A stretch of DNA of 64,000 nucleotides, from positions 1,860,001-1,924,000 of the forward strand of contig NZ_LR746496.1 of the NCBI RefSeq assembly GCF_902729405.1. The letters run 5' to 3'. The stretch comes from Acididesulfobacillus acetoxydans (GTDB taxonomy: Bacteria > Bacillota > Desulfitobacteriia > Desulfitobacteriales > Desulfitobacteriaceae). The notes under the pieces are model-generated. The model worked only from the letters and a program-made list of their open reading frames with translations, ran no database searches and was not told the origin of the DNA. This document shows, piece by piece, positions 1-64,000 of this stretch; position 1 is the first letter of the stretch, and every line of letters starts with the position of its first letter. Both the position numbers and the translations under genes were made by a program.

Positions 1-1
1 T

Positions 2-466
2 GACCGGTGTCTGAAGGCCAATAGCCTGGAGTGCGTGCGCTCACAGGACGATTTAAGCGGCTGGGCAACAAAATTCCTTGAGTTTGACGGCTATATCATC
101 GGCTCACCGGTATACGACATGAACATTAGTGCCCAACTTCAGGGTTTCTTTAACCGGATGCGGGCTAACTGGCTTATACTGGAAAAGAACCCGGACTTTT
201 ATGCCCGAAAATTCGGCGGTGCGATCGCTGTGGGGGGAACACGGCACGGCGGGCAGGAGTTAGTGTTAAATGCACTGAATAACTATTATCTCTCCTTAGG
301 TATTAAAGTAGTCAGTGCCGGAGCGCAGGCCTATAACGGTGCCGCCGTCTGGTCCAAAGACCGGAGGGCGGAAGGGGTAAAAGAAGACCATATCGGCGTG
401 GAATCCGTACGCGCCATCGGCCGGGCAGTGGCTTTGGCTGTAAAAAATGAAGTGCGTGAGCATTGA
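2..466 (+). CDS. NADPH-dependent FMN reductase / flavodoxin-fold protein, 5' partial
   Basis: The reading frame is open from the window edge, so the start lies upstream. About 155 C-terminal residues are visible. The segment FDGYIIGSPVYDMNISAQLQ is typical of the FMN-binding part of NADPH-dependent FMN reductases (flavodoxin fold), where the family uses the GSPVY loop to hold flavin. GGAIAVGGTRHGGQE is the second flavin-contact loop. The usual family length is 180-210 residues, so only the N-terminal strand and phosphate loop are missing. It is probably a cytoplasmic flavin or quinone reductase. It ends 17 bp before a GntR regulator on the same strand and may share its operon. The substrate is unknown. 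Confidence 0.75.
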   Translation, partial: DRCLKANSLECVRSQDDLSGWATKFLEFDGYIIGSPVYDMNISAQLQGFFNRMRANWLILEKNPDFYARKFGGAIAVGGTRHGGQELVLNALNNYYLSLGIKVVSAGAQAYNGAAVWSKDRRAEGVKEDHIGVESVRAIGRAVALAVKNEVREH

Positions 467-483
467 GGGAGTTGTAGGACTAA

Positions 484-1275
484 ATGTTGCCTGTACAGAA
501 TGCACCGCTTTACACAAAGGTAGCGGAAAGATTGGTGGAACTGATAAAAGGGGGGGTTTGGCCGGACAATGTTTTGCCTGCGGAAGAGCAATTGGGAAAA
601 ACGCTGGGAGTGAGTAAACCGACGCTCCGGGAGGCGTTGGCCGAACTTACCTCGCAAGGAATCATTGCCAAAAAACACGGTTTAGGCAACATTGTTATCC
701 CTAGTGCCTTAAAAGCGAGATTCCGCTTTGATTTGAAATTGGATTTTATTGACATGCTCAGCACGGAAGGATATGAGGTCTCTCTCTTCCAATCATATCA
801 CCGTTTTGAAGATTCGGCCCAGGAGGCGGTTTCACCAGGGACCCACCTTGTTTATGACGAGTTCGTGATGGCTGATAAGCACCCCGCTATCAAGCTGACC
901 ATGCGCATTCCCCGCAATCTTCTCAATAGAGAAGTGCAGCCAAATCTCCGGATCGGTAACATGTTTTCCTTTATTTTTGACTATACCGGCGAGGTTATTA
1001 ATCACTCTGTCGTCAACATCGTTCCAGCCTTGGCCGGGGCGAGTTTGAGCCGAATATTTGGTATCGGTCAAGAAGAGCCGGTTGTTTCCTGGCGGGAGAT
1101 ATTTCATAATATGCAAGACAAAAAACTTTGTTTTACGCGCATTTATTTCAACCCTAAGATCATGAAGCTTACTATGTTGAGGAAAGGTTCTTACCCCCAC
1201 GAAACGGGATGCCCGGTTTTTGTCTGCACCGATTTAGAGGAAGCCGTGCTGGAGGCTGCCCACTCGGAAAATTGA
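484..1275 (+). CDS. GntR family transcriptional regulator (HutC/UTRA type)
   Basis: 263 residues. Residues about 8-75 form a GntR winged helix-turn-helix (LPAEEQLGKTLGVSKPTLRE, then a wing with GLGNIV). Residues about 95-255 resemble the UTRA effector domain of the HutC subfamily, which normally binds a small metabolite and then releases DNA. The ATG at 484 fits because the HTH begins directly after it; a GAGGGAG stretch lies about 10 bases upstream. The stop is 10 bp before the amidohydrolase start, so the two genes are almost certainly co-transcribed and the regulator probably responds to that enzyme's substrate or product. The ligand cannot be read from the sequence. Confidence 0.85.
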   Translation: MLPVQNAPLYTKVAERLVELIKGGVWPDNVLPAEEQLGKTLGVSKPTLREALAELTSQGIIAKKHGLGNIVIPSALKARFRFDLKLDFIDMLSTEGYEVSLFQSYHRFEDSAQEAVSPGTHLVYDEFVMADKHPAIKLTMRIPRNLLNREVQPNLRIGNMFSFIFDYTGEVINHSVVNIVPALAGASLSRIFGIGQEEPVVSWREIFHNMQDKKLCFTRIYFNPKIMKLTMLRKGSYPHETGCPVFVCTDLEEAVLEAAHSEN

Positions 1276-1285
1276 GGTGAGTGCC

Positions 1286-2692
1286 ATGAAAATCCTGATA
1301 AAGAATACCACGATCGTGACCGTCAATCCGGCGCGGGAGGTGCTAGCGGACGCCGCCCTTGTGGTTGAAGGAAATAAGATAGCCGACTTGGGCCCTTCTG
1401 TCTCCCTCGAGAAAATACATGCAAACGTGGATGTGGAAATTGATGCCAAGGGTAAGATTGTCTTTCCCGGTTTGGTGAATACTCATACGCATTTGTTCCA
1501 GCAGTTACTCAAAGGCTTGAGTGATGACCGCCAGGTGGCACAATGGTTCAGTCAAATGACAGCCCCCTGTGCCGAACGCTTAACGGCCGAGAATGTTTAT
1601 GTGGCGGCCTTGGCCGGATGCATGGAGACAGTGCGCAGCGGGGTAACGACCTTGGTTGATTTTATGTATGCCCACCCTCAGCCCGAGCTTTCTGATGCCG
1701 TGATCCAGGCCTTTAAGGAGTTGGGTATCAGGGGAATTTTGGCCAGGGGCGTAATGACCGCGGGGGGAAAGTACGGAGTGTCAGCGCCTTTGCGCGAAGA
1801 ATTGCCTGCGGTGAAACGTGATGTGGAACGGTTGTTCAAAAAGTTTCACCAATCATCTAATCGGAGAGTACGGATTTGGCTCGCTCCCTCCACGGTTTGG
1901 ACGAATACAGTGGATAGCCTCAGGGCGATGTGGTATTTGGCTCAGAACAATGACTCCGGCATGACCGTGCATATATCCGAATCTCAATTTGACCGCGAGG
2001 TTGCGCGGGAGATCTATGGATTGTCCGATATTGCCGTTTTGGAGTCTTTGGGGATTGCGGGAGCTAACCTCCTCTTGGTTCACTGTGTGCACCCGGATGC
2101 ACGGGAGCTGCGTTTTATGAAATACCATGATATCAAGGTGTCCCATAACCCGGTGAGCAATATGTATCTGTCCTCCGGAGCGGCACCTATAGGCAAAATG
2201 CTCGAGATGGGTTTAACCGTGAGCTTGGCTACGGATGGACCGGCGAGCAATAACACCATGGATATGTTGGAAGTTTTGAAAGGCACAGCGCTCTTGCAGA
2301 AAGTGACCACGCATGATCCGACGGTCATCACAGCGGAAAGGGTCTTGGAGATGGCTACGATCGAGGGAGCCAAGGCACTGGGAATGGAAAATGAGGTGGG
2401 CTCTCTGGAGATAGGTAAAAAGGCGGACTTATTTCTTTTCAACCCGCGGCTCTCCCTGAAAGCGATACCTATGCATAACCCGGTGTCAACCCTTGTTTAC
2501 TCTTCCTCCTACAACAACATAGAAATCGTTATGATTGATGGCAATATTGTTTTGGAGGGAGGGAAGTTTTCCAGAGTTAATGAAGAAGAAGTGATTGGTC
2601 GCTGCCAGCGGCAGGCGGAGCAGTTGCGCGCCGAAGTGGCGGCCAGAGTTCCACATCTTAAGGAAAGACCATGGCGGAGTGTGGCATTTTGA
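1286..2692 (+). CDS. Amidohydrolase, TRZ/ATZ-SAH deaminase-like
   Basis: 468 residues from ATG 1286, chosen over GTG 1277 because GAGGTG ends six bases before it. The amidohydrolase metal ligands are visible: HxH in NTHTHLFQ (residues 67 and 69), one His in TVHISES, one in LLVHCVH and the Asp in [10 protein letters not shown]. This pattern belongs to the cytosolic deaminase/chlorohydrolase group (SAH/MTA deaminase, guanine deaminase, atrazine hydrolases), which use one divalent metal to hydrolyse amino groups on N-heterocycles. The substrate is unresolved. It follows the GntR gene and is followed one base later by a sigma-54 activator. A purine or pyrimidine-like deamination role is inference. 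Confidence 0.85.
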
Positions 2693-2693
2693 C

Positions 2694-4475
2694 ATGGTCA
2701 AACTGTTGAGTATTCAACCCTTTGTGCAAGGTGTGGCTGAAGCAATTGCCACCGCCTTGAAGTTGGAGGTCGAGATCGTTGATCGTGAGCTGCTGAGGGT
2801 GGCGGGGACAGGAAGGCTGCGCTCCCAAGTGGGTGTCAAGCAAAAGAGAGGATTTGTCAACCGCTTCGTTCTTAAGTCAGGCCAACTGTTTCTCATCAGC
2901 GATCCGGGAGAGCATTTAATCTGTACGGCTTGTGAGCTGAAAGGAAATTGCTTTTATACAGCGGGGGTTTTCTGTCCCATCGTTGTCGACGGCACCAGTA
3001 TCGGATTAATTAGTTTGGTCAGCTTTTCCGCGGACCAGCGGACAAGGCTCCTCACGAATTTTAATGATTTGGAGGGGTTTTTGATGAAGATGGCAGAATT
3101 ATTGGCAGGTAAAAGCAAAGAGGAAGAAATCGTCCGCAGTCTGTTGATTACATCCAATCAGATGCAGACGATTGTCAGTTCTATCCAAGACGGAATTGTT
3201 GCCGTTGACCAAACGGGGGTTGTGAGGAATTGCAATCCGGCGGCCCTGCGCGTGCTAAAGACGACGGCGGAAAGCGTGGTGGGCCGGCGGGTGCAGGAGA
3301 TACTGCCGGAATTTTTGGTCTGTCGGGTTCTTAAGTACAATGAAGAGTTTGTCGAGCAGATCGTTGTCCATCCCTGGGGCAAAAGGCGGCTGCGGCTGTT
3401 GAGCAGTGCTTTTCCGGTTTTGGTCAAGGGTAAATTAGTTGGAGCGGTCGAATCTTTTCGCCCTGTGGCAGATCTGCAGAGGGTTGCTTCCCGGATTAGC
3501 GAAGGCGAGGTGAGGATGGGTTTCTCTGATATTTTGGGTGAGAGTATTCAACTCAAGCAGTTGAAGGAAAAAGCGCACAAAGTGGCTGTGGGTGAGTCCA
3601 CGGTCCTGATTGAAGGGGAGAGCGGCACCGGTAAAGAACTGTTTGCCCAGGCAATTCATACCGCCAGTTCCCGAGCGGGCAGGGCATTTGTGGCTATAAA
3701 TTGTTGTGCGATTCCGGACAACCTCTTAGAGAGTGAGCTTTTTGGCTATGAAGAGGGAGCGTTTACAGGGGCTAAACACGGGGGTAAACCGGGAAAGTTT
3801 GAACTAGCCAATGGCGGAAGCATTTTCCTCGATGAAATCGGTGAGATGCCTTTGTACTTGCAGGGGAAACTTCTGAGGGTTCTCCAAGAGAGAAAGCTGG
3901 AGAGAGTAGGAGGAGTGCGCAGTATTGACCTGGACGTACGGGTGATTGCCGCCACAAACAAAGACCTCAGCGAGATGGTGGCAGAAGGGGAATTCCGCGA
4001 AGATCTTTATTACCGTTTACAGGTCATACCTCTCCAACTCCCGCCTTTACGCGAACGCAAGGAAGATATTCCGCTTTTGTTAGAGTATTTCCTGGCTCGT
4101 TTCAACCGCTTGTTGGGTAAAGAGTTCAAGGGTTTTGCCCCGGACAGTTTGGCCTTACTTCGCGGATATTCCTGGCCCGGAAATATCAGGGAATTACAGA
4201 ATTCTGTCGAATATGCATGCAATATGGAAACGGCGGCTTTCATCACCGCGGAGAGTTTGCCACTTAAAATCAGGCAGTTCCCCCGGCGGGTTGACAGCAG
4301 CCTCTCCGTCGGGATGCGCCTGCGCCAAAAAATGAAAGAGGTAGAACACCAAGTCCTGGCAGAGGCTCTGGAATATTTCGGATCATCGGCCCAAGGCAAG
4401 GAAAAGATAGCCGAAGTGCTGGGTATCAGCCGGGCAACTATCTACCGTAAGCTTAAGGAGCACAAGCTCGGTTAG
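2694..4475 (+). CDS. Sigma-54-dependent activator with Cys-containing sensor and PAS domain
   Basis: 593 residues from ATG 2694, two bases after the preceding stop, so translation is probably coupled. Longer upstream readings only run back into the amidohydrolase gene. Residues 1-150 are a sensor region with a [10 protein letters not shown] cysteine cluster that might bind metal or sense redox. A PAS domain follows (about 155-275). The AAA+ domain has Walker A GESGTGKE (near 308), the sigma-54-contacting loop GAFTGA (near 355) and Walker [10 protein letters not shown] Fis-type HTH ([20 protein letters not shown]) ends the protein. Its target promoter is not seen nearby; it may control the amidohydrolase cluster from upstream of the window. 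Its stop overlaps the convergent activator gene by four bases. Confidence 0.92.
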
Positions 4476-6529
4476 TTATTTGGTTCGCCCCAGCTTAATT
4501 GAATTGTTTCACCGCAACGGAGGGAAGCCCGAAGGCCCGCGGCAGTGAGTTCGAGTCCCTTGATCCCCCGGCTGACGTTCACAAGATCTTCTTCGGCCAA
4601 CTCCCGAATAAGCCGGCGCGCCTTGGCCTCCGTAATACCCAATTTGGCGGCGAGCGAACGCCGTCCAATGGGTTCTCCTGCTTTCGCTGCCTTGGCGATC
4701 AGACCGAGAGCATTATTGAGCAGGGCGTTTGTGCTTCGGTCCCGCGCCTCTGGCGGAAGCGAATTTTTGCTGTTGCGGATGACTCCGGCAGGAAGAAGCT
4801 GGAGATCAGGGGGAGAGTCCGGACTGATGTTGACGAGATACTCGACGACATTGTGTAGTTCCCGGATATTGCCGGGCCAGTCATAGGTGAAGAAGAGAGA
4901 GCTTACCAGAGAGAAATATTCGTTCGGCCGCAGGGGAGGTTTGCCTTTAAAATAACGGAGATAGAAGTCCTTGGCAATCGTCATGACATCCTCTCGTCGT
5001 TCTCTCAGCGGGGGCAGGAAAAGAGGAAGGACGTTCAGGCGATAGAAAAGATCCTGCCGGAAGCGCCCCGCCATGGTCAGTTCGCGCAGGACTTTATTGG
5101 TGGCGGCGATAATGCGGACGTCAACCGGTATAATTTTAGATCCGCCGATGCGGCGTACTTGTTTTTCCTGCAGGACCCGGAGGAGCTTGACCTGAAAGCT
5201 CAGCGGCGCTTCGCCGATTTCGTCGAGAAAAAGGGTGCCTTTATGGGCTTGTTCAAAGAGCCCCGGGGCGCCTTCTTTTTTTGCCCCGGTAAAAGCTCCT
5301 TCCACATAACCGAAGAGTTCGCTTTCCCAGAGGTTTTCCGGTAGGGCTGCGACATTGACCGCGACAAAAGGCCATTTCCGCCTGGGACCGGCATTATGAA
5401 TACTTTGGGCGAAAAGTTCTTTGCCTGTGCCGCTCTCCCCCTGAATGAGGACCGGAGATTCAGACTGGGCAAGCCTGTGCGCCAAAGCCTTCACTTGGTT
5501 CACGGCCGCACTTGCCCCTAATATGTTTTTGAAAGAGTAATGAGCGAGATGCTGTTGAGCGACCACTTTGCGGCGCAATTCCCCCTCCAGACGCTCTATC
5601 TCGGTGACGTCCTTCAGAGTAAGCACTTGACCCCGGAAACCGTCTCTCTCCAAAGGCGAACGGCTGACCATCAGATGCCTGTTGTTTAAGCGGGTGAAGT
5701 GTTCGCCTGCCTGGGCCTGTTTGGTCCACAGGGAAAGAATCTCTTGCGGCAGGCTTTTGTCTTGCAAACTTAGGCCGATAGCGCGCTCACCGGATATACC
5801 GAGAATCTCTCCGGCCACACTGTTGAAAACGGAAATCCGGCCGTCCCCGTCCCAAGCCAGAATTCCGTCGTGTACGGTATTGAGGATCGTCTCCAGCTGA
5901 CTTTTCATCAGCTTATTCTGGTCAGCCATACTCTTGGTTTCTTTAATGAGCTCGATCATGTCGCGTAGGTATTTAGCCGAGAGGAGGTTGGCTCGCTCGT
6001 CGGCCAGACCCAGAAACTTTAGGATTTCAAAGAGAGTCGTGAAGTCCATACCCCGGGTTTGAATGTCGATGATCTCTTCAACAAAGCCGGGGACGAGTTC
6101 GATCTCGCCGGGGGTTACCGCTGTTTTCAAACGGGGAAAACTTGTGGCTTCCGGGGCGTAAGGAAAATAGTTTAAATGATCGATGCCTAAAGCCTTGAGC
6201 AGTGAGATGGTTTCCTCGGCAGTGAAGAGATAGTCATTGACGAGCAGGACGTCGCTGCCCGCCGGGATGTTTAGAAGCTTACCGATTTCGTGATGGTTGA
6301 CGGAACGCCGGGCGATAATCTTGGGAGACTTGGGATCAAGATAAGGTTTGGCCAGAGCATAACAAGCCTGACTGGAGAAGACCAGCAGGTCGTCGGCTAT
6401 GTGCTCTTCTGTCAGGGCGTCGAGGTAAAGCGTCCGGATTTCACAACGTGTGCCCAGGAGATCGTTCAGTTGGTTGAACAGAGCCTCCGAGGTCGCCTTT
6501 CCTTTGGCAACCAGGGTGACACTTGCCAT
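4472..6529 (-). CDS. Sigma-54-dependent activator with PrpR-like sensor, PAS and C-terminal winged helix
   Basis: 685 residues. Residues 1-200 resemble the PrpR-type N-terminal sensor (a Rossmann-like small-molecule domain). A PAS domain covers about 211-310. The AAA+ domain has Walker A GESGTGKE (364-371), GAFTGA (411-416) and Walker [10 protein letters not shown] (432-440). The C-terminus is unusual: instead of a Fis helix it carries a winged-helix-like segment ([20 protein letters not shown], about 628-665). A perfect sigma-54 promoter lies 260 bp away in front of iadA and reads in the opposite direction. The protein is therefore the likely activator of the peptide operon. The effector is unknown; an amino acid or dipeptide is a guess from context. 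Confidence 0.92.
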
Positions 6530-6550
6530 TCTGTTTCACCTCACAGCGCA

Positions 6551-6595
6551 GGGATAAAGGGATATAAAGGGATATAAAGGGATATAAAGGGATAA
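6551..6595. repeat. Short tandem repeat, 10-bp unit
   Basis: The unit GATATAAAGG occurs three times exactly (6561-6590), flanked by partial copies. It lies between the divergent activator gene and the iadA promoter, about 200 bp upstream of the -24 element. The 10-bp period matches one helical turn, so it could serve as an activator binding array, but a simple slippage repeat is equally possible. Confidence 0.8.
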
Positions 6596-6788
6596 GAACA
6601 CCCTCCCTTTGATCCTAGAAGGACGAGGAAGAAAAAGCAAGGAAAACTTTTCCGGATGGATCCCCTGCCAGGCGGGAGGAGCGAAAATGCCCGCCAAAAG
6701 CGGCGTTGCGGGGGAAAGGAGCGAGCGGCCGGTGAAAGTGGAATCAGCAAAATGTTCTATAATTAGGCAGGAACGGACGCCACTGTAT

Positions 6789-6804
6789 TGGCACAGGTAT
6801 TGCA
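6789..6804 (+). promoter_or_regulatory. Sigma-54 promoter of iadA
   Basis: TGGCAC-aggta-TTGCA is a perfect match to the -24/-12 consensus. Transcription would start near 6816, just before the ribosome site at 6829-6833 and the ATG at 6836. This also rules out an upstream TTG start at 6788. The adjacent gene encodes a sigma-54 activator. Confidence 0.9.
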
Positions 6805-6835
6805 TTACAGATCAGGGGAAAGGGGTAAGGAGGAT

Positions 6836-8044
6836 ATGCAGCGAAGCAGGGAAGAGCAGCAGCCGCTATTTACCATTCTCAAAGGCGGCCACAGGTTTAC
6901 ACCAGAAGACGCGGGTGTTGGGGATGTGGTTTTGGCGGCCGGCACAATAAGCAATTTGGCGGAGGACATTGCCGCGGCGCCGGCCTACGGTGCGGTAGAA
7001 GTGCTCGATGTCAGGGGCAAATACGTAGTTCCGGGTTTTGTTGATCAACATGTTCACATACTTGGCGGGGGTGGGGAAGGGGGCTATACGACACGCACAC
7101 CGGAGGTGATGTTGAGTCAATTGACCGAGGCGGGGATTACGACTGTCGTGGGCTGCTTGGGTACGGACGGCACGACCAGGCACGTTTCCTCCCTCTTAGC
7201 CAAAGCTCGCGCTCTGGAGGAGGAAGGGGTGACAACGTACATCTATACCGGGGCATACGAGGTGCCGGCGCCGACGATCACGGAGAATGTGCGCAATGAT
7301 CTGATCCTCATTGACAAAGTCATCGGTTGTGGAGAAGTAGCAATTGCCGATCATCGCTCGGCTCAGCCCGGCAAGGAGGATCTAAAGAAGCTGGCAGCCC
7401 AATGCCGGGTCGGCGGGCTTCTAAGCGGCAAAGCCGGGGTTTTGCACTTGCATGTAGGGGGCAGCCGCCAGGGGTTAAAGCATCTGTTTGAAATTTTGGA
7501 CGAGGGGGAGATACCGGTCAGCCAGTTTACGCCCACGCACATAAACCGCAGCCAGGCAGTTTTAGAGGAGGGGATTGTTTTTGCCCGGCGCGGCGGCATG
7601 ATAGATTTTACCACGAGTGCCAAACCGGCAGCGGTAGACGGGAGCAGGCTGAAGGCAGCCCGCGCGGTACGCTTCTGCCTGGAGAAAGGGGTGGGAATCG
7701 GCAGCATGACCCTCAGTTCGGACGGGAACGGCAGTCTGCCGCTCTTCAATGAACACGGCCAAACAGTGGGACTGGCAGTGGGCGAACCTGTTTCGCTGCA
7801 CCGGGAATTCAGGGATATGGTGGTGAGTGAAAACCTGGGACTTGAGGCTAGCCTTAGGGTAGTCACGGTAAACCCGGCACGCTCCCTCAGGCTTTTTCCG
7901 AGCAAGGGGGTTCTGAGAGTGGGTGCCGATGCCGACATTCTCATTTTAAATGAAGAGTTAGAGATAGAATACGTCTTCGCCCGGGGTCGCTGCCTGGTGC
8001 GCCAAGGTCGGGCGGTGGTCAAGGGAACTTTCGAAAGGAGCTGA
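6836..8044 (+). CDS. iadA: Isoaspartyl dipeptidase (beta-aspartyl peptidase)
   Basis: 402 residues, close to the usual 390. It hydrolyses beta-linked aspartyl dipeptides, which arise from damaged proteins or cyanophycin. Metal motifs are VDQHVHILGGGGEGG (HxH), IADHRSAQPG, LHVGG, THINR and LSSDGNGS, all specific to IadA. At the site where I recall the E. coli enzyme having a carboxylated bridging lysine (GVKCAISDH), this protein has glutamate (GCGEVAIADH). A Glu bridge occurs in some amidohydrolases, so activity is still plausible. The ATG at 6836 lies just downstream of the sigma-54 promoter with AGGAGG close before it. The gene is followed five bases later by a D-amino-acid transaminase. Confidence 0.93.
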   Translation: MQRSREEQQPLFTILKGGHRFTPEDAGVGDVVLAAGTISNLAEDIAAAPAYGAVEVLDVRGKYVVPGFVDQHVHILGGGGEGGYTTRTPEVMLSQLTEAGITTVVGCLGTDGTTRHVSSLLAKARALEEEGVTTYIYTGAYEVPAPTITENVRNDLILIDKVIGCGEVAIADHRSAQPGKEDLKKLAAQCRVGGLLSGKAGVLHLHVGGSRQGLKHLFEILDEGEIPVSQFTPTHINRSQAVLEEGIVFARRGGMIDFTTSAKPAAVDGSRLKAARAVRFCLEKGVGIGSMTLSSDGNGSLPLFNEHGQTVGLAVGEPVSLHREFRDMVVSENLGLEASLRVVTVNPARSLRLFPSKGVLRVGADADILILNEELEIEYVFARGRCLVRQGRAVVKGTFERS

Positions 8045-8049
8045 AGAGA

Positions 8050-8901
8050 ATGCCCGATATTGCTTGGGTCAATGGGCAGATCAGTGAGATTGGCCGGGCA
8101 AAGGTGCCGTTGTTGGACCGGGGCTACTTGTTCGGGGATGGGGTTTACGAAGTGCTGCGCGTCTACCGGGGGCGGCCTTTCGCGCTGGACGAGCATATGG
8201 AACGGTTGGCAGACAGTTTGGCCGGGGTTAGGATAAACTATCCTCTTGTGTCTGAACGTCTTCGGACTCTCATTGACGAATTGGTTGCTCAGGCCGGCTA
8301 TGCCGAGGCATCTGTCTATTTGCAAATTACCCGGGGTGCGAGTGTCCGTCAACACGCTTTTCCCGCCGGTTGTGAGCCGAGTCTGGTGCTCACTGTTACT
8401 AAAACTCAGCAGCCGGAACGGGGGCAGCAGGAGGGGGGAGTAGGAGTCATCACAGTACCGGATGATCGCTGGGCCCACTGTCATATCAAAAGTGTTAATC
8501 TCTTGCCCAATGTTCTGGCCAAACAAAAGGCCCGAGAGGCAGGAGCGTTTGAAGCGGTCTTTGTCCGAGCGGGAAACCGGATCAGTGAAGGGTCGAGCAG
8601 TAATATCTTTGCGGTTAAGGATGGCGTGATGGTCACCCCTCCTCTGGACGGACATATTCTGCCCGGGGTTACGCGCCGGATGGTTCTAAGTATCGCGCGG
8701 CAAGAAGGATTTCCCGTTCGGGAAGAGGACCTTCCGCTCGAATTTCTTCGGCAAGCCGAGGAAGTATTTCTCACGGGCACGACGATCGAGGTCCTGCCTG
8801 TGACGAAAATCGGTGGCACTCCCTTGGGGTCGGGGATTCCCGGTCCGGTAACCCGTGCTATCTTCCAAGCGTTTACCCGGAAGACTGAGAGCCAAAGCTG
8901 A
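8050..8901 (+). CDS. dat: D-amino-acid transaminase (class IV PLP enzyme)
   Basis: 283 residues, the normal size. It transfers the amino group of D-alanine and other D-amino acids to 2-oxo acids. The signature TRGASVRQHAFP and the lysine segment HIKSVNLLPNVLAKQ (Schiff-base lysine) favour D-amino-acid transaminase over branched-chain transaminase or aminodeoxychorismate lyase. SEGSSSNIF and LTGTT bind the PLP phosphate. AAGGAG lies about nine bases before ATG 8050, inside the end of iadA, so the two are one operon under the sigma-54 promoter. In context it likely channels D-amino acids released from peptides, or makes D-Glu/D-Ala for the wall. Confidence 0.88.
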   Translation: MPDIAWVNGQISEIGRAKVPLLDRGYLFGDGVYEVLRVYRGRPFALDEHMERLADSLAGVRINYPLVSERLRTLIDELVAQAGYAEASVYLQITRGASVRQHAFPAGCEPSLVLTVTKTQQPERGQQEGGVGVITVPDDRWAHCHIKSVNLLPNVLAKQKAREAGAFEAVFVRAGNRISEGSSSNIFAVKDGVMVTPPLDGHILPGVTRRMVLSIARQEGFPVREEDLPLEFLRQAEEVFLTGTTIEVLPVTKIGGTPLGSGIPGPVTRAIFQAFTRKTESQS

Positions 8902-8925
8902 AACCAAGCTCACCGGTTCTAAAGG

Positions 8926-9162
8926 AACTCGTTCAACTAAAGTTGAACATCGGAGCTTTGTCGGCGATAGTCTCCAGTGACGTTAGTCTCCAGACTATCG
9001 CCGAAGCCGCACGCTTACGCAGAATGACCCAACGGCTGAGGATGACTATCGCCGAAGGCTGGGTCTAGCCTCACCGAAGAAAGTACTAAGTACCGCTTCC
9101 GCTTCTGGAAGCGGGAGTCTCATGATCGGATGAGTTCGTTTTCGTTTGGCTTTGCGATCATG
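8926..9162 (+). repeat. Structured intergenic repeat, copy A
   Basis: This is the largest of four related elements (others near 24738, 39682 and 50053). It opens with AACTCGTTCAACTAAAG, a hairpin whose stem differs from the other copies by a paired change (GTTCAACT/AGTTGAAC against GTTCAGCT/AGCTGAAC). An 11-bp stem GGCGATAGTCT/AGACTATCGCC follows. Further on are the hairpin CCGCTTC/GAAGCGG with GGAGTCT, and CATGATCG/CGATCATG around the CGGATGA block. The motif GACTATCGCCGAAG occurs twice, so part is duplicated. It separates dat from dppA and fills most of that 289-bp gap. Confidence 0.75.
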
Positions 9163-9190
9163 TAATTATTATTAAAGAGGGGGAGAGCAA

Positions 9191-10771
9191 GTGGCTAAGA
9201 AAGGTATGATGCTTGTACTCGCGGCCTTGTTCAGTCTAAGTTTGGTATTGTCCGGCTGCGGCAGCTCCGGCAACACAGCGGCGAGTGTGCAAGCCGTCCA
9301 GAAACACGGCAAGAATATTACGGTGGCTGTTCAAGACAACTTTGTCAGTATGGATCCCGGTGATACCAACGATACCCTTTCTTTTTCGGCGGAAAAGACG
9401 ATGATGGAGGGACTGATTGGTTTTGACCGGGAGATGAAAATGGTTCCGGTCCTGGCCACGAGCTGGCAGGTCAGTCCCGATGCCAAGGAATACACTTTTC
9501 ACTTACGCCACGGGGTCATTTTTTCGGACGGGACGCCTTTCAACGCGGAAGCCGTAAAAGTTAACATTGACCGCCTGTCGGACCCCAAGAGCACCCTGAA
9601 GCGCCACAGTCTTTTCGCCATGGTGGATAAGACAGTGGTGGTTGATAACTATACGGTCAAGGTAATTCTCAAACAGCCCTTTGGGGCGATGTTGAACAAC
9701 TTTGCCCATCCCGCAGCTTTGATGGTCAGTCCTAAAGCTTTGCAAAAGTATGGTAAGGATATCGCCCGTCATCCGGTCGGTACGGGTGAATACATGCTGA
9801 AAGAATGGGTACAAGGGGACCATCTCACCGTTGTCAAGAACCCGCATTACTGGCGCCAAGGGTATCCCAAGTTGGATAGCATTACTTTTCGGTCTGTACC
9901 GGAAAACGGTTCACGTATTGCGATGCTGAAAACCGGAGAGGCAGACTTTATTTACCCCGTGCCCCCGGAAGACGTCCAAGCGATGAGCGGCGCTAATGGG
10001 ATCACCGTGCAACACAAACCGAGCATTATTGTCGACTATATTTCAATGAACACGATGAAAAAACCCTTTAACGATTCCCGAGTGCGTCAAGCGCTTAATT
10101 ATGCCATTGACAAGAATGCCTTTATCAAAGTAGTCTACAGCGGCCTTGCTGAGCCCATGACTTCCGAGATTGCCCAGAATGTTCAATTCTTCAGTCCCCA
10201 GCAGCCCTACAAATACGATTTGGCCAAAGCGAAAGAACTTCTGAAAGCAGCCGGCTACCCGAACGGATTCGACACTACCATCTGGTCGAACAACAATTCC
10301 ACCTACATTAAAGCCACTCAGTTTATCCAACAACAACTCGCCCAAGTGGGTATAAAGGTCAAAATTGAAAACATGGAATCCGGAACCATGGATACTAAGA
10401 TTTGGAGTGTTCAAAATCCGCAGGATGCCAAAATTCAGCTCTATTTCGGTGGTTGGTCTCCCTCAACCGGAGACGCGGATTGGGGTATTCGCCCCCTCCT
10501 TGGCAAAGACATGCTTCCGCCCAAAGGTTATAATACCGCCTATTACCAAAATAGTGTGGTCAATAACGAAATCCAGCAGGCGATCCAAACTGCCGACCCG
10601 GCACAGCGCAAAGCGGCCTATGACCAAATCCAAAAAGCGATTTGGCAAGATGCTCCTTGGGTTTTTCTGGATACACGGGACAATATCTATGGTTTTAGGA
10701 ATTACTTGAAAGACGCTTATCTCTTGCCCGACGGCTCTCTCGATATACAGAACGCCCAAATTGTCCGATAG
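9191..10771 (+). CDS. Peptide ABC transporter substrate-binding lipoprotein (family 5)
   Basis: 526 residues. A lipoprotein signal with lipobox VLSGC (Cys at residue 23) anchors it outside the membrane. The family 5 (DppA/OppA/NikA) pattern is clear: the mature protein starts with ITVAVQDNFVSMDPGD, followed by the ISFSDGTPFNAEAV-like segment and RVRQALNYAIDKNAF. It binds di- or oligopeptides, or less often nickel chelates or glutathione. GTG 9191 is preceded by GAGGGGGAG. It starts the dpp-type gene row and is separated from the permease by a stem-loop, consistent with higher expression of the binding protein. Context with iadA and dat suggests peptides containing isoaspartyl or D-residues, which is inference. 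Confidence 0.93.
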   Translation: MAKKGMMLVLAALFSLSLVLSGCGSSGNTAASVQAVQKHGKNITVAVQDNFVSMDPGDTNDTLSFSAEKTMMEGLIGFDREMKMVPVLATSWQVSPDAKEYTFHLRHGVIFSDGTPFNAEAVKVNIDRLSDPKSTLKRHSLFAMVDKTVVVDNYTVKVILKQPFGAMLNNFAHPAALMVSPKALQKYGKDIARHPVGTGEYMLKEWVQGDHLTVVKNPHYWRQGYPKLDSITFRSVPENGSRIAMLKTGEADFIYPVPPEDVQAMSGANGITVQHKPSIIVDYISMNTMKKPFNDSRVRQALNYAIDKNAFIKVVYSGLAEPMTSEIAQNVQFFSPQQPYKYDLAKAKELLKAAGYPNGFDTTIWSNNNSTYIKATQFIQQQLAQVGIKVKIENMESGTMDTKIWSVQNPQDAKIQLYFGGWSPSTGDADWGIRPLLGKDMLPPKGYNTAYYQNSVVNNEIQQAIQTADPAQRKAAYDQIQKAIWQDAPWVFLDTRDNIYGFRNYLKDAYLLPDGSLDIQNAQIVR

Positions 10772-10802
10772 CCTGGCAGACAGGCCATCACTCCGACTGA
10801 GC

Positions 10803-10832
10803 GTGGAAGGGGTGCTAGGCCACCCCTTCCAC
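10803..10832 (+). other. Perfect stem-loop between binding protein and permease
   Basis: GTGGAAGGGGTG pairs with CACCCCTTCCAC around a six-base loop, a 12-bp perfect stem. No T tract follows, so it is more likely a transcript-stabilising or processing hairpin that raises dppA over dppB than a true terminator. Confidence 0.7.
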
Positions 10833-10957
10833 CTGACATTAAAGCCGCGCTTGTACGCAAAACAGCGGGAAAATATTGGAGATCCCTTCGGGGGATGAAG
10901 AGAGGTCGGGGTTCGTGATGGCCATTGTGAATAAAGCGTTGGACAGGGGGAGAAGAA

Positions 10958-11878
10958 ATGCTCAAATTCATTGTGCGCAGACTACTCGGCATGATCCCCA
11001 TTCTTTTTGTTGTTTCCGTTCTGATCTTTTCTTTTGTCCGCATGATTCCGGGAGATCCGGCCAGACTGGCGGCCGGTCCTGATGCTTCGTATCAGGACAT
11101 CCAGGCGGTACGAGCGAAACTGGGTTTGGATAAACCCATGGTTACACAATACCTAATTTATGTTAAGGGACTGCTCCACGGTAATCTGGGGACCTCTCTT
11201 AAGAGCGGCCGTCCGGTGACCAAGGTGATTGGCAGCCGTTTTATGGCCACCTTCTGGTTAACCGTCGCCAGCATGGCTTGGGCTTTTGTGATCGGACTTT
11301 TCATTGGGGTGCTGTCAGCGGTAAAACGCAATAAATGGCAGGATTACGCCGGCATGTTCAGTGCCGTCTCCGGCATCAGTTTGCCTGCTTTTTGGCTCGG
11401 CCTTATGTTGATTCAGGTTTTTTCCGTACAACTGGGTTGGCTGCCGACGGGGGGGTTTGCATCCTGGCAAAGCCTCATTTTACCTTCCCTGACCCTGGGT
11501 TCGGGGGTGGCGGCAGTGATTGCCCGTTTTACCCGTTCCAGCCTAATGGAAGTTCTCAAGGAGGATTATACTCGGACGGCGCGCGCTAAGGGCCTGCCCC
11601 CTAATGTCATCGTCTGGAAGCATGCCTTACGCAATGCGCTCGTTCCGGTTGTCACTATGACCGGCCTCCAATTTGGTTTTCTCCTTGGTGGTTCTGTAGT
11701 GGTAGAAACGGTTTTCAGTTGGCCGGGGCTCGGCCGTTTGCTGATTGATTCGGTTGCGTTTCGCGATTATCCCACAATTCAGGGGGAGATGCTGCTATTC
11801 GCTTTGGAATTCATTCTCATCAATCTTGTAGTCGATGTTTTATATGCCCTGCTGAATCCGCAGATTCGTCTGGAATAG
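10958..11878 (+). CDS. Peptide ABC transporter permease (DppB type)
   Basis: 306 residues with about six membrane helices. The N-terminus ([20 protein letters not shown]) and the EAA loop ([20 protein letters not shown]) are typical of the DppB/OppB permease, which pairs with a DppC partner and couples to the ATPases. The LGWLPTGGF and [17 protein letters not shown] segments are family hallmarks. ATG 10958 follows GGGGGAGAAGAA. The 186-bp gap before it carries the stem-loop described separately. It is followed 14 bp later by the partner permease. Confidence 0.94.
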
Positions 11879-11892
11879 GGAGGGGGGTTGAT

Positions 11893-12867
11893 ATGCCTCA
11901 ATCGTTCGAAAAGCCGGCCCATGGTTCCGGACCGCCGACCCTTGCCGGAGCAGGCGGGCAGGCAGTGGAGCCATCGGCGGCCGAGTTGCCTGTGGCTAGA
12001 GATGGTTTCCAGACTGAACTCACCGTCTCTTCCCCGTTTACCGAGTTCTGGAAGAAGTTTCGCAAACAGAAACTGGCTATGGCGGCAGCCGCTTTCATTA
12101 TTTTGCTCTTAGTTATTGCCTTAATCGGGCCTTCAATTGCCCCTTATCGGATGGACCAGCCGGACTATAATAACATGCTGGCCGGGCCATCGTTACAGCA
12201 CTTGTGCGGTACGGATGAATTCGGCCGGGACATTTTCAGCCGCATCCTGGCGGGAACGCGCATTTCCCTCTGGGTTGGCCTCTCCTCGGTGGCGGTGGGG
12301 GCTGTCATCGGAACGATTCTCGGATTAATCAGCGGTTACTACGGCAAATGGGTCGATGCTATGATCATGCGGATTTCCGATGTCCTTCTCGCTTTTCCCG
12401 GAATATTGCTGGCGATTGGTATCATTGCCATTCTCGGCCCGGGGCTGAACAATGTCATTATCGCGGTGGCCATTTTCGGTATTCCCATTTTTGCCCGTAT
12501 CGTGCGCAGCAGTACCCTAGCTTTGAAGAGTACGGTTTATGTCGAAGCGGCTCGTTCTCTGGGCGCCCGTAATAGAAGGCTAATCTGGAAGCACATTTTT
12601 CCCGGTACGGCTTCCACTGTGATTGTATATTTCACCATGCGTATCGGTACGGCTATTCTGACCGCGGCCAGTTTGAGTTTTCTTGGTCTGGGGGCGCAGC
12701 CGCCCACACCGGAATGGGGAGCGATGCTGAGCAGTGGACGAGACTATCTGACACAGGCACCTCATGTCGCCTTTTTTCCGGGAATGGCCATTTTCCTCAC
12801 TGTTTTGGCCTTTAACCTCTTCGGCGACGGTTTGCGCGATGCTTTGGATCCGAAAATCAAAGGCTAG
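11893..12867 (+). CDS. Peptide ABC transporter permease (DppC type)
   Basis: 324 residues. About 55 hydrophilic residues precede the first membrane helix, followed by the N-domain motif [20 protein letters not shown]. The family segment [20 protein letters not shown] (residues about 100-120) and the EAA loop [20 protein letters not shown] identify DppC/Opp[16 protein letters not shown] near the end is also diagnostic. GGGAGGGGGG precedes ATG 11893. It forms the membrane channel with the upstream permease. Nothing unusual except a slightly long cytoplasmic N-terminus. Confidence 0.94.
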
Positions 12868-12885
12868 GGGGAGGAGGTGAGCGCG

Positions 12886-13902
12886 ATGAAAAAGCCAGTT
12901 TTGGAAATCACGGGCTTACAGACACACTTCTTCAGCGATGACGAGGTGGTACGGGCGGTGGACGGGGTCGATATCCGCATTGAGGAGGGCCAAACGCTTG
13001 GTCTCGTGGGCGAGTCTGGCTGTGGAAAAAGTGTGACCTCTTTGTCGGTTATGGGTCTGTTGGGAGACACTGGGGGAAAGGTGGTTGCGGGTTCGGTTTT
13101 TTTTAAGGGTAAGGATTTGCTCAGACTTTCGGACAAGGAAATGCGGCGTCTGCGCGGCCATGAAATGAGCATGATCTTTCAGGAGCCGATGACATCTCTC
13201 AATCCCACTTTGAGAATCGGAGAACAAATTGCGGAAGGGATCCGGCTGCATCTGGCACTGGACAAAAAGAAAGCCCGCAGCAGGGTTCTGGAAACTCTTA
13301 AGGCCGTGGGTATTCCCCGGGCGGAAGGTATTATGAGGGAATATCCCTACCAATTGTCAGGAGGAATGAGGCAAAGAGTCATGATCGCCATGGCGATGTC
13401 CTGTGAACCGGATCTCCTTATTGCCGACGAACCGACCACGGCTCTTGATGTAACTATTCAAGCCCAGATCCTAGACCTAATGCGTAAGCTCAAGGAGAAG
13501 AAAGAAACCGCGATCATGTTCATCACCCACGATCTGGGGGTAGTGGCGGACATGTGCGACAGGGTTGTGGTGATGTATGCCGGCCAGGTTATGGAAGAGG
13601 CGGATGCGCGTGAGCTTTTCGCCAATCCCGGGCATCCCTATACCCGGGGGCTGCTCGGCTCTCTTCCTAAGCTTCTTTCCGGGCAAAAGAGGCTGGGCGT
13701 CATCCCCGGGAATGTGCCCGTTTTCAAGCAAGTGCCGTCGGGATGCCGTTTTGCGGGTCGCTGCTCGTATCAAACGGAGAAATGCCTACGGGAAGTTCCG
13801 CCGCTTCTGAAGGCTGGGGATAGGCATTTGGCTCGTTGCTGGCAGACATTCGGACTCGCTGGAGTGGAAGCCGGGACAGCAGATAAAGCCGGGCTGCAAT
13901 AG
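12886..13902 (+). CDS. Peptide ABC transporter ATP-binding protein (DppD type)
   Basis: 338 residues. Walker A is GESGCGKS, the signature is [17 protein letters not shown], and Walker B is [12 protein letters not shown]. The C-terminal oligopeptide/dipeptide domain has the Cys-rich [15 protein letters not shown] motif, which in this family may bind an iron-sulfur cluster or metal. ATG 12886 is preferred to GTG 12877 because GAGGAGGTG ends six bases before it. It is coupled to the permease genes and to a second ATPase 53 bp downstream; the two normally form a heterodimer. Confidence 0.94.
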
Positions 13903-13955
13903 TGGACGGCGTCTGGGCGGGTTAAAAGTGAGACTTCGGGAAAGGGGGGAGATTT

Positions 13956-15089
13956 GTGTCAGACCCAGCCATATCCGCCACAGGTACAAAAAAGGTAACG
14001 TGCCGAGAAAAGGGGAGATTTGAGTCAGACACAGTAGATTATACCGCCTCTCCGCTCCTGGACGTGAGAGAGCTGAAAAAGCACTTTCCCGTGCGGACAA
14101 AGGACTTGTTCCGGCCCGCTAGGGATTTTGTCCGGGCGGTGGACGGGGTTTCTTTTTTCATAAATCCCGGTGAAACGCTGGCTCTGGTGGGGGAGTCGGG
14201 CAGCGGTAAATCCACGACAGCGCGGCTCATTCTCCGGCTGCTTGAGCCGACGGCGGGAGAAATCCTTTTTGAGGGCCGCAGCCTCGGCCGGCTGGGCCCG
14301 GAGATGATGCGTCAGGCCCGTAAACAGATGCAGATGATTTTCCAAGATCCTTACGCTTCGCTCAATCCTCGCCTCACGGTTGAGGAAATTATCGCCGAGC
14401 CGTTACAGATTTTCCATGTGGGTTCCCCAGTGGAACGCAGTCGGAAGGTAAGCCGGCTCCTGGATATTGTCGGCCTGGCATCCCGACATGCCAAGCGTTA
14501 CCCGCATGAGTTCAGCGGCGGGCAGAGGCAGCGCATTGGGATTGCTCGTGCCCTGGCCCTTAATCCGAAGCTGATTATCGGGGATGAACCGGTGTCCGCT
14601 TTAGACGTTTCGATCCAGGCCCAAGTTTTAAATTTATTAAAAGACTTGCAGGAGGAGTTTGGCCTTACCTACCTCTTTATCGCGCATGATCTCAGTGTGG
14701 TTGAGTTTGTCAGTGACCGCGTCGCTGTGATGTATCTCGGCATCATTGTTGAAATGGCCGATAAGGAAACCCTTTTCCGCCATCCGCTTCATCCCTACAC
14801 GCAAGCCTTGCTCTCGGCCGTACCGGTGCCTGACCCCGACTGTCGCCGGGAAAGAATTATTCTGCCCGGGGATATTCCCAGTCCGGTGAACCCGCCTGCG
14901 GGCTGTCGCTTTCATCCCCGCTGCCAAGTCTGCCGGGAGGTATGCCGGAGGGAGGCTCCGGTTTTCCGGGAAGTAAAGCCAGGTCATTATGTGGCCTGCC
15001 ATATCAGAGGCCAGGGGTCAGAGGCCAGAGGCCGGAAGGAGGAAGTGGGAGACGGGGGGCAGGAGACAGTAGACGGGGGAGGTACGTGA
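13956..15089 (+). CDS. Peptide ABC transporter ATP-binding protein (DppF type)
   Basis: 377 residues. Walker A is GESGSGKS, the signature [16 protein letters not shown], Walker [13 protein letters not shown], and the C-terminal [15 protein letters not shown] is the family Cys motif. Two oddities flank a normal core. The first 33 residues are extra and contain an imperfect 66-bp-offset repeat of the start region (GATTTGTGTCAGAC at 13951, GATTTGAGTCAGAC at 14017), so an in-frame duplication may have moved the start. The last 30 residues are low-complexity and lie in a purine-rich repeat (15003-15120). The second ATPase of the peptide transporter. Confidence 0.92.
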
Positions 15090-15120
15090 AGGTCAGAGGA
15101 CAGAGACGAGAGGGCAAAAG
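15003..15120 (+). repeat. Purine-rich degenerate short-unit repeat
   Basis: Runs of AGAGGCCAG, GGAGACGG and GACAGAG follow one another without an exact unit. The array covers the C-terminal tail of the DppF-type gene and continues into the gap before the next gene. The complement of the region at 62424-62600 has the same composition and motif style. Confidence 0.6.
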
Positions 15121-15201
15121 CAAGGAGCAAGGAATAGAAAGGAGTAGGGCCCTTTCCGGTTGACACAAGTTGGAAGTAACCAGGCCCTAAATATAATTTT
15201 C

Positions 15202-15933
15202 ATGAGACCTTTAATCGGAATCACATCAACCAAGATTTCCCACGACACACCTTATTACGGAGCCTATGTCGCCGACGGCTACTTCACGGGGATTGCCAAA
15301 GCCGGAGGAATCCCGCTGATTCTGCCTTTAGTCGAAGAAGAGGAAATCTGGCGGGAAAGTATTGAGCGGGTGGATGGCGTGATCTTTACCGGGGGGTTGG
15401 ATATCCACCCCCAGTTGTACGGAGAAGGGCTCCACCCCAAAATTGGTGAGCTTTATCCCTTCCGGGACCGTCTGGAACTTGCGGCGGCGCGTTATGCCAT
15501 GGACCTGGATAAGCCTGTCATTGGCATTTGCCGCGGCTGTCAGATTCTCAATGTGGCCCAGGGGGGAAGTCTGTACCAAGACATTAACAGTCAGAAAGAA
15601 GGATGTTACCAGCACGTGCAGACCGCCCCCCGAGAGGAAGGAACCCACTATGTCGAGCTTGAGAGTGATAGCCGGCTTTATGAGATCTTTGGCCGGACCC
15701 GCTTATTTACGAACAGTTTCCATCATCAGGCGGTGAAGGAATTAGCCCCCGGTTTCCGTAAAGTGGCCGCAGCTAAAGACGGGATTATTGAGGGGTTTCA
15801 GAGCGAGACGCACACGTTTGTCCTGGGTATTCAGTTTCACCCTGAAATGATGTGGCAAAAAGATCCGGATATGTTCAGGTTGGCCCTTTATTTTTGTGCA
15901 CTATGTAAATCTGGTAAAGTCGGAAGCTATTAA
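15202..15933 (+). CDS. Gamma-glutamyl hydrolase, class I glutamine amidotransferase-like (peptidase C26, PuuD type)
   Basis: 243 residues from ATG 15202, placed so that RPLIGIT, the conserved first strand, begins the protein. A TTG at 15160 with AAGGAG upstream is the alternative and would add 14 residues. The nucleophile elbow GICRGCQILNV contains the catalytic Cys; FHHQAVK and GIQFHPEM supply the His-Glu pair. Family members hydrolyse gamma-glutamyl bonds, for example gamma-glutamyl-GABA. Here it sits at the end of a peptide-uptake and isoaspartyl-peptidase operon, so it probably opens gamma-glutamyl links of imported peptides. The exact substrate is not determined. Confidence 0.88.
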   Translation: MRPLIGITSTKISHDTPYYGAYVADGYFTGIAKAGGIPLILPLVEEEEIWRESIERVDGVIFTGGLDIHPQLYGEGLHPKIGELYPFRDRLELAAARYAMDLDKPVIGICRGCQILNVAQGGSLYQDINSQKEGCYQHVQTAPREEGTHYVELESDSRLYEIFGRTRLFTNSFHHQAVKELAPGFRKVAAAKDGIIEGFQSETHTFVLGIQFHPEMMWQKDPDMFRLALYFCALCKSGKVGSY

Positions 15934-16098
15934 CCCATGATGTCTCGTCGTGTTTCAGTCTTTGAGTCTTTGCCCCGAAGCCAAAAAAACTTTTTTCTAA
16001 ACCCCCTAGACAGGGTCGGAAAGCAGGAGTAGAATCACTGTGTTCTCTTAACATATAAGAGCTCGCGGCAAACCGAACCAGAAATGGGGGGCAGAATA

Positions 16099-18054
16099 GT
16101 GGCTCATAACAACAGACTCTTTTGGCTGAAGCTGAGAACCTTTATGTTCGGCCATCCCCTGGCGACCAATTATGCGGAACATACCCGAGTCGGTGTCCTG
16201 GGGGGAATCCCCATTTTCGGTTCGGACATTATCTCCTCCGAAGGCTATGCGCCCGATGAAATACTCTACATACTTCTCTTGGCCGGGGCAGTGGGTTACG
16301 CCTATGTCCTTCAGGTTTCTATCGTGATCATATTGCTGCTGGCCAGTATTATCATGGTCTACCGCAAAGCAATTCAAAAATACCCGCAGGGCGGTGGGTC
16401 TTATACCATTGCCAAAGCGTACTTGGGAGAGAGCTTCGGCCTCATTGCCGCTTCGAGTCTGACGCTGGATTACGTCTTGACGGTCGCCGTCAGCGTAAGC
16501 TCTGCCATTGATAACCTGACGGGGGTCTTGCCTTGGCTGGCTGCCCCCGACCACAAAGTGATTGCGGATTGTTTGGTTATCCTGTTCATGGCCTGGATCA
16601 ACCTGCGCGGTCTGAGAGAATCGGCCCGCCTGTTCTCGGTTCCGGTTTATCTCTATATATCGGTCCTGGTCCTTCTGGTAGGGACCGGGGTCGTGGAAAT
16701 TATGTTTCACGGGGTGAACCCTGTGAAGACGACCCGAATCGTGGAACCCGCCCTCAGCGGGATGACTTGGTTTCTCTTTGCCCGGGCTGTGGCCGGGGGA
16801 ACGACCGCTCTGACGGGCATTGAGGCGGTGAGCAACGGGGTGACTGCCTTCAAAGCACCCTCCCAGAAACGGGCGATCCGCACGCTTCTGGTCTTGGGTG
16901 CCGTGGTGGCCGTCGGTTTGTCGGGTTTGGTTTATTTGGCCGGCTCCTATCATTTGGTTCCGTCAGCCAATAATACGATTCTCAATCAACTGGGACTTTT
17001 GGTGTTCGGCCGGACGGTCCTTTATTTTGTCCTGATCGGCAGTGCCGCGGCCATCCTGGTCATCGCGGCCAACACTCCCTTTGCCGGGCTGCCGATCCTG
17101 CTCAGCCTGATGGCTCGGGACGGTTATGCCCCTCGCTACTTCAAAAACCTGGGTGACCGTCTGGTCTACAGTGTGGGTATCTGGACTCTGATGCTGGTTT
17201 CTCTGTTTCTCATCCTCATTTTCCATGGGGACACTCACTTAATGCTTCCCCTCTATGCCATCGGCGTCCTGCTCTCTTTCTCCCTGACGGGAATCGGTCT
17301 GGCCAGACATACCCAGAGAGAGAAGGAAGGAACGAAGTGGCGTTCTGACCTTGCCGTCTTTGCTTTTGGCGGGATCCTCTCCTTTTTAGTGTTTGTGGTC
17401 TTTATCACGACCAAGTTTACGCAAGGGGCTTGGATCGTCCTCGTCATCCTGCCGATACTGTTTTTGATCTTCCGGACGATCTGCTGTGTTTATCGCGGGG
17501 AGATGGCGGAAATTCAAGTGACTCCGGCGGTCATGGAGGATTTTCGTCTGCACGTGGCCAAGGTAAAGCGGCGCCGGGCTCACGTGGAGGTTTCCGAATA
17601 TCGCAACAAGATTATCGTTCCTGTCTATGATCTGAACGTCGTCGTTTTGAAAGCTTTAAAGTACGCCTACAGTTTGACGCCGCTGGTGACGGCAGTGCAC
17701 GTAGGCTCGGATCCGGATCGGGTTAATAAATTGCTTCGGCACTGGGCGGAAAACCACATGGAGATTCCTTTGGAAATTGTCGACTCACCCTATCGGGCCA
17801 CTGTGCACGACTTCCTGGGATATCTCGATAAGGTAGAGAAGAAAGGGAAATACGACACGATCACGGTCGCCATCCCCGAGTTGGTTCCGCAGAAGATGTG
17901 GCACAATATCCTGCATAATCAAACCGGGCAGCTCATAAAGTTGATGCTACTATTGCGCAAGAGCATTCTGGTTACCAGTGTGCCCTATCATCCTTTGCCT
18001 AAGGAAAGCCAGGCCGTGAACTTAAACCTGCCGAAGCCCGGGCTGGGTCGGTAA
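16099..18054 (+). CDS. APC superfamily permease related to KimA/YdaO potassium or amino-acid transporters
   Basis: 651 residues: about 12 membrane helices (to residue about 460) plus a C-terminal cytosolic domain of about 180 residues. SDIISSEGYAPDEILYI, KYPQGGGSYTIAKAYLGE and LDYVLTVAVSVSS closely follow the KimA pattern, a potassium importer regulated by c-di-AMP in Bacillus. The C-terminal part resembles a USP/Kup-like soluble domain. GTG 16099 is preferred because GGGGGG lies just before it; ATG 16084 lacks a ribosome site. I saw no ydaO riboswitch in the 165-bp upstream gap. The final gene before a strong terminator. Potassium or an amino acid are both possible substrates. Confidence 0.85.
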   Translation: MAHNNRLFWLKLRTFMFGHPLATNYAEHTRVGVLGGIPIFGSDIISSEGYAPDEILYILLLAGAVGYAYVLQVSIVIILLLASIIMVYRKAIQKYPQGGGSYTIAKAYLGESFGLIAASSLTLDYVLTVAVSVSSAIDNLTGVLPWLAAPDHKVIADCLVILFMAWINLRGLRESARLFSVPVYLYISVLVLLVGTGVVEIMFHGVNPVKTTRIVEPALSGMTWFLFARAVAGGTTALTGIEAVSNGVTAFKAPSQKRAIRTLLVLGAVVAVGLSGLVYLAGSYHLVPSANNTILNQLGLLVFGRTVLYFVLIGSAAAILVIAANTPFAGLPILLSLMARDGYAPRYFKNLGDRLVYSVGIWTLMLVSLFLILIFHGDTHLMLPLYAIGVLLSFSLTGIGLARHTQREKEGTKWRSDLAVFAFGGILSFLVFVVFITTKFTQGAWIVLVILPILFLIFRTICCVYRGEMAEIQVTPAVMEDFRLHVAKVKRRRAHVEVSEYRNKIIVPVYDLNVVVLKALKYAYSLTPLVTAVHVGSDPDRVNKLLRHWAENHMEIPLEIVDSPYRATVHDFLGYLDKVEKKGKYDTITVAIPELVPQKMWHNILHNQTGQLIKLMLLLRKSILVTSVPYHPLPKESQAVNLNLPKPGLGR

Positions 18055-18071
18055 GGGATATCCCCCGGTAA

Positions 18072-18112
18072 AAACAAATTCCCCGTCTGTGGGCGACGGG
18101 GAATTTGTTTTT
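18072..18112 (+). terminator. Strong rho-independent terminator
   Basis: A 16-bp perfect stem (AAACAAATTCCCCGTC with its complement), a seven-base loop and a T-rich end. The A-run before the stem makes it usable in both directions, closing the APC permease gene and possibly the convergent aminotransferase gene. Confidence 0.92.
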
Positions 18113-18140
18113 CGGCAGATCCGGATTTTCGTTCGAGCGC

Positions 18141-18265
18141 TGTGCCTGCGGATTTGGATTTTCACTCAGGTGGTGTGCCTGTGGATTCAGGTTCTTACTC
18201 TACTCGGGTGGTGTGCCTGTGGATTCAGGTTCTTACTCTACTCGGGTGGTGTGCCTGTGGATTTG
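18141..18265. repeat. Tandem repeat, 38-bp unit, about 3.3 copies
   Basis: TGTGCCTGTGGATTCAGG begins units at 18174 and 18212 with the third starting at 18250, exactly 38 bp apart; a diverged copy starts at 18141. The array lies between the terminator and the 3' end of the aminotransferase gene and its last copy nearly touches that stop codon. Unit-to-unit identity in the last copies is nearly complete, so expansion is recent. Confidence 0.9.
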
Positions 18266-18271
18266 TTTTTT

Positions 18272-19474
18272 TTAGGCGGTGTACCGGCTGGGTTGGGGTG
18301 TGATGCGGTAGGCGGAAAAAGCTTTGGTCATGGCTTCGATAGCACCTTCGACGACTTCAGTCGGGTAAGTCACACAAATTCGCACATACCCCTTGCCTTC
18401 CTCCCCGAAGCCGCTGCCGGGGGAGACGACCACTTCCGCCTTGTCCAGCAGGAAGTGAGTGAATGTATCTCCGTCCATCCCTTGAGGAGCGGGAACCCAT
18501 AAGTAGACTGTGGCTTCGGGAACCGCCAGGTCCCAGCCGTAAGAATTGAAGAAGCCGCTGAGCAGGGTCAGCCTCCTTTGGTATTCCCGGTTGTCGCGTT
18601 GAAAGAAACCCGGTCTTAACCCTTGGCGCAGGGCTAGGGCGCCCGCGTATTGGATGGGGTTAAAAATACCGGCGTTGATGTGAGTTTCGATGATTTTTAA
18701 GGCACGGATGACTTCCGCATTACCGACGGCCAGCCCCAGGCGCCAACCGGCCATATGAAAGGCTTTGGAAAAAGTAAAGAATTCCAGGCAGCGCTTTTTG
18801 CTTTCCGGTACCATGAGCAGGCTCGGCGCAATCCCCGGGCGGAAAGCGGTCATGGCGTAGGCGTGATCATTGACTAAGACGATGTCATTTTCCTCGGCAA
18901 AATCAAAGGCTTTCTGCCAGAAAGCGAGATCCACCGTAGCTCCGGAAGGGTTGTGAGGATAGTTGAGAAACATGAGTTTGGCGGCCCGGGCCGTCTCTTG
19001 TGGGATATTGTCAAAACGGGGCAAGAAGTCGGGAGCGGTCAGCGGCATGGTAAAGGGCGTGGCGCCGGCCAGGAGGGTACCCGTCTTGTAGGTAGGAAAC
19101 GCGGGATCAGGTACCAACGCGATGTCTCCGGGGTCGAGAAGGGCCTCACTCAAATGGGCGATTCCCTCTTTAGAACCAAGCAGCGGCAGAATCTCAGTTT
19201 CCGGATCGAGCGTGACGTCATAATAGTGGCGGTACCAGGCTGCGGCCGCTTGCCGGAGCTGCTTGAGACCGTCGAAATCGGGATAGTGGTGGTTGGCCGG
19301 TTCAACCGCTTGTTCCCTCAGGGTTTCAACCATGCCGGGGTTGGTGGGTCTGTCGGGATCGGACTTCGATAAAATCCAAAGCTTTTTTCCTTGACGTTGC
19401 TTTTTCTCGATCAACTCGTCAATTTGGGCGAACAGATACGGTGCCAGGTGGTCGAGTTTCTGAGCGTGTTTCAT
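18272..19474 (-). CDS. Class I/II aminotransferase, LL-diaminopimelate aminotransferase-like
   Basis: 400 residues, fold type I PLP enzyme. Visible motifs are ILSKSDPDRPTNPGMVETL near the N-terminus, FLNYPHNPSGATVDLAFW, VNDHAYAM, the PLP lysine in FTFSKAFHMAGWRLG and the C-terminal arginine in YVRICVTYP. The N-terminal IxxSDPDxPT pattern and overall length resemble DapL, which makes LL-diaminopimelate from tetrahydrodipicolinate in one step; alanine or aspartate aminotransferase activity is the main alternative. It is transcribed toward the 38-bp repeat array and the terminator of the opposing operon. No neighbour points to lysine synthesis. Confidence 0.85.
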   Translation of the reverse strand: MKHAQKLDHLAPYLFAQIDELIEKKQRQGKKLWILSKSDPDRPTNPGMVETLREQAVEPANHHYPDFDGLKQLRQAAAAWYRHYYDVTLDPETEILPLLGSKEGIAHLSEALLDPGDIALVPDPAFPTYKTGTLLAGATPFTMPLTAPDFLPRFDNIPQETARAAKLMFLNYPHNPSGATVDLAFWQKAFDFAEENDIVLVNDHAYAMTAFRPGIAPSLLMVPESKKRCLEFFTFSKAFHMAGWRLGLAVGNAEVIRALKIIETHINAGIFNPIQYAGALALRQGLRPGFFQRDNREYQRRLTLLSGFFNSYGWDLAVPEATVYLWVPAPQGMDGDTFTHFLLDKAEVVVSPGSGFGEEGKGYVRICVTYPTEVVEGAIEAMTKAFSAYRITPQPSRYTA

Positions 19475-19710
19475 CTTAAAACCCCCGCTTTATCGGTAAA
19501 TTTCGGAGCGCCTTGTGGTTAAGTTTGAAAGTAAGCCGACGGAAGCTATGGCTGCTTTTCTGCTCCGTGTTTATTGTTCCCGCTTTGTAAAGATATGTTC
19601 TGGTAATTTGTAGCTGAGGTTTTCTATGCATGTTTTCGGCGCCGGCAGCCAAACTAGATCTTGGGTGTGACGAATCGATAAATGACCGAAACATTGGAGG
19701 AGGTTGCAAA

Positions 19711-20133
19711 ATGAAAGTCAGGGACGTAATGTCGGAACAAGTTGAATGTGTCAGGTCGGATACCCCGATTATCGAGGCGGCCAAGATTATGCAGAAGAGT
19801 GATGTCGGCTCGGTCCCGGTCTGTGACAACAAGCGGCTCTTGGGAATTGTTACGGACCGCGATATTGTAGTACGGGGGATCGCCTCCCATGGCAACCCTA
19901 TGAGCCTGAATGCCGGACAGGTGATGAGCACGGATGTCGTGACCGTAACTCCGGATACAGACGTCCACCAGGCCTCGGCGCTCATGTCCGACCATCAGGT
20001 CCGCCGCCTGCCGGTTGTCGAACGCGGGGAAATTTGCGGTATGCTCGCTTTGGGCGATTTGGCGGTCGAACGCGTGCATGTTGACGAGGCCGGAGAGGCG
20101 CTCAGCGATATCTCCCACGGGATTCAGCATTAG
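19711..20133 (+). CDS. CBS-pair domain protein
   Basis: 140 residues consisting of two CBS motifs and little else: VRDVMSEQVECVRSDTPIIE with GIVTDRDIVVRGI, and VMSTDVVTVTPDTDVHQA with GMLALGDLAV. CBS pairs bind adenosyl compounds such as AMP, ATP or c-di-AMP and act as energy or second-messenger sensors. The start at ATG 19711 is fixed by GGAGGAGG eleven bases upstream; a longer in-frame reading to 19630 has no ribosome site. It stands alone, divergent from the aminotransferase gene. Partner and ligand are unknown. Confidence 0.88.
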   Translation: MKVRDVMSEQVECVRSDTPIIEAAKIMQKSDVGSVPVCDNKRLLGIVTDRDIVVRGIASHGNPMSLNAGQVMSTDVVTVTPDTDVHQASALMSDHQVRRLPVVERGEICGMLALGDLAVERVHVDEAGEALSDISHGIQH

Positions 20134-20259
20134 GGCGCGGCAACGGTAAGGAACAGCCGAATCAGTTCGGTGCATTGTTCCGGATGCGGAAATAAAACGG
20201 CGCCTCAAGGGCCGGAAACGGCGGGCGGCTTTTCAGGCACAGGCCTGGGAAAGGCGCAT

Positions 20260-20305
20260 AGAAGGAAAGAGAAGCGTTGCTCTGGCAGCGCTTCTCTTTC
20301 CTTCT
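20260..20305. other. Long 21-bp stem-loop
   Basis: AGAAGGAAAGAGAAGCGTTGC pairs with its downstream complement over 21 positions (one G-T pair) around the loop TCTG. No T tract follows. It lies in a 437-bp gap between the CBS and thioesterase genes. It may end transcription without U-run, or be a mobile palindromic element. Confidence 0.75.
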
Positions 20306-20319
20306 AATGGCAAGTACAA

Positions 20320-20400
20320 GTTTTCCGCAGGACAAAGAAACTCGGCTGGGCTGCGCTCGCTCCGGCCGTGCAATCCCGCGCGCGCAGCAGCCGAAATCGT
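20320..20400 (+). repeat. Second intergenic repeat family, copy 1
   Basis: TTTTCCGCAGGACAAAGAAA matches TTTTCCCGCAGGATAAGAAA at 28277 with few changes. Downstream is a GC-rich segment with GGCTGGGCTGCGCTC and CGCGCGCAGCAGCC that can pair. Only two copies are in the window, so family status is tentative. The rest of the gap up to 20570 shows a TATAGAA-like stretch and the ribosome site of the next gene, nothing else. Confidence 0.4.
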
Positions 20401-20570
20401 ACGAAATCTTACCTCGGCTTGACGGGCGGCGGCCGCGGCGCCGACTCCGGTTTTTCTGAGGCGTCTTGTCTCTGACGGTTTCTTCCGGGGAGGGGGTTGT
20501 GATAGAATGAAATATAGAAACAGAATGGGAAATAGGAGTCCGGAGCACAGTTTTTGCAGGGAGGGGAACC

Positions 20571-20969
20571 ATGATGGATTTACCGTTAGGAATCAAGGGT
20601 GAGCGGAGAACCGAAGTCAGTGCGGGTAACACGGCTAAAGCTATGGGCAGCGGATTGCTTGAGGTTTTTGCGACCCCGGCCATGATAGCCTTGATGGAAG
20701 GGGCTGCGGTCCAAGCTCTGGAGCCATATCAGGCATCCAGTGTCGGGACGGCCCTTGAGGTAAGGCACCTGGCTGCGACCCCCCTGGGCATGAGGGTACG
20801 GGCTGTCGCTCAACTCATCGAGGTGGAGCGGAGACGTCTGGTTTTTTCAGTTGAGGCTTTCGACGAGGTGGAGAAGATCGGCGAAGGACGTCATGAACGC
20901 TTTCTAATCCAAGACGAGGCATTTTTGAAGAAAGTTTACGCCAAAAACGCGCCGGGGGAACGCCGGTGA
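20571..20969 (+). CDS. Acyl-CoA thioesterase, FlK/hotdog type
   Basis: 132 residues, a single hotdog fold. TKAMGSGLLEVFATPAMIALME with GTALEVRHLAATPLGMRV matches the fluoroacetyl-CoA thioesterase-like (FlK) family. In that family a Thr/Ser, a Glu (here in LMEGAAVQ) and a His (here in VRHLAATP) form the catalytic set. These enzymes hydrolyse short acyl-CoAs; the physiological substrate is usually unknown. The ATG at 20571 is preceded by GGGAGGGGAACC; the second ATG directly after it is equally possible. It stands alone on the plus strand. Confidence 0.85.
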   Translation: MMDLPLGIKGERRTEVSAGNTAKAMGSGLLEVFATPAMIALMEGAAVQALEPYQASSVGTALEVRHLAATPLGMRVRAVAQLIEVERRRLVFSVEAFDEVEKIGEGRHERFLIQDEAFLKKVYAKNAPGERR

Positions 20970-21082
20970 AGGGGCCGTTCGCCGTTTCTCCGCTTCGCGC
21001 AGGGTGCGGGGGGGAGGCGATGATTTTACCTTCTCGGTCTTGTTCGGTCCGGCGTGGTTAGCTGAAAAGGGGAATCCGAAAA

Positions 21083-21727
21083 ATGAGAGGATATTACACC
21101 GTCCCGGAAAAAGGGGTGTGGGAGCAGGTAATTGAAAAGTCCCGCTTCATCGGCATTGTTTATCCGGTCGAGGGCTTGGCGGAGGTCGAAGCGGCCAGGC
21201 GCGAAGTGCGCGCAGAATATCCCGCGGCCAAGCATTATGTCTATGCTTATCGCTTGGCCGAAGGAAAGACGGAAAAAGCCTCGGACGACGGGGAGCCGCA
21301 GGGAACGGGCGGGCGGCCGCTCCTTGAGATCCTGCAGTACCGGGAGATGTGGAATACCCTGGTGGTGGTCGCGCGTTATTTCGGTGGGATCTTACTGGGC
21401 ACGGGCGGTCTGACGCGGGCCTACGGCGGAACGGCTAAGGAACTTCTGACCAAGACCGGAGTGACACTGCTGACCCCTCATGTCGCTTACCGTCTGAAAA
21501 TGCCCTACTCATGGTATGAAAACGTAAAGTACCGCCTGCGGGGCCAGGCCTGGCGGGTCAAAGATGAAATATTCCGGGAGGATGTGGAGTTAGCCGTGTG
21601 CGTGCCCCAGGCGGAGGCCGGGCAGTTCGCTGCCTGGCTGGAAGAGTTTGCGGGGGGGCAGGTTTCGAGCGAGGAAAAGGGTGTCGTCTGGGAAAGGCCT
21701 CCCGAAAGCTATGAGCGCAAAGCCTGA
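21083..21727 (+). CDS. yigZ: YigZ/IMPACT family protein
   Basis: 214 residues, the full family length. The N-terminal UPF0029 domain shows EKSRFIGIVYPV, AKHYVYAYRLAEG, SDDGEPQGTGGRPLLEIL and VVARYFGGILLGTGGLTRAYG, all diagnostic. The C-terminal DUF1949 ferredoxin-like domain spans about residues 140-205. Members are suggested to bind RNA or ribosomes; eukaryotic IMPACT regulates GCN2, but the bacterial role remains unclear. It has its own start region with AAAAGGGGA upstream of ATG 21083 and no obvious operon partner. Confidence 0.92.
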   Translation: MRGYYTVPEKGVWEQVIEKSRFIGIVYPVEGLAEVEAARREVRAEYPAAKHYVYAYRLAEGKTEKASDDGEPQGTGGRPLLEILQYREMWNTLVVVARYFGGILLGTGGLTRAYGGTAKELLTKTGVTLLTPHVAYRLKMPYSWYENVKYRLRGQAWRVKDEIFREDVELAVCVPQAEAGQFAAWLEEFAGGQVSSEEKGVVWERPPESYERKA

Positions 21728-21830
21728 AGGCCTGCCTCTCTGTTTTGTGCGGTTTGCCGGCCGGAGTCGACGGAGCCAAGCGGGAGCTTGCCGTGAGACA
21801 AGTCTTTACGTCCCGCGCCTGCGCTTCCTT

Positions 21831-22895
21831 TTAGAGGAAGACGCTCAGGTTGCGCCCCATCTGTTTGGCTTGGTAAAGGGCCTGGTCGGCCCGGGCCAAA
21901 AGAGAAGCCGGAGTGTCTGACGGATGCCAGGTCGTGGCCCCGATGCTTACGGTTATCGAAAGTTCCTCTCCGGTGGCGGGGTTGAAGATTTTGGTTTGCT
22001 CCACTACCTTACGTACCTTTTCACTGATTAGCCGAATGGCTTTTTCATTGGTGCCGGGTGTGAGAAGAACGAATTCCTCCCCGCCATAGCGCGCTAAGAC
22101 GTCCTCTTGACGCAGATTCCTGGTCAGCGTTTGGACGACCGTTTTCAGAACAAGATCTCCAAAGGGATGGCCGTAGCGGTCGTTGAAAGGTTTGAAGTAG
22201 TCGACATCAATGATGAGGAGGCCGAAGGGTCCCTGAGCCCGGCGCCGCTGTGAGAGGGAAACGTATTCACGCAGACGTTTCTGAAAATAGCGATGGTTAT
22301 AAATCCCGGTTAGGCCGTCGGTGACGGATTCCTGTTGAACGATTCCGTAAAGGATGGCATTTTCCAAAGCGGAGGCCGCGTGCCCGGCCACCGTTTCCAA
22401 GAAGTCCTTTTGAGCGTTGCTGATTTCCGTCTGACGAATCGCATGAATGTTAATGGTACCGATTTTCCGCTGGGCGCTGTGCAAGGGCAGGCAGCAGATC
22501 CAGTCCCACGCCTGAAGGGAATGATGCAGACGGTCAGTCTCAAGATAGTAGGGTTCTCCTGAATGGAGAACCTTAAGAGCAAAGGCCAAATCGAAGTCTG
22601 CCGGTAATTGGGGGGACAGGGTGGAGGAGTCAAATACGCCGATCACCCGGAACGTTTCACTTTTCTCGCGGTAGAGGAGGACGCTGGCCCTGTCGATCGC
22701 GATCAGAGAAGAAAAGGCACTGATGATATTGGCGGCGATGACCTGCGGATCCAGGGAGGCATTCAAAGCGCGTGCGATGTCCAGCAACACGCGGTTGTGC
22801 AGGGTTATCTCCTGAAGTTGGACTTCCAACTCGGAGATTCGGGCTTGCAGGCGTTCGATGAGCCCGTTCCCGGATCGCTGTTCTGACTCAGACAT
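21831..22895 (-). CDS. Diguanylate cyclase with GAF sensor domain
   Basis: 354 residues from ATG 22895, chosen because GGGAGGG lies nine bases upstream; a longer reading to 22973 has none. A short coiled coil (about residues 8-40) is followed by a GAF domain (about 45-190) and a GGDEF domain (about 195-350). The active site is YGGEEF (a GGEEF variant that is normally active), with DVDYFKPFNDRYGHPFGD upstream binding GTP. I do not see a clear RxxD inhibitory site at the usual spacing. It should make c-di-GMP in the cytoplasm in answer to an unknown GAF ligand. Confidence 0.93.
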   Translation of the reverse strand: MSESEQRSGNGLIERLQARISELEVQLQEITLHNRVLLDIARALNASLDPQVIAANIISAFSSLIAIDRASVLLYREKSETFRVIGVFDSSTLSPQLPADFDLAFALKVLHSGEPYYLETDRLHHSLQAWDWICCLPLHSAQRKIGTINIHAIRQTEISNAQKDFLETVAGHAASALENAILYGIVQQESVTDGLTGIYNHRYFQKRLREYVSLSQRRRAQGPFGLLIIDVDYFKPFNDRYGHPFGDLVLKTVVQTLTRNLRQEDVLARYGGEEFVLLTPGTNEKAIRLISEKVRKVVEQTKIFNPATGEELSITVSIGATTWHPSDTPASLLARADQALYQAKQMGRNLSVFL

Positions 22896-22925
22896 GTCCT
22901 TCGACCCTCCCGGCCATGAGCAGAC

Positions 22926-22938
22926 TAAACTTAGTTTA
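22926..22938. promoter_or_regulatory. Perfect 13-bp palindrome upstream of the diguanylate cyclase gene
   Basis: TAAACTTAGTTTA is symmetric around its central T and lies 31 bp upstream of the start codon. A repressor site is plausible; no regulator gene is adjacent. Confidence 0.4.
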
Positions 22939-23174
22939 CTATTCGCCTCAGAACGCCGGAATCCTCTTCCCAAGGTAAGTTTGTCCTGGGAAATCGGTCT
23001 TGGCGGTCTAAAGCTTGGGCCAACGTTCAGTTTATGACGAGAAGAAGGAAAAAACGGCGCTGCCGTCGAATATCGTTGCGAATGCCCTAGGGGTTTTTGC
23101 TCGTTGCGGATGACGCCGAAAGGAGCGGGCAGGGCTTGTTGCGGCGCAAATTTGTCAGGTATGGAGGTTGGGCA

Positions 23175-23936
23175 GTGAAAACGAGTCAGGAGATCATCGG
23201 TTTGCGCATTATCAGTATAGCAGACGCTACGGACATGGGGCTGGTTGAAGAATTGGTTTTGAGTGCCCAGGGCGGTTCATTGGAATTTGTCATTTTGGAC
23301 CGGCCAAGTGATTATTTCGGGGCCAAAGTCATCGCCTTTGCCGACATCTTAGGGATAGGGGAATTTGCTCTGACCATTCCCTCTCCTCAAGTGATTCAAG
23401 ATGTGGCCCACAACACGGCGGCGCAGGAACTGCTGGGCGAGGGTGTACGGGTCAAAGCCACTCGGGTTTTGACGAAGACCGGGCAGTTGATCGGAGAGGT
23501 AGAGGAAGTGGTTTTCGACGAGAAAGCGGGCAAGATTGCCGCCTGCCTTTACCGTACGCCGGACGGACAGCATTTAGAAGTCCCGGCGGATCAGATTATC
23601 ACCTATGGTAAAGACCTGTTAATTGTTGAGGTTCCGCCAGCGGATATTCCGGCGCGGATCTCGGAGTCAAACTCGGCCGCGGGTAAGGCCGAAGGTTCGG
23701 GCAGACCGGCAGAAGATGGGGAAAGTGCCGGTCCGAAGCCGGCGGAAAAAGAAAGCGGCTTCAATGCCTTTGAACGAAAACAATTGGAGTACTTTCTCGG
23801 CAAAACGGTCGAAAAAGATATCGTCTTGGACAACGGTGAAACCTGGGCTGCCGGGAGAACCATGACTCCGGAGGTTCTCAAGAATATATCCAAACATAAG
23901 ACTCTGATGGAGATTACGGCTCATTTGCAAAAGTGA
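23175..23936 (+). CDS. PRC-barrel domain protein
   Basis: 253 residues from GTG 23175, which follows GGAGG by seven bases; longer upstream readings lack a ribosome site. Two PRC-barrel units are visible (about residues 1-75 and 85-160: IIGLRIISIADATDMGLVEE and VLTKTGQLIGEVEEVVFD), then a hydrophilic linker (160-205) and a C-terminal helical segment with NAFERKQLEYFLGKTVEKDI. PRC barrels occur in RimM, photosynthetic reaction centre subunit H and Firmicute sporulation-associated proteins. The function here is unknown. It stands convergent to tauE with a 14-bp gap. Confidence 0.85.
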   Translation: MKTSQEIIGLRIISIADATDMGLVEELVLSAQGGSLEFVILDRPSDYFGAKVIAFADILGIGEFALTIPSPQVIQDVAHNTAAQELLGEGVRVKATRVLTKTGQLIGEVEEVVFDEKAGKIAACLYRTPDGQHLEVPADQIITYGKDLLIVEVPPADIPARISESNSAAGKAEGSGRPAEDGESAGPKPAEKESGFNAFERKQLEYFLGKTVEKDIVLDNGETWAAGRTMTPEVLKNISKHKTLMEITAHLQK

Positions 23937-23950
23937 ATAAGGGGCAGTCT

Positions 23951-24706
23951 TCATCTCAGTACCTGCCAGACCAGCTTGACGGCTACCAGGAGGGACATGG
24001 TCAGAAAGACGGGTTTGACAAGGCTGACCCCGCGCCCGACCGCCAAGCGGGTTCCCAGACGGGAGCCTGTGATCATGGCTAAAGCCATAGGCAGGGCATA
24101 AAGGTAAACAATTTTACCCATCCAGGCAAAGAGAAGCAAAGAGGCGAGGTTACTGGTGAAGTTAAGAACTTTGGCGTTGGCGGAAGCGCTGACGAAATCA
24201 AAACCGTAGAGTGCGATGAAGGCGAAAATAAGAAAAGAACCTGTGCCGGGTCCGAAAAAACCGTCGTAAAACCCCAGGACGAAAGCAAACACAATTCCCA
24301 AAGCCGTGCCGGACGGTTTGAGCCCCTGAAAATGGTCCTCCATGCCCAGATCTTTCCGGACCACCGTGTAAATTCCGACCAAGAGAATCAGAAAGAAGAC
24401 GATCTTGTTAAGAAAGTCTGTGCCGATATGAAGCACTGACCACACACCCAGACAAGCCCCAAGAAATGTAAACAAAACTTGCCGTTTGACCAGAGGGAAA
24501 TAGACTTTGCCCGAGCGGGCAAACGTAAAAGAACTGTTGAAAGAAGCCGTCGTGGACGCGAATTTGTTTGTGCCCAAGGCCAGTTGCGGCGGTATGCCTG
24601 CCAGCAAGAGTGCCGGCAGGCTGATTAGTCCGCCGCCACCGGCGATGGCATCGACAGTGGCGGCCAAGAAACCGGCCAGACAAACGGTGGCAAGAGTCAG
24701 GATCAT
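23951..24706 (-). CDS. TauE/SafE family sulfite/sulfonate-type membrane permease
   Basis: 251 residues from ATG 24706, the first start with a purine-rich site (AAAGGGG) and directly followed by the first membrane helix. A longer open reading to 25069 is rejected as it runs through the promoter and repeat copy D. About eight membrane helices; the family motif TVDAIAGGGGLISLPALLLAGIPPQLALGTNK is split over the first two helices, and FYDGFFGPGTGSF is the second half-repeat. The family exports sulfite, sulfoacetate or related organosulfur anions, or takes up others; direction and substrate cannot be told. Confidence 0.9.
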   Translation of the reverse strand: MILTLATVCLAGFLAATVDAIAGGGGLISLPALLLAGIPPQLALGTNKFASTTASFNSSFTFARSGKVYFPLVKRQVLFTFLGACLGVWSVLHIGTDFLNKIVFFLILLVGIYTVVRKDLGMEDHFQGLKPSGTALGIVFAFVLGFYDGFFGPGTGSFLIFAFIALYGFDFVSASANAKVLNFTSNLASLLLFAWMGKIVYLYALPMALAMITGSRLGTRLAVGRGVSLVKPVFLTMSLLVAVKLVWQVLR

Positions 24707-24737
24707 GGTGGTTCCCCTTTGTCCCTTTCGGGGTGAT

Positions 24738-24816
24738 TCATCCGTATTCTTTGAAAGCTTGCGGCGGCGACAGTGTCCACAGAGCACTGTGATGTCCGGC
24801 TTCTTCTGAACGAGTT
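24738..24816 (-). repeat. Structured intergenic repeat, copy D, in the tauE leader
   Basis: Read on the minus strand it starts AACTCGTTCAGAAGAAG, then ACAGTG/CACTGT hairpin followed by TCGCCGCCGCAAGCTTTCAA and ends at CGGATGA. It matches copy B closely in the part with GTGGACACTNTCGCCG. It lacks the hairpin containing GGGAGTCT. A TATAAT box (24831-24836, minus) lies about 15 bp upstream, so the tauE transcript would begin with this element. Confidence 0.75.
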
Positions 24817-24830
24817 CATTGACCCTTAAT

Positions 24831-24836
24831 ATTATA
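24831..24836 (-). promoter_or_regulatory. -10 box of tauE
   Basis: TATAAT on the minus strand, about 125 bp upstream of the tauE ATG. The -35 region is weak (TTTCTT-like at 16-18 bp). The remaining gap to the nth gene (24840-25123) contains inverted repeats (GCCGGGA/TCCCGGC) but no gene that I can support. Confidence 0.5.
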
Positions 24837-25123
24837 ACACCTGTTGCGCAAGAAGAAAGAAGGCTTCCGAAAGAAGCAAGACGCTCAGTTGCCGGGAAAG
24901 TAAATCCCGGCAGGCCGTACGGCGGATCCCCAAGCCGCAGCGGCGGGGAGCCGGCAGAGGATGAAAATTGCCGTGCTGCCGCCAAAGAAATCTTGGTGTA
25001 AGGAACCCATCGTGTCAGAAATAACGAGGAGTTTTTGGGATGAGCAGGGACAGGCGCGGGTGAGGTCATCCCGATGGAGGTCGGAACGCCGCGGCCGTAT
25101 ATGACTCGGTGCGGGAGAGAAAG

Positions 25124-25774
25124 CTATTTAGGGCGGTGTTCAAGGCAGAAATACTCACAGTGAGCTTGCAGGGTGCAACCTTCGCAAGCCGGTTTGCGCG
25201 CGCCGCAGCGGCGCCGGCCGTGCCAGATCAGGCGGTGATGAGTCTGAATCCATTGTTCGCGCGGGATCACAGCCTCGAGCTGCCGCTCTGTCTCCTCGAC
25301 TCGGGTCGATTGTGCCAGGCCCAGGCGGTTTGCCACTCTGAAAACGTGGGTATCGACCGCCAAAGCAGGTATACCGAAAGCATTGCTGAGTACGACCTTG
25401 GCGGTTTTTCGCCCGACGCCGGGCAAGGACATGAGTTCGGGCAAAGTGCGGGGAACGGCTCCGCCGAATTCTTCCCGCAAGGCCCGGCAGGCCGCCAAAA
25501 TATTCTTGGCTTTGCTGCGGAAGAGCCCGATTTCTTGGATTTCCGCCTCCAAGTCCGCTTGGCTCAAGCGCAGAAATTCCGCGGGGGTGCGATGTTGGGC
25601 GAACAGCCTTGCCGTCACCTTATTGACCCTTTGATCGGTTGACTGGGCGCTTAGCACGGTTGCCACGAGGAGTTCGAACGGAGTGGTAAAGTTTAGTTCG
25701 CAATGCGCTTGGGGATAGGCTTGGCTGAGAAGTTCCAGAATTACGGCCACCTCTGACGGGTTCTTGATGATCAT
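25124..25774 (-). CDS. nth: Endonuclease III
   Basis: 216 residues, full length. It removes oxidised pyrimidines and cuts the DNA backbone in base-excision repair. The helix-hairpin-helix is LPGVGRKTA with the catalytic Lys; the catalytic Asp is in ALAVDTHVFRVANRLGL. The C-terminal iron-sulfur loop has the exact spacing C-x6-C-x2-C-x5-C (CGARKPACEGCTLQAHC). The ATG at 25774 is followed on the other strand by a divergent gene with a start about 90 bp away. Nothing unusual. Confidence 0.96.
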   Translation of the reverse strand: MIIKNPSEVAVILELLSQAYPQAHCELNFTTPFELLVATVLSAQSTDQRVNKVTARLFAQHRTPAEFLRLSQADLEAEIQEIGLFRSKAKNILAACRALREEFGGAVPRTLPELMSLPGVGRKTAKVVLSNAFGIPALAVDTHVFRVANRLGLAQSTRVEETERQLEAVIPREQWIQTHHRLIWHGRRRCGARKPACEGCTLQAHCEYFCLEHRPK

Positions 25775-25865
25775 CGCCTCTTTTATCGCTTGGCTTGGCG
25801 CCTGCCGGGTTCCTTCACTTGGGGCGGGCAGGCTGCAAAATGTTGAGAAAGGATGGAATAATATC

Positions 25866-26621
25866 GTGAAGTATGTGCGCTTTAGGGAGCAAGATCAGGT
25901 GAAGTACGGGGTTTTAAGGGGGGATCAAATCGAAGTTTTGGACGGATCTTTCCTCGCTCCGGGCAGCAGGCCGAACGGTGAAGTTACGGCCTTGGGCAAG
26001 GTTTCCCTCTTGGCTCCGGTGCTGCCGGGCAAAGTGGTGTGCGTGGGGGTGAATTACGCGCAGCACGCCCGGGAGATGAACCACGCCCTTCCCGAAGACC
26101 CGGTGCTCTTCTTGAAGCCGCCTTCGGCTCTGCTGGATCCGGAAGCCGAGATTGAGCGTCCGGCTATGAGCCGACGGGTGGATTACGAGGGGGAACTGGT
26201 TGCGGTCATGGGCAGGAAAGTGAGAGAGGCCGCGGAAGAAGAGGCCCTGGCGGCTGTTTTCGGCTATACCTGCGGCAACGACGTGACCGCCCGCGATTTG
26301 CAGCAAAAAGATGGGCAGTGGACTCGGGCCAAGTCTTTTGACACGTTTTGTCCCATCGGCCCCTGGGTGGTCACGGATTTTGATCCGAAGGCGGCCGCGA
26401 TCCGGACGTTGCTGAACGGAGAAGTCAAGCAGTCCTCTAATACGCGACACTTTCTCAATCCGCTGCCCAAACTGCTGAGTTTTATTTCCCGGGTCATGAC
26501 GCTGAACCCGGGAGACATCGTTATGACCGGTACGCCGGAAGGGGTCGGTCCCATGCGTTCAGGCGATCGGGTGATCGTCCAAATCGAGGGAATCGGTGAG
26601 CTGCGAAACCGGGTCAAGTGA
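25866..26621 (+). CDS. Fumarylacetoacetate hydrolase family protein
   Basis: 251 residues from GTG 25866 with AAAGGA about ten bases upstream; the longer reading to 25764 would overlap nth and has no ribosome site. Metal-binding motifs are present: VDYEGELVAVMGRK (the ExE pair), CGNDVTARDLQQKDGQW, KSFDTFCPIGPWVV and GTPEGVGPM. The family hydrolyses or decarboxylates 2-oxo acids with carbon-carbon bond cleavage (for example acylpyruvates or oxaloacetate). The closest activity is probably acylpyruvase or oxaloacetate tautomerase/decarboxylase. It ends inside the 3' end of the convergent HAD gene by eight bases. Confidence 0.9.
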   Translation: MKYVRFREQDQVKYGVLRGDQIEVLDGSFLAPGSRPNGEVTALGKVSLLAPVLPGKVVCVGVNYAQHAREMNHALPEDPVLFLKPPSALLDPEAEIERPAMSRRVDYEGELVAVMGRKVREAAEEEALAAVFGYTCGNDVTARDLQQKDGQWTRAKSFDTFCPIGPWVVTDFDPKAAAIRTLLNGEVKQSSNTRHFLNPLPKLLSFISRVMTLNPGDIVMTGTPEGVGPMRSGDRVIVQIEGIGELRNRVK

Positions 26622-27330
26622 AAGCCGGCAGCAGGCGGGCAATTTCGCCTAAATGTCTGACGACAGCGTCCGGCGGCGTGGCAAAGCAGGCCTGCTGCCT
26701 ATCCTCCGGATTGTAGAAGATGGTTCGCCAGCCCAAGACCTGGGCGGCCCGAATGTCATTTACCGGATCATCGCCGATGTAAACGGCTTCATCGGCCCGG
26801 CAGCCCGCCAGGCTCAAGGCATAGCGAAAAATCTGCGGCTGGGGTTTGGGCGAACCGGCACTTTCGGAGAAGACCAGGTAACGGAAATAGCCCCTCAGTC
26901 CGCTGGTCTCCAGCTTTGTGTTCTGGGAAGCGCAAAACCCGTTGGTAATGAGGCCGAGCGGGTGAGACCGGCTGAGTAAGGTCAGGGTCTCATGTGCCCC
27001 TGCCCGAAGATGTGGTTGGCGCGGATAAATGTCCCGGTACAGACGGTCGGCTTCCCGGGCAAAAGCCGGATCGTCCAAGCCAAAGTGCAGCAGAGTACGG
27101 TAATAGCGCTGGAAACGGACGCTTTCGGCATCGAATTCGCCCGCACGGTATTTGGCCCAGGCCTTTTCATTTTCCCGGTGGTAAATCCCGTGAAATTCCG
27201 AGAAGTCCCCCGGCAGTCTCAGTTCACGGTGGACGATGGCCAGAGCGGCTTCTTGGTTATGGCGGTGATCCCACAAGGTGTCATCAAGGTCAAAAAAGAT
27301 CACCCGTATGTGGTCAAGTGGCTGGGACAT
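26614..27330 (-). CDS. HAD-family hydrolase (YjjG type, possible nucleotidase)
   Basis: 238 residues. HAD motif I is FFDLDDTLWDH (nucleophile Asp and acid Asp), motif II is LITNGF, motif III the Lys in GSPKPQPQIF and motif IV IGDDPVNDI. The cap is of the C1 helical type and the overall pattern resembles YjjG, a pyrimidine nucleotidase that also removes non-canonical nucleotides. GGGAGGAG precedes ATG 27330. It is convergent with the FAH-family gene, overlapping by eight bases at the 3' ends, and divergent from mqnA. Confidence 0.9.
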   Translation of the reverse strand: MSQPLDHIRVIFFDLDDTLWDHRHNQEAALAIVHRELRLPGDFSEFHGIYHRENEKAWAKYRAGEFDAESVRFQRYYRTLLHFGLDDPAFAREADRLYRDIYPRQPHLRAGAHETLTLLSRSHPLGLITNGFCASQNTKLETSGLRGYFRYLVFSESAGSPKPQPQIFRYALSLAGCRADEAVYIGDDPVNDIRAAQVLGWRTIFYNPEDRQQACFATPPDAVVRHLGEIARLLPAFT

Positions 27331-27403
27331 TTTCTCCTCCCGCGATCTTGTGAAATAGACCTTGTTATATAGAATTTGTCAAATAGTGGATGAAGGTGTA
27401 AGA

Positions 27404-28228
27404 ATGATTCGCATCGGACATAATCCCAATACGAATATGTTACCTATGTTTTACTATTTACCGCGTAACCATCCTTTGCTAACATGGGTTACGGCTGAGC
27501 CGGCCGGGCATAATGCCATGCTCAGGGACGGCCGTATTGACTTGGCGCCGATCAGCAGTTTTTCTTACGGGCAGCACTGGCGTGACTACGCGGTCTTGCC
27601 GGGGTTGTCTGTGTCAACCAAGGGCAGGGTAGGCTCCATTTTACTCTTTTCCAAAGTGCCGCCGGAGGGGTTGGATGGGAAAAGAGTGGCTTTAACCGTA
27701 AATTCGGCGACTTCGGTTAATTTGACCAAAATCCTTCTGGAACGGTTTTACGGGGTCAGGCCTTTCTATGAGGCCATGTCGGGCGGGTTGGAGGAGATGT
27801 TCGCTCGGGCGGATGCGGCCTTGCTGATCGCGGATATGGCTTTGGAGGAGGCTTTGAAGCATCCGCCTTGCCACATCTTTGATCTGGGTGAACAGTGGCG
27901 GAAATGGACAGGTTGTGCTATGTCTTTTGCGGTCTGGGCTTATCCGCGGGATCTCATTCTCAAGCGCCCGCAGGAGATCGTTGAGGTGCATAGACTTCTC
28001 ATCCGGGCTAAGCAGCAAGCTTTGAGTGATATGTCCTCCGTCGTTCAAACCTGCGTGGAGATGCTGGGCGGGGAGGCGGATTTTTGGTTTGATTATTTTG
28101 CGCAATTCCATTACACTTTGGACGAAGAGATTATTGCCGGTTTGGAGAAATACTATGCTCTATGTTTCGAACAGGGACTTTTACCGAGCCGGGTGCAGTT
28201 GAATCTTTGGCCCGGCCCTTTGGTTTAA
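27404..28228 (+). CDS. mqnA: Chorismate dehydratase MqnA (futalosine menaquinone pathway)
   Basis: 274 residues from ATG 27404 (GAAGGTG upstream). The periplasmic-binding-like fold of MqnA is seen in TNMLPMFYYLP, AEPAGHNAMLRDGRIDLAPISSFSY and DAALLIADMALEE. MqnA removes water from chorismate to start the futalosine route to menaquinone, a membrane electron carrier. No other mqn gene is in the window. MqnD has a similar fold; the length and the segment LDGKRVALTVNSATSVNLTK fit MqnA better but do not exclude a paralogue. Confidence 0.8.
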   Translation: MIRIGHNPNTNMLPMFYYLPRNHPLLTWVTAEPAGHNAMLRDGRIDLAPISSFSYGQHWRDYAVLPGLSVSTKGRVGSILLFSKVPPEGLDGKRVALTVNSATSVNLTKILLERFYGVRPFYEAMSGGLEEMFARADAALLIADMALEEALKHPPCHIFDLGEQWRKWTGCAMSFAVWAYPRDLILKRPQEIVEVHRLLIRAKQQALSDMSSVVQTCVEMLGGEADFWFDYFAQFHYTLDEEIIAGLEKYYALCFEQGLLPSRVQLNLWPGPLV

Positions 28229-28270
28229 CAGCCGAGGGCCTTGGGCCGGTATATGTTCTCCTGTGAGAAA

Positions 28271-28392
28271 GTTGACTTTTCCCGCAGGATAAGAAAACTT
28301 GCGTCAGCCGCCTCCGCTCAGGGCTCGTCGCCTGCCAAGATCCTGCGGGGGACTTGGGAATCCTCACGTTTCTGCGCGGGGAGGAAGTCAAC
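28271..28392 (+). repeat. Second intergenic repeat family, copy 2, nested palindrome
   Basis: An outer stem GTTGACTT (28271-28278) pairs with AAGTCAAC (28385-28392), and an inner 10-bp stem CCCGCAGGAT (28281-28290) pairs with ATCCTGCGGG (28340-28349). The CGCAGGA-AAGAAA core is shared with 20320-20400. It occupies the gap between mqnA and the GIY-YIG gene. Confidence 0.55.
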
Positions 28393-28419
28393 GGTTAAAC
28401 GGATCGGGTGTACTGAGCT

Positions 28420-28710
28420 ATGGAATATTGGGTTTACTTAATCAGGTGCGGGGATAATAGTTTGTACTGCGGTCTCACCACAGACCTGGCACGTCGCCTG
28501 CAGGAGCATAATCAAGGGCGGGGGGCGAAATATACCTCCGGACGCCTTCCCGTCGCTCTGGCCCGGGCCTGGCGGGTCAACTCCAGGAGCGAGGCTTTGC
28601 GCTTGGAAGCGGGTATCAAAAAATGCAGCCGCGCGAAAAAGGAAGAATTGATCAGGAGTGCGGATAGCATCCGGGCCCTCGGATTCCCCTTTCCTTGTCA
28701 GACAGGGTAA
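28420..28710 (+). CDS. GIY-YIG nuclease superfamily protein (UPF0213/YhbQ)
   Basis: 96 residues, full length for the small UPF0213 group. The catalytic motif is split as YWVYLIRCGDNSLYCGLTTD, with the RRLQEHN arginine and GRGAKYTSGRLPVALA following; the C-terminal EAxxLExxIK helix reads EALRLEAGIKKCSR. These proteins are small single-domain nucleases linked to DNA repair or structure-specific cutting. ATG 28420; ribosome site weak. The last 13 bases overlap the end of the convergent nucleoside kinase gene. Confidence 0.92.
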   Translation: MEYWVYLIRCGDNSLYCGLTTDLARRLQEHNQGRGAKYTSGRLPVALARAWRVNSRSEALRLEAGIKKCSRAKKEELIRSADSIRALGFPFPCQTG

Positions 28711-30086
28711 ATGCTGCCCCCGATGAATTCGCGCAGGATCGAGCTGGGGGGAACTTTATCCGGAACCAGGGGGGTGAAGAAAGAGAGAAGGCGCAGAAGT
28801 CTCTCGGCGGTTTCGCAATGGGGATTGCCGGGGGGAATATTGACTAAGAGGGGTTCGGCATACGGCCTTAACGCGTTGAGTTCATAGAGAAGGCTGGAAT
28901 TGAACATCACATCGGCTTCTTCCTGATAGGGAAAAATAGCGTTGTTCTCCCCCCGGCGCACACTCGGCCATTGGCTTAAAGTGCGGATGGGGTCGATGCC
29001 GCGAAACTGATCATCGCGCACCAAACGGCGGATCAAACGCACCTCTGTGGTCGGGATGCGGTTTAAAGGGTCGACATTCAGTTGGAAGAGGGCGCTGACG
29101 TAAATTTTAAAAGTTTGGCTGCGCCCAAGGGATGGAGCCAGCCGGGGATTCAAACCGTGGATTCCCTCGATCACCAGGATTTCGTCGGGCTTAAGGACCA
29201 ATGTCTCTCCCACGGGGCGTCTTCTTCCCTGCACGAAGTCAAAGATGGGAACTTCCGCCTCTCCTCCCCTGCTCAGGATGTCCAACTGCCTGTTCAGAAG
29301 GCCCAGGTCCAAAGCCTCCAGAGCTTCGAAATCCGGTTGGCCGCTGGCGTCTCTGGGCGTGTCCTCCCGGGCCAGAAAATAGTTATCCAGGGAAAGAGGG
29401 ACGGGCTTCAGGCCGTTCACCCGCAGTTGGGTCGATAAACGCTGGGCGAAGGTGGTCTTGCCGGATGAAGAGGGGCCGGAGATCAGGACGATGCGGGTAT
29501 GCCGCTTTTGTTCGAGAATCCGGTCGGCGATCAAGGAAATCTTCTTTTCGTGCAAGGCTTCCGCCAGAGCGGTGATTTCGTAGGAACGTTGGTCGGCAAT
29601 GATCCGGTTGATGTCGGAGACTTCGTCCAGGTTAAGGTTCTCAACCCAGCGTTGTGATTCCGAAAAGGTCGCGGACAGTTTTTCCGGCAAGACAAAAGGG
29701 GAGGATTGCTCGCTGTCCTCGGGGTCGGGAAAGAGAAGGATGAATCCGGGAGGATAGTGGACCAGCCGGAAATCGCGCAAACTGCCGGAATGCGAACGGG
29801 AAGGATAGAGGGACTTGATCTGCCGGCCGTTTAATTCACAGTGAAAAAATCCGTCATCCCCAGGGGTACATGTGATCGGGGTATCCCTCCGGGCCCATTC
29901 CCGCAGCTTGTCTTCGATATTCCGAACTTCGCGGGAAGAAAGCAAGGATCTTTCCAGTTCACAATAGATGCCGTTAAGGATGGAGTGGGCTATTTTTAGT
30001 TGTTCGGTGGGAAAAAGCTTTTCCACCGTAAGGATGAGCCCCAAGATCGCTGTTTGACGGTATTGACGCAATGTATTTTCTGACAT
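28698..30086 (-). CDS. Nucleoside (uridine-type) kinase family protein
   Basis: 462 residues from ATG 30086 (GGGGTG six bases upstream; GTG 30095 is the alternative). The C-terminal half is a P-loop kinase of the uridine kinase/phosphoribulokinase family: Walker A ISGPSSSGKTT (near residue 205), LDNYFLAREDTPRDASGQPD and IEGIHGLNP. The N-terminal ~180 residues correspond to the extra domain found in Firmicute nucleoside kinases that resembles part of threonyl-tRNA synthetase, although the canonical TGS sequence is not obvious. It probably phosphorylates uridine or cytidine, or a related substrate. Confidence 0.88.
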   Translation of the reverse strand: MSENTLRQYRQTAILGLILTVEKLFPTEQLKIAHSILNGIYCELERSLLSSREVRNIEDKLREWARRDTPITCTPGDDGFFHCELNGRQIKSLYPSRSHSGSLRDFRLVHYPPGFILLFPDPEDSEQSSPFVLPEKLSATFSESQRWVENLNLDEVSDINRIIADQRSYEITALAEALHEKKISLIADRILEQKRHTRIVLISGPSSSGKTTFAQRLSTQLRVNGLKPVPLSLDNYFLAREDTPRDASGQPDFEALEALDLGLLNRQLDILSRGGEAEVPIFDFVQGRRRPVGETLVLKPDEILVIEGIHGLNPRLAPSLGRSQTFKIYVSALFQLNVDPLNRIPTTEVRLIRRLVRDDQFRGIDPIRTLSQWPSVRRGENNAIFPYQEEADVMFNSSLLYELNALRPYAEPLLVNIPPGNPHCETAERLLRLLSFFTPLVPDKVPPSSILREFIGGSIYPV

Positions 30087-30254
30087 TCTTTTCACCCCGG
30101 CTCAAGAGAAATTTATGGCTAAAAGGATTCTTCCCGGCGGGCGTGGAATACTTATGACGGTGGCGCAGAGAGCCGCTCTCTTGCCCGAAGACGGCTCCGG
30201 CGCCGGAAAAACGGTGACGCGGGTAATTGAGGAAAGACTAGGAGTGGATAAAAT

Positions 30255-31730
30255 TTGTACGAAAGCACTCGGGGAAATAGTTCAGGCAGGGCGGGAAAAA
30301 GCGTCATCGCTTTGGGAATGGTGCCGGGAGGGGGGCTGTTTGTTCCGTTCCGGGTTCCGGACCTTCCCTGGAGCGGATTGCGTGGCCTTGACTACTCTGC
30401 CTTGGCCAAAAAGGTAATTTCCCTTTATCTTCCGGACATGGGAGAGGAGGTTCTGGGGCGGGCCGTCGAAGTTTACCGGCAGGGGGCCTTCGCCGGGGTT
30501 AATCCCGCTCCCCTGCTTCGGCCGGATGGTTTTGGCATTCTTGAACTGTGGCACGGCCCCACCGCCGCCTTTAAAGACATGGCTCTGCAGGTTCTTCCTC
30601 ATCTTTTGCGGGCTGCTATGAAGGAGCTGGAGCCGGGCGCGGAGGTATTAATCCTCACTGCCACTTCCGGCGACACAGGAAAAGCAGCCTTGGAAGGTTT
30701 TAAGGACGTGCCCGGAACCCGGATCGTCGTTTTTTATCCGTCCGGAGGGGTGAGCGCCGTCCAGGAACGTCAGATGACGACCGCAGGCGGACAGAATACC
30801 TATGTGGCGGCGGTTGAGGGAAATTTTGATCGCTGCCAAAGCGGCGTGAAAGAAATCTTTGCCTCGACCGCGCTGGCGGAGCGGCTGCGGGCTGAGAAGA
30901 TATTTTTTTCCTCCGCCAATTCCATCAATTGGGGCCGGCTTTTGCCCCAAATTGTCTATTATTATTGGGCTTACCTGCAGGCGGTTGAACAAGGTCACGT
31001 CGGGGCCGGTGCTCTGATGAATGTGGCGGTGCCGACGGGAAACTTCGGCAATATCCTGGCCGGATATTATGCCAAACGCATGGGTCTTCCTTTGGGCCGG
31101 TTGATCTGCGCCTCGAACAAAAACAAGGTCCTGAGTGATTTTTTCGAGACCGGAGTTTATCAGAGCCGGCGGCCGTTTTTCCTGACGATGTCACCTTCAA
31201 TGGACATTCTGGTTTCCAGCAATTTCGAACGGTTTCTTTACGAAATGTCCGGACGGCAGGCGCAAAGCATCCGGCAATGGTATGACTCACTGGCGCAAAC
31301 CGGATCTTTTCAAGTAGACGCCGCGACACTGGCGCGGAGTCGCAGCCAGATCTTTGCCGGTTGGGCGGACGAACCCGAGGTCAGAAATCAAATACAACGC
31401 ACTTACCGGGAGCACGGCTATGTTTTGGATCCGCACACAGCGGTTGCCGCCCGGGTGTATGAGGATTACCGGTTGAAGACCGGGGATCCGACTTTCACCG
31501 TCATCCTCTCGACTGCCAGTCCCTTTAAGTTCGCGACCAGTGTGCTTAATAGCATCGAAGGGAAAGAGGGATCCGGGAACGAGTGGCAGGATCTCGAGCT
31601 TTTGCAGCAAGAGAGCGGCTGGGAGATCCCAGCGGGTTTGAGGGGACTTGAAGCCCGGGCGGAGCGAAAAGTTTGGCACTGTAGTCCCAAAGAAATGTCC
31701 GCTGTTTTGCTTAAGGAATTAGCTCTCTAA
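30255..31730 (+). CDS. thrC: Threonine synthase
   Basis: 491 residues from TTG 30255 so that the protein opens YESTRG, the conserved family start (usually Y.STRG); AGGAG lies about ten bases upstream. The PLP lysine is in LELWHGPTAAFKDMALQ, the phosphate cup is TATSGDTGKAALEGF, and AVEGNFDRCQSGVKEIF and NSINWGRLLPQIVYY are typical of the long class of threonine synthases. It converts O-phosphohomoserine to threonine. It stands alone; no hom or thrB is next to it. A 100-codon open reading upstream (30115-30417) in another frame is probably not a gene. Confidence 0.95.
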   Translation: MYESTRGNSSGRAGKSVIALGMVPGGGLFVPFRVPDLPWSGLRGLDYSALAKKVISLYLPDMGEEVLGRAVEVYRQGAFAGVNPAPLLRPDGFGILELWHGPTAAFKDMALQVLPHLLRAAMKELEPGAEVLILTATSGDTGKAALEGFKDVPGTRIVVFYPSGGVSAVQERQMTTAGGQNTYVAAVEGNFDRCQSGVKEIFASTALAERLRAEKIFFSSANSINWGRLLPQIVYYYWAYLQAVEQGHVGAGALMNVAVPTGNFGNILAGYYAKRMGLPLGRLICASNKNKVLSDFFETGVYQSRRPFFLTMSPSMDILVSSNFERFLYEMSGRQAQSIRQWYDSLAQTGSFQVDAATLARSRSQIFAGWADEPEVRNQIQRTYREHGYVLDPHTAVAARVYEDYRLKTGDPTFTVILSTASPFKFATSVLNSIEGKEGSGNEWQDLELLQQESGWEIPAGLRGLEARAERKVWHCSPKEMSAVLLKELAL

Positions 31731-31739
31731 CGCGTGTCA

Positions 31740-31798
31740 GGTATGGCAGGTGCAGCCGCACAAGGCATCGGGTATAGTAGGTGCTGCCGCACTAAGCA
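31740..31798 (+). repeat. Imperfect direct repeat, two 28-bp units
   Basis: GGTATGGCAGGTGCAGCCGC (31740) is repeated as GGTATAGTAGGTGCTGCCGC (31771), each followed by ACNANGCA, 31 bp apart. It lies just after thrC. The rest of the gap to 32010 holds the run of small hairpins listed next. Confidence 0.6.
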
Positions 31799-31837
31799 AG
31801 AGAAGGTTCGGGGTTCTGGCAACTCGATTTATGCCGG

Positions 31838-31955
31838 GTTCCGAGGACAATCATCTGGGGAAGTACCTATTCGGTACTGGAGAAAGTCGTAAGGCTGCAA
31901 CGAAAGACTCGGGTCATGGCCGAGGAAGACGTTTTAGGAAAGTCCTTTGGGACAA
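31838..31955 (+). other. Run of four small hairpins, possible structured RNA
   Basis: AGTACC/GGTACT, AGTC/GACT, CTCGG/CCGAG and GTCC/GGAC follow one another within about 110 bp, with purine-rich single strands between. It does not match a riboswitch that I recognise. Stems are short, so chance is a real possibility. Confidence 0.25.
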
Positions 31956-32010
31956 AATTGGAGACTTCAGTGATTATGCGGTTCGGACTTCGGTCAGGGG
32001 AGGGTCAAGG

Positions 32011-32865
32011 TTAGAAGACGCTTTCGTCCGGATGGGCTTTGGCATAGGAGCCCAGGAGTTTGGCAAAGACGGATTTTTCCCGGAAAGCTTCCAGTACTTC
32101 CTGGATGGCCGGAGAGAAAACGTATCCGTCGACGTCAATGAAAAAGACGTATTCCCCCAGCTTTTGTTTCGAGGGCCGGGATTCTATCCGGGTCATGTTG
32201 ATCCGGCGCACGGCCAGTTCATGCAAGATCCGGTAAAGGGAACCGGGCGAATTCTCGGTGGTCACAAGAAAAGAGGTTTTATCATCACCGCTCATTTCCG
32301 CCAACTGAGGGCCGACCAGAACAAAGCGGGTGGCGTTGAGCACCCCGTCCTGGATCCGTTCTTCCTGGAGATGAAGGTGGTAAAGTTGGGCCGCCCTGCG
32401 AGGGCCGATGGCCGCCCAGGGCTCGCGCACGGAAGAAATTTTTCCGGCCGCTTCGGCGGTGCTGAAGCAGGGGATTTGCTCGGCCTGGGCGAGATGCGTG
32501 TCGAGAAATTCCCGGCATTGAGCCAGCGCCTGCTCGTGAGCGTAGACCCGTTGGATTTCGGGCAGCGGCAGGGGTTCCGGAGTCAATAGACAATGGTCCA
32601 CGGGGTGGACAAATTCCCGGGTAATGTAAAGTTCTTGTATCTGGCCCAAAGTATCCATGGTGACACCCATCTGGCCTTCGGTCGAGTTTTCCAAAGGGAC
32701 GAAAGCCCAGTCGATCTCTTTGCGATCGCAGGCCAGGAGGAGTCTGGGAATGGTGGAAAAAGGCTGATAATCCAAGGGCAAGAGGTCCTGATGGACTTGG
32801 ACAAAGTAGTGCAAAGCTTCTTCAGAGAAACTTCCTTTCGGGCCAAGATAACCCATACGCTTCAC
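32011..32865 (-). CDS. pheA: Prephenate dehydratase
   Basis: 284 residues from GTG 32865, with GAGGGGG eight bases upstream; upstream ATG readings to 33048 lack a site and cross the promoter. It makes phenylpyruvate for phenylalanine synthesis. The catalytic domain shows GYLGPKGSFSEEAL, FVPLENSTEGQMGVTMDTL and TRFVLVG; in the Thr-Arg-Phe motif the threonine is catalytic. The C-terminal ACT domain (about 195-270, with TSFLVTTENSPGSLYRIL and ESRPSK) binds phenylalanine for feedback inhibition. There is no chorismate mutase domain. Confidence 0.95.
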   Translation of the reverse strand: MKRMGYLGPKGSFSEEALHYFVQVHQDLLPLDYQPFSTIPRLLLACDRKEIDWAFVPLENSTEGQMGVTMDTLGQIQELYITREFVHPVDHCLLTPEPLPLPEIQRVYAHEQALAQCREFLDTHLAQAEQIPCFSTAEAAGKISSVREPWAAIGPRRAAQLYHLHLQEERIQDGVLNATRFVLVGPQLAEMSGDDKTSFLVTTENSPGSLYRILHELAVRRINMTRIESRPSKQKLGEYVFFIDVDGYVFSPAIQEVLEAFREKSVFAKLLGSYAKAHPDESVF

Positions 32866-32904
32866 CGTGAATTCCCCCTCTGCGAAAATCGGTTTGGCAG
32901 GCTT

Positions 32905-32933
32905 ATTATATATGACCCGAAGTTTTCTCACAA
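32905..32933 (-). promoter_or_regulatory. Sigma-70 promoter of pheA
   Basis: On the minus strand TTGTGA (32928-32933) and TATAAT (32905-32910) are 17 bp apart. Transcription would start near 32898, giving a leader of about 33 bases. Confidence 0.75.
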
Positions 32934-33052
32934 CTGTTTTTCTCACTGCGACTGTTTTCATGCTCTCCCGACGACACTTTTGAGACGCGGGGATCGCCCC
33001 TGAAGAGTTACGGAAAATGCCCCCGATAAGTAAAAAAAATTTGAGCATTAAC

Positions 33053-33081
33053 TTGCCAGAACGGAAAATATTTAGTAAAAT
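33053..33081 (+). promoter_or_regulatory. Sigma-70 promoter in front of a structured leader
   Basis: TTGCCA (33053-33058), 17 bp, TAAAAT (33076-33081). It reads toward iclR but lies 300 bp before it, with strong hairpins directly downstream. Confidence 0.6.
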
Positions 33082-33087
33082 ATTACC

Positions 33088-33210
33088 TGGAAGGTAGGGG
33101 AACCTTCCTGGGAGATAGGTGGACGAGGTGGCAGAAACAGGCAGTGGAACGTACGCTGCCTGTTTCGCTTGTCCAAACCGCTGGCGGGTTTGGGGCCGGG
33201 CCCCGGCGAG
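33088..33210 (+). ncRNA. Candidate structured RNA or leader
   Basis: Directly after the promoter at 33053-33081 come GGAAGGT/ACCTTCC, a long compound hairpin (GGACGAG/CTTGTCC enclosing GAAACAGGCAG/CTGCCTGTTTC, 33121-33172), CCAAACC/GGGTTTGG and GGGGCCGGGCCCC. No coding potential is seen. It could be a small RNA or an attenuator upstream of iclR. No known class is recognised. Confidence 0.4.
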
Positions 33211-33269
33211 GGAGGCGAGCTTAAAGACAGAAGTGATAAAATAGATATCTGAATATTAAGGTAAAACAG

Positions 33270-33299
33270 TTGCTTTGCGTCGGGTTGAGAGACTATACT
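33270..33299 (+). promoter_or_regulatory. Sigma-70 promoter of the iclR-type gene
   Basis: TTGCTT (33270-33275) and TATACT (33294-33299), 18 bp apart. The AAACAGTTGCTTT around the -35 is loosely like the IclR-family operator found before acsA, which would fit autoregulation. Confidence 0.6.
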
Positions 33300-33387
33300 A
33301 AGGGCACCGGTTTCAGTATGAAAAGCGCGGGAGAGGTTGGCGAACTTGAACCTTTCTGCTTCAGCGGCTAAGGAGGTATCAAGCGAA

Positions 33388-34176
33388 TTGGCAGAACGCA
33401 CGACCGATCAAGCCGTACAGTCGATAGAAAGGGCCCTGACGGTCTTAGAAACTCTCGGCCGGTATCCGCAGGGCATCGGGGTGACGGAACTTGCTCACTG
33501 CGTCGGTTTGCACAAGAGTACAGTGCACCGTCTGCTTAGCACGCTTATGACTATCGGCTATGTCGAACAGGATAAAGATACGGAACGCTATCGACTCGGA
33601 ATAAAAGTTTTGGGCCTGGGGCTTGAAGTGCTCAATAACCTCGATTTTCGCAAAGAAGCAATTCCCTACATGAAAGAACTGGTGGAGATTTCGCGGGAGA
33701 CCGTGCAGCTGGCGGTACTGGATGACGGAGAAATGGTCGTGGTTGAGCGGGATCATTCTCCCGAGACGATCATTGTCAATATGGGTTTACGCGGTGCGGT
33801 TCATTGTACGGCGGAGGGCAAGGCTTTGATCGCTTTTTTGACCCCTGAGCAGATCACCCGCCTCTTGGATAAACATCCCCTGGCTCAATATACGGTGAAT
33901 ACCATCACAGATATTAACAACCTGTTGGCTCATTTGGAGAAAGTGCGGAACCAGGGGTACGCCATCAACGCGGAGGAGTTAGCGGAGGGCTTGAGATCGG
34001 TGGCGGCACCGGTCTTTGACCATACCGGGCGGGTGATCGCGTCCATCAGCATTTCAGGTCCTACATCACGTTTGACCCTAGAAAGGCTGGCCCGGCTGGT
34101 GACCGTTCTCAAAGAGGCCTGCGGTTCGGTCTCCGCACGCTTAGGCTACCGGCCCCAGGTTGTTGGTGACCGCTAG
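33388..34176 (+). CDS. IclR family transcriptional regulator
   Basis: 262 residues from TTG 33388, preferred because AGGAGGT lies ten bases upstream; TTG 33337 would add 17 residues. N-terminal winged HTH (residues about 10-70: SIERALTVLETLGRYPQGIGVTELA...LHKSTVHRLLSTL) and C-terminal effector domain (about 85-255, with AVHCTAEGKALIAFL and EELAEGLRSVAAPVFD). IclR proteins bind small carboxylates or acyl-CoA-like ligands. It is followed 29 bp later by an acyl-CoA ligase and a palindrome of IclR/KdgR type lies before acsA, so it probably controls acetate or short-chain acid use. Confidence 0.92.
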   Translation: MAERTTDQAVQSIERALTVLETLGRYPQGIGVTELAHCVGLHKSTVHRLLSTLMTIGYVEQDKDTERYRLGIKVLGLGLEVLNNLDFRKEAIPYMKELVEISRETVQLAVLDDGEMVVVERDHSPETIIVNMGLRGAVHCTAEGKALIAFLTPEQITRLLDKHPLAQYTVNTITDINNLLAHLEKVRNQGYAINAEELAEGLRSVAAPVFDHTGRVIASISISGPTSRLTLERLARLVTVLKEACGSVSARLGYRPQVVGDR

Positions 34177-34205
34177 GACGACGATACGGGGGGGAGGAGC
34201 GCGAA

Positions 34206-35918
34206 ATGAATTCAAAAGGCCGTAAGACGGCTACGGCAAATCTGGACGACTATGACAAGGCCTACAGTACTTTCCGGTGGGCCGATGCGGAACGGGAAAT
34301 GGGGCTCGATCCTCAGGTCGGGTGGAATATAGCGGTGGAGGCGGTTGACCGCCAGGCCGAGGGGCCGCACAGGGGGAAAGTTGCTTTCCGCTTTTTTGAC
34401 GGCTTAAGTACCGTCACTTTGACCTACCATCAGCTCAAGCTCTTGACCAACCGTTTCGCCAATGCCCTGCGCGCTTTAGGGGTAGCCCCCGGGGAGCGTA
34501 TTGCTCTTTTCCTCCCGCCGCTGCCCGAGTTTTACGTTGCATTTCTCGGCGTGATTAAGTTGGGCGCAATCGTTGTACCTCTGTCCCCGGCCTTTATGAA
34601 CGATGCCCTGACAGAGATGCTGCGGGACAGTGAGGCGGCGGCGGTGGTGACCTTGAGAGAACTCCTGGGCCGGATTGAGAGGGGCAAACTGCCTGCCATG
34701 AGGCGGCTGATCGTTGTCGGCAGCGAATCGTCCCCTGCCGGGACCTGGGTGGGATATGATCCGGTAATGGCGGAGGCGGCGGACGACTTCACGGCGGCTC
34801 CCGCGGCCAGAGAAGCTCCCATCATGCTCATGTATACTTCGGGTTCTACGGCCAAACCGAAGGGTGTTATCCATGTCCAGGATGGCATCACCCACTATTA
34901 CCAGAGCGGCAAATGGGTCTTGGACTTCAGGGAACAGGATGTCTACTGGTGTACGAGCGAGCCGAGCTGGGTACCCGGGATTTCTTACGGGATTTGGGCC
35001 CCGCTGCTGCACGGTGTGACCAGCATTATTTATTCCGGCGAATTTGCGGCGGCGCGTTGGTACGAGATTCTGACGAGATTTAAGGTCACGGTGTGGTATA
35101 CGACTCCGACTGCACTGAGACGGCTGATGAATTTTGGCCCGGAAAATCCGCAAGCCCGTTACGGGATTAAAGATTTGCGCCACATTCTTACCGTCGGCGA
35201 ACCTCTCAATCCGGCGGTCATCCGCTGGAGTGAAAAGGCATTTGGCCTCAGGGTTTACGATACTTGGTGGATGACGGAAACGGGCGGGCAGATGATCGCC
35301 AATTTCCGCACCTTACCGCTGAAACCGGGTTCCATGGGTCGCCCTCTGCCCGGTATTCAGGCTTCAATCGTGGACGAGGAAGGGCGGGAACTTCCCACCC
35401 TGGCGGTGGGACAGTTGGCCATTCGGGCCGGCTGGCCCGCCATGATGGGCGGGATATGGAAAGACGAGGAGAAATACCGGGACTATTTCCGGATGCCCCC
35501 CTGGTATTTAACAGGGGATCTGGCTTACAAAGATGCGGACGGGTATTTCTGGTTCCAGGGCAGGGTTGATGACGTGATTAAGAAAGCCGGCGAACGGATA
35601 GGGCCCATCGAAATCGAAAATAAATTGAACGAGCACCCGGCTGTGCTGGAAGCGGGAGTTATCGGCAGGCCCGATCCTTTGTGGGGGGAAGTGATCAAGG
35701 CCTTCGTCGTTCTGCGCCCCGAATACCCCTGGTCACCGGAGTTGCAGGCCGAAATCCGCGGGTTTGTGGAAAGCCGGCTCGGATCGCGTTTCGTTCCCAG
35801 GGACATAGAGGTGTGTGCCAAGCTTCCCCGTACCACCAGCGGCAAGCTGATGCGCCGTGTGCTCAAAGCGATGGAGCTGGGATTGCCGGTGAGCGACGTT
35901 TCCGGCGGCGAGGATTGA
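34206..35918 (+). CDS. AMP-forming acyl-CoA ligase (acetate/short-chain type)
   Basis: 570 residues with GGGGGGAGGAG before ATG 34206. ANL-superfamily motifs are present: the P-loop MYTSGSTAKPKGV, DTWWMTETGGQ, YLTGDLAYKDADGYFWFQGR and the C-terminal catalytic lysine in RTTSGKLMRRVLK. It is about 80 residues shorter than the standard acetyl-CoA synthetase, having a shorter N-terminus, and resembles the AcsA-2/AcuA-like acetate or acyl-CoA ligases of Firmicutes. Activates a short fatty acid using ATP and CoA. It lies between iclR and acsA, probably in one regulated unit. Confidence 0.9.
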   Translation: MNSKGRKTATANLDDYDKAYSTFRWADAEREMGLDPQVGWNIAVEAVDRQAEGPHRGKVAFRFFDGLSTVTLTYHQLKLLTNRFANALRALGVAPGERIALFLPPLPEFYVAFLGVIKLGAIVVPLSPAFMNDALTEMLRDSEAAAVVTLRELLGRIERGKLPAMRRLIVVGSESSPAGTWVGYDPVMAEAADDFTAAPAAREAPIMLMYTSGSTAKPKGVIHVQDGITHYYQSGKWVLDFREQDVYWCTSEPSWVPGISYGIWAPLLHGVTSIIYSGEFAAARWYEILTRFKVTVWYTTPTALRRLMNFGPENPQARYGIKDLRHILTVGEPLNPAVIRWSEKAFGLRVYDTWWMTETGGQMIANFRTLPLKPGSMGRPLPGIQASIVDEEGRELPTLAVGQLAIRAGWPAMMGGIWKDEEKYRDYFRMPPWYLTGDLAYKDADGYFWFQGRVDDVIKKAGERIGPIEIENKLNEHPAVLEAGVIGRPDPLWGEVIKAFVVLRPEYPWSPELQAEIRGFVESRLGSRFVPRDIEVCAKLPRTTSGKLMRRVLKAMELGLPVSDVSGGED

Positions 35919-35928
35919 GATTGTCCCG

Positions 35929-35952
35929 TGAAACAATGTTTCGCGAAACGTT
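35929..35952. promoter_or_regulatory. IclR/KdgR-like operator
   Basis: TGAAACAATGTTTCG (35929-35943) fits the IclR-family pattern TGAAACA-N-TGTTTCA, and overlaps a second palindrome AATGTTTCGCGAAACGTT (35935-35952). It stands in the gap before acsA, whose other elements are a TATAAT box near 36046 and a GC-rich stretch with no gene (36060-36240). Confidence 0.55.
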
Positions 35953-36251
35953 CATCAATGACCGTTCATGCCCAAATACGACCATTAAGGGTTTTGACTG
36001 GACTTTTCGGACGGGGAAAAGGAACTTTCACAATTTTCTGTGCTATAATTAGCTAAGAACAGAGTTTCAGGATACGAGACATCCCGGGAAATCCGAGAGG
36101 GGGCGAGCAGAAAGAACAAGGGGATGCCCGGGCGTGGAAAAACCCGTTTCATTCCGGGCGCTCGGCGCCGCCGGGCTTGGGTGGCGGAGCAGCCGGTGTA
36201 CCCGGACGGGGGTTAGAAAAATGGGAATATTTAAAAATGGAGGAGTTAACT

Positions 36252-38195
36252 ATGTCGGAAGAACGTTTTGAAGCTTTACTGGAAGAAACTCGGCTCTTTC
36301 AACCGCCGGAGGAATTCAAGGCCCAGGCTAATGTTGCCAGCACGGACGTGTATCGTGAAGCTGAGGAAGATCGTTTGGGCTTTTGGGCGAAACAAGCCGA
36401 ACGGATCACTTGGTTCGAACCTTGGAAGGAAGTGCTTGATTGGCAGCCTCCTTTCGCCAAATGGTTTGTGGACGGAAAGCTCAACGCCTCGTATAATTGC
36501 CTGGATCGCCATCTCAGCGGTTGGCGCCGCAACAAGGCTGCCTTAGTCTTTGAGGGAGAGCCCGGGGACAGCCGTGTGCTCACGTATCAGGACCTGCACC
36601 GGGAGGTTTCGCAGTTTGCCAATGTACTGAAGTCTCTGGGAGTGAGAAAAGGGGATAGAGTGACTATTTACCTGCCCATGATTCCCGAGGCAGCTATTGC
36701 CATGCTGGCCTGCGCCCGGGTCGGCGCTCCGCACAGCGTGGTTTTCGGCGGGTTTAGCGCGGAGTCGTTGCGGGACCGGATTAATGACTCGCAGGCCAAA
36801 GTCCTGGTCACGTCGGACGGCAGCTATCGGCGGGGCAATATAGTTCCGCTCAAGGCCAATGCCGATGTGGCTTTGCAAGGGAGCGACAGCATAGAGCATG
36901 TCGTCGTGGTCAAGAGAACCGGGACGGACGTTAACATGCAGGAAGACCGGGACATCTGGTACCACGAAGCGATGCAAAAGGCGTCCGCGAAATGTGAAGC
37001 GGAAAGCATGGATGCCGAAGATGCGCTCTACATTCTTTATACCAGCGGCACAACCGGGAAACCGAAAGGGGTTGTACACACGACCGGAGGTTACATGGTC
37101 GGCGTTTCGGCAACCCACAGTATGATCTTCGATATTAAGGACGAGGATGTCTTCTGGTGTACGGCCGATGTGGGCTGGGTCACGGGACACAGTTATATTG
37201 TCTATGGGCCTCTGGCGAACGGGTCGACTGTCATCATGTATGAGGGGGCTCCGGATTACCCGGCCAAAGATCGTTTTTGGCAAATCATCGAGAAATATCG
37301 GGTGACGATTCTTTACACCGCGCCGACTTCGATCCGGACGTTCATGAAGTGGGGTCCCAGTTACCCGCAAAGGCGGGATCTGTCCAGCCTGAGGCTTTTG
37401 GGAACGGTCGGCGAGCCCATCAATCCGGAAGCTTGGATGTGGTATTATAAGTATATCGGCGGCGAGAAATGTCCGATTGTCGATACCTGGTGGCAAACCG
37501 AGACCGGCATGATCATGATGACCCCGTTGCCGGGCATCACCGCTTTAAAACCGGGTTCCTGCACGGTTCCCTTCCCGGGGATCGTAGTACAGGTTGTGGA
37601 TAAAGGCGGCAATCCGGTTCCGAAAGGCAGCGGAGGATATCTGACCGTGCGTGAGCCCTGGCCGGCTATGCTGCGCACCATCTACGGAGATCCGGACCGC
37701 TATGCCAGCACCTATTACGGCACCTGGCCGGGTGTGTATTTTACCGGAGACGGAGCCAAATGGGATGAAGACGGCTACTTCTGGGTGCTGGGCAGGGTTG
37801 ATGACGTGATCAACGTATCCGGGCACCGTATCGGAACCATGGAAGTCGAGAGTGCCCTCGTGGACCACCCCTCGGTCGCGGAGGCGGCCTGCATCGGGAA
37901 GACTCATGAAGTAAAAGGGCAAGCCGTGTCGGCCTTCGTCACCTTGAAAGAGAGTGTCGAAGTAACAGACGGGCTGGTGGACGAGTTAAAGGCTCACGTT
38001 GCCACGAAGATAGGAGCTTTGGCCCGGCCGGATGACATTTTCTTCACGGCCGAGCTGCCGAAAACCCGCAGCGGTAAAATTATGCGCCGTCTCCTGCGCG
38101 ACATCGCCGAGGGACGCGCTTTGGGGGACACGACCACGCTGGCCGACGCTTCGGTGGTTAATTCCTTGAAGGAACAGTACAAAGACGAAGCGTGA
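36252..38195 (+). CDS. acsA: Acetate-CoA ligase (acetyl-CoA synthetase)
   Basis: 647 residues from ATG 36252, placed by GGAGG eight bases upstream; this is the usual length. It makes acetyl-CoA from acetate, ATP and CoA. All Acs signatures are visible: the N-terminal [11 protein letters not shown] and [37 protein letters not shown] (P-loop), [30 protein letters not shown] and [13 protein letters not shown], whose lysine is the regulated catalytic residue. It stands between the IclR-family regulator and the acetate transporter, so uptake and activation of acetate are grouped. Confidence 0.96.
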
Positions 38196-38269
38196 GCACT
38201 TGTGGTCTGTGGCGGCAAGGAATTCGATGAAGCGGTACAAACGCTCGACCTTAGCATAAATCGGTTTAG

Positions 38270-38450
38270 AGCCGTATAGACTGTGTAAAACGGTAAAGCG
38301 GCAGAAAACGGTAAAGCGGCAGAAAACGGCGGTACAAAACGTTACTACGGCATAAAACGGCAAAGCAATAGAAAACGGTACGGCGGCATAACAACGGTAT
38401 AAAACGGTACAGGGGTGCCAACGGTAAAAAGTGCAGGCCAGCGAAACGGA
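38270..38450. repeat. Degenerate tandem array, AAAACGGTAAAGCGGCAG unit
   Basis: About nine units of 17-20 bp; the first two (GTAAAGCGGCAGAAAACG) are exact copies and the later ones decay, keeping the AAAACGG core. It starts shortly after the acsA stop codon. There is no spacer structure as in CRISPR and no long open reading. Confidence 0.8.
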
Positions 38451-38501
38451 AGAAAACAGCATAAACTTTAGCCTCGGTAAGGCCCGGGTTCTGAACTGCG
38501 A

Positions 38502-38540
38502 GCTTCCGGGGAAAGAGAGCAAGGCTCTTTCCCCGGAAGC
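38502..38540. other. Perfect 16-bp stem-loop
   Basis: GCTTCCGGGGAAAGAG pairs with CTCTTTCCCCGGAAGC around a seven-base loop. It has no T tract. It may end or protect the acsA transcript in either direction. Confidence 0.7.
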
Positions 38541-38689
38541 AGACGGGAACAAATATTCAAAGTGTTCAGTCAAACTGGCGGCAGCTCTGGGAGTCTCAAG
38601 GGGACCGATTCGCGATAAGGTTCCCTGGGGCTCCAAGGGTTAAGCAAATAGCCCCGGTAAAAAAAGCGATGAGAAAGGTCCGGTGAGAG

Positions 38690-38960
38690 AGGTCGTGGTT
38701 AAAGAAGATCTGGCTTAAGCAAGATCTGATGAAGTAAGGCTCGACCCAAGTAAGATTTGAGCCAAGCAAGATTCGACTTAAGCAAGATTTGCCCGAAGTA
38801 AGATTTGAGTTAAACAAGACAAAATCCGATCTAGGAAAAACAAGAACTAACCTAAGTAAGACCGGAAGAAAACCTTATGAATTTCGGTTGAGGAAGGCCT
38901 GATTTTAAAAAAAGAATCAAGCAAGACTTAAGTCAGAAAAAGCGTGACCCCGAAAAAATA
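38690..38960. repeat. Degenerate tandem array, AAGCAAGATTTGA-like unit
   Basis: Roughly a dozen units built on AAGCAAGATTTGA and TTAAGTAAGA at 15-19 bp spacing (for example at 38713, 38748, 38764 and 38780) run up to the acetate transporter leader. Units vary at several positions but keep the AAGNAAGAT core, so the array is older than the 38-bp array. The 860-bp gap between acsA and the transporter consists mainly of this array, the AAAACGG array and the stem-loop. Confidence 0.7.
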
Positions 38961-39058
38961 AAGACGATCTCACAGAAGAAGACCTTGCTCAAAAAGGTCT
39001 GAAGAGCTCCCTTGGCGATGGCCATGTGAATGGGAAATAATAGGGAGGTAGAATTGAG

Positions 39059-39682
39059 ATGGCAGAAGTTACGGAAATCCGCGAAAGCTCGATTGCCGAT
39101 CCCGGCCCTCTGGGCCTAGCTGGTTTTGCCCTGACAACTTTTATCCTGAGCATGTCAAATGCTCAGCTGGTACCAGCCGCGTTAGGCGCTCTCTTTGTCC
39201 CGGTCGCTCTCTTCTATGGCGGGATTGCCCAGATCCTGGCGGGCATGTGGGAATTTAAGAAAAACAATACGTTTGGGGCGGCCGCCTTTACCACGTATGG
39301 AGCATTTTGGCTGTCCTTGGCCTCAATCATTATCTTGGGAGGTCTGAAACTTATCAGTTTCGGCAGCTCCGAGCCGATCGCCATCGGCTTATTCCTTGTC
39401 GGTTTCACCGTATTCAACACGTATATGTGGATTGCCACCTTCAGACTTAACAATGCCTTGCTGGCGGTGTTTACGTTCTTGGAGATCACTTTTATCCTGC
39501 TCGACCTGGCGAATTTCGGCTTGATGTCGCCGGTGGCCGGGGGTTACTTTGGCATTATCACGGCCATCTGCGCTTGGTATACCTCCGCCGCCGGAGTCAT
39601 TAACCCCATTTACGGCCGGACGGTTTTGCCTACCGGCCCGCGTCAACGGATTGTGATCAAGTCGGGTACGGCGGCGAAGTGA
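39059..39682 (+). CDS. Acetate uptake transporter, GPR1/FUN34/YaaH (SatP) family
   Basis: 207 residues with six membrane helices. The family signature is conserved: an NPxPLGL-like motif (here DPGPLGLAGFALTTFILSM), then FYGGIAQILAGMWEFKKNNTFGAAAFTTYGAFWLS and GVINPIYGRTVLPTGP. Members form hexameric channels that move acetate or succinate, usually with protons. GGGAGG stands ten bases before ATG 39059. With acsA upstream it completes an acetate uptake and activation module. Followed by repeat copy B and a strong terminator. Confidence 0.95.
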   Translation: MAEVTEIRESSIADPGPLGLAGFALTTFILSMSNAQLVPAALGALFVPVALFYGGIAQILAGMWEFKKNNTFGAAAFTTYGAFWLSLASIIILGGLKLISFGSSEPIAIGLFLVGFTVFNTYMWIATFRLNNALLAVFTFLEITFILLDLANFGLMSPVAGGYFGIITAICAWYTSAAGVINPIYGRTVLPTGPRQRIVIKSGTAAK

Positions 39683-39800
39683 ACTTGTTCAGCTAAAGCT
39701 GAACATCACGATAGTGTCCTGTGGACACTATCGCCGAACCGCAAGCTTTCAAAGTACCACTCTCACTTGTAGAAGCGGAAGTCTCACGACCGGATAAAGT
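39682..39800 (+). repeat. Structured intergenic repeat, copy B
   Basis: AACTTGTTCAGCTAAAGC starts at the stop codon of the transporter gene. Next is a 10-bp stem GATAGTGTCC/GGACACTATC, then CGCCGAACCGCAAGCTTTCA, the ACTTGTAGAAGCGGAAGTCT block and CCGGATAAAG. Here a further long stem is possible: AAAGTAC-ACTCTCAC with GTGAGAGTACTTT (39822-39834), enclosing CCGGAT/ATCCGG. Thus a compact RNA could run from the stop codon to the terminator at 39895. Confidence 0.75.
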
Positions 39801-39894
39801 TACGACTGCAAATCCGGGTGAGAGTACTTTTGACAAACGAAGTGGCGGTTGCCAAAGGCAAGCGACGGATACTAAAATAGGCCAATCGGCAGAA

Positions 39895-39927
39895 GGCTCG
39901 GGGGTTACTCCCCGAGCCCTTTTTTTT
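39895..39927 (+). terminator. Rho-independent terminator after the acetate transporter
   Basis: GGCTCGGGG pairs with CCCCGAGCC across a short loop and is followed by CTTTTTTTT. It ends the transporter transcript, including repeat copy B. Confidence 0.95.
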
Positions 39928-40035
39928 CATATATCCACATATACACCCATATCCCCATGCCGCCGCGCAGCAACACCGGCTGGGGTTCGGCGTCCGCCTA
40001 ATTTCTGCCGGATTCTCACTTTGTATTACATAGAC

Positions 40036-40839
40036 TCACGGAATTAAGCCCGCCTTTTTGTAGAGCGCATAGAAGTGATGAGTCGGACCGGCCCCTCGCC
40101 CGAGCGGCAGAGAGTGCTCGATGGCAACCGTGATGTAGTCTTTGGCTAGGGTGATGGCCTCTTCCACCTCCCGGCCGAGGGCAAGGTTGGCGGCGATGGC
40201 AGATGATAGGGTGCAGCCTGTTCCGTGGGTGTTCTTGGTCTCAATGCGGGCTTGAGTAAAATACAGAAACTCGCGGCCATTATAGAGAATATCTGTTGGG
40301 TTACCCTCAAGATGTCCCCCTTTTAAGAGGACATTTCTGGCGCCCAGACGGAAAATGGCGGCGGCTGCCTCTTCCATCTGCTGCAAGTTGTCGATTCCCA
40401 AGCCGGTGATGGCTTCTGCTTCCGGAATGTTGGGAGTCACGATTTCAGCCAGTGGGAACAACTCCTTAATCAGCAGCGTTTCCGCCTCCTTCTTCAGAAG
40501 GTGGCAGCCATTTTTGGCTGCCATGACCGGATCGAGCACAATATGTTCAGGGGTGTATTTTTTGAGAGCCCCGGCGATCGTTTCAATGGTGGCGGTCTGG
40601 GAAACCATACCGATTTTTACGGCGTCCACCTCGATATCGTCAAAGACGGCTTCGATTTGTTTAGAGACCATCTCCCGGTCAATGTCTTGTACGGCCTGCA
40701 CTCCCAGGGTATTCTGCGCGGTCACGGCGGTGATTACGCTCAGGCCGAATACCCCATGGGCGGCAAAGGTCTTTAAGTCCGCTTGAATTCCGGCTCCGCC
40801 GCTGCCGTCGGAGCCGGCGATGGTCAGTACCTTCTTCAT
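40036..40839 (-). CDS. thiD: Hydroxymethylpyrimidine/phosphomethylpyrimidine kinase
   Basis: 267 residues, normal size, ribokinase fold. It phosphorylates HMP and HMP-phosphate for thiamine synthesis. Motifs are TIAGSDGSGGAGIQADLKTFAAHGVFG, VLDPVMAAKNG, TPNIPEAEAITG, VLLKGGHLEG and THGTGCTLSSAIAANLALG, where GTGC contains the catalytic base region. GGGAGGAGG precedes ATG 40839. No other thi gene adjoins it and I see no TPP riboswitch in its upstream region. It could also act as a salvage kinase, or as pyridoxal kinase (some ThiD proteins do). Confidence 0.94.
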   Translation of the reverse strand: MKKVLTIAGSDGSGGAGIQADLKTFAAHGVFGLSVITAVTAQNTLGVQAVQDIDREMVSKQIEAVFDDIEVDAVKIGMVSQTATIETIAGALKKYTPEHIVLDPVMAAKNGCHLLKKEAETLLIKELFPLAEIVTPNIPEAEAITGLGIDNLQQMEEAAAAIFRLGARNVLLKGGHLEGNPTDILYNGREFLYFTQARIETKNTHGTGCTLSSAIAANLALGREVEEAITLAKDYITVAIEHSLPLGRGAGPTHHFYALYKKAGLIP

Positions 40840-40932
40840 TTCGGGACCTCCTCCCGGTGCGTTTGTAAGTTTGCAGACGAGCGTGAGATTCTTACATTGA
40901 CAAGCAGAGGGACCACAGCCTTCAACCTGGCC

Positions 40933-40954
40933 CAGAACGGTCGTTCTGATTATA
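40933..40954 (-). promoter_or_regulatory. Promoter and palindromic operator of thiD (LexA-like)
   Basis: TATAAT (40949-40954, minus) is followed directly by CAGAACGGTCGTTCTG (40933-40948), a perfect palindrome with two central bases that would cover the transcription start. Its GAAC-N4-GTTC core equals the Firmicute LexA box core, but the flanks (CA/TG rather than C/G) deviate. A TetR-type site is the alternative. Confidence 0.5.
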
Positions 40955-41216
40955 TAACATAAACTGCGTTTAGGGAAGGCCCGTCATCATTTGCCCCGGC
41001 TGAGGTTTGCCCATTTTGGAGAATCGGTGCCCATGCAGGACAAAAATCGTTGAGAAAAGACAGGTTTGCGCTTATAGTGTAATCTTATAGGACATTTAAG
41101 GTTGGGAGCACCGCCATTGCTTTGGGCTTCTTATCAGGGCCGATCAAGTTTCTGTGCTCGTGAGCGCGCGGTAAGGACCGTGGTACAAACCTTAGGAGAT
41201 TTAGCGAAAGGACAGG

Positions 41217-42122
41217 GTGACTATGCTGGATTACCGCCGGATCCAGAAACTGGCAAACCGCACGACGGCGGATGTTGGGGCGAATTACGATTCGCACCGT
41301 GAGCAAACGATGCGGCGTATCCGGGAGGCGGCAGACTTGGAGAAGGCTGAGCGGAAAACGATGGCCAGGACAGGGACGGATAGCCGCATACTCGTTGCGG
41401 GGGCTGGAAATGCGAACGACTTGAATTTGCCTGAGCTGGCGGGTTTGGCGTCTGAACTGTGGCTGGTCGATATTGATGGAGACGCCATAAGCCGAGCTTT
41501 AAACGCGGCTGCCTGGGGCCGGAATGAGGAAGGCAGTATACTGGCTGACACAAAAACTTGGATCGGCGACGCGGGCGGACTCGTCGACGGGATTGACTTG
41601 TTCCTGACACAAACGGAGAAGGATCCCGGGGATTTGGCTTGGGCGTTGTCCGAACTCGGTAAAGTTTCTTGGCTGGAAGGGTTGCCACAAGGGGCCCCGG
41701 GGGGCGTTCCCGGGCAGGGCTCCGTAGACGTTGCCATAAGCCAGTGCCTTCTGTCACAGATAGTCTGGCCTGTAACCGAAAGGATCTGGCAGGTAACCGG
41801 AATATCGTGGCAGGAAGGTCAGAGACGCTTGGCCGCAGAGGCAAAAGAGTTCCCGTACCCCCTTCTGGGGCAGGTTCTGCGCCACTTGATGCTTTCCCAT
41901 TTATCTTGGCTCGCCTGGACGGTGCGGCCGGGAGGTATCGTGTTGGTCAATTCGGATGTTCGTTGGCGGGGGGTTCCGATCTGCGGAGCCAATCCGCTGG
42001 TTTTGCGGCCTGAGGCGGGGTTTTTTCCGCGGTTCGAGTGGGGCGGTGTCAAGACGTGGAAGTGGTCGGTCGAGGAATCGGTTGAGGCTTTGATTTTGTC
42101 TGTCATGGCCCGGAAGCCCTGA
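41217..42122 (+). CDS. SAM-dependent methyltransferase-like protein
   Basis: 301 residues (GTG 41217 with AAAGGA four bases before it; ATG 41223 also possible). A Rossmann-like start ILVAGAGNANDLNLPEL and the acidic strand end ELWLVDIDGDAIS resemble SAM-binding motifs I and II. The later parts (PLLGQVLRHLMLSHLSWLAWTVRPGGIVLVNSDV) resemble the region around motif VI with the acceptor strand. No specific family is recognised. It is divergent from thiD and has no operon partner. Function unknown; a methyltransferase fold is the best guess and it could be inactive. Confidence 0.6.
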   Translation: MTMLDYRRIQKLANRTTADVGANYDSHREQTMRRIREAADLEKAERKTMARTGTDSRILVAGAGNANDLNLPELAGLASELWLVDIDGDAISRALNAAAWGRNEEGSILADTKTWIGDAGGLVDGIDLFLTQTEKDPGDLAWALSELGKVSWLEGLPQGAPGGVPGQGSVDVAISQCLLSQIVWPVTERIWQVTGISWQEGQRRLAAEAKEFPYPLLGQVLRHLMLSHLSWLAWTVRPGGIVLVNSDVRWRGVPICGANPLVLRPEAGFFPRFEWGGVKTWKWSVEESVEALILSVMARKP

Positions 42123-42396
42123 GTGAGCGCACGGCCAAAAGGAAGTACAACAGACCTTCCGCGCGGCGGGGGATGAAACTGCGCTGACTTGTCTAAGACT
42201 TGTCAAAGCATAGGGCGCACAAGGATGAAAGGTTACGGTAGCGGATAGATCTTTCTGCTGTGGAAAGTCGTTGGCATAAGGTTGACCAAGAGGCTCAGCC
42301 GCATGCCCCCGGCTTTTGCCGGCTTCAGCCATGGGGAGATTCAGAAGGGCCAGGATGCAGGATGAGTACGATTATGAAGGCGATGGGGGCTGGGTC

Positions 42397-42876
42397 ATGA
42401 GTACAGAAATAGAGCGCAAGTTCCTCGTATTTAAAGAAAAACTGCCTGAGCTCAAGGGAGGGCAGCACTTCGTCCAGGGGTATCTGCAGCGCGAGCCGCA
42501 AATTCGCTTTCGCCTCAGCGGCGACCGGGCCGTGCTGGCGATTAAGACGCTTAAGCCCGATGGCAGCCGTTTTGAGTTCGAAGCGGAAAAATCCTTTGCC
42601 TCTGCGGAAGAGCGCCGGACGCTGTGCGAGCTGGCCATTGTTCCGCTAATTGAAAAAACCCGCTATTCTCTCCCCCACGGTTCCCTCATTTGGGAAGTCG
42701 ATGTCTATGCGGGAGAAAATACGGGTCTGGTTACGGTAGATGTAGAGATGCCCAGTCTGGATTACCCGCTCCGCTTTCCGGAGTGGGTGAATGCGGAGGC
42801 GGAGATCACTCAGGATCCACGCTATTTTAACTATAACTTAGCGCAGAGGCCTTTTGAGCGTTGGCAGGAGAAATGA
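42397..42876 (+). CDS. CYTH domain protein (triphosphate tunnel metalloenzyme)
   Basis: 159 residues from ATG 42397 so that the family signature TEIERKFLV (ExExK) is at the N-terminus; the longer reading to 42316 has no ribosome site. Charged tunnel residues recur: RIRFRLSGDRAVLAIKTLK-type strands (QIRFRLS, AVLAIKT), FEFEAEKSF, KTRYSLP, WEVDVYAG and TVDVEMPS. Family members hydrolyse inorganic triphosphate or thiamine triphosphate; adenylate cyclase class IV activity is less likely in this size class. It lies 270 bp after the methyltransferase-like gene; that gap holds only a small CCGGC hairpin. Confidence 0.93.
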   Translation: MSTEIERKFLVFKEKLPELKGGQHFVQGYLQREPQIRFRLSGDRAVLAIKTLKPDGSRFEFEAEKSFASAEERRTLCELAIVPLIEKTRYSLPHGSLIWEVDVYAGENTGLVTVDVEMPSLDYPLRFPEWVNAEAEITQDPRYFNYNLAQRPFERWQEK

Positions 42877-43076
42877 GGACTTAGGAAAAGGACCTTCAAT
42901 GGTCATGTTCTACGGACGTCTCGAGCGTGGTAATGGGATGTCCTTATTTCCCAGTGGCAGAGGGTAATCCGCCCAGGACCTTGACAGTTTACTCAAAACA
43001 GCGCAACTGATCACGGCAATGAGGGTGAGTGGCAGGACTACTCGAAACGGAAAAAGAATGTCAGTGTGAAGCCTAA

Positions 43077-43236
43077 CCTCCAGCTTTCCGTATACTTGAC
43101 GATCCGCCCTTTGACCCAGAAGATGAACTTCTGGTTGAGCCGGTGATATCCGAGCAGAGAGAGTTGAGAGACAGCTACATTCCAGAGGCTGTTTTCGAGT
43201 ACAATAGGAGAGTAGAATGGAATTGGAGCCGATTTT
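43077..43236 (+). pseudogene. Possible coding remnant ahead of the YbjQ gene
   Basis: In one frame a protein-like stretch runs from 43092 to a stop at 43236 (ILDDPPFDPEDELLVEPV, then SEQRELRDSYIPEAVFEY). In a neighbouring frame just upstream there is another (KPNLQLSVYLTI). A frameshift near 43092 would join them, but there is no start codon with a ribosome site. The rest of the gap 42877-43076 shows nothing. I do not recognise the family. The low confidence reflects possible chance composition. Confidence 0.25.
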
Positions 43237-43252
43237 AGAAGGGGGAGATGGC

Positions 43253-43576
43253 ATGTTAGTCGTTACCACTGAGAACATAAGAGGCTATGAGGTGACCGAT
43301 GTCAAAGGCCAGGTATTCGGAGTTGTGGTTCGCAGCCGGGGTTTAGGCGGGAATGTGGTAGCCGGTTTACGCAGTCTGGTCGGCGGGGAAATCCATGAAT
43401 ACACGGCCTTGCTGGAAGACACCCGTAAACAAGCGGTTGACCGCTTGGTGAGCAATGCGCAAGCCATGGGCGCTAATGCGGTCGTCATGATGAGATTTGA
43501 TTCCAGTGAAATTGGGCAGACCATGAGTGAAATTGTGGCCTATGGGACAGCGGTGGTCGTAGAGAAGAAGGGCTAA
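43253..43576 (+). CDS. YbjQ family protein (UPF0145)
   Basis: 107 residues from ATG 43253, with GGGGGAG about six bases upstream; this is the full length of the family. Conserved features: VVTTENIRGYEVTDVKGQVFG, RSRGLGGNVVAGLRSLVGGE, and an alpha/beta end reading ANAVVMMRFDSSEIG. Members form pentamers and are called heavy-metal-binding by similarity only; the role is unproven. It is convergent with the aldehyde oxidoreductase gene, with 57 bp between them. Confidence 0.9.
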   Translation: MLVVTTENIRGYEVTDVKGQVFGVVVRSRGLGGNVVAGLRSLVGGEIHEYTALLEDTRKQAVDRLVSNAQAMGANAVVMMRFDSSEIGQTMSEIVAYGTAVVVEKKG

Positions 43577-43633
43577 AATGGGGATAGCACTGAGGGTCGA
43601 TTTGCTGATTTTTGCTGGGCTGATCATTCTTGC

Positions 43634-45355
43634 TTAGAAGTCGAAAACCTGATCGATTTCTTCATCCGTAAAGTCCCAGGTGGCATTGTGGGGCGGGCAT
43701 TTCTCTTTGAAGAACTCCGGAAGGCGATCATCTTTGTTCGTGAAGCCGGCGGCTCGGTTGAAAGCGCGTTCGGTACGGAGGACGGTTTTACCCAATTCCG
43801 AAATGTCGTCACCCGTTAAGCTCAAACCATATTGGGCATTGAGCATATCCACGATGGCGTCAAAGGCCGCAGGGATGTCGAGGACGGCAAAGGCCACGAA
43901 AAGGCATAAGCCCGCACTATCGATGGCGGCAGTAGCAATCTGCAGGTTGCGTGACAATTCGACTTGTCCTTGTTTCTGCAAGGGATCGACATAGCCTCCG
44001 ACTTTTAAAATGTTGGCAGTGACAGCATACCCTGCCGTATGGTCCGCTCCCATGGGTGAGGTGGCAAACGTCAGGCCCTGTCCTTTGACGACCCGCGGGT
44101 CATAGGCCGGTATCCCCTGTCCTTTGACCACTGGGACACGTGTCACTCCTAAGGCTCTGCCGGTAAAAGCAGCCCCATTGCCAAGGATACGGCCCAAGTA
44201 GCTGCCTTTCTGTACTTCACTGAGCAGATTCAAGAGGCCTTGGCCGTCACCGAAGGGAATGACGCCGCCTTCCATGGCCACACCTACGGTTACCGCCGCT
44301 TCAATGGAGTCCAGCCCGATATCATCACAAATCCGGTCCGCTTGGGCAATGATATCCAAATCGTCGATCAGGCAGCCGGCCCCGAAGCCCCAAATCGTCT
44401 CATACTCAAAGCCGGAAGTAACATAATTTCCCTCTGGGTCATTATAGACTTGAGAACAACGAATCATGCAACCCAGATGACAGGCATGGGTCGGCTTGCC
44501 TTTGCGGGCCAGGATTGTGTCATATAGGGTTTCCCCGCTGATTTTGTCGGCGCCGAAAAAATTGCCGCGCCGGAAGTTTTGGGTTGGCAGGCCGCCCGCT
44601 TCATTCATGATATTGATGAGTATATCTGTCCCATATTGGGGCAGCCCCTGGCCCGTCACCGCGTGTTCGGTCAGGGCCTGGGCAAAAGCCTTGGCCGCCG
44701 CGCGGAATTTCTCGCCATTGACCAGCTCCGGCCCCGAGGAGTGGCTATCATCGATGGCAATATATTTGATTTGTTTCGAACCCATGACAGCGCCCATGCC
44801 GCCCCGCCCGGCGCTGCGCAGGTTGCCGTCCGGATCTTTTACTGAGATGTTGGCGGCCGTCATCCGATATTCGCCCGCCTGGCCAATCGTGAGCACGCCC
44901 ACATCAGCGCCGTATTTTTCACTCACCCTGTGAACGACCTCATAGTTACCTTTGCCAACAAGCTCTTTCTCTTCAGTAATTATCACGCCTTGGCTGTTGA
45001 TGTGGATGCAGTAAAAGGCTTTCCCCGGCGGCTTGCCCTCTATGATGACTGCCTTGATGCCGAGCCGCGTCAATTTCTGAGCCGCACTGCCCCCGGCATT
45101 GCTTTCTTTGATCCCTCCGGTGAGCGGGCTTTTCGCACCGACAGAAAGACGTCCGGAATTGGGCGCAGTAGTCGCAGACAAGAGTCCCGGCGCTAATATT
45201 AATTTGTTGTTGGCTCCCAATGGGTGGCACAACGGGTCAACTTCCTTAGCCACTATGGCCGAAGACAAAGCCCGCCCCCCGAGTGCCCGCCATTCCGGCG
45301 GAACCTCCTCTGTAACGGCTGTTAAATGGGTCAGGTTGATGCGGTAGATTTTCAT
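43634..45355 (-). CDS. aor: Aldehyde:ferredoxin oxidoreductase (tungstopterin AOR family)
   Basis: 573 residues, a little under the usual 600-620. It oxidises aldehydes to acids with ferredoxin, or in reverse reduces acids, using a bis-pterin tungsten cofactor and one 4Fe-4S cluster. The N-domain has LILAPGLLSATTAPNSGRLSV and the GGSAAQKL region. The cluster cysteines are C-x3-C-x3-C (ACHLGCMIRC) plus a distal Cys in IDSAGLCLF. Pterin-binding segments include RGGMGAVMGSKQIK and DDIGLDSIEA. It is divergent from an AcoR-like activator and has a perfect sigma-54 promoter (45497-45512). Beyond the activator lie the W-cofactor and W-transport genes. Confidence 0.95.
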   Translation of the reverse strand: MKIYRINLTHLTAVTEEVPPEWRALGGRALSSAIVAKEVDPLCHPLGANNKLILAPGLLSATTAPNSGRLSVGAKSPLTGGIKESNAGGSAAQKLTRLGIKAVIIEGKPPGKAFYCIHINSQGVIITEEKELVGKGNYEVVHRVSEKYGADVGVLTIGQAGEYRMTAANISVKDPDGNLRSAGRGGMGAVMGSKQIKYIAIDDSHSSGPELVNGEKFRAAAKAFAQALTEHAVTGQGLPQYGTDILINIMNEAGGLPTQNFRRGNFFGADKISGETLYDTILARKGKPTHACHLGCMIRCSQVYNDPEGNYVTSGFEYETIWGFGAGCLIDDLDIIAQADRICDDIGLDSIEAAVTVGVAMEGGVIPFGDGQGLLNLLSEVQKGSYLGRILGNGAAFTGRALGVTRVPVVKGQGIPAYDPRVVKGQGLTFATSPMGADHTAGYAVTANILKVGGYVDPLQKQGQVELSRNLQIATAAIDSAGLCLFVAFAVLDIPAAFDAIVDMLNAQYGLSLTGDDISELGKTVLRTERAFNRAAGFTNKDDRLPEFFKEKCPPHNATWDFTDEEIDQVFDF

Positions 45356-45496
45356 GAAACCCCTCCCTTTGCTTAGAATTCCCTCGTACTCGGATTATGG
45401 GGTCCGGACTGCCGGCGGTGCCGGGTAAGAAGGCCGCTTAGAATATGATCCTTAGAGCCGGAGTATCAAAGTGTCGGCTCTGTAAATATTGCATAT

Positions 45497-45512
45497 TGCA
45501 AGGACTGTGCCA
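45497..45512 (-). promoter_or_regulatory. Sigma-54 promoter of aor
   Basis: On the minus strand TGGCAC-agtcc-TTGCA, a perfect -24/-12 match. Transcription would start near 45485, leaving a leader of about 130 bases before the ATG at 45355. Confidence 0.92.
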
Positions 45513-45638
45513 ATACAGTTTTGCGGTCTGACTTTTTCCTCACCCCGGCTGCCATGCGGCTTGCGAGTGTCTTGGGCGTTTAGACAACGGTGTTCGGGCA
45601 CGAGGGGCCTGACTTCATGGCTCCCAGATAATACACTT

Positions 45639-45669
45639 CTGTTCCACGCCCTGCTCCAAAACGGAACAG
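45639..45669. promoter_or_regulatory. Candidate activator binding site (inverted repeat) upstream of aor
   Basis: CTGTTCC (45639-45645) and GGAACAG (45663-45669) form a perfect 7-bp inverted repeat with a 17-bp spacer, 127-157 bp upstream of the aor -24 element. That is a normal place for a sigma-54 activator. The two half-sites are 24 bp apart centre to centre, slightly more than two helical turns. Confidence 0.6.
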
Positions 45670-45694
45670 TGGGTGCGAAACACTTTCAAGGTTC

Positions 45695-45723
45695 TTGTAC
45701 AACATGGGATCCTATGCTATTCT
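45695..45723 (+). promoter_or_regulatory. Sigma-70 promoter of the AcoR-like activator gene
   Basis: TTGTAC (45695-45700), 17 bp, TATTCT (45718-45723). It lies 60 bp before the ATG and just downstream of the inverted repeat, so the activator could also influence itself. Confidence 0.7.
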
Positions 45724-45782
45724 GTTTTAAGACAGGATATTTTTAAAATATTGCCAACCGTTTGAACTTCGGAGGGACGGGT

Positions 45783-47492
45783 ATGAAAAGCGCTTGGGTT
45801 GCTTTTGTCCATGGTGAAGAGCCCATCGGGGTCGAACCGGTTATTTTGCGCTCTTGGCAGCGCTGCCTCAACCATATGATCGATTACGAGCGGATTGCAG
45901 ACAATGACATCTTGCCGGCGCGTTTACTGGAAGAACGTTTGCACCTGGAGGAGTCTTTATTGCATGCGGCCCGCCCTGTCCTTTCCCTGCTTTTTAATAT
46001 TCTAAAAGGATGCAATCACGCGCTTCTCTTGAGTGACCGGGACGGTTATATTATGGATTCGCGTGGGGATCCTTTCTTCTTAACGAAGTCCCGGACGGTT
46101 TACTTAACACCGGGTGTTTCTTGGCGTGAGACTGTGAAAGGAACAAACGCGATCGGCACGGCTTTAATTGAAAAAACTCCCGTACGCGTTCTCGGGGCGG
46201 AACACTTTGTCCAGGAGAATCACTTTCTCTGCTCTTGGGCGGCCCCCATCCTCGGCCCGGACGCCGGTACCATCGGTATCCTGGACATCAGCGCTCACGC
46301 CGCACTTAGCCAAGCCCGCTTTCTGGAGTTGGCGATTCTGGGTGCTCGCATGATCGAAGTGAATCTTCGTCTTGCGAACTACGAACGCAGAGAAACCACT
46401 CCGATCTGCGGCTCTACCCCTTATTTCGAAACCGCAGCCGTCGGTTCCCCCCCACTCCTTCGTCCATTGCCGGCTTCCGACGATTCCCAGCTTCTGACAT
46501 ATCCTCTTTGGGTTGGCTCCGGCGAGGCCAGCCGCCGGATTTTACAGCGAGCGGCTAAAGTCGCGGCGACATCGACCTCTGTCCTCCTCCTGGGAGAGAG
46601 CGGCACGGGCAAAGAAATCATCGCCCGGCATATTCACCTTCTCAGCCCCCGCCGGGACGGGCCTTTTGTCGCACTCAATTGTTCCGCCCTGCCGGATTCC
46701 TTGGTGGAAAGCGAACTTTTTGGCTATGCGGAAGGGGCTTTTACGGGGGCAAAACGCGGAGGCAAGCCGGGCAAGTTTGAATTGGCCCGAAGGGGAACTA
46801 TTTTTTTGGACGAAATCGGGGACATTTCTGTCAAGGTACAGTTGGCTCTCCTCAGGGTGCTCCAGGATAAGGAAATTTACCGTATCGGCTCGGGAAAGGC
46901 GCGGCCCCTGGATGTGCGCGTGATTGCGGCGACCCATCGCAATTTGGCTGACTTGGTACACCAAGGCAAGTTTCGGCTCGATCTCTATTACCGGTTAAAA
47001 GTGATTACGATCGATCTTCCCCCCTTGCGGGAACGCCTTCACGACGTGTTCGACTTGGTTCCCCATTTTATGGCTAAGTTCTGCCCTGACGGTAAAATCC
47101 GGCAAATTGCGCCCGAAGTTTACTCAGCCTTTCTCGCTTATTCCTGGCCCGGTAATGTCCGTGAGTTGGAAAACTGTGTGGAAAGCATGTGCGCCTTGGC
47201 GAACGGTCCCTGCCTAACGGTCGAGGATCTTCCTCCCGAAATTCTGTGCCCGACCACGGACCTGGGCTCTCAGGAGATTAAAGCAGCGCAAGAGGTTGAA
47301 CCCCACACCCAATCTCCGTTGTCGTCCGCCGGGACACCGCCAGCCGGACTATTACGCGTCCAGACGCGGGAGACCATTTTGGAGGCTCTCAGCCGTTCAG
47401 GAGGCAGGATCGCTCCGGCGGCCCGTTTGCTGGGCATCGGACGCAACACCCTCTACCGAAAACTGAAGGAGTTGGAAATCAAACTTCATTAA
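45783..47492 (+). CDS. Sigma-54-dependent activator, AcoR-like, with GAF sensor
   Basis: 569 residues from ATG 45783 (GGAGGG six bases upstream). The N-terminal part matches AcoR-type proteins: [18 protein letters not shown] opening helix, then a GAF domain (about 60-215; [58 protein letters not shown]). AAA+ with Walker [15 protein letters not shown] and Walker [11 protein letters not shown]. Fis-type HTH at the end ([20 protein letters not shown]). AcoR relatives respond to small carbonyl compounds such as acetoin; here the divergent aor and its sigma-54 promoter indicate aldehyde or tungsten-enzyme control. The ligand is inferred only. Confidence 0.95.
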
Positions 47493-47595
47493 GGATTAGC
47501 GGGAGGGGCAAAAGGAGCACTGCGCACCCATAAAATACGGCGGAAGAGTTCAGTCATTTGCAGAGGGAAGACTCGCCGGGAAGGAGGGGATTTCT

Positions 47596-47820
47596 GTGGA
47601 GGTTACCATTAAACTCTTTGCCACACTCCGGGAGGGGCGATTTAAGGCTGTCACATGGGACCTGTCTGAAGGGACAGTTGTTGGTGAAGTCCTTGAACGC
47701 CTGAATATAAAGCAGGAAGAGGTGTCCGTCCTTTTGGTCAACGGACGGGAAGCCAAGGTTTGTCAGGTTCTCAGCGAAGGTGACGTGATGTCCGCTTTTC
47801 CCCCGATCGGCGGGGGATAA
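47596..47820 (+). CDS. MoaD/ThiS-like sulfur carrier protein
   Basis: 74 residues from GTG 47596, with GGAGGGG six bases upstream. A beta-grasp fold is indicated by EVTIKLFATLREGRF, and the protein ends FPPIGGG, whose C-terminal Gly-Gly is adenylated and then carries thiocarboxylate sulfur. In tungsten/molybdenum cofactor synthesis it donates the dithiolene sulfurs through MoaE. Its neighbour is a ThiF/MoeB-like adenylyltransferase. Together with the AOR gene and the MoeA genes it likely serves tungstopterin synthesis. No MoaE, MoaA or MoaC is in the window. Confidence 0.9.
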   Translation: MEVTIKLFATLREGRFKAVTWDLSEGTVVGEVLERLNIKQEEVSVLLVNGREAKVCQVLSEGDVMSAFPPIGGG

Positions 47821-47970
47821 AGAAAACTAGTTTGTCATAGAGAAAATGGAGATCGTGCCCGACGATGTCTGCCTTTTCGTATCGGCTGACTCTAATCCGG
47901 ACCGTTGATAATCCTCATCCGCTCTGCCCCTTTGACGAAATTTAATGGTGTTTTGAGGGAGGTTCTAGCC

Positions 47971-48678
47971 GTGGAACCGAAGAAATTCGCCGACCGCTAT
48001 TTGCGTAATCAGAAAACGATTTCTCAGGATGAGCAGGCAAAACTGGCAAAGGCGACAGTGGTTATTGCAGGTTGCGGGGGTCTGGGTGGATATATCAGTG
48101 AAGAGATGGCCCGGGTGGGGGTCGGTCACCTGGTCCTGATCGACGGGGACCGAATCGATGTGACCAACCTGAATCGCCAAATTCTGGCTGCCGAAGACAA
48201 TATCGGTGAGTGGAAGGCCGAAGCGGGACGGGAGCGAATTCGGCGGATTAATTCAGGTACGAAAGTAGATGCCGCTTGCGCTTGGTTCAGGGAAGAAGAT
48301 TCCGCGCAGCTTTTGGCGGGAGCCGATCTGGTTTGCGATGCTTTGGATTCCCTTTCTGCCCGCTTAGCCTTGGAACGTTCCTGCCATACGCTGGGAATTC
48401 CGCTGCTTTATGCCGCTATCGGCGGCTGGTTTGGGATTTTGGGTCTTAGCTTCCCGGGGGAGTATTGTGTGGCCCGATTATTGAAAGGAGGGGACAAGGG
48501 GATTGAGACGCTCTGGGGCAACCCGGCTTTTACCCCCGCCGTCGTGGCAAGTTTGGCGGTGGCGGAAGGGGTTAAGGTGCTCACAGGAAAATCCCCGGCC
48601 CTGCGTGGTTCCTGGCTGCAAATCGATTTATTGGCCATGGAGTTTGAACTTTTCAGGCTTTCGGGGGAGACTTTGTGA
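47971..48678 (+). CDS. ThiF/MoeB/HesA-type adenylyltransferase
   Basis: 235 residues from GTG 47971, seven bases after GGAGG; a longer reading from 47905 has no site. The nucleotide-binding motif is VVIAGCGGLGGYISEEMARVGVGHLVLIDGDRID, with VTNLNRQI (the R that contacts ATP) and DALDSLSARLALE. It adenylates the C-terminal glycine of the MoaD-like carrier encoded 150 bp upstream. The CxxC zinc pair of canonical MoeB is not visible, as in HesA-type proteins. It ends 109 bp before moeA. Same operon as the carrier. Confidence 0.9.
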   Translation: MEPKKFADRYLRNQKTISQDEQAKLAKATVVIAGCGGLGGYISEEMARVGVGHLVLIDGDRIDVTNLNRQILAAEDNIGEWKAEAGRERIRRINSGTKVDAACAWFREEDSAQLLAGADLVCDALDSLSARLALERSCHTLGIPLLYAAIGGWFGILGLSFPGEYCVARLLKGGDKGIETLWGNPAFTPAVVASLAVAEGVKVLTGKSPALRGSWLQIDLLAMEFELFRLSGETL

Positions 48679-48787
48679 AAGCACCTTGTGCGCCTGCAAA
48701 CTAAGCATTTTGATCGCGTATTTTTACCGCCTGGGGATTGCGACCGCTATAATCCCTCAGGACGGCGGGGGTAGGGGAGGATTGAAC

Positions 48788-50032
48788 ATGGGGTGGGGCA
48801 AGGAACTTTTTTCCGTGATCACTCTGGACGATGCTTTAAAGGTGCTGGAACCTTACGTCCGGCCCTTATATGAAAGGAGAGAAGAAGTTCCCCTCAGCGC
48901 ATCCTGGGGGCGGGTCGTGGCCGTTGATGTTCCCGCCGGGGGACCGCTGCCGCATTTTCGAAAGTCGACGGTGGACGGTTTGGCAGTCCGGGCCCAGGAT
49001 ACCTTTGGCGCAAGCGAAAGTCTGCCGGCCCTGGTGCAAGTGCGGGGTGAAGTCACGATGGGGCGGGCCCCGCGGGAAACCTTGGAATCGGGGCAAAGCC
49101 TTCTTATCCCTACGGGTGGAATGCTTCCGGCGCAGGCCGACGCGGTGGTCATGTTGGAACACCTGGAAGATTTCGGCCAAGGGCTTTACGGGGTGACGAA
49201 AGCGGTGGCACCCGGAGAAAATGTCATTGACATCGGAGAGGATGTGCAGGCCGGCGAGGTTATCCTGCCCCAATACACCGTCATCCGGGCGCAGGAGATG
49301 GGGCTGCTTGCTTCCCAGGGTATCCTGAGCGTTCCGGTTCTGCCCCGTGTGCGGGTGGGAATTCTCTCCACCGGAGATGAAATCGTATCCCCCGAGTCGG
49401 AACCGCAGCCTGCCCAATCGCGGGATATCAATGGCTACACCCTTTTGGGTCAAGCCGTCGCAGCCGGATTTGCAACGCATTACTATGGTATCGCCGCGGA
49501 TGAACCCGCTGAGTTGCGGCCCGTTTTGGAGCAGATGCTGGCGGAAAATGATGTGGTCATACTTTCCGGAGGAAGCTCCGTGGGGGCGAGGGATTTGACG
49601 GCTCAGATGGTGGATGAATTGGGGAGGCCGGGGCTTCTTTTTCATGGTTTGGCTTTGAGACCCGGCAAGCCGACAATTGGGGGAGTGGTGGGGGGTAAGA
49701 TCATCATCGGTTTACCGGGGCATCCCGCCTCAGCGATGGTCGTGTTCGACACTCTGGTCAGGCCCCTCTTGGATGGTTCACGACGGCGGCCGGAGTTCCC
49801 TTTGCCGCAGGCAGAGCTTACCCAAAACGTCTATTCGGGAACAGGGCGCGAAGAGTTTATCCGGGTGCGTCTCGAACAGAAAGATGAGTTGTGGTTGGCC
49901 GAACCCGTGCGTGGGAAATCCGGTCTCATCCGGACCATGGTTTTAGCGAACGGGCTGGTGCATATCCCTTTGAATGTTGAAGGGATCCAGGCCGGCGAAA
50001 AGGTGAGAGTGCGGCCCCTGAGACGATTTTAA
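48788..50032 (+). CDS. moeA: Molybdopterin molybdenumtransferase MoeA
   Basis: 414 residues from ATG 48788, with GGGGAGGATTGAAC before it; a longer open reading back to 48503 overlaps the thiF-like gene. It inserts molybdate or tungstate into adenylylated pterin. The domains are normal: PHFRKSTVDGLAVRAQDT, IPTGGMLPAQADAVVMLEH, ILSTGDEIVSPES, VILSGGSSVGARDL and GLPGHPASAMVVFDTLVRP (MPT-binding, metal-inserting site). The next gene is a second MoeA with an added domain. Having two copies, one next to an aldehyde oxidoreductase, is typical of organisms that separate Mo and W insertion. Confidence 0.95.
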   Translation: MGWGKELFSVITLDDALKVLEPYVRPLYERREEVPLSASWGRVVAVDVPAGGPLPHFRKSTVDGLAVRAQDTFGASESLPALVQVRGEVTMGRAPRETLESGQSLLIPTGGMLPAQADAVVMLEHLEDFGQGLYGVTKAVAPGENVIDIGEDVQAGEVILPQYTVIRAQEMGLLASQGILSVPVLPRVRVGILSTGDEIVSPESEPQPAQSRDINGYTLLGQAVAAGFATHYYGIAADEPAELRPVLEQMLAENDVVILSGGSSVGARDLTAQMVDELGRPGLLFHGLALRPGKPTIGGVVGGKIIIGLPGHPASAMVVFDTLVRPLLDGSRRRPEFPLPQAELTQNVYSGTGREEFIRVRLEQKDELWLAEPVRGKSGLIRTMVLANGLVHIPLNVEGIQAGEKVRVRPLRRF

Positions 50033-50052
50033 AGCAAAGCTGTCAAAGAGTG

Positions 50053-50167
50053 AACTCGTTCAGCTAAAGCTGAACATCGAGACTTCGGTGGGGGAGTTTA
50101 CCCCCCGAAGCGGGGTACGTGGGACCCACTCCCACTTGCAGAAGTGGGAGTCTTCACTTTGGATAAA
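50053..50167 (+). repeat. Structured intergenic repeat, copy C
   Basis: AACTCGTTCAGCTAAAGCTG starts the element. It continues GAGACTTCGG-TGGGGGAGTTTACCCCCC and ends in a hairpin, CTCCCACTT/AAGTGGGAG, then TCTTCACTTTGGATAAATTG. The flanking CAAAGAGTGAA (50045) can pair with TTCACTTTG (50153), closing the element. It separates moeA and the MoeA fusion gene. Confidence 0.75.
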
Positions 50168-50265
50168 TTGTTGGCGGAAAAGTTTCTTTAAAAGGGCTCT
50201 GTCCGGATCTCTAAAGTTGAATTGACTTTGGCCGAGTATAGGTAAGTTGGGATGGGGGAGCGAGT

Positions 50266-52197
50266 ATGGAGCAGAAGATCTATTTGCAAAACCAGGCTTG
50301 GGAAGAGGCCTTGGCCTTGATGATGAGAGAACTCGGCCCGCGTTGTCAGCCGGAAAACGAGCCCATAAAGGTCAGCTGTGCTTTGGGCAGAATCACCGGG
50401 GAAACGGTGCGTGCACAGCGCAGCTCTCCCCACTATCCGGCCGCTGCCATGGATGGCTATGCCGTGCGGGCCCGAGAGACATTTGGGCTCAATGAGCGGC
50501 AGCCGCGCTGGTTTCAACTCGGCAGTGAGGCGCTTTCCGTGGATACGGGGGACCCCATGCCGAAAGGGATGGACGCTGTGGTGATGCTGGAAGAAGTCTT
50601 GAATAAGACGGAGGAAGCGGTCTTATTGCAACAGGCCGTAGTCCCTTGGAGTAACGTACGCGCCGTTGGCGAAGATATTGTGGAAGGAGAAATCCTGCTG
50701 CCTATTCATCACCGCCTTCGCCCCCAGGACCTTGGGGCCTTGCTGGCGGGGGGGGTTACGGAACTCGCGGTGCGGCGCAAGCCGCGGGTGGGTATTTTGC
50801 CCACGGGGGATGAGATCCGGGCACCGGGCCAACCTTTGAATGTGGGCGAGATTGTCGACAGTAATTCCACAGTTCTCTCCGCTTTGATCGCCGAGTGGGG
50901 CGGAGAGGCAAAAGTCTGGCCAATAGTGGCAGACGACTGGGATCAATTGGAGAATGCCGTCCTCGCAATGGAGGCCAGCCAGGATATCTTGGTCATCATT
51001 GCCGGGTCCTCCCAAGGCAGGGATGACTACACCGTTCCCCTGATCGAAAAGTTTGGCCGGATTTATGCTCACGGGATGGCGATTAAGCCGGGCAAACCGG
51101 CCATGCTGGGTGAGATTAAAGGAAAACCGGTGATCGGCATCCCGGGATACCCTGTTTCTGCCTTTTTGACGGCCCGGCTTTTTTTGCGGGCTTGGATCAA
51201 ACACGAACTGGGTCTGCCCAGCGGCACACTGCCCGTTATGCGGGCTTTCTTGAACAAAAAGGTGTTTTCCGGTTTGGGAAGTGAAGAATTCGTTCGGGTC
51301 AAGGTGGGGCGGGTGGGGGAGCGCTGGGTTGCCGCTCCGATCAGCCGGGGAGCCGGCGTCACGATGAGTCTGGTCCGGGCTGATGGCATCTTGAGGGTGC
51401 CCCGCTTGCAGGAAGGTTTCCATGAAGGTGCGCCCGTACAGGTGGAACTACTGCGTCCTCAGGAGGAACTGGAAGAAACTTTAATCTGCATCGGCTCGCA
51501 TGACCTCACACTCGATCTGATGGACAGCTATCTCAAAATGAACGGGCGCCACGGGGCCTTGGCTTCAGCCCATGTCGGCAGCCTGGCGGGGCTCATGGCT
51601 TTGCGCAAAGGGGAAGCCCATCTGGCTGGGGTACACCTTTTGGACCCGGAAAGCGGGGAATATAACCGGCCTTATTTAGAGCGCCTCCTGCCCCAACGCC
51701 GGATCGCCCTGGTCAATCTGGTCTACCGCACCCAAGGGCTGTTGGTGGCACGGGGCAACCCTCTTAAGCTTCGGACGCTGGCGGACCTGGCGGACGGCAG
51801 ACTGCGTTTCGTAAATAGGCAGGGTGGATCCGGGACACGCGTTCTTCTGGATTACCTCTTGGCACAAGAGGGAGTAGACAAGCAACAAATTCTTGGTTAC
51901 GACCGGGAAGAGTTCACCCACCTGGGAGTGGCGGTGGCCATTGCTTCGGGCAGCGCCGATGCAGGCTTGGGCATCCAGAGTGCCGCTTTGTCTCTGGGGC
52001 TTGATTTCATTCCTATCGGGGAGGAACGCTATGATCTGGCCATTCCGCAAGAATATCTGGCCGATCGCCGGATAGAGATGCTGTTGGAAGTTATCGCAAG
52101 CCCGGATTTTCAGGCGGAAGTTCGGGCCATGGGAGGATATGACCTGCGGGACGCGGGGAAATTCATGAACGGGCCGGGGGAAACACAGGCTGAGTGA
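50266..52197 (+). CDS. MoeA fused to a periplasmic-binding-like domain
   Basis: 643 residues from ATG 50266 (GGGGGAGCG upstream). Residues about 1-405 are a full MoeA (YPAAAMDGYAVRARETFG, VVMLEEV, ILPTGDEIRAPGQ, VDSNSTVLSALI, IAGSSQGRDDYT, GIPGYPVSAFLTARLF). Residues about 415-640 are a periplasmic-binding-like domain (LICIGSHDLTLDLMD, HVGSLAGLMALRKGEAHLAGVHLLDPESGEYN, NRQGGSGTRVLLDYLL) of the kind also fused to HTH domains in Mo/W regulators. The fusion may bind pterin-bound metal or oxyanion and pass it to the MoeA part. Whether it prefers W or Mo cannot be read. Confidence 0.93.
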   Translation: MEQKIYLQNQAWEEALALMMRELGPRCQPENEPIKVSCALGRITGETVRAQRSSPHYPAAAMDGYAVRARETFGLNERQPRWFQLGSEALSVDTGDPMPKGMDAVVMLEEVLNKTEEAVLLQQAVVPWSNVRAVGEDIVEGEILLPIHHRLRPQDLGALLAGGVTELAVRRKPRVGILPTGDEIRAPGQPLNVGEIVDSNSTVLSALIAEWGGEAKVWPIVADDWDQLENAVLAMEASQDILVIIAGSSQGRDDYTVPLIEKFGRIYAHGMAIKPGKPAMLGEIKGKPVIGIPGYPVSAFLTARLFLRAWIKHELGLPSGTLPVMRAFLNKKVFSGLGSEEFVRVKVGRVGERWVAAPISRGAGVTMSLVRADGILRVPRLQEGFHEGAPVQVELLRPQEELEETLICIGSHDLTLDLMDSYLKMNGRHGALASAHVGSLAGLMALRKGEAHLAGVHLLDPESGEYNRPYLERLLPQRRIALVNLVYRTQGLLVARGNPLKLRTLADLADGRLRFVNRQGGSGTRVLLDYLLAQEGVDKQQILGYDREEFTHLGVAVAIASGSADAGLGIQSAALSLGLDFIPIGEERYDLAIPQEYLADRRIEMLLEVIASPDFQAEVRAMGGYDLRDAGKFMNGPGETQAE

Positions 52198-52276
52198 ATC
52201 CAGAAAGCCCCGGGGAATAGTTCGGAGTGTCATCAGGGGAGGGCCCTGTACTTTTCAGCCCAAGAATGTGTGACCC

Positions 52277-52326
52277 TATGGGAGCCGCCGTCATAGCCAC
52301 AGAATGAGCAGGCGGAGACGCCCATA
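52277..52326 (+). promoter_or_regulatory. Structured leader hairpin before wtpA
   Basis: TATGGG (52277-52282) pairs with CCCATA (52321-52326), enclosing GCCGCC/GGCGG and a 15-base loop with CATAGCCAC. It sits 34 bases before the wtpA start. I could not match it to the Moco riboswitch consensus, although such control would be expected here. Confidence 0.4.
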
Positions 52327-52359
52327 CAAAAATAGTATTTTATGAGGGAGGATGCAGGA

Positions 52360-53418
52360 ATGTTTAAGACAAAAGAAAGAGTTTCCCAAGGGTTAGGCAG
52401 TGGGACGAAACCGGGAAAAGGAAAGCAATTGCTGCCGGTGGTTTTGGCGGGGGTTCTTCTCCTTTCCGGCTGTGGCGCAACCCAGGGAGCCGCCGGGGGG
52501 AAAAGTTCGGGGGGCCAAACCGCTTCCGGAGCCAAGGTGACGCTGCCGGTCTATGCCGCGGGGACTTTGGCGAAACCTTTCAAGGAACTGGATGCTAAGT
52601 TCCAGGCCAAATACCCGAATGTCACGGTTCAACCCCAATTCGGCGGCAGTGTCAAAATGGTCAAGCAGGTCACGGATCTTAAGCAACTGGCGGATGTGGT
52701 AGCCGTGGCCGATTATAGTGTGATTCCCAAGTACATGCTGGGTGCCGGCGGCCAAAAGAAATATGCGGATTGGTATGTCGGTTTTGCCAGTAACGCGATT
52801 ACCTTTGTTTACACAGATAAGAGCAAAGGACAGGACAAGATCACTCCCGACAATTGGTACAAGGTCTTGGCGCAAAAAGGCGTTCAGATTGGCCGTTCCA
52901 ACCCGGACACCGACCCGTCGGGATACCAGACGCTGCAAATGTTAGACCTGGCGGAGAAATACTATAAAGCCCCGGGTTTAGAAGAGAAGATCTTGGCTAA
53001 CGCGCCCCAGACCAATATGCGGGATACGGAAACCGAACTGCTTAACGCTTTGAAAACCGGTCAGATTGATTATCTGGCCATCTACCAATCCGATGCTAAA
53101 CAGAATCATTTGAAATACCTTAAACTGCCGCCTCAGATCGATCTAAGTAATCCGGTCTACAGCAAGGAATACATTGGGGCGGCAGCCAAGACGAAAAACG
53201 GTGAATTGACCGGGAAACCGATCGTTTACGCGCTGACCATTCCGACTAACGCTCCTCATGCAGCCTGGGCCGAAAAGTACGTTGCTTTTCTCCTGGGACC
53301 GGAAGGACAGGCGATTTTGAAAAAGGATGGATTTGGCCTTCTGCCCAAACCGTATGCCAAGGCGATGGACAAAGTTCCCACCGATATCAAGAGTCTGGTG
53401 GAGGCTTGGCCCCAGTAA
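52360..53418 (+). CDS. wtpA: Tungstate/molybdate-binding lipoprotein (WtpA type)
   Basis: 352 residues from ATG 52360, eight bases after GGGAGG; an ATG at 52342 contains that site and is less likely. A lipobox LLLSGC follows about 27 residues. The mature domain contains the typical TLPVYAAGTLAKPFKELDAKF, a serine-rich anion loop, LADVVAVADYSVIPKYM, YVGFASNAITFVYTD, IGRSNPDTDPSGY and LGPEGQAILKKDGFG, all characteristic of WtpA/TupA-like oxyanion binders rather than ModA. It presents tungstate or molybdate to the WtpBC transporter just downstream. The adjacency to AOR and MoeA genes favours tungstate. Confidence 0.9.
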   Translation: MFKTKERVSQGLGSGTKPGKGKQLLPVVLAGVLLLSGCGATQGAAGGKSSGGQTASGAKVTLPVYAAGTLAKPFKELDAKFQAKYPNVTVQPQFGGSVKMVKQVTDLKQLADVVAVADYSVIPKYMLGAGGQKKYADWYVGFASNAITFVYTDKSKGQDKITPDNWYKVLAQKGVQIGRSNPDTDPSGYQTLQMLDLAEKYYKAPGLEEKILANAPQTNMRDTETELLNALKTGQIDYLAIYQSDAKQNHLKYLKLPPQIDLSNPVYSKEYIGAAAKTKNGELTGKPIVYALTIPTNAPHAAWAEKYVAFLLGPEGQAILKKDGFGLLPKPYAKAMDKVPTDIKSLVEAWPQ

Positions 53419-53458
53419 AATATAGAACGGGGTATTTTGAGAGTAGTAGGAGAGGCCT

Positions 53459-54274
53459 GTGGAAACTATGCCAAGAAGCGGACCGACGCGGGGGCGCGCC
53501 CTGTTTCTCCTCTTTTGGTTATTGGGGGGCGCCCTGCTCATCTTTATTCTTTTGCCACTGGTTGCTATGTTTAGCCAAGAATCTGCCAAGACTGTGGTCC
53601 GGGTCGCCGCCATGCCTGATGTGCGTGCTTCCATTCTTCTGAGTTTGGAGGCGGCCTTACTTTCCGCCGGCATAGCGGCCCTGTTGGGGACCCCGTTGGC
53701 TTATCTTCTTGCCCATCGCGAGTTCCCTCTGAAGTCGCTGGTGGAAGGGATTGTGGATCTGCCTTTAGCGGTTCCGCACACTGTCGCCGGCATCGCTCTT
53801 TTGTACGCTTTTGGCCGCACCGGTCTCCTCGGGCGGCTGGCGGCTCAAGTGGGCCTGAAGTTCTGGGGAACGCTGGCAGGGGTCGTGGTCGGAATGCTTT
53901 TTGTCAGCTTGCCCTATATGGTAAATTCGGCCCGGGAAGGTTTTCAGGGTGTCGACGTGCGCTTGGAAAAGGCGGCCCGGACTTTGGGAGCTTCACCCAG
54001 CCAGGTTTTTTGGCAGGTTTCCCTTCCGCTTGCCGGGCGCAGCATCTTGAGCGGGACGGTGCTCACCTACGCCCGTTCGGTGGCAGAGTTCGGAGCGGTC
54101 ATAATTTTGGCCTATTATCCGCAAACGGCGCCGGTTAAAATTTATGAACTCTTTTTAGCCGGTAACTTGGGGCAGTCGGCGGCGGCGGCACTTTTACTTC
54201 TCCTGATCACTTTGTCGACGTTTTTGCTCTTTCGCCGCTTAGTCTACGCTCGGGTCTGGAAACGGGGGCGTTAA
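53459..54274 (+). CDS. wtpB: Tungstate/molybdate ABC transporter permease (WtpB/ModB type)
   Basis: 271 residues, six membrane helices, GTG 53459 with AGGAGAGG upstream (ATG 53468 also possible). The EAA loop reads VRLEKAARTLGASPSQVFWQVSLPL with the conserved glycine, and DLPLAVPHTVAGIALLYAFG is typical of ModB/WtpB permeases. The C-terminal SVAEFGAVIILAYYPQTAPVKIYE is also family-specific. It is coupled three bases before the ATPase gene and lies 40 bp after the binding protein gene. Confidence 0.93.
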   Translation: METMPRSGPTRGRALFLLFWLLGGALLIFILLPLVAMFSQESAKTVVRVAAMPDVRASILLSLEAALLSAGIAALLGTPLAYLLAHREFPLKSLVEGIVDLPLAVPHTVAGIALLYAFGRTGLLGRLAAQVGLKFWGTLAGVVVGMLFVSLPYMVNSAREGFQGVDVRLEKAARTLGASPSQVFWQVSLPLAGRSILSGTVLTYARSVAEFGAVIILAYYPQTAPVKIYELFLAGNLGQSAAAALLLLLITLSTFLLFRRLVYARVWKRGR

Positions 54275-54277
54275 AAG

Positions 54278-56098
54278 ATGGCAGTCCCATCGGAGACAGA
54301 CAATTTACTGACGGTTGAGAATTTGTCCGTGCAGGTGGGAAGTTTTCAACTGCGGAATATCACGCTTCGCCTTCAGCGCGGGCAGGTTCTTGTGATCTTG
54401 GGCGCCAGTGGCTCCGGTAAGTCTGTCCTTTTGGAGAGTGTGGCCGGTTTTAACCGGTCTGCCACAGGACGGATTTGGCTTGGCGGTCGGGAGGTGACGC
54501 ACTATCCGCCGGAAACGCGTCAGATCGGTTTTATGTTTCAGGATTATGCCCTTTTTCCCCATCTGAGTGTGCGAGAGAATATTCTCTTCTCAAAGAGATT
54601 TCTGGGAGCGTATCGTTCGAGTATTTTTGGCTCATGGCTGACAAGGCGTTTAAGCAAAGTTTCGGGTATTTCCGAAAGTGGGCCCGGCCCGGGGCTTGGA
54701 CAGGATGAAAGGGATTTGGCTGGGAAACCGCCAAGATCCCTTGTGCTCCCATGTCCGGAGGTAAACCAACAGGGTGAGGGGACGCAGGCTGAGAACGGCC
54801 GGTTTAACAAATGGCCGGAGTCTGAAGGCTCCGAGCCGTTTAGCTTTACTGGGATTGTCGAAACCCTGCGGATAGAACATCTGTTGGAACGATATCCGGG
54901 CCAATTAAGCGGGGGAGAAAAACAGCGTGTGGCTCTTGCGAGGGTTCTCATCCAGCAGCCGAAGCTTTTCCTTTTTGATGAGCCTATGTCAGCTTTGGAT
55001 GCACGCACACGGGAGGAACTGCGCGCCGAATTGAGCAGGATTCTTAAAACGCTGAAACTGACGGCTATTTATGTGACCCATGATCAGGCAGAGGCTTGGG
55101 CCCTAGCCGATCAAGTGTGCATCCTGCGGCAGGGTCGGGTGGTTCAGACAGGAAAGACGGAAGACGTCTTCTACCATCCTGCGGACGTGGCGACTGCCAG
55201 GTTTATCGGGATGGATAATATCCTGAAAGGGAAATTCTGTTCGGTGCAGCACCGGGTTGGAAAAACCGGCATCCGCGGGCCGGGGAGAGGTTGCGAACAA
55301 GTGGACACATTGCCGCGGGAGGTCGAGGTGCCGGGTCTGGGGTATTTCTTGACCGAAAGCTCGCTTCCGCAGGCGTATCCTCGACGTGAAATTGGGGAAG
55401 CGGGGGAAAGGCACACCCATTCGCCAAGCGGAAAAGAGGAGGAAGACGCGCCTAAGGGGGCTCATAGAGCGTCAGAGAGTCATGAAACAAAAGGGGCCGA
55501 TCAAGCCAGAGAAGTTAGGGAGGACCATGAAGCCGGAGGGTCAGGGCGAGGTGATGAAACCAGGGTAACTAAACGTACGGAAACTCGCGGCGCGAAAGGA
55601 GTTCATGCGACTGAGGAAGCTCAGGAGGCAAGGACAAATCCACGGGTCGAGAAAGATCCGCGGGCCGCAGAAGATCCGCGGGCCGCAGAAGATCCGCGGG
55701 CCGAAGACGATCCGAAGGTTGAAGAAGATCCGCAGGCAGGGGAAGTCTATTTGGGTATCCGTCCGGAGGATATCGTGGTTGAAGGCCTCAAGTCTGACCG
55801 GCGGCTCTTTGCGCGAGCGGCCGGAGGAGAACACAGCCCTTGGTTCGGCGCCGAATCGGTGGGCAGAGGTCGCGATGGGGTCTCTCACAGGAATACGATA
55901 CTGACGGATGAGGCCAATTACGTCCAGGCGGTGGTCGAGGAAATAACGCCTTGGGGTATTTTATGTAAGCTGCATTTCGCGGAACCGGCCGGACTAACGG
56001 CCTTGGTTCTCAAACAGCAAGTACAAGGCTTGGGATTAGACAGAAGTGCCAGGGTGCGACTCTATTTTCCACCGGGACAGCTGCACGTGATGCGTTAA
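54278..56098 (+). CDS. wtpC: Enlarged tungstate/molybdate ABC ATPase (WtpC/ModC type) with two low-complexity insertions
   Basis: 606 residues; the family normally has about 340-360. The ATPase core is complete: Walker A GASGSGKS, Q-loop MFQDYALFPHLSV, signature LSGGEKQRVALARVL, Walker B LFLFDEPMSALD and H-loop YVTHDQAEA. Two insertions are present. The first, about 75 residues (near 112-190), lies between the helical subdomain start and the signature. The second, about 150 residues (near 330-480), splits the TOBE region and is charged and repetitive, holding EDPRAA units coded by an 18-bp tandem repeat. The frame is open throughout. The regulatory end (VYLGIRPEDIVVEG and TPWGILCKLHFAEP) is preserved, so function is probable. 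Confidence 0.92.
   Translation: MAVPSETDNLLTVENLSVQVGSFQLRNITLRLQRGQVLVILGASGSGKSVLLESVAGFNRSATGRIWLGGREVTHYPPETRQIGFMFQDYALFPHLSVRENILFSKRFLGAYRSSIFGSWLTRRLSKVSGISESGPGPGLGQDERDLAGKPPRSLVLPCPEVNQQGEGTQAENGRFNKWPESEGSEPFSFTGIVETLRIEHLLERYPGQLSGGEKQRVALARVLIQQPKLFLFDEPMSALDARTREELRAELSRILKTLKLTAIYVTHDQAEAWALADQVCILRQGRVVQTGKTEDVFYHPADVATARFIGMDNILKGKFCSVQHRVGKTGIRGPGRGCEQVDTLPREVEVPGLGYFLTESSLPQAYPRREIGEAGERHTHSPSGKEEEDAPKGAHRASESHETKGADQAREVREDHEAGGSGRGDETRVTKRTETRGAKGVHATEEAQEARTNPRVEKDPRAAEDPRAAEDPRAEDDPKVEEDPQAGEVYLGIRPEDIVVEGLKSDRRLFARAAGGEHSPWFGAESVGRGRDGVSHRNTILTDEANYVQAVVEEITPWGILCKLHFAEPAGLTALVLKQQVQGLGLDRSARVRLYFPPGQLHVMR
55655..55744 (+). repeat. In-frame 18-bp tandem repeat inside wtpC
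   Basis: GATCCGCGGGCCGCAGAA repeats at 55655, 55673, 55691, 55709 and 55727, exactly 18 bp apart, with the last two copies diverged. It encodes DPRAAE-type hexapeptides. The unit keeps the reading frame. Confidence 0.93.
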
Positions 56099-56444
56099 TG
56101 GGCCTAGTCTCCATTCTGACGGATTGCATCGTGCGCGCTGGCCAAGCTGCGCTATCCCCAGAGAATTTGGCGGTGATCCCGCTGCCTCGGCCTTGACAGA
56201 GGCTTGCTCTCCCGATTGGTCTGATGCACATCCGCCATGGACCGCCAGCGACTACGCCATATGAGATATCTCAGGCTTGTTCATGGTATGGACGCGTGGC
56301 ATTCTGAACCGGGATGGCGGGCGAAGAAGTCGTGCCAGTAACCGGCGCCGGAGACACGAAGGTAGCACAGGTTAAAGATCTTTTTTCGTTATCGTCCCGA
56401 AGTCTTTGCGTTGGCCCCATTATATTGAGAGAGTAGGCGGCAAA
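56099..56444. other. Gene-free gap at the start of the rearranged region
   Basis: No open reading frame with support. The only marks are a CGGCGCCGG palindrome near 56343 and an AT-rich TATATTG stretch just before the methyltransferase fragment that could hold its promoter. Composition becomes more A+T-rich from about 56380. Confidence 0.5.
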
Positions 56445-56850
56445 ATGAAGCAAGTCTATGATCAAAAGAGAACAGAGAGCTACGACAAATTCTACGATAC
56501 CGCAGAAGGTCGTATTGTTGGACGAATTGAAAAGGAAACCATCTATTCTTGTCTAGAACCAGGAACGGGTTTGAAGGTGCTTGATATTGGCTGCGGTACC
56601 GGTCGCTATTCTATAGATCTTGCCAGAATGGTTTTAGAGGTTACTGGGGTTGATGTTTCAACGGCAATGTTGGAAAAGGCTCAGTTAAAGGCAACTGAGG
56701 CTGGGGCATCTATCCAGTTTGTTGAAGCAGATGCTCAATGCCTGCCCTTTGGCGATGAGACATTTGATTTGGTGTTGTCAGTAGACTCAATGGAGTGGGT
56801 TTCGGGTTTTCCCGCATCCTTGCAGGAAGCATTCCGAGTGTTGGAAGTTG
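56445..56850 (+). pseudogene. Truncated class I SAM-dependent methyltransferase
   Basis: About 135 residues from ATG 56445. Motif I is VLDIGCGTGRYSIDLARM, the acidic strand VTGVDVSTAMLEKAQ, then EADAQCLPFGDETFDLVLS and EAFRVLEVG; these are ubiquinone/menaquinone-type methyltransferase features. A normal protein would continue for another 80-130 residues after FRVL. Here the homology stops at about 56848 where transposase sequence begins, so the gene is cut by an IS event. Its base composition is lower in G+C than its neighbours. Confidence 0.75.
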
Positions 56851-56851
56851 G

Positions 56852-57486
56852 GGCGGGTCGTGAGTGTGGCGGAAGCCAAGCGTGATGCCCATACCCGCGC
56901 CAAGCACCTGGAGAAGCTGAAGCAGAAGCTCGCGAAGCTGAAGGAGCTGGACGGAGAAGCGCACACCAAAGCCCACTGTGCCCTCTACAGCCATATCGTC
57001 TACAAGCGATATTTGCAAATCGATGCTAAAGGCAACCTTAGGATTAACCAGAAAGCGGTCAAAGCCGCGGAAAGGCTGGACGGGAAATACCTTATCCGCA
57101 CCTCGGATGACACCGTCTCCATAGAGGATATCACCTTGGGCTTCAAACAGCTTTGGGAAGTGGAGCGGGCTTTTCGCACGCTCAAAACGACTCTGGAGCT
57201 ACGGCCTGTTTACCACCGAAAAGACGATCGGATCTGTGCCCATGTCCTGCTGTGTTGGCTGGCTTTGCTCCTGGTACGCCTGGCAGAAGTAGAGACTCAA
57301 CAAACTTGGGCCAACCTTCGTTTCGAACTGGAGAAAATTTATCTCGTCGAGTGGGAATCGACGGACGGGAAAGTCTTTCAAAGGACAGAATTAACCCACG
57401 AGCAAACGGGTATTTTTCCAGCACTCAAATTGCCGGAACCCCCGAGAATATGGGATATTTCGCTTCCCAAGGGGCAAAAAGTGTAG
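56852..57486 (+). pseudogene. C-terminal remnant of a DDE transposase (IS1634/IS4-like)
   Basis: About 210 residues corresponding to the end of IS1634-type transposases: EAKRDAHTRAKHLEKLKQKL, DGKYLIRTSDDTVS, and the catalytic glutamate region QLWEVERAFRTLKTTLELRP with YHRKDDRICAHVLLCWLALLL. The two catalytic aspartates of the N-terminal half are absent. No intact terminal inverted repeat was found on the left; the fragment directly abuts the methyltransferase remnant. The element is inactive. Confidence 0.8.
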
Positions 57487-57508
57487 GTACACGGTACGTT
57501 ATCCACAA

Positions 57509-57545
57509 GTGCCTGAAACCCAGATGCCATAAGGGTTTGAGGCAC
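57509..57545 (+). terminator. Stem-loop after the transposase remnant
   Basis: GTGCCTGAAACCC pairs with GGGTTTGAGGCAC (one mismatch) around an 11-base loop. Such hairpins close IS transposase genes; no T-run is present. From 57546 to 57776 I see only IS-flank sequence without a supported gene. Confidence 0.5.
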
Positions 57546-57776
57546 TTCCCGTGTCTACGGACTGTCGAAAGCGAGTCAAACTCCCGAGGTTTATCCGCTC
57601 AGGGCTTACCGGTGAAATGGAAAATGGCAGACTTAAAGTCCACCGTTTCACCGTATAAGCCGCAGCAAGCGATGGGGCGCTCCCTCAGCGTTGCCCGATT
57701 TATGCTGCCATTAAATCATTGACAAAGTTTTGGATGGTTATTCCATTTACACTAAAGAATGTTCACCCCCTTTTCT

Positions 57777-58094
57777 TTATTGCTCTATACGCTTTTGGGC
57801 CAGAATGTATACCTCATCATCAGCTCTTGCAGAAACCACTATAACTCTCATGATGTTGTTTACCCGCACAACTTTGTATACTACCCGTAATCCGGGCTTT
57901 AATAACTTGATTTTGCAATAGCCTGCCAGGTTTGTACCACTTTTATTACTCAGGGATTTTCCGTAGCCGCCTTCACCTTGGGGCAGTGGGTTGACCGCAA
58001 CTTTATTGATGGCTTTCACCACTTGCAAACGCTGGATGTGGTCAAGTCGTTTGATATCCTCTAATGCTTCCTTTAAATATTCTACTTTCCACAT
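57777..58094 (-). CDS. RelE/ParE-type toxin
   Basis: 105 residues. The RelE/ParE fold is indicated by WKVEYLKEALEDIKRLDHIQ, the charged helix RLQVVKAINKVAVNPLPQGEGGYGKSL, and the basic core LRVVYKVVRVNNIMRVIVVSA. RelE toxins cleave mRNA on the ribosome; ParE toxins inhibit gyrase. The central GYCKIKLLKPGLRVVYKV strand favours RelE-like activity. It overlaps nothing and begins one base after the antitoxin gene ends, so they form one operon on the minus strand within the scarred region. Confidence 0.85.
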   Translation of the reverse strand: MWKVEYLKEALEDIKRLDHIQRLQVVKAINKVAVNPLPQGEGGYGKSLSNKSGTNLAGYCKIKLLKPGLRVVYKVVRVNNIMRVIVVSARADDEVYILAQKRIEQ

Positions 58095-58095
58095 G

Positions 58096-58425
58096 CTATT
58101 CGAGTTCCACTTCTACTTCTTTTAGCTCTGCTTCACTTATGCCCAGTTCCTGCATGGCTTGTTCCGAAGGAACAAAATCGGCACCCTTGGCGTTTTCTAG
58201 GCGGTTTTCAGCCTCTACAAGCAAACGGTAATTTTCCATGGTTTCAAGCATTTGCTCATAGGCTTCTGGTGTGAGCAGCACACAGGTAGGAATATTATTC
58301 TTTAGCACAATTTTAAAGCCAGATTCCCGGACTTCTTCAAAAATTTTATTGGCTTCGCCCTTATTGAAACGCGAAATTGGCACTAGAGAATTTATTGCAC
58401 CACTGATGAAATTAGGGTTTAACAT
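58096..58425 (-). CDS. Phd/YefM-like antitoxin
   Basis: 109 residues from ATG 58425 (GGGGTG six bases upstream; GTG 58434 is less likely). The N-terminal VPISRFNKGEANKIFEEVRESGFKIVLKNNIPTCVLLTPEAYEQML matches the Phd/YefM/RelB-like DNA-binding fold with PTCVLL as the central strand. The C-terminal 50 residues are acidic and would wrap the toxin. It precedes the toxin gene by one base and is expected to repress the operon from the palindrome at 58474-58485. Confidence 0.85.
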   Translation of the reverse strand: MLNPNFISGAINSLVPISRFNKGEANKIFEEVRESGFKIVLKNNIPTCVLLTPEAYEQMLETMENYRLLVEAENRLENAKGADFVPSEQAMQELGISEAELKEVEVELE

Positions 58426-58473
58426 AAACAGCACCCCTTCTATATAGTTCCTACTGTTATTTTATGACATGTC

Positions 58474-58485
58474 GATAAATTTATC
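58474..58485. promoter_or_regulatory. Operator-like palindrome of the toxin-antitoxin operon
   Basis: GATAAATTTATC is a perfect 12-bp palindrome, 49 bp upstream of the antitoxin start, in an AT-rich stretch. The extended form TCGATAAATTTATCAA keeps partial symmetry. Confidence 0.55.
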
Positions 58486-58502
58486 AATAAATTGATTGAT
58501 AC

Positions 58503-58724
58503 CATTATACAACGGCAATCTCATTACTGCCATCCATTGTCCGCCCCAGGGTTTCCCGCCATTGTCAGATTTCCGCGGTGCCGACGGAAGTGCCCCCATA
58601 GATCCGGAGCTTCATGGAGGAGAGATCCCATTCTTTGAGGTTGGGGGTCCGGGACAACTTATAGAGATTTATGATGTTCCTAGATACAGAAAAAGCCAGT
58701 GATTAAAAATCAGTGGCTTAAAAA
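58503..58724. other. Short gap with no supported gene
   Basis: A 68-codon open reading (58496-58702) has no ribosome site or family resemblance. The sequence near 58695-58715 (GTGATTAAAAATCAGTGG) is a small imperfect inverted repeat close to the break point of the following activator remnant. Confidence 0.35.
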
Positions 58725-58727
58725 ATG

Positions 58728-59255
58728 GTGGCTCAACAGAGTTTTCGGGCGGATCTTTTTTACCGGTTGAATGTCGTGCCAATTCACATACCTCCGCTAC
58801 GGGAGCGCCCGGATGATATCGTCCCTTTGTCTATCCATTTCCTGGAGGTATTTAACCGCAAATACGGCAGGAACATAAGGTTTGAGCCAGACGTTTTATC
58901 AGCTTTTGAAAGCCTGCCCTGGCCTGGCAACGTACGGGAATTGGAGAATCTGATTGAGCGACTGATCGTCATGAGTGAGGATGAGGTTGTGACCCTCAAG
59001 CATTTGCCGTTTAAAGTGAAGACACCCGAACGCCAAGCCCTGGTAATTCAGGTTAATAAGCCGATATCTTTCAAGAAAGCAGTTCAAATGTTGGAGAAAG
59101 AACTTCTGCAAAAGACCATGCAGTCTTACCCCACGACCAGACAAGCGGCCAAAGTCTTGGGCGTTTCCCATCCAACAATTATCCGGAAACTTCAGAAGTA
59201 TAAATTGCCTCCTGGCTCAGAGGACAGTGCGGATAGTGCGGATAGTGCGGAATAG
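58728..59255 (+). pseudogene. C-terminal fragment of a sigma-54-dependent activator
   Basis: About 175 residues. The fragment starts inside the AAA+ domain at [25 protein letters not shown] (sensor and arginine-finger region), continues [17 protein letters not shown] and ends with a Fis-type HTH (TTRQAAKVLGVSHPTIIRKLQKYKL). Walker A, GAFTGA and the sensor domain are missing, so it cannot activate transcription by itself. A 9-bp repeat (GTGCGGATA) gives an SADSADSAE tail. It sits directly before the promoter of the second aldehyde-oxidoreductase operon, as if the operon's own activator was decapitated by the IS/toxin insertion. Confidence 0.85.
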
Positions 59256-59408
59256 ATGACTGGAAGCGCGCTAAAGCTCATTTAAAAAATGAAGCAGAAC
59301 GTCGGCGTAAATACCGTGCGGAAGCCCAAGTCATTAGTGCATCATGACAATGCAAACATGACTTAACTGCGAAACGCGGATATAGTAAGGATTGCGCGGA
59401 GCGAAGAT

Positions 59409-59444
59409 AAACACCACGACAATGTTGCAGTGGTGTTTATTTTT
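59409..59444 (+). terminator. Rho-independent terminator
   Basis: AAACACCAC pairs with GTGGTGTTT across a 12-base loop and ATTTTT follows. It separates the activator remnant from the downstream sigma-54 operon. The 150 bp before it have no supported gene. Confidence 0.85.
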
Positions 59445-59571
59445 GATTTCCTGAGACCCTTGGAAGAACTTACGTTTCAGTGACTGCTGACATTGTGCCT
59501 GCGGCTGTTGAGAGGGGATTATATACCCTTGGCGATAGACAAGCGTTATAACGCGCTTTGATGCAAAAGCA

Positions 59572-59587
59572 TGGCACGATACTTGCA
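59572..59587 (+). promoter_or_regulatory. Sigma-54 promoter of the second oxidoreductase operon
   Basis: TGGCAC-gatac-TTGCA is a perfect -24/-12 element. Transcription would start near 59599. A perfect palindrome GCGTTATAACGC (59543-59554) lies 17 bp upstream, close for an enhancer site but fit for a repressor or bending protein. Confidence 0.92.
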
Positions 59588-59607
59588 TCCATAAATTTCA
59601 AAGAGGA

Positions 59608-59835
59608 ATGACCAAGCGCGAAACAACCCGAGCCAAGATACCCGAGCCAAGATACCCGAGGAGACTCCCAGACCACATCGATGTGGTACCGGCTGAGAGT
59701 GAAAACGAGCGAGTGTGCGCTGCAGAGGGATGGGTAAATTGTAACCCAACATGGCAAATCCTAACTCAAAACCCGTTGACCCCGGCTTGCCGGAAGTGTA
59801 CGGGATTTTCCGGGGTGGAAACCAACGAAACGTAA
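59608..59835 (+). CDS. Small Cys-containing protein of unknown function
   Basis: 75 residues, ATG 59608 with AAAGAGGA immediately before it, nine bases after the predicted sigma-54 start. Four cysteines occur at residues 37, 45, 61 and 64 (C-x7-C, then C-x2-C), which could bind zinc or an iron-sulfur cluster. The stop is 25 bp before the oxidoreductase start. There is a short tandem repeat (GAGCCAAGATACCC twice) in the first third. The very short spacing between AGAGGA and the ATG is a weakness; it may be an untranslated leader instead. No family is recognised. Confidence 0.4.
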   Translation: MTKRETTRAKIPEPRYPRRLPDHIDVVPAESENERVCAAEGWVNCNPTWQILTQNPLTPACRKCTGFSGVETNET

Positions 59836-59860
59836 GACTTGCCGGACAGAGGTGTTGAAA

Positions 59861-61840
59861 ATGAGGTATGCCGAGACAGGGTATAATTTAGAAATTGATC
59901 TATCACGTGGAAATATTGAAAGAGTAGAAACGGATCCGGGACTGGCCGAACGCTTCCTGGGTGGGCTCGGTACGAACGCCAAGATACTTTGGGAGAGGGT
60001 TTCTCCGGAAGTTGACCCCTATTCCGAAGACAATCTTCTTATTTTCGGAGCGGGTCTTTTGACAGGCACGCCCGCTCCCGGCGCTAACCGTACTATTGTC
60101 TCCAGTTTTTCCCCTCAGACCAAGTTAATGGCCTATTCCATGATGGGAGGTTTTTTTGCCCCGGAACTGAAGCATGCCGGTTATGACAAAGTCATTATCA
60201 GGGGTCGGTCTCCCGAGATGGTGTACTTGTGGATCAATAATGATAAAGTTGAATTGCGTGATGCCCGGCATCTTCTGGGGAAAGGCACCTTGGAAACTGC
60301 AGAACTTATCCGGCAGGAGTTGAGGGAACCGAATGCCCAAGTGGCGGCCATCGGTCTGGCCGGCGAAAACAGGGTGTATTATGCTTCCATTGAGCAGGGA
60401 CGTTCCAGCGCCAGCCGCTTAGGCATGGGCGGTGTCATGGGAGACAAAAGGTTAAAGGCCATCGCGGTGCGGGGAACCAAGGACGTCAATATAGCCAGAC
60501 CGGCCGAATTTATGGAGCAGTGCAATGAAATTCTGAAATACGTAAAATTTCGGGAAAAACACCCCCTGGGAATGGTGCCGCCTATTTTAGCCGGGCTGGG
60601 GTCACCGCAAGAGATGAGAATTCATGATGAGGAGTGGCACACGACAAATTTTACCTGGGGCAATGCCCGCCTGCGCCGCAAAGACTTTTGGACCAAGGAA
60701 GTCGAACAGAGCTGGAAAGAGACTCAGGAAAAAGCGCGGGAACGATTTTTAAGCTGCTATAACTGTCCGCTGAGTTGCGGGGCTTCCGTGGCTTACCCCG
60801 GGGTTCCCAAATACATGATGAAATGTTATTCCAAACTCACCTACACCATGGCAGCCATGTCGGATTTAGATTTCGGCTATAAAATTAATTACAATGCTCA
60901 GACCTACGGAGTGGACGGATTCACAACCCCGCAGGTGATTGCCTTTGCCCTTGAGCTTTATGAAGCCGGTATTTTGACGGACCGGGACCTGCCGGGGATG
61001 CCAGCCGGCAGTGAGGAGAGATTTTTTTGGTTACTTGAGAAAATTGTACGACGGGAGGGGATCGGGGATGTTTTGGCCAACGGCACCTATTGGGCGGCCA
61101 AAGAAATCGGACGGGGTGCAGACGAATATGCTCACAACAATATCAAAAAACACGAGCAGCTTCCTCTCAAACTGGGGATGCTCAATCCCATCTACTTCCT
61201 CATGTATTCTACCGGCGAGAAAATTAACATTACTCAAATCGAGGGGCAGTTTCCGCAGGCGCCTTTCCCTAAAAGGGAGGAAAGAGAAGAGTTTGTTAAG
61301 GACTGGGTCCAGGTTCCGGAGGAAAAGTTTAAACAGTATTTTCTGGACTGGGAACCGCGCGGCGAAAATTCCATTCCGTATTACCCCTCGGTAGAAGCTA
61401 CGTGTGAAATTGTTGACTGGATGGAGAAGATGCACCATATCGACGATTCCACCGGCATGTGCGCCGGGTTGTCCTCCTTTCCGCTCAAGCCGGCGTATCA
61501 CTTGCACAATTACCCCAGTTTAATCTCTGCCGCAACCGGGATTGATTTTGATGAAGCAAAGCTTAAGCAAGCGGCTAAGAGAAACCGGACCTTAATCAGA
61601 GCCATCAATGTCAGGAGAGGCTTGAGAAGAGTGGATGAACGTCCGCCCGAGGATCATTGGAAACACCGCTTTCCCGAGCTCGAAACGAAGCTTTTGGATG
61701 CGTATTACCACTTTAAAGGCTGGGACAATCAAGGGGTTCCGACCCGGGAGTGCCTGAGGGAATTGGGTTTGGATGATGTCGGTGAGGACTTGGAACAGCG
61801 AGGAATTACGGGCAATGAGCAAAGTGAAAAAGAAGATTAA
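59861..61840 (+). CDS. AOR-family tungsten oxidoreductase, BamB-like
   Basis: 659 residues from ATG 59861 (GAGGTG six bases upstream). The AOR fold is shown by LIFGAGLLTGTPAPGANRTIVSS, the pterin segment SRLGMGGVMGDKRLKAIA, the cluster motif C-x2-C-x3-C (SCYNCPLSCGASVAY) and the distal Cys in DSTGMCAGLSSF. Length and partner genes (a polyferredoxin and a CCG-domain protein) resemble BamB, the W-containing subunit of class II benzoyl-CoA reductase, and related AOR-like subunits of unknown substrate. Unlike the first AOR it lacks its own complete activator. Substrate cannot be deduced; it may reduce or oxidise a carboxyl or aldehyde group. Confidence 0.92.
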   Translation: MRYAETGYNLEIDLSRGNIERVETDPGLAERFLGGLGTNAKILWERVSPEVDPYSEDNLLIFGAGLLTGTPAPGANRTIVSSFSPQTKLMAYSMMGGFFAPELKHAGYDKVIIRGRSPEMVYLWINNDKVELRDARHLLGKGTLETAELIRQELREPNAQVAAIGLAGENRVYYASIEQGRSSASRLGMGGVMGDKRLKAIAVRGTKDVNIARPAEFMEQCNEILKYVKFREKHPLGMVPPILAGLGSPQEMRIHDEEWHTTNFTWGNARLRRKDFWTKEVEQSWKETQEKARERFLSCYNCPLSCGASVAYPGVPKYMMKCYSKLTYTMAAMSDLDFGYKINYNAQTYGVDGFTTPQVIAFALELYEAGILTDRDLPGMPAGSEERFFWLLEKIVRREGIGDVLANGTYWAAKEIGRGADEYAHNNIKKHEQLPLKLGMLNPIYFLMYSTGEKINITQIEGQFPQAPFPKREEREEFVKDWVQVPEEKFKQYFLDWEPRGENSIPYYPSVEATCEIVDWMEKMHHIDDSTGMCAGLSSFPLKPAYHLHNYPSLISAATGIDFDEAKLKQAAKRNRTLIRAINVRRGLRRVDERPPEDHWKHRFPELETKLLDAYYHFKGWDNQGVPTRECLRELGLDDVGEDLEQRGITGNEQSEKED

Positions 61841-62354
61841 AACGATCAAAATCGACGCGGATAAGTGCAACGGCTGCCGGGCTTGTGAGGTGATCTGTGC
61901 CTCCTTTCACGCGGCGCCTAAATACAGCAGTAATAACCCGGCCAGGGCTCGTATCCGGCTAATCCGAGATCCAATCAAAGACATATTTCTGCCGGTGTAC
62001 GCCGGTGAGTATGTCGCCGCCGAGTGTGCGGGCCGAGACAAATATGTGATTAAGGGCAAGGAGTACAGCGAATGTGACTTTTGCCGCGCCTCTTGCCCCT
62101 CTAGGGATGTTTTTAAGGAACCCGATTCCGGCCTCCCTCTCAAGTGCGACATGTGCGAAGATGACCCGTCACTCAAGGAGCCTTGGTGTGTGCAGTGGTG
62201 CTTGGCGGATGCCCTTACCTACGAGGAAAGGGAAGAGGAAGTCGAAGAAGAGGTCAAGCTGGGCGACATGGAATTGGGCTTGAAAGCCTTGGTTGATAAA
62301 TATGGGTGGCAGAAGCTGGCAGACAGTATGGCCCGCCTGTCCCAGAAGGGATAG
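61815..62354 (+). CDS. Polyferredoxin-type iron-sulfur protein (BamC/HycB-like)
   Basis: 179 residues from ATG 61815, overlapping the oxidoreductase gene by 26 bases. 4Fe-4S ligands occur as C-x2-C-x2-C-x3-C (CNGCRACEVIC, residues 18-28), CDFCRASCP near 80 and CDMC with CVQWC near 105-125, giving three or four clusters. The pattern matches the electron-transfer subunit next to BamB-like and formate-dehydrogenase-like enzymes. The acidic C-terminus (EEREEEVEEEV) is unusual. It should pass electrons between the oxidoreductase and the CCG-domain protein. Confidence 0.9.
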   Translation: MSKVKKKIKTIKIDADKCNGCRACEVICASFHAAPKYSSNNPARARIRLIRDPIKDIFLPVYAGEYVAAECAGRDKYVIKGKEYSECDFCRASCPSRDVFKEPDSGLPLKCDMCEDDPSLKEPWCVQWCLADALTYEEREEEVEEEVKLGDMELGLKALVDKYGWQKLADSMARLSQKG

Positions 62355-62423
62355 GTACGATAGGAGTCCGGAGCGACGAAAATACCTGCGACGTTTGTCA
62401 GGGCCGGGCAGGAGTACATTCAC

Positions 62424-62600
62424 TCCGGTCTCCGGTCTCCGGTCTTCGGCCTCCGGTCTTCGGACTCCGGTCTTCGGCCTCCGGTCTCCGGTCTTCGGTC
62501 TTCGGTCTCCGGTCTTCGGACTCCGGCCTTCGGTCTTCAGACTCCGGTCTCCGGACTCAGTTCCGGTTTCTGATTTCTGACTTCCGGCTTCTGACTTCTG
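62424..62600. repeat. Short-unit degenerate repeat (CTCCGGTCTTCGG)
   Basis: About 25 units of 6-7 bp (CTCCGGT, CTTCGGA and variants), turning into TTCTGACTTC-type units at the right end. It lies between the ferredoxin and the CCG-domain genes and would be transcribed through them. The complement resembles the array at 15003-15120. Confidence 0.9.
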
Positions 62601-62612
62601 ATTTCAGGGGGG

Positions 62613-63776
62613 ATGAAAATCGTGGAGACGGCAGCTCCTTTCAAAGAAGCAATTGATGAGATCAAAGAAAACGGTGCGGAAGCCTTCAAGTTCTGCTATC
62701 AATGCGGCAAGTGCGACACGGTTTGCCCCTGGAACAAAGTGACAACCTTCAGCATGCGCAAGTTAATGCGGGAGACGACTTTTGGTCTGATTGAGATCGA
62801 ACGGGAAGAGCTTTGGCGGTGCACTACCTGTGGCCGCTGCCCGAGGGAATGCCCGCGCGACGTCCGGCAGATCGATAACGTCATCGCTCTGCGCCGCTTC
62901 GCCACAGGCTATGGTGTTTTGCCCGGGCCGGTCAAGCCCCTTCGCGCCGTGAGCGGTCATCTTACGGCAGATGGCAATCCTTTCGGCGAAGAACGAGCCA
63001 AGAGGGGGGATTGGGCCAAGGATCTCTCCGTAAAAACGTTTGAGGAAGGGATGGAAATTCTCTATTTTCCCGGCTGTTATCTAAGCTATGATGCCAGGTT
63101 AAAGAAAGTGGCCGCGGCTACGGTGAAGATCCTGCAAAAAGCCGGGGTGGATTTCGGCATCCTGGGTGCCAAGGAGAACTGCTGTGGGGAAAGCATCCGC
63201 AAAACAGGAAATGAGGAAGTCTTTAAACGCTTGGCCAAGGAAAACATTAAGAGTTGGATCGACCATGGGGTGAAGAAAATCCTGGTTTCTTCCCCACACT
63301 GCTACCACACGTTTAAAAACGAGTATCCCCAAGAATTCAAGGTCAACTTTGAAGTAGTTCATATATCCCAGTATTTGTATCAGCTCATTAATGAAGGAAG
63401 GTTGCAGATCAGCAAAGAATATGCCAAGAAAGTAACCTATCATGATCCATGTTATTTGGGCCGTCATAATGGCATTTATGACGAACCGCGCGCGGTCTTA
63501 AACGGGATATCCGGCTTGCAACTGGACGAGATGCCTGAAGCGCGCGAAAACAGTTTTTGCTGCGGGGGCGGGGGAGGAAGGATCTGGATCGAAACGCCCA
63601 AGTCTGAGCGCTTTGCCAACCTCAGGTTAGAACAAGCGCTGGACATTGGGGCTGAGGAGTTAGTTACGGCTTGCCCCTATTGTATCACCAATTTTGAGGA
63701 TAGCAGGGTGGTCCAGAACTACGATGATCGGATTCAGGTGAAGGACATTACCGAGATCCTGCAAGAAGTGATTTAA
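62613..63776 (+). CDS. CCG-domain iron-sulfur protein (HdrD/BamD-like)
   Basis: 387 residues from ATG 62613 (AGGGGGG just before it). The N-terminus binds two 4Fe-4S clusters (CYQCGKCDTVCPW and CTTCGRCPRECPR, residues about 29-82). Two CCG domains follow (ENCCGESIRKTGN near 190 and NSFCCGGGGGRIW near 310), the fold that in HdrB/HdrD holds a non-cubane cluster and can act on thiols or disulfides. In Bam-type complexes this subunit links the oxidoreductase to electron bifurcation partners. HdrA- and MvhD-like genes would be expected next, but are not in the window. Confidence 0.92.
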   Translation: MKIVETAAPFKEAIDEIKENGAEAFKFCYQCGKCDTVCPWNKVTTFSMRKLMRETTFGLIEIEREELWRCTTCGRCPRECPRDVRQIDNVIALRRFATGYGVLPGPVKPLRAVSGHLTADGNPFGEERAKRGDWAKDLSVKTFEEGMEILYFPGCYLSYDARLKKVAAATVKILQKAGVDFGILGAKENCCGESIRKTGNEEVFKRLAKENIKSWIDHGVKKILVSSPHCYHTFKNEYPQEFKVNFEVVHISQYLYQLINEGRLQISKEYAKKVTYHDPCYLGRHNGIYDEPRAVLNGISGLQLDEMPEARENSFCCGGGGGRIWIETPKSERFANLRLEQALDIGAEELVTACPYCITNFEDSRVVQNYDDRIQVKDITEILQEVI

Positions 63777-63784
63777 AGAGGAAA

Positions 63785-63840
63785 GGGGACACACCTCCTC
63801 TTCGTGAGTGCGAATGTCTGGTCGTCAGAGGAATGTCCCC
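63785..63840. repeat. Large palindromic element after the iron-sulfur operon
   Basis: GGGGACACACCTCCTCT (63785-63801) pairs with AGAGGAATGTCCCC (63827-63840) with a three-base bulge. There is no T tract. The rest of the window to 64000 has no supported gene; it holds small GC-rich inverted repeats (CCGGCGCC, CCCGCGGG). Confidence 0.6.
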
Positions 63841-64000
63841 AAGTAAAGGAGGAGCGGCCTTAAGAAGTACCACAAGTGAACGTGCCTATGTCCCCCGGGT
63901 TTAGCGCCCCGGCGGCCTGACCGGCAGGGAGAAACTCCCCGGTAAAGAGTGAGCCGGCGCCATAGTGGGCGGCGCTGTATCCCGCGGGACGCGCACAATT

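Follow-up and report, generated by a model that had tools for sequence, protein, structure and literature searches.

A predicted AorR-type sigma-54 switch before a tungsten aldehyde oxidoreductase gene of Acididesulfobacillus acetoxydans

Here, we describe a region of the Acididesulfobacillus acetoxydans genome in which a tungsten aldehyde:ferredoxin oxidoreductase gene (aor) and a divergent activator gene are likely to form an AorR-type sigma-54 switch, which as a full account explains the observations best. The predicted enhancer of this switch is a 17-bp dyad with N5 spacing that lies within the right half of a wider inverted repeat with N17 spacing. The analysis covered a window of 64 kb (the whole stretch of DNA analysed; G+C content 53.9%), whose relevant features, in window coordinates, are as follows.

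43634..45355, minus strand: aor, tungsten aldehyde:ferredoxin oxidoreductase (AOR), 573 aa (Pfam AFOR_N and AFOR_C)
45497..45512, minus strand (reads 45512-45497): sigma-54 -24/-12 element TGGCAC-N5-TTGCA, TGGCACAGTCCTTGCA (exact letters)
45619..45635, unstranded: second, weak and probable candidate activator site GGCTCC-CAGAT-AATACA, 33 bp from the main dyad
45639..45669, unstranded: inverted repeat CTGTTCC-N17-GGAACAG (CTGTTCC 45639-45645; GGAACAG 45663-45669; exact letters)
45652..45668, unstranded: main predicted upstream activator site, the dyad TGCTCC-AAAAC-GGAACA (from conservation and matrix score)
45695..45723, plus strand: sigma-70-type promoter of the activator, TTGTAC-17-TATTCT (TTGTAC 45695-45700; TATTCT 45718-45723)
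45783..47492, plus strand: activator, an AorR-like enhancer-binding protein of 569 aa, divergent from aor (Pfam; alignment with 31 relatives)
Within the activator: GAF 60-174, AAA+ 245-410 with GAFTGA, Fis-type HTH 529-564 (Pfam)

The aor product has the AFOR_N and AFOR_C domains and the four Fe-S cysteines of the tungsten AOR family, with solved-structure (PDB) relatives 9mqx, 1aor and 8c0z; all four cysteines are kept, the first three spaced CX3CX3C instead of CX2CX3C. The gene would be the only one of its transcript, with a converging neighbour beyond it, and it is separated from the activator gene by a spacer of 427 bp; the ribosome sites of both start codons look good on inspection by eye. 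A sigma-54 promoter before aor had been proposed in a first-pass annotation of this DNA and is borne out: the 64-kb window holds three exact -24/-12 elements, this one included; a loose version of the pattern has a single match in the spacer, where 300 shuffles average 0.0; the genus's other genome keeps all 16 letters of the element; and the loose pattern recurs in 17/18 AOR loci of the activator clade. The genome carries a single copy of rpoN. A perfect 7-bp hairpin, AGAGCCG-N14-CGGCTCT (45454-45481), stands at the extreme 5' end of the aor transcript as predicted here, in a leader that is weakly conserved (52% vs the sister genome); an Rfam scan of this leader, including the molybdenum/tungsten cofactor riboswitches, returned no family at gathering thresholds.

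The earlier reading of the facing gene as a divergent AcoR-type activator with a promoter of its own also holds, as the GAF, AAA+ and Fis-type HTH domains are found, these parts are conserved where the gene pair is kept, and the exact TTGTAC-17-TATTCT letters are kept in relatives as TTGTAC/TTGTTT-17-TATTCT. The activators of relatives are 619-655 aa long and carry a GAF domain plus a PAS-like stretch (a Pfam PAS was detected in three of those scanned). This stretch is absent from both the window activator (569 aa) and the sister activator (593 aa), and the window's genus has, by this alignment, lost the PAS domain. The predicted structure of the sensor half (pLDDT 94.7) has the N-terminal region of E. 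coli DhaR as its nearest solved fold (TM 0.86), and an attempt to read a ligand from the GAF model through that fold gave no ligand analogue. The GAF motif itself is general to AcoR-type activators, and a scan of the genome collection with the sensor half as query gave no match. A near-palindrome, TGTTTTAAGACA (45723-45734; TGTTTTAAAACA in sister genome L036), overlaps the activator -10 region and is a possible repressor or autoregulation site.

The dyad emerged from a search of 100 relatives, which yielded orthologous activators with a common element in their spacers; orthologs and paralogs were separated by the tree only. The consensus in relatives is TGTTCC-N5-GGAACA (that is, TGT-N11-ACA), and the window copy carries TGC rather than TGT on one side, so that TGYTCC-N5-GGAACA covers it as well. 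When the spacers of 25 non-redundant relatives were scanned for TGTTCC-Nd-GGAACA with at most 2 mismatches, d=5 was found in 20/25, d=17 in 2/25 and any other d in 0-3, against an average of 0.12 for d=5 in shuffles; the genomes compared are related, so that these counts do not stand for separate events. With the window left out, a matrix from 19 relatives gives its best score in the 64 kb (20.1) at 45652-45668, a score that none of 500 spacer shuffles reaches (shuffle maximum 14.4). The genus's other genome matches the dyad at all 17 positions, vs 68% identity over the whole spacer, and the distance from dyad to -24 element is 93-212 bp in AOR loci and 148 bp in the window. In most relatives a second copy of the dyad lies 32-34 bp from the first. 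The candidate second site at 45619-45635 scores only 4.6 with the matrix and aligns with the clear second sites of loci L037 and L067, GGACTAACATGGAACA; paired sites three helical turns apart would suit cooperative binding. Candidates for further regulon members in the window's own genome were rejected: its four other exact matches to the dyad have no sigma-54 site within about 1.5 kb or more on each side.

Promoter and dyad keep company with the activator. All five AOR orthologs that adjoin the activator (5/5) have both, and among 14 AOR ortholog loci without the activator (L174-L187) neither the dyad nor an adjacent sigma-54 element was found in any. The 32 activator loci comprise 18 that face a tungsten AOR, 12 that lead to a 907-aa molybdenum protein (MOP; best solved relative 1sij, the molybdenum aldehyde oxidoreductase of Desulfovibrio gigas, 1381 bits), one that faces an iron alcohol dehydrogenase (Fe-ADH) gene (L056), and L059, where the 600 bp examined hold no dyad and no promoter. 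Neighbouring Fe-ADH genes have a sigma-54 element in 25/29 cases, the dyad in 24/29 and both in 20/29 (control coding segments, 1/60), and in Carboxydocella (L053) activator, Fe-ADH and AOR genes stand in a row. On the activator tree the AOR/MOP partner state takes six changes, which points to repeated exchange or rearrangement of these partners. Within the genome that holds the window, the best match to a D. gigas-type MOP is only 32% identical, and the Fe-ADH gene sits in another aldehyde/alcohol cluster (L245, G000:C1:845000-857000), where an NAD aldehyde dehydrogenase gene, a sigma-54 element and an AcoR-like activator other than the present one occur without the dyad. At L088, L091, L096, L107, L143 and L148, whose hosts are Acidobacteriota, Geobacteraceae, Bacillota and Betaproteobacteria, an AOR gene likewise has a distant AcoR-type activator no more than a few kb away.

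Comparison across these loci shows a promoter and a dyad at a kept spacing, both of them missing from loci that lack the activator; binding and looping by the activator are supplied by what is known of the family. The activator would be made from its own sigma-70-type promoter and would bind 45652-45668 and 45619-45635, two sites on one helix face, probably as paired dimers. A signal would then switch the N-terminal GAF domain, the AAA+ ring would loop across about 150 bp to sigma-54 polymerase at 45497-45512, and transcription of aor, by analogy with the family, would begin near 45486.

The arrangement is not without precedent. AorR, sigma-54 promoters and TGT-N10-12-ACA sites before aor-moaD were predicted in Clostridium and Geosporobacter, with no ligand given for AorR (Nie et al., 2019, PMC6615313). 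As there, the window has an enhancer-binding protein, a sigma-54 promoter and a TGT-N10-12-ACA-type site before an aldehyde oxidoreductase gene; the protein combines a GAFTGA-bearing AAA+ domain with a Fis-type HTH, and the dyad stands 148 bp off, inside the range of 100-250. We therefore place the window switch with the AorR kind, from its domain plan, promoter and site as set against the published description. The target of AorR is the aor-moaD operon, whereas aor stands alone in the window, a difference of the operon and not of the activator. The Clostridium operon was read as serving alcohol synthesis, whereas the window belongs to a sulfate-reducer family, and MOP and Fe-ADH are added in its relatives. 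Since AorR control of aor had already been predicted in Clostridium, the present result carries a known type of switch over to the Desulfosporosinus family, which the cited papers do not describe, and widens the range of its targets. Two traits are unusual for AorR: the absence of the PAS domain from this genus, and MOP and Fe-ADH as targets in relatives.

Other activators share parts of this plan. AdhR of Clostridium beijerinckii is a GAF-PAS activator with several required sites and no ligand given, which acts on adhA through three sites (PMC7017808); it resembles the window in its GAF(-PAS)-AAA-HTH plan, its several upstream sites and its alcohol dehydrogenase target, but that target is adhA and not an AOR gene, and it retains the PAS domain that is lost here. 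AcoR shares the GAF-(PAS)-AAA-Fis HTH plan and the sigma-54 mechanism, but has acetoin targets and a distinct site motif in Clostridiales (PMC6615313); no aco genes lie beside the window activator, and the partners in relatives are AOR, MOP and Fe-ADH. BmoR of Thauera butanivorans, an alcohol-responsive sigma-54 activator whose site lies 193 bp upstream from its -24/-12 boxes (PMC8899819), differs in controlling an alkane monooxygenase. DhaR has a similar sensor-half fold, but was solved with DhaK/DhaL and has a different target.

Because tungsten AOR, molybdenum MOP and Fe-ADH share one activator clade and one dyad, they appear to form an alcohol/aldehyde regulon, and the signal of the activator probably reports alcohol or aldehyde availability; such a signal is supported, though not proved, by these targets in relatives. 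In Desulfotomaculum kuznetsovii, a neighbouring ADH and AOR are both abundant on methanol and ethanol (PMC5770442). As the enzymes that share the site and the activator clade are non-homologous, the candidate inducers of AOR reduce to a short list (alcohols, aldehydes and their acids) for which a single promoter fusion would serve as a screen. The simplest signal is an aldehyde or alcohol that the GAF domain binds, at a little under even odds. A broader scheme, which we advance tentatively, is that one clade with one site commands AOR, MOP and Fe-ADH, unrelated enzymes whose chemistry connects, that neighbours have been exchanged repeatedly so that a single sensor drives whichever metalloenzyme a genome owns, and that the bare GAF domain of this genus detects the aldehyde alone. 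The PAS-less activator would offer a natural minimal version for asking what GAF alone senses.

It is somewhat unlikely that the switch is right and the signal is a partner protein, a metal or cofactor, or a redox state instead of a small carbonyl compound. This reading is a serious rival to the aldehyde because DhaR, the nearest fold of the sensor, binds proteins: it was solved with DhaK/DhaL and is controlled by proteins. The genes that come after the activator (47905-56098) encode a MoeB/ThiF-like protein, two MoeA-like proteins and WtpABC tungstate uptake, and AOR and MOP need different metals, so that metal state could choose between them. However, no DhaK/DhaL-like partner adjoins the activator in the window, Fe-ADH shares the dyad yet requires neither a W nor a Mo cofactor, and this genus can do without the PAS domain.

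Within the preferred reading, an AorR-type switch, the dyad could have a second use. In most loci its centre is some 100-150 bp away from the start of the activator, even where the enzyme gene is 1.8 kb distant, and in 9 MOP loci a molybdopterin-binding gene lies between it and the MOP promoter, at a distance of 1.44-1.48 kb; because of this remoteness and the near-constant distance to the activator, dyad conservation may partly serve the activator's own promoter. That the dyad exists mainly for activator autoregulation, with AOR activation using it incidentally, is nevertheless improbable, as it stays 93-212 bp from AOR and adjacent MOP promoters and Fe-ADH promoters without an adjacent activator start have it at normal enhancer distance, roughly 110-250 bp upstream of their own sigma-54 element. 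We think it equally doubtful that the aor promoter is driven, additionally or for the most part, by another of this genome's many enhancer-binding proteins whose HTH is similar: the genome gave 52 first-look candidates, with 13 strong activator matches scored, and TGT-N10-12-ACA sites are common to 15 activator groups (PMC6615313), but the gene pair is divergent, and dyad and promoter are missing where this activator is missing.

The first-pass annotation had named CTGTTCC/GGAACAG as the enhancer and had made its conservation across orthologous AOR/activator pairs the test of that claim. Its letters are exact and an enhancer is predicted in the spacer, its right arm GGAACAG falling within the conserved dyad, and the left arm is partly kept in the sister genome as CTGCTCC; the N17 geometry, at 2/25 spacers vs 20/25 for N5, did not survive that test, and was rejected as the activator site. 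The window contains 135 perfect 7-bp inverted repeats whose arms are 3-20 bp apart; a shuffled spacer holds 0.54 of them on average, and 35% of shuffles have one or more, so the wide repeat is at chance level, and the 6 bp that separate CTGTTCC from the dyad are only 33% identical to the sister genome. Binding of the activator to the N17 repeat as a single widely spaced site is thus very improbable. In its place the N5 dyad gives a tungsten-enzyme gene a corrected enhancer that can be tested, and the relatives point to a coherent alcohol/aldehyde regulon of the Desulfosporosinus family.

Several other features were observed in the window. One of the two MoeA-like proteins carries a substrate-binding-protein domain, and the ATPase at 54278-56098 has a long charged low-complexity insert. 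A second tungsten AOR gene (59852-61840) has its own exact -24/-12 element (59572-59587), upstream of which lies a C-terminal activator remnant (58725-59255) that is missing the sensor and most of AAA+, with a transposase-like ORF (56848-57486) to the left of the remnant. The third exact -24/-12 element (6789-6804) precedes an amidohydrolase/dipeptidase-like gene, from which a PrpR-like activator gene diverges (region 4472-8044).
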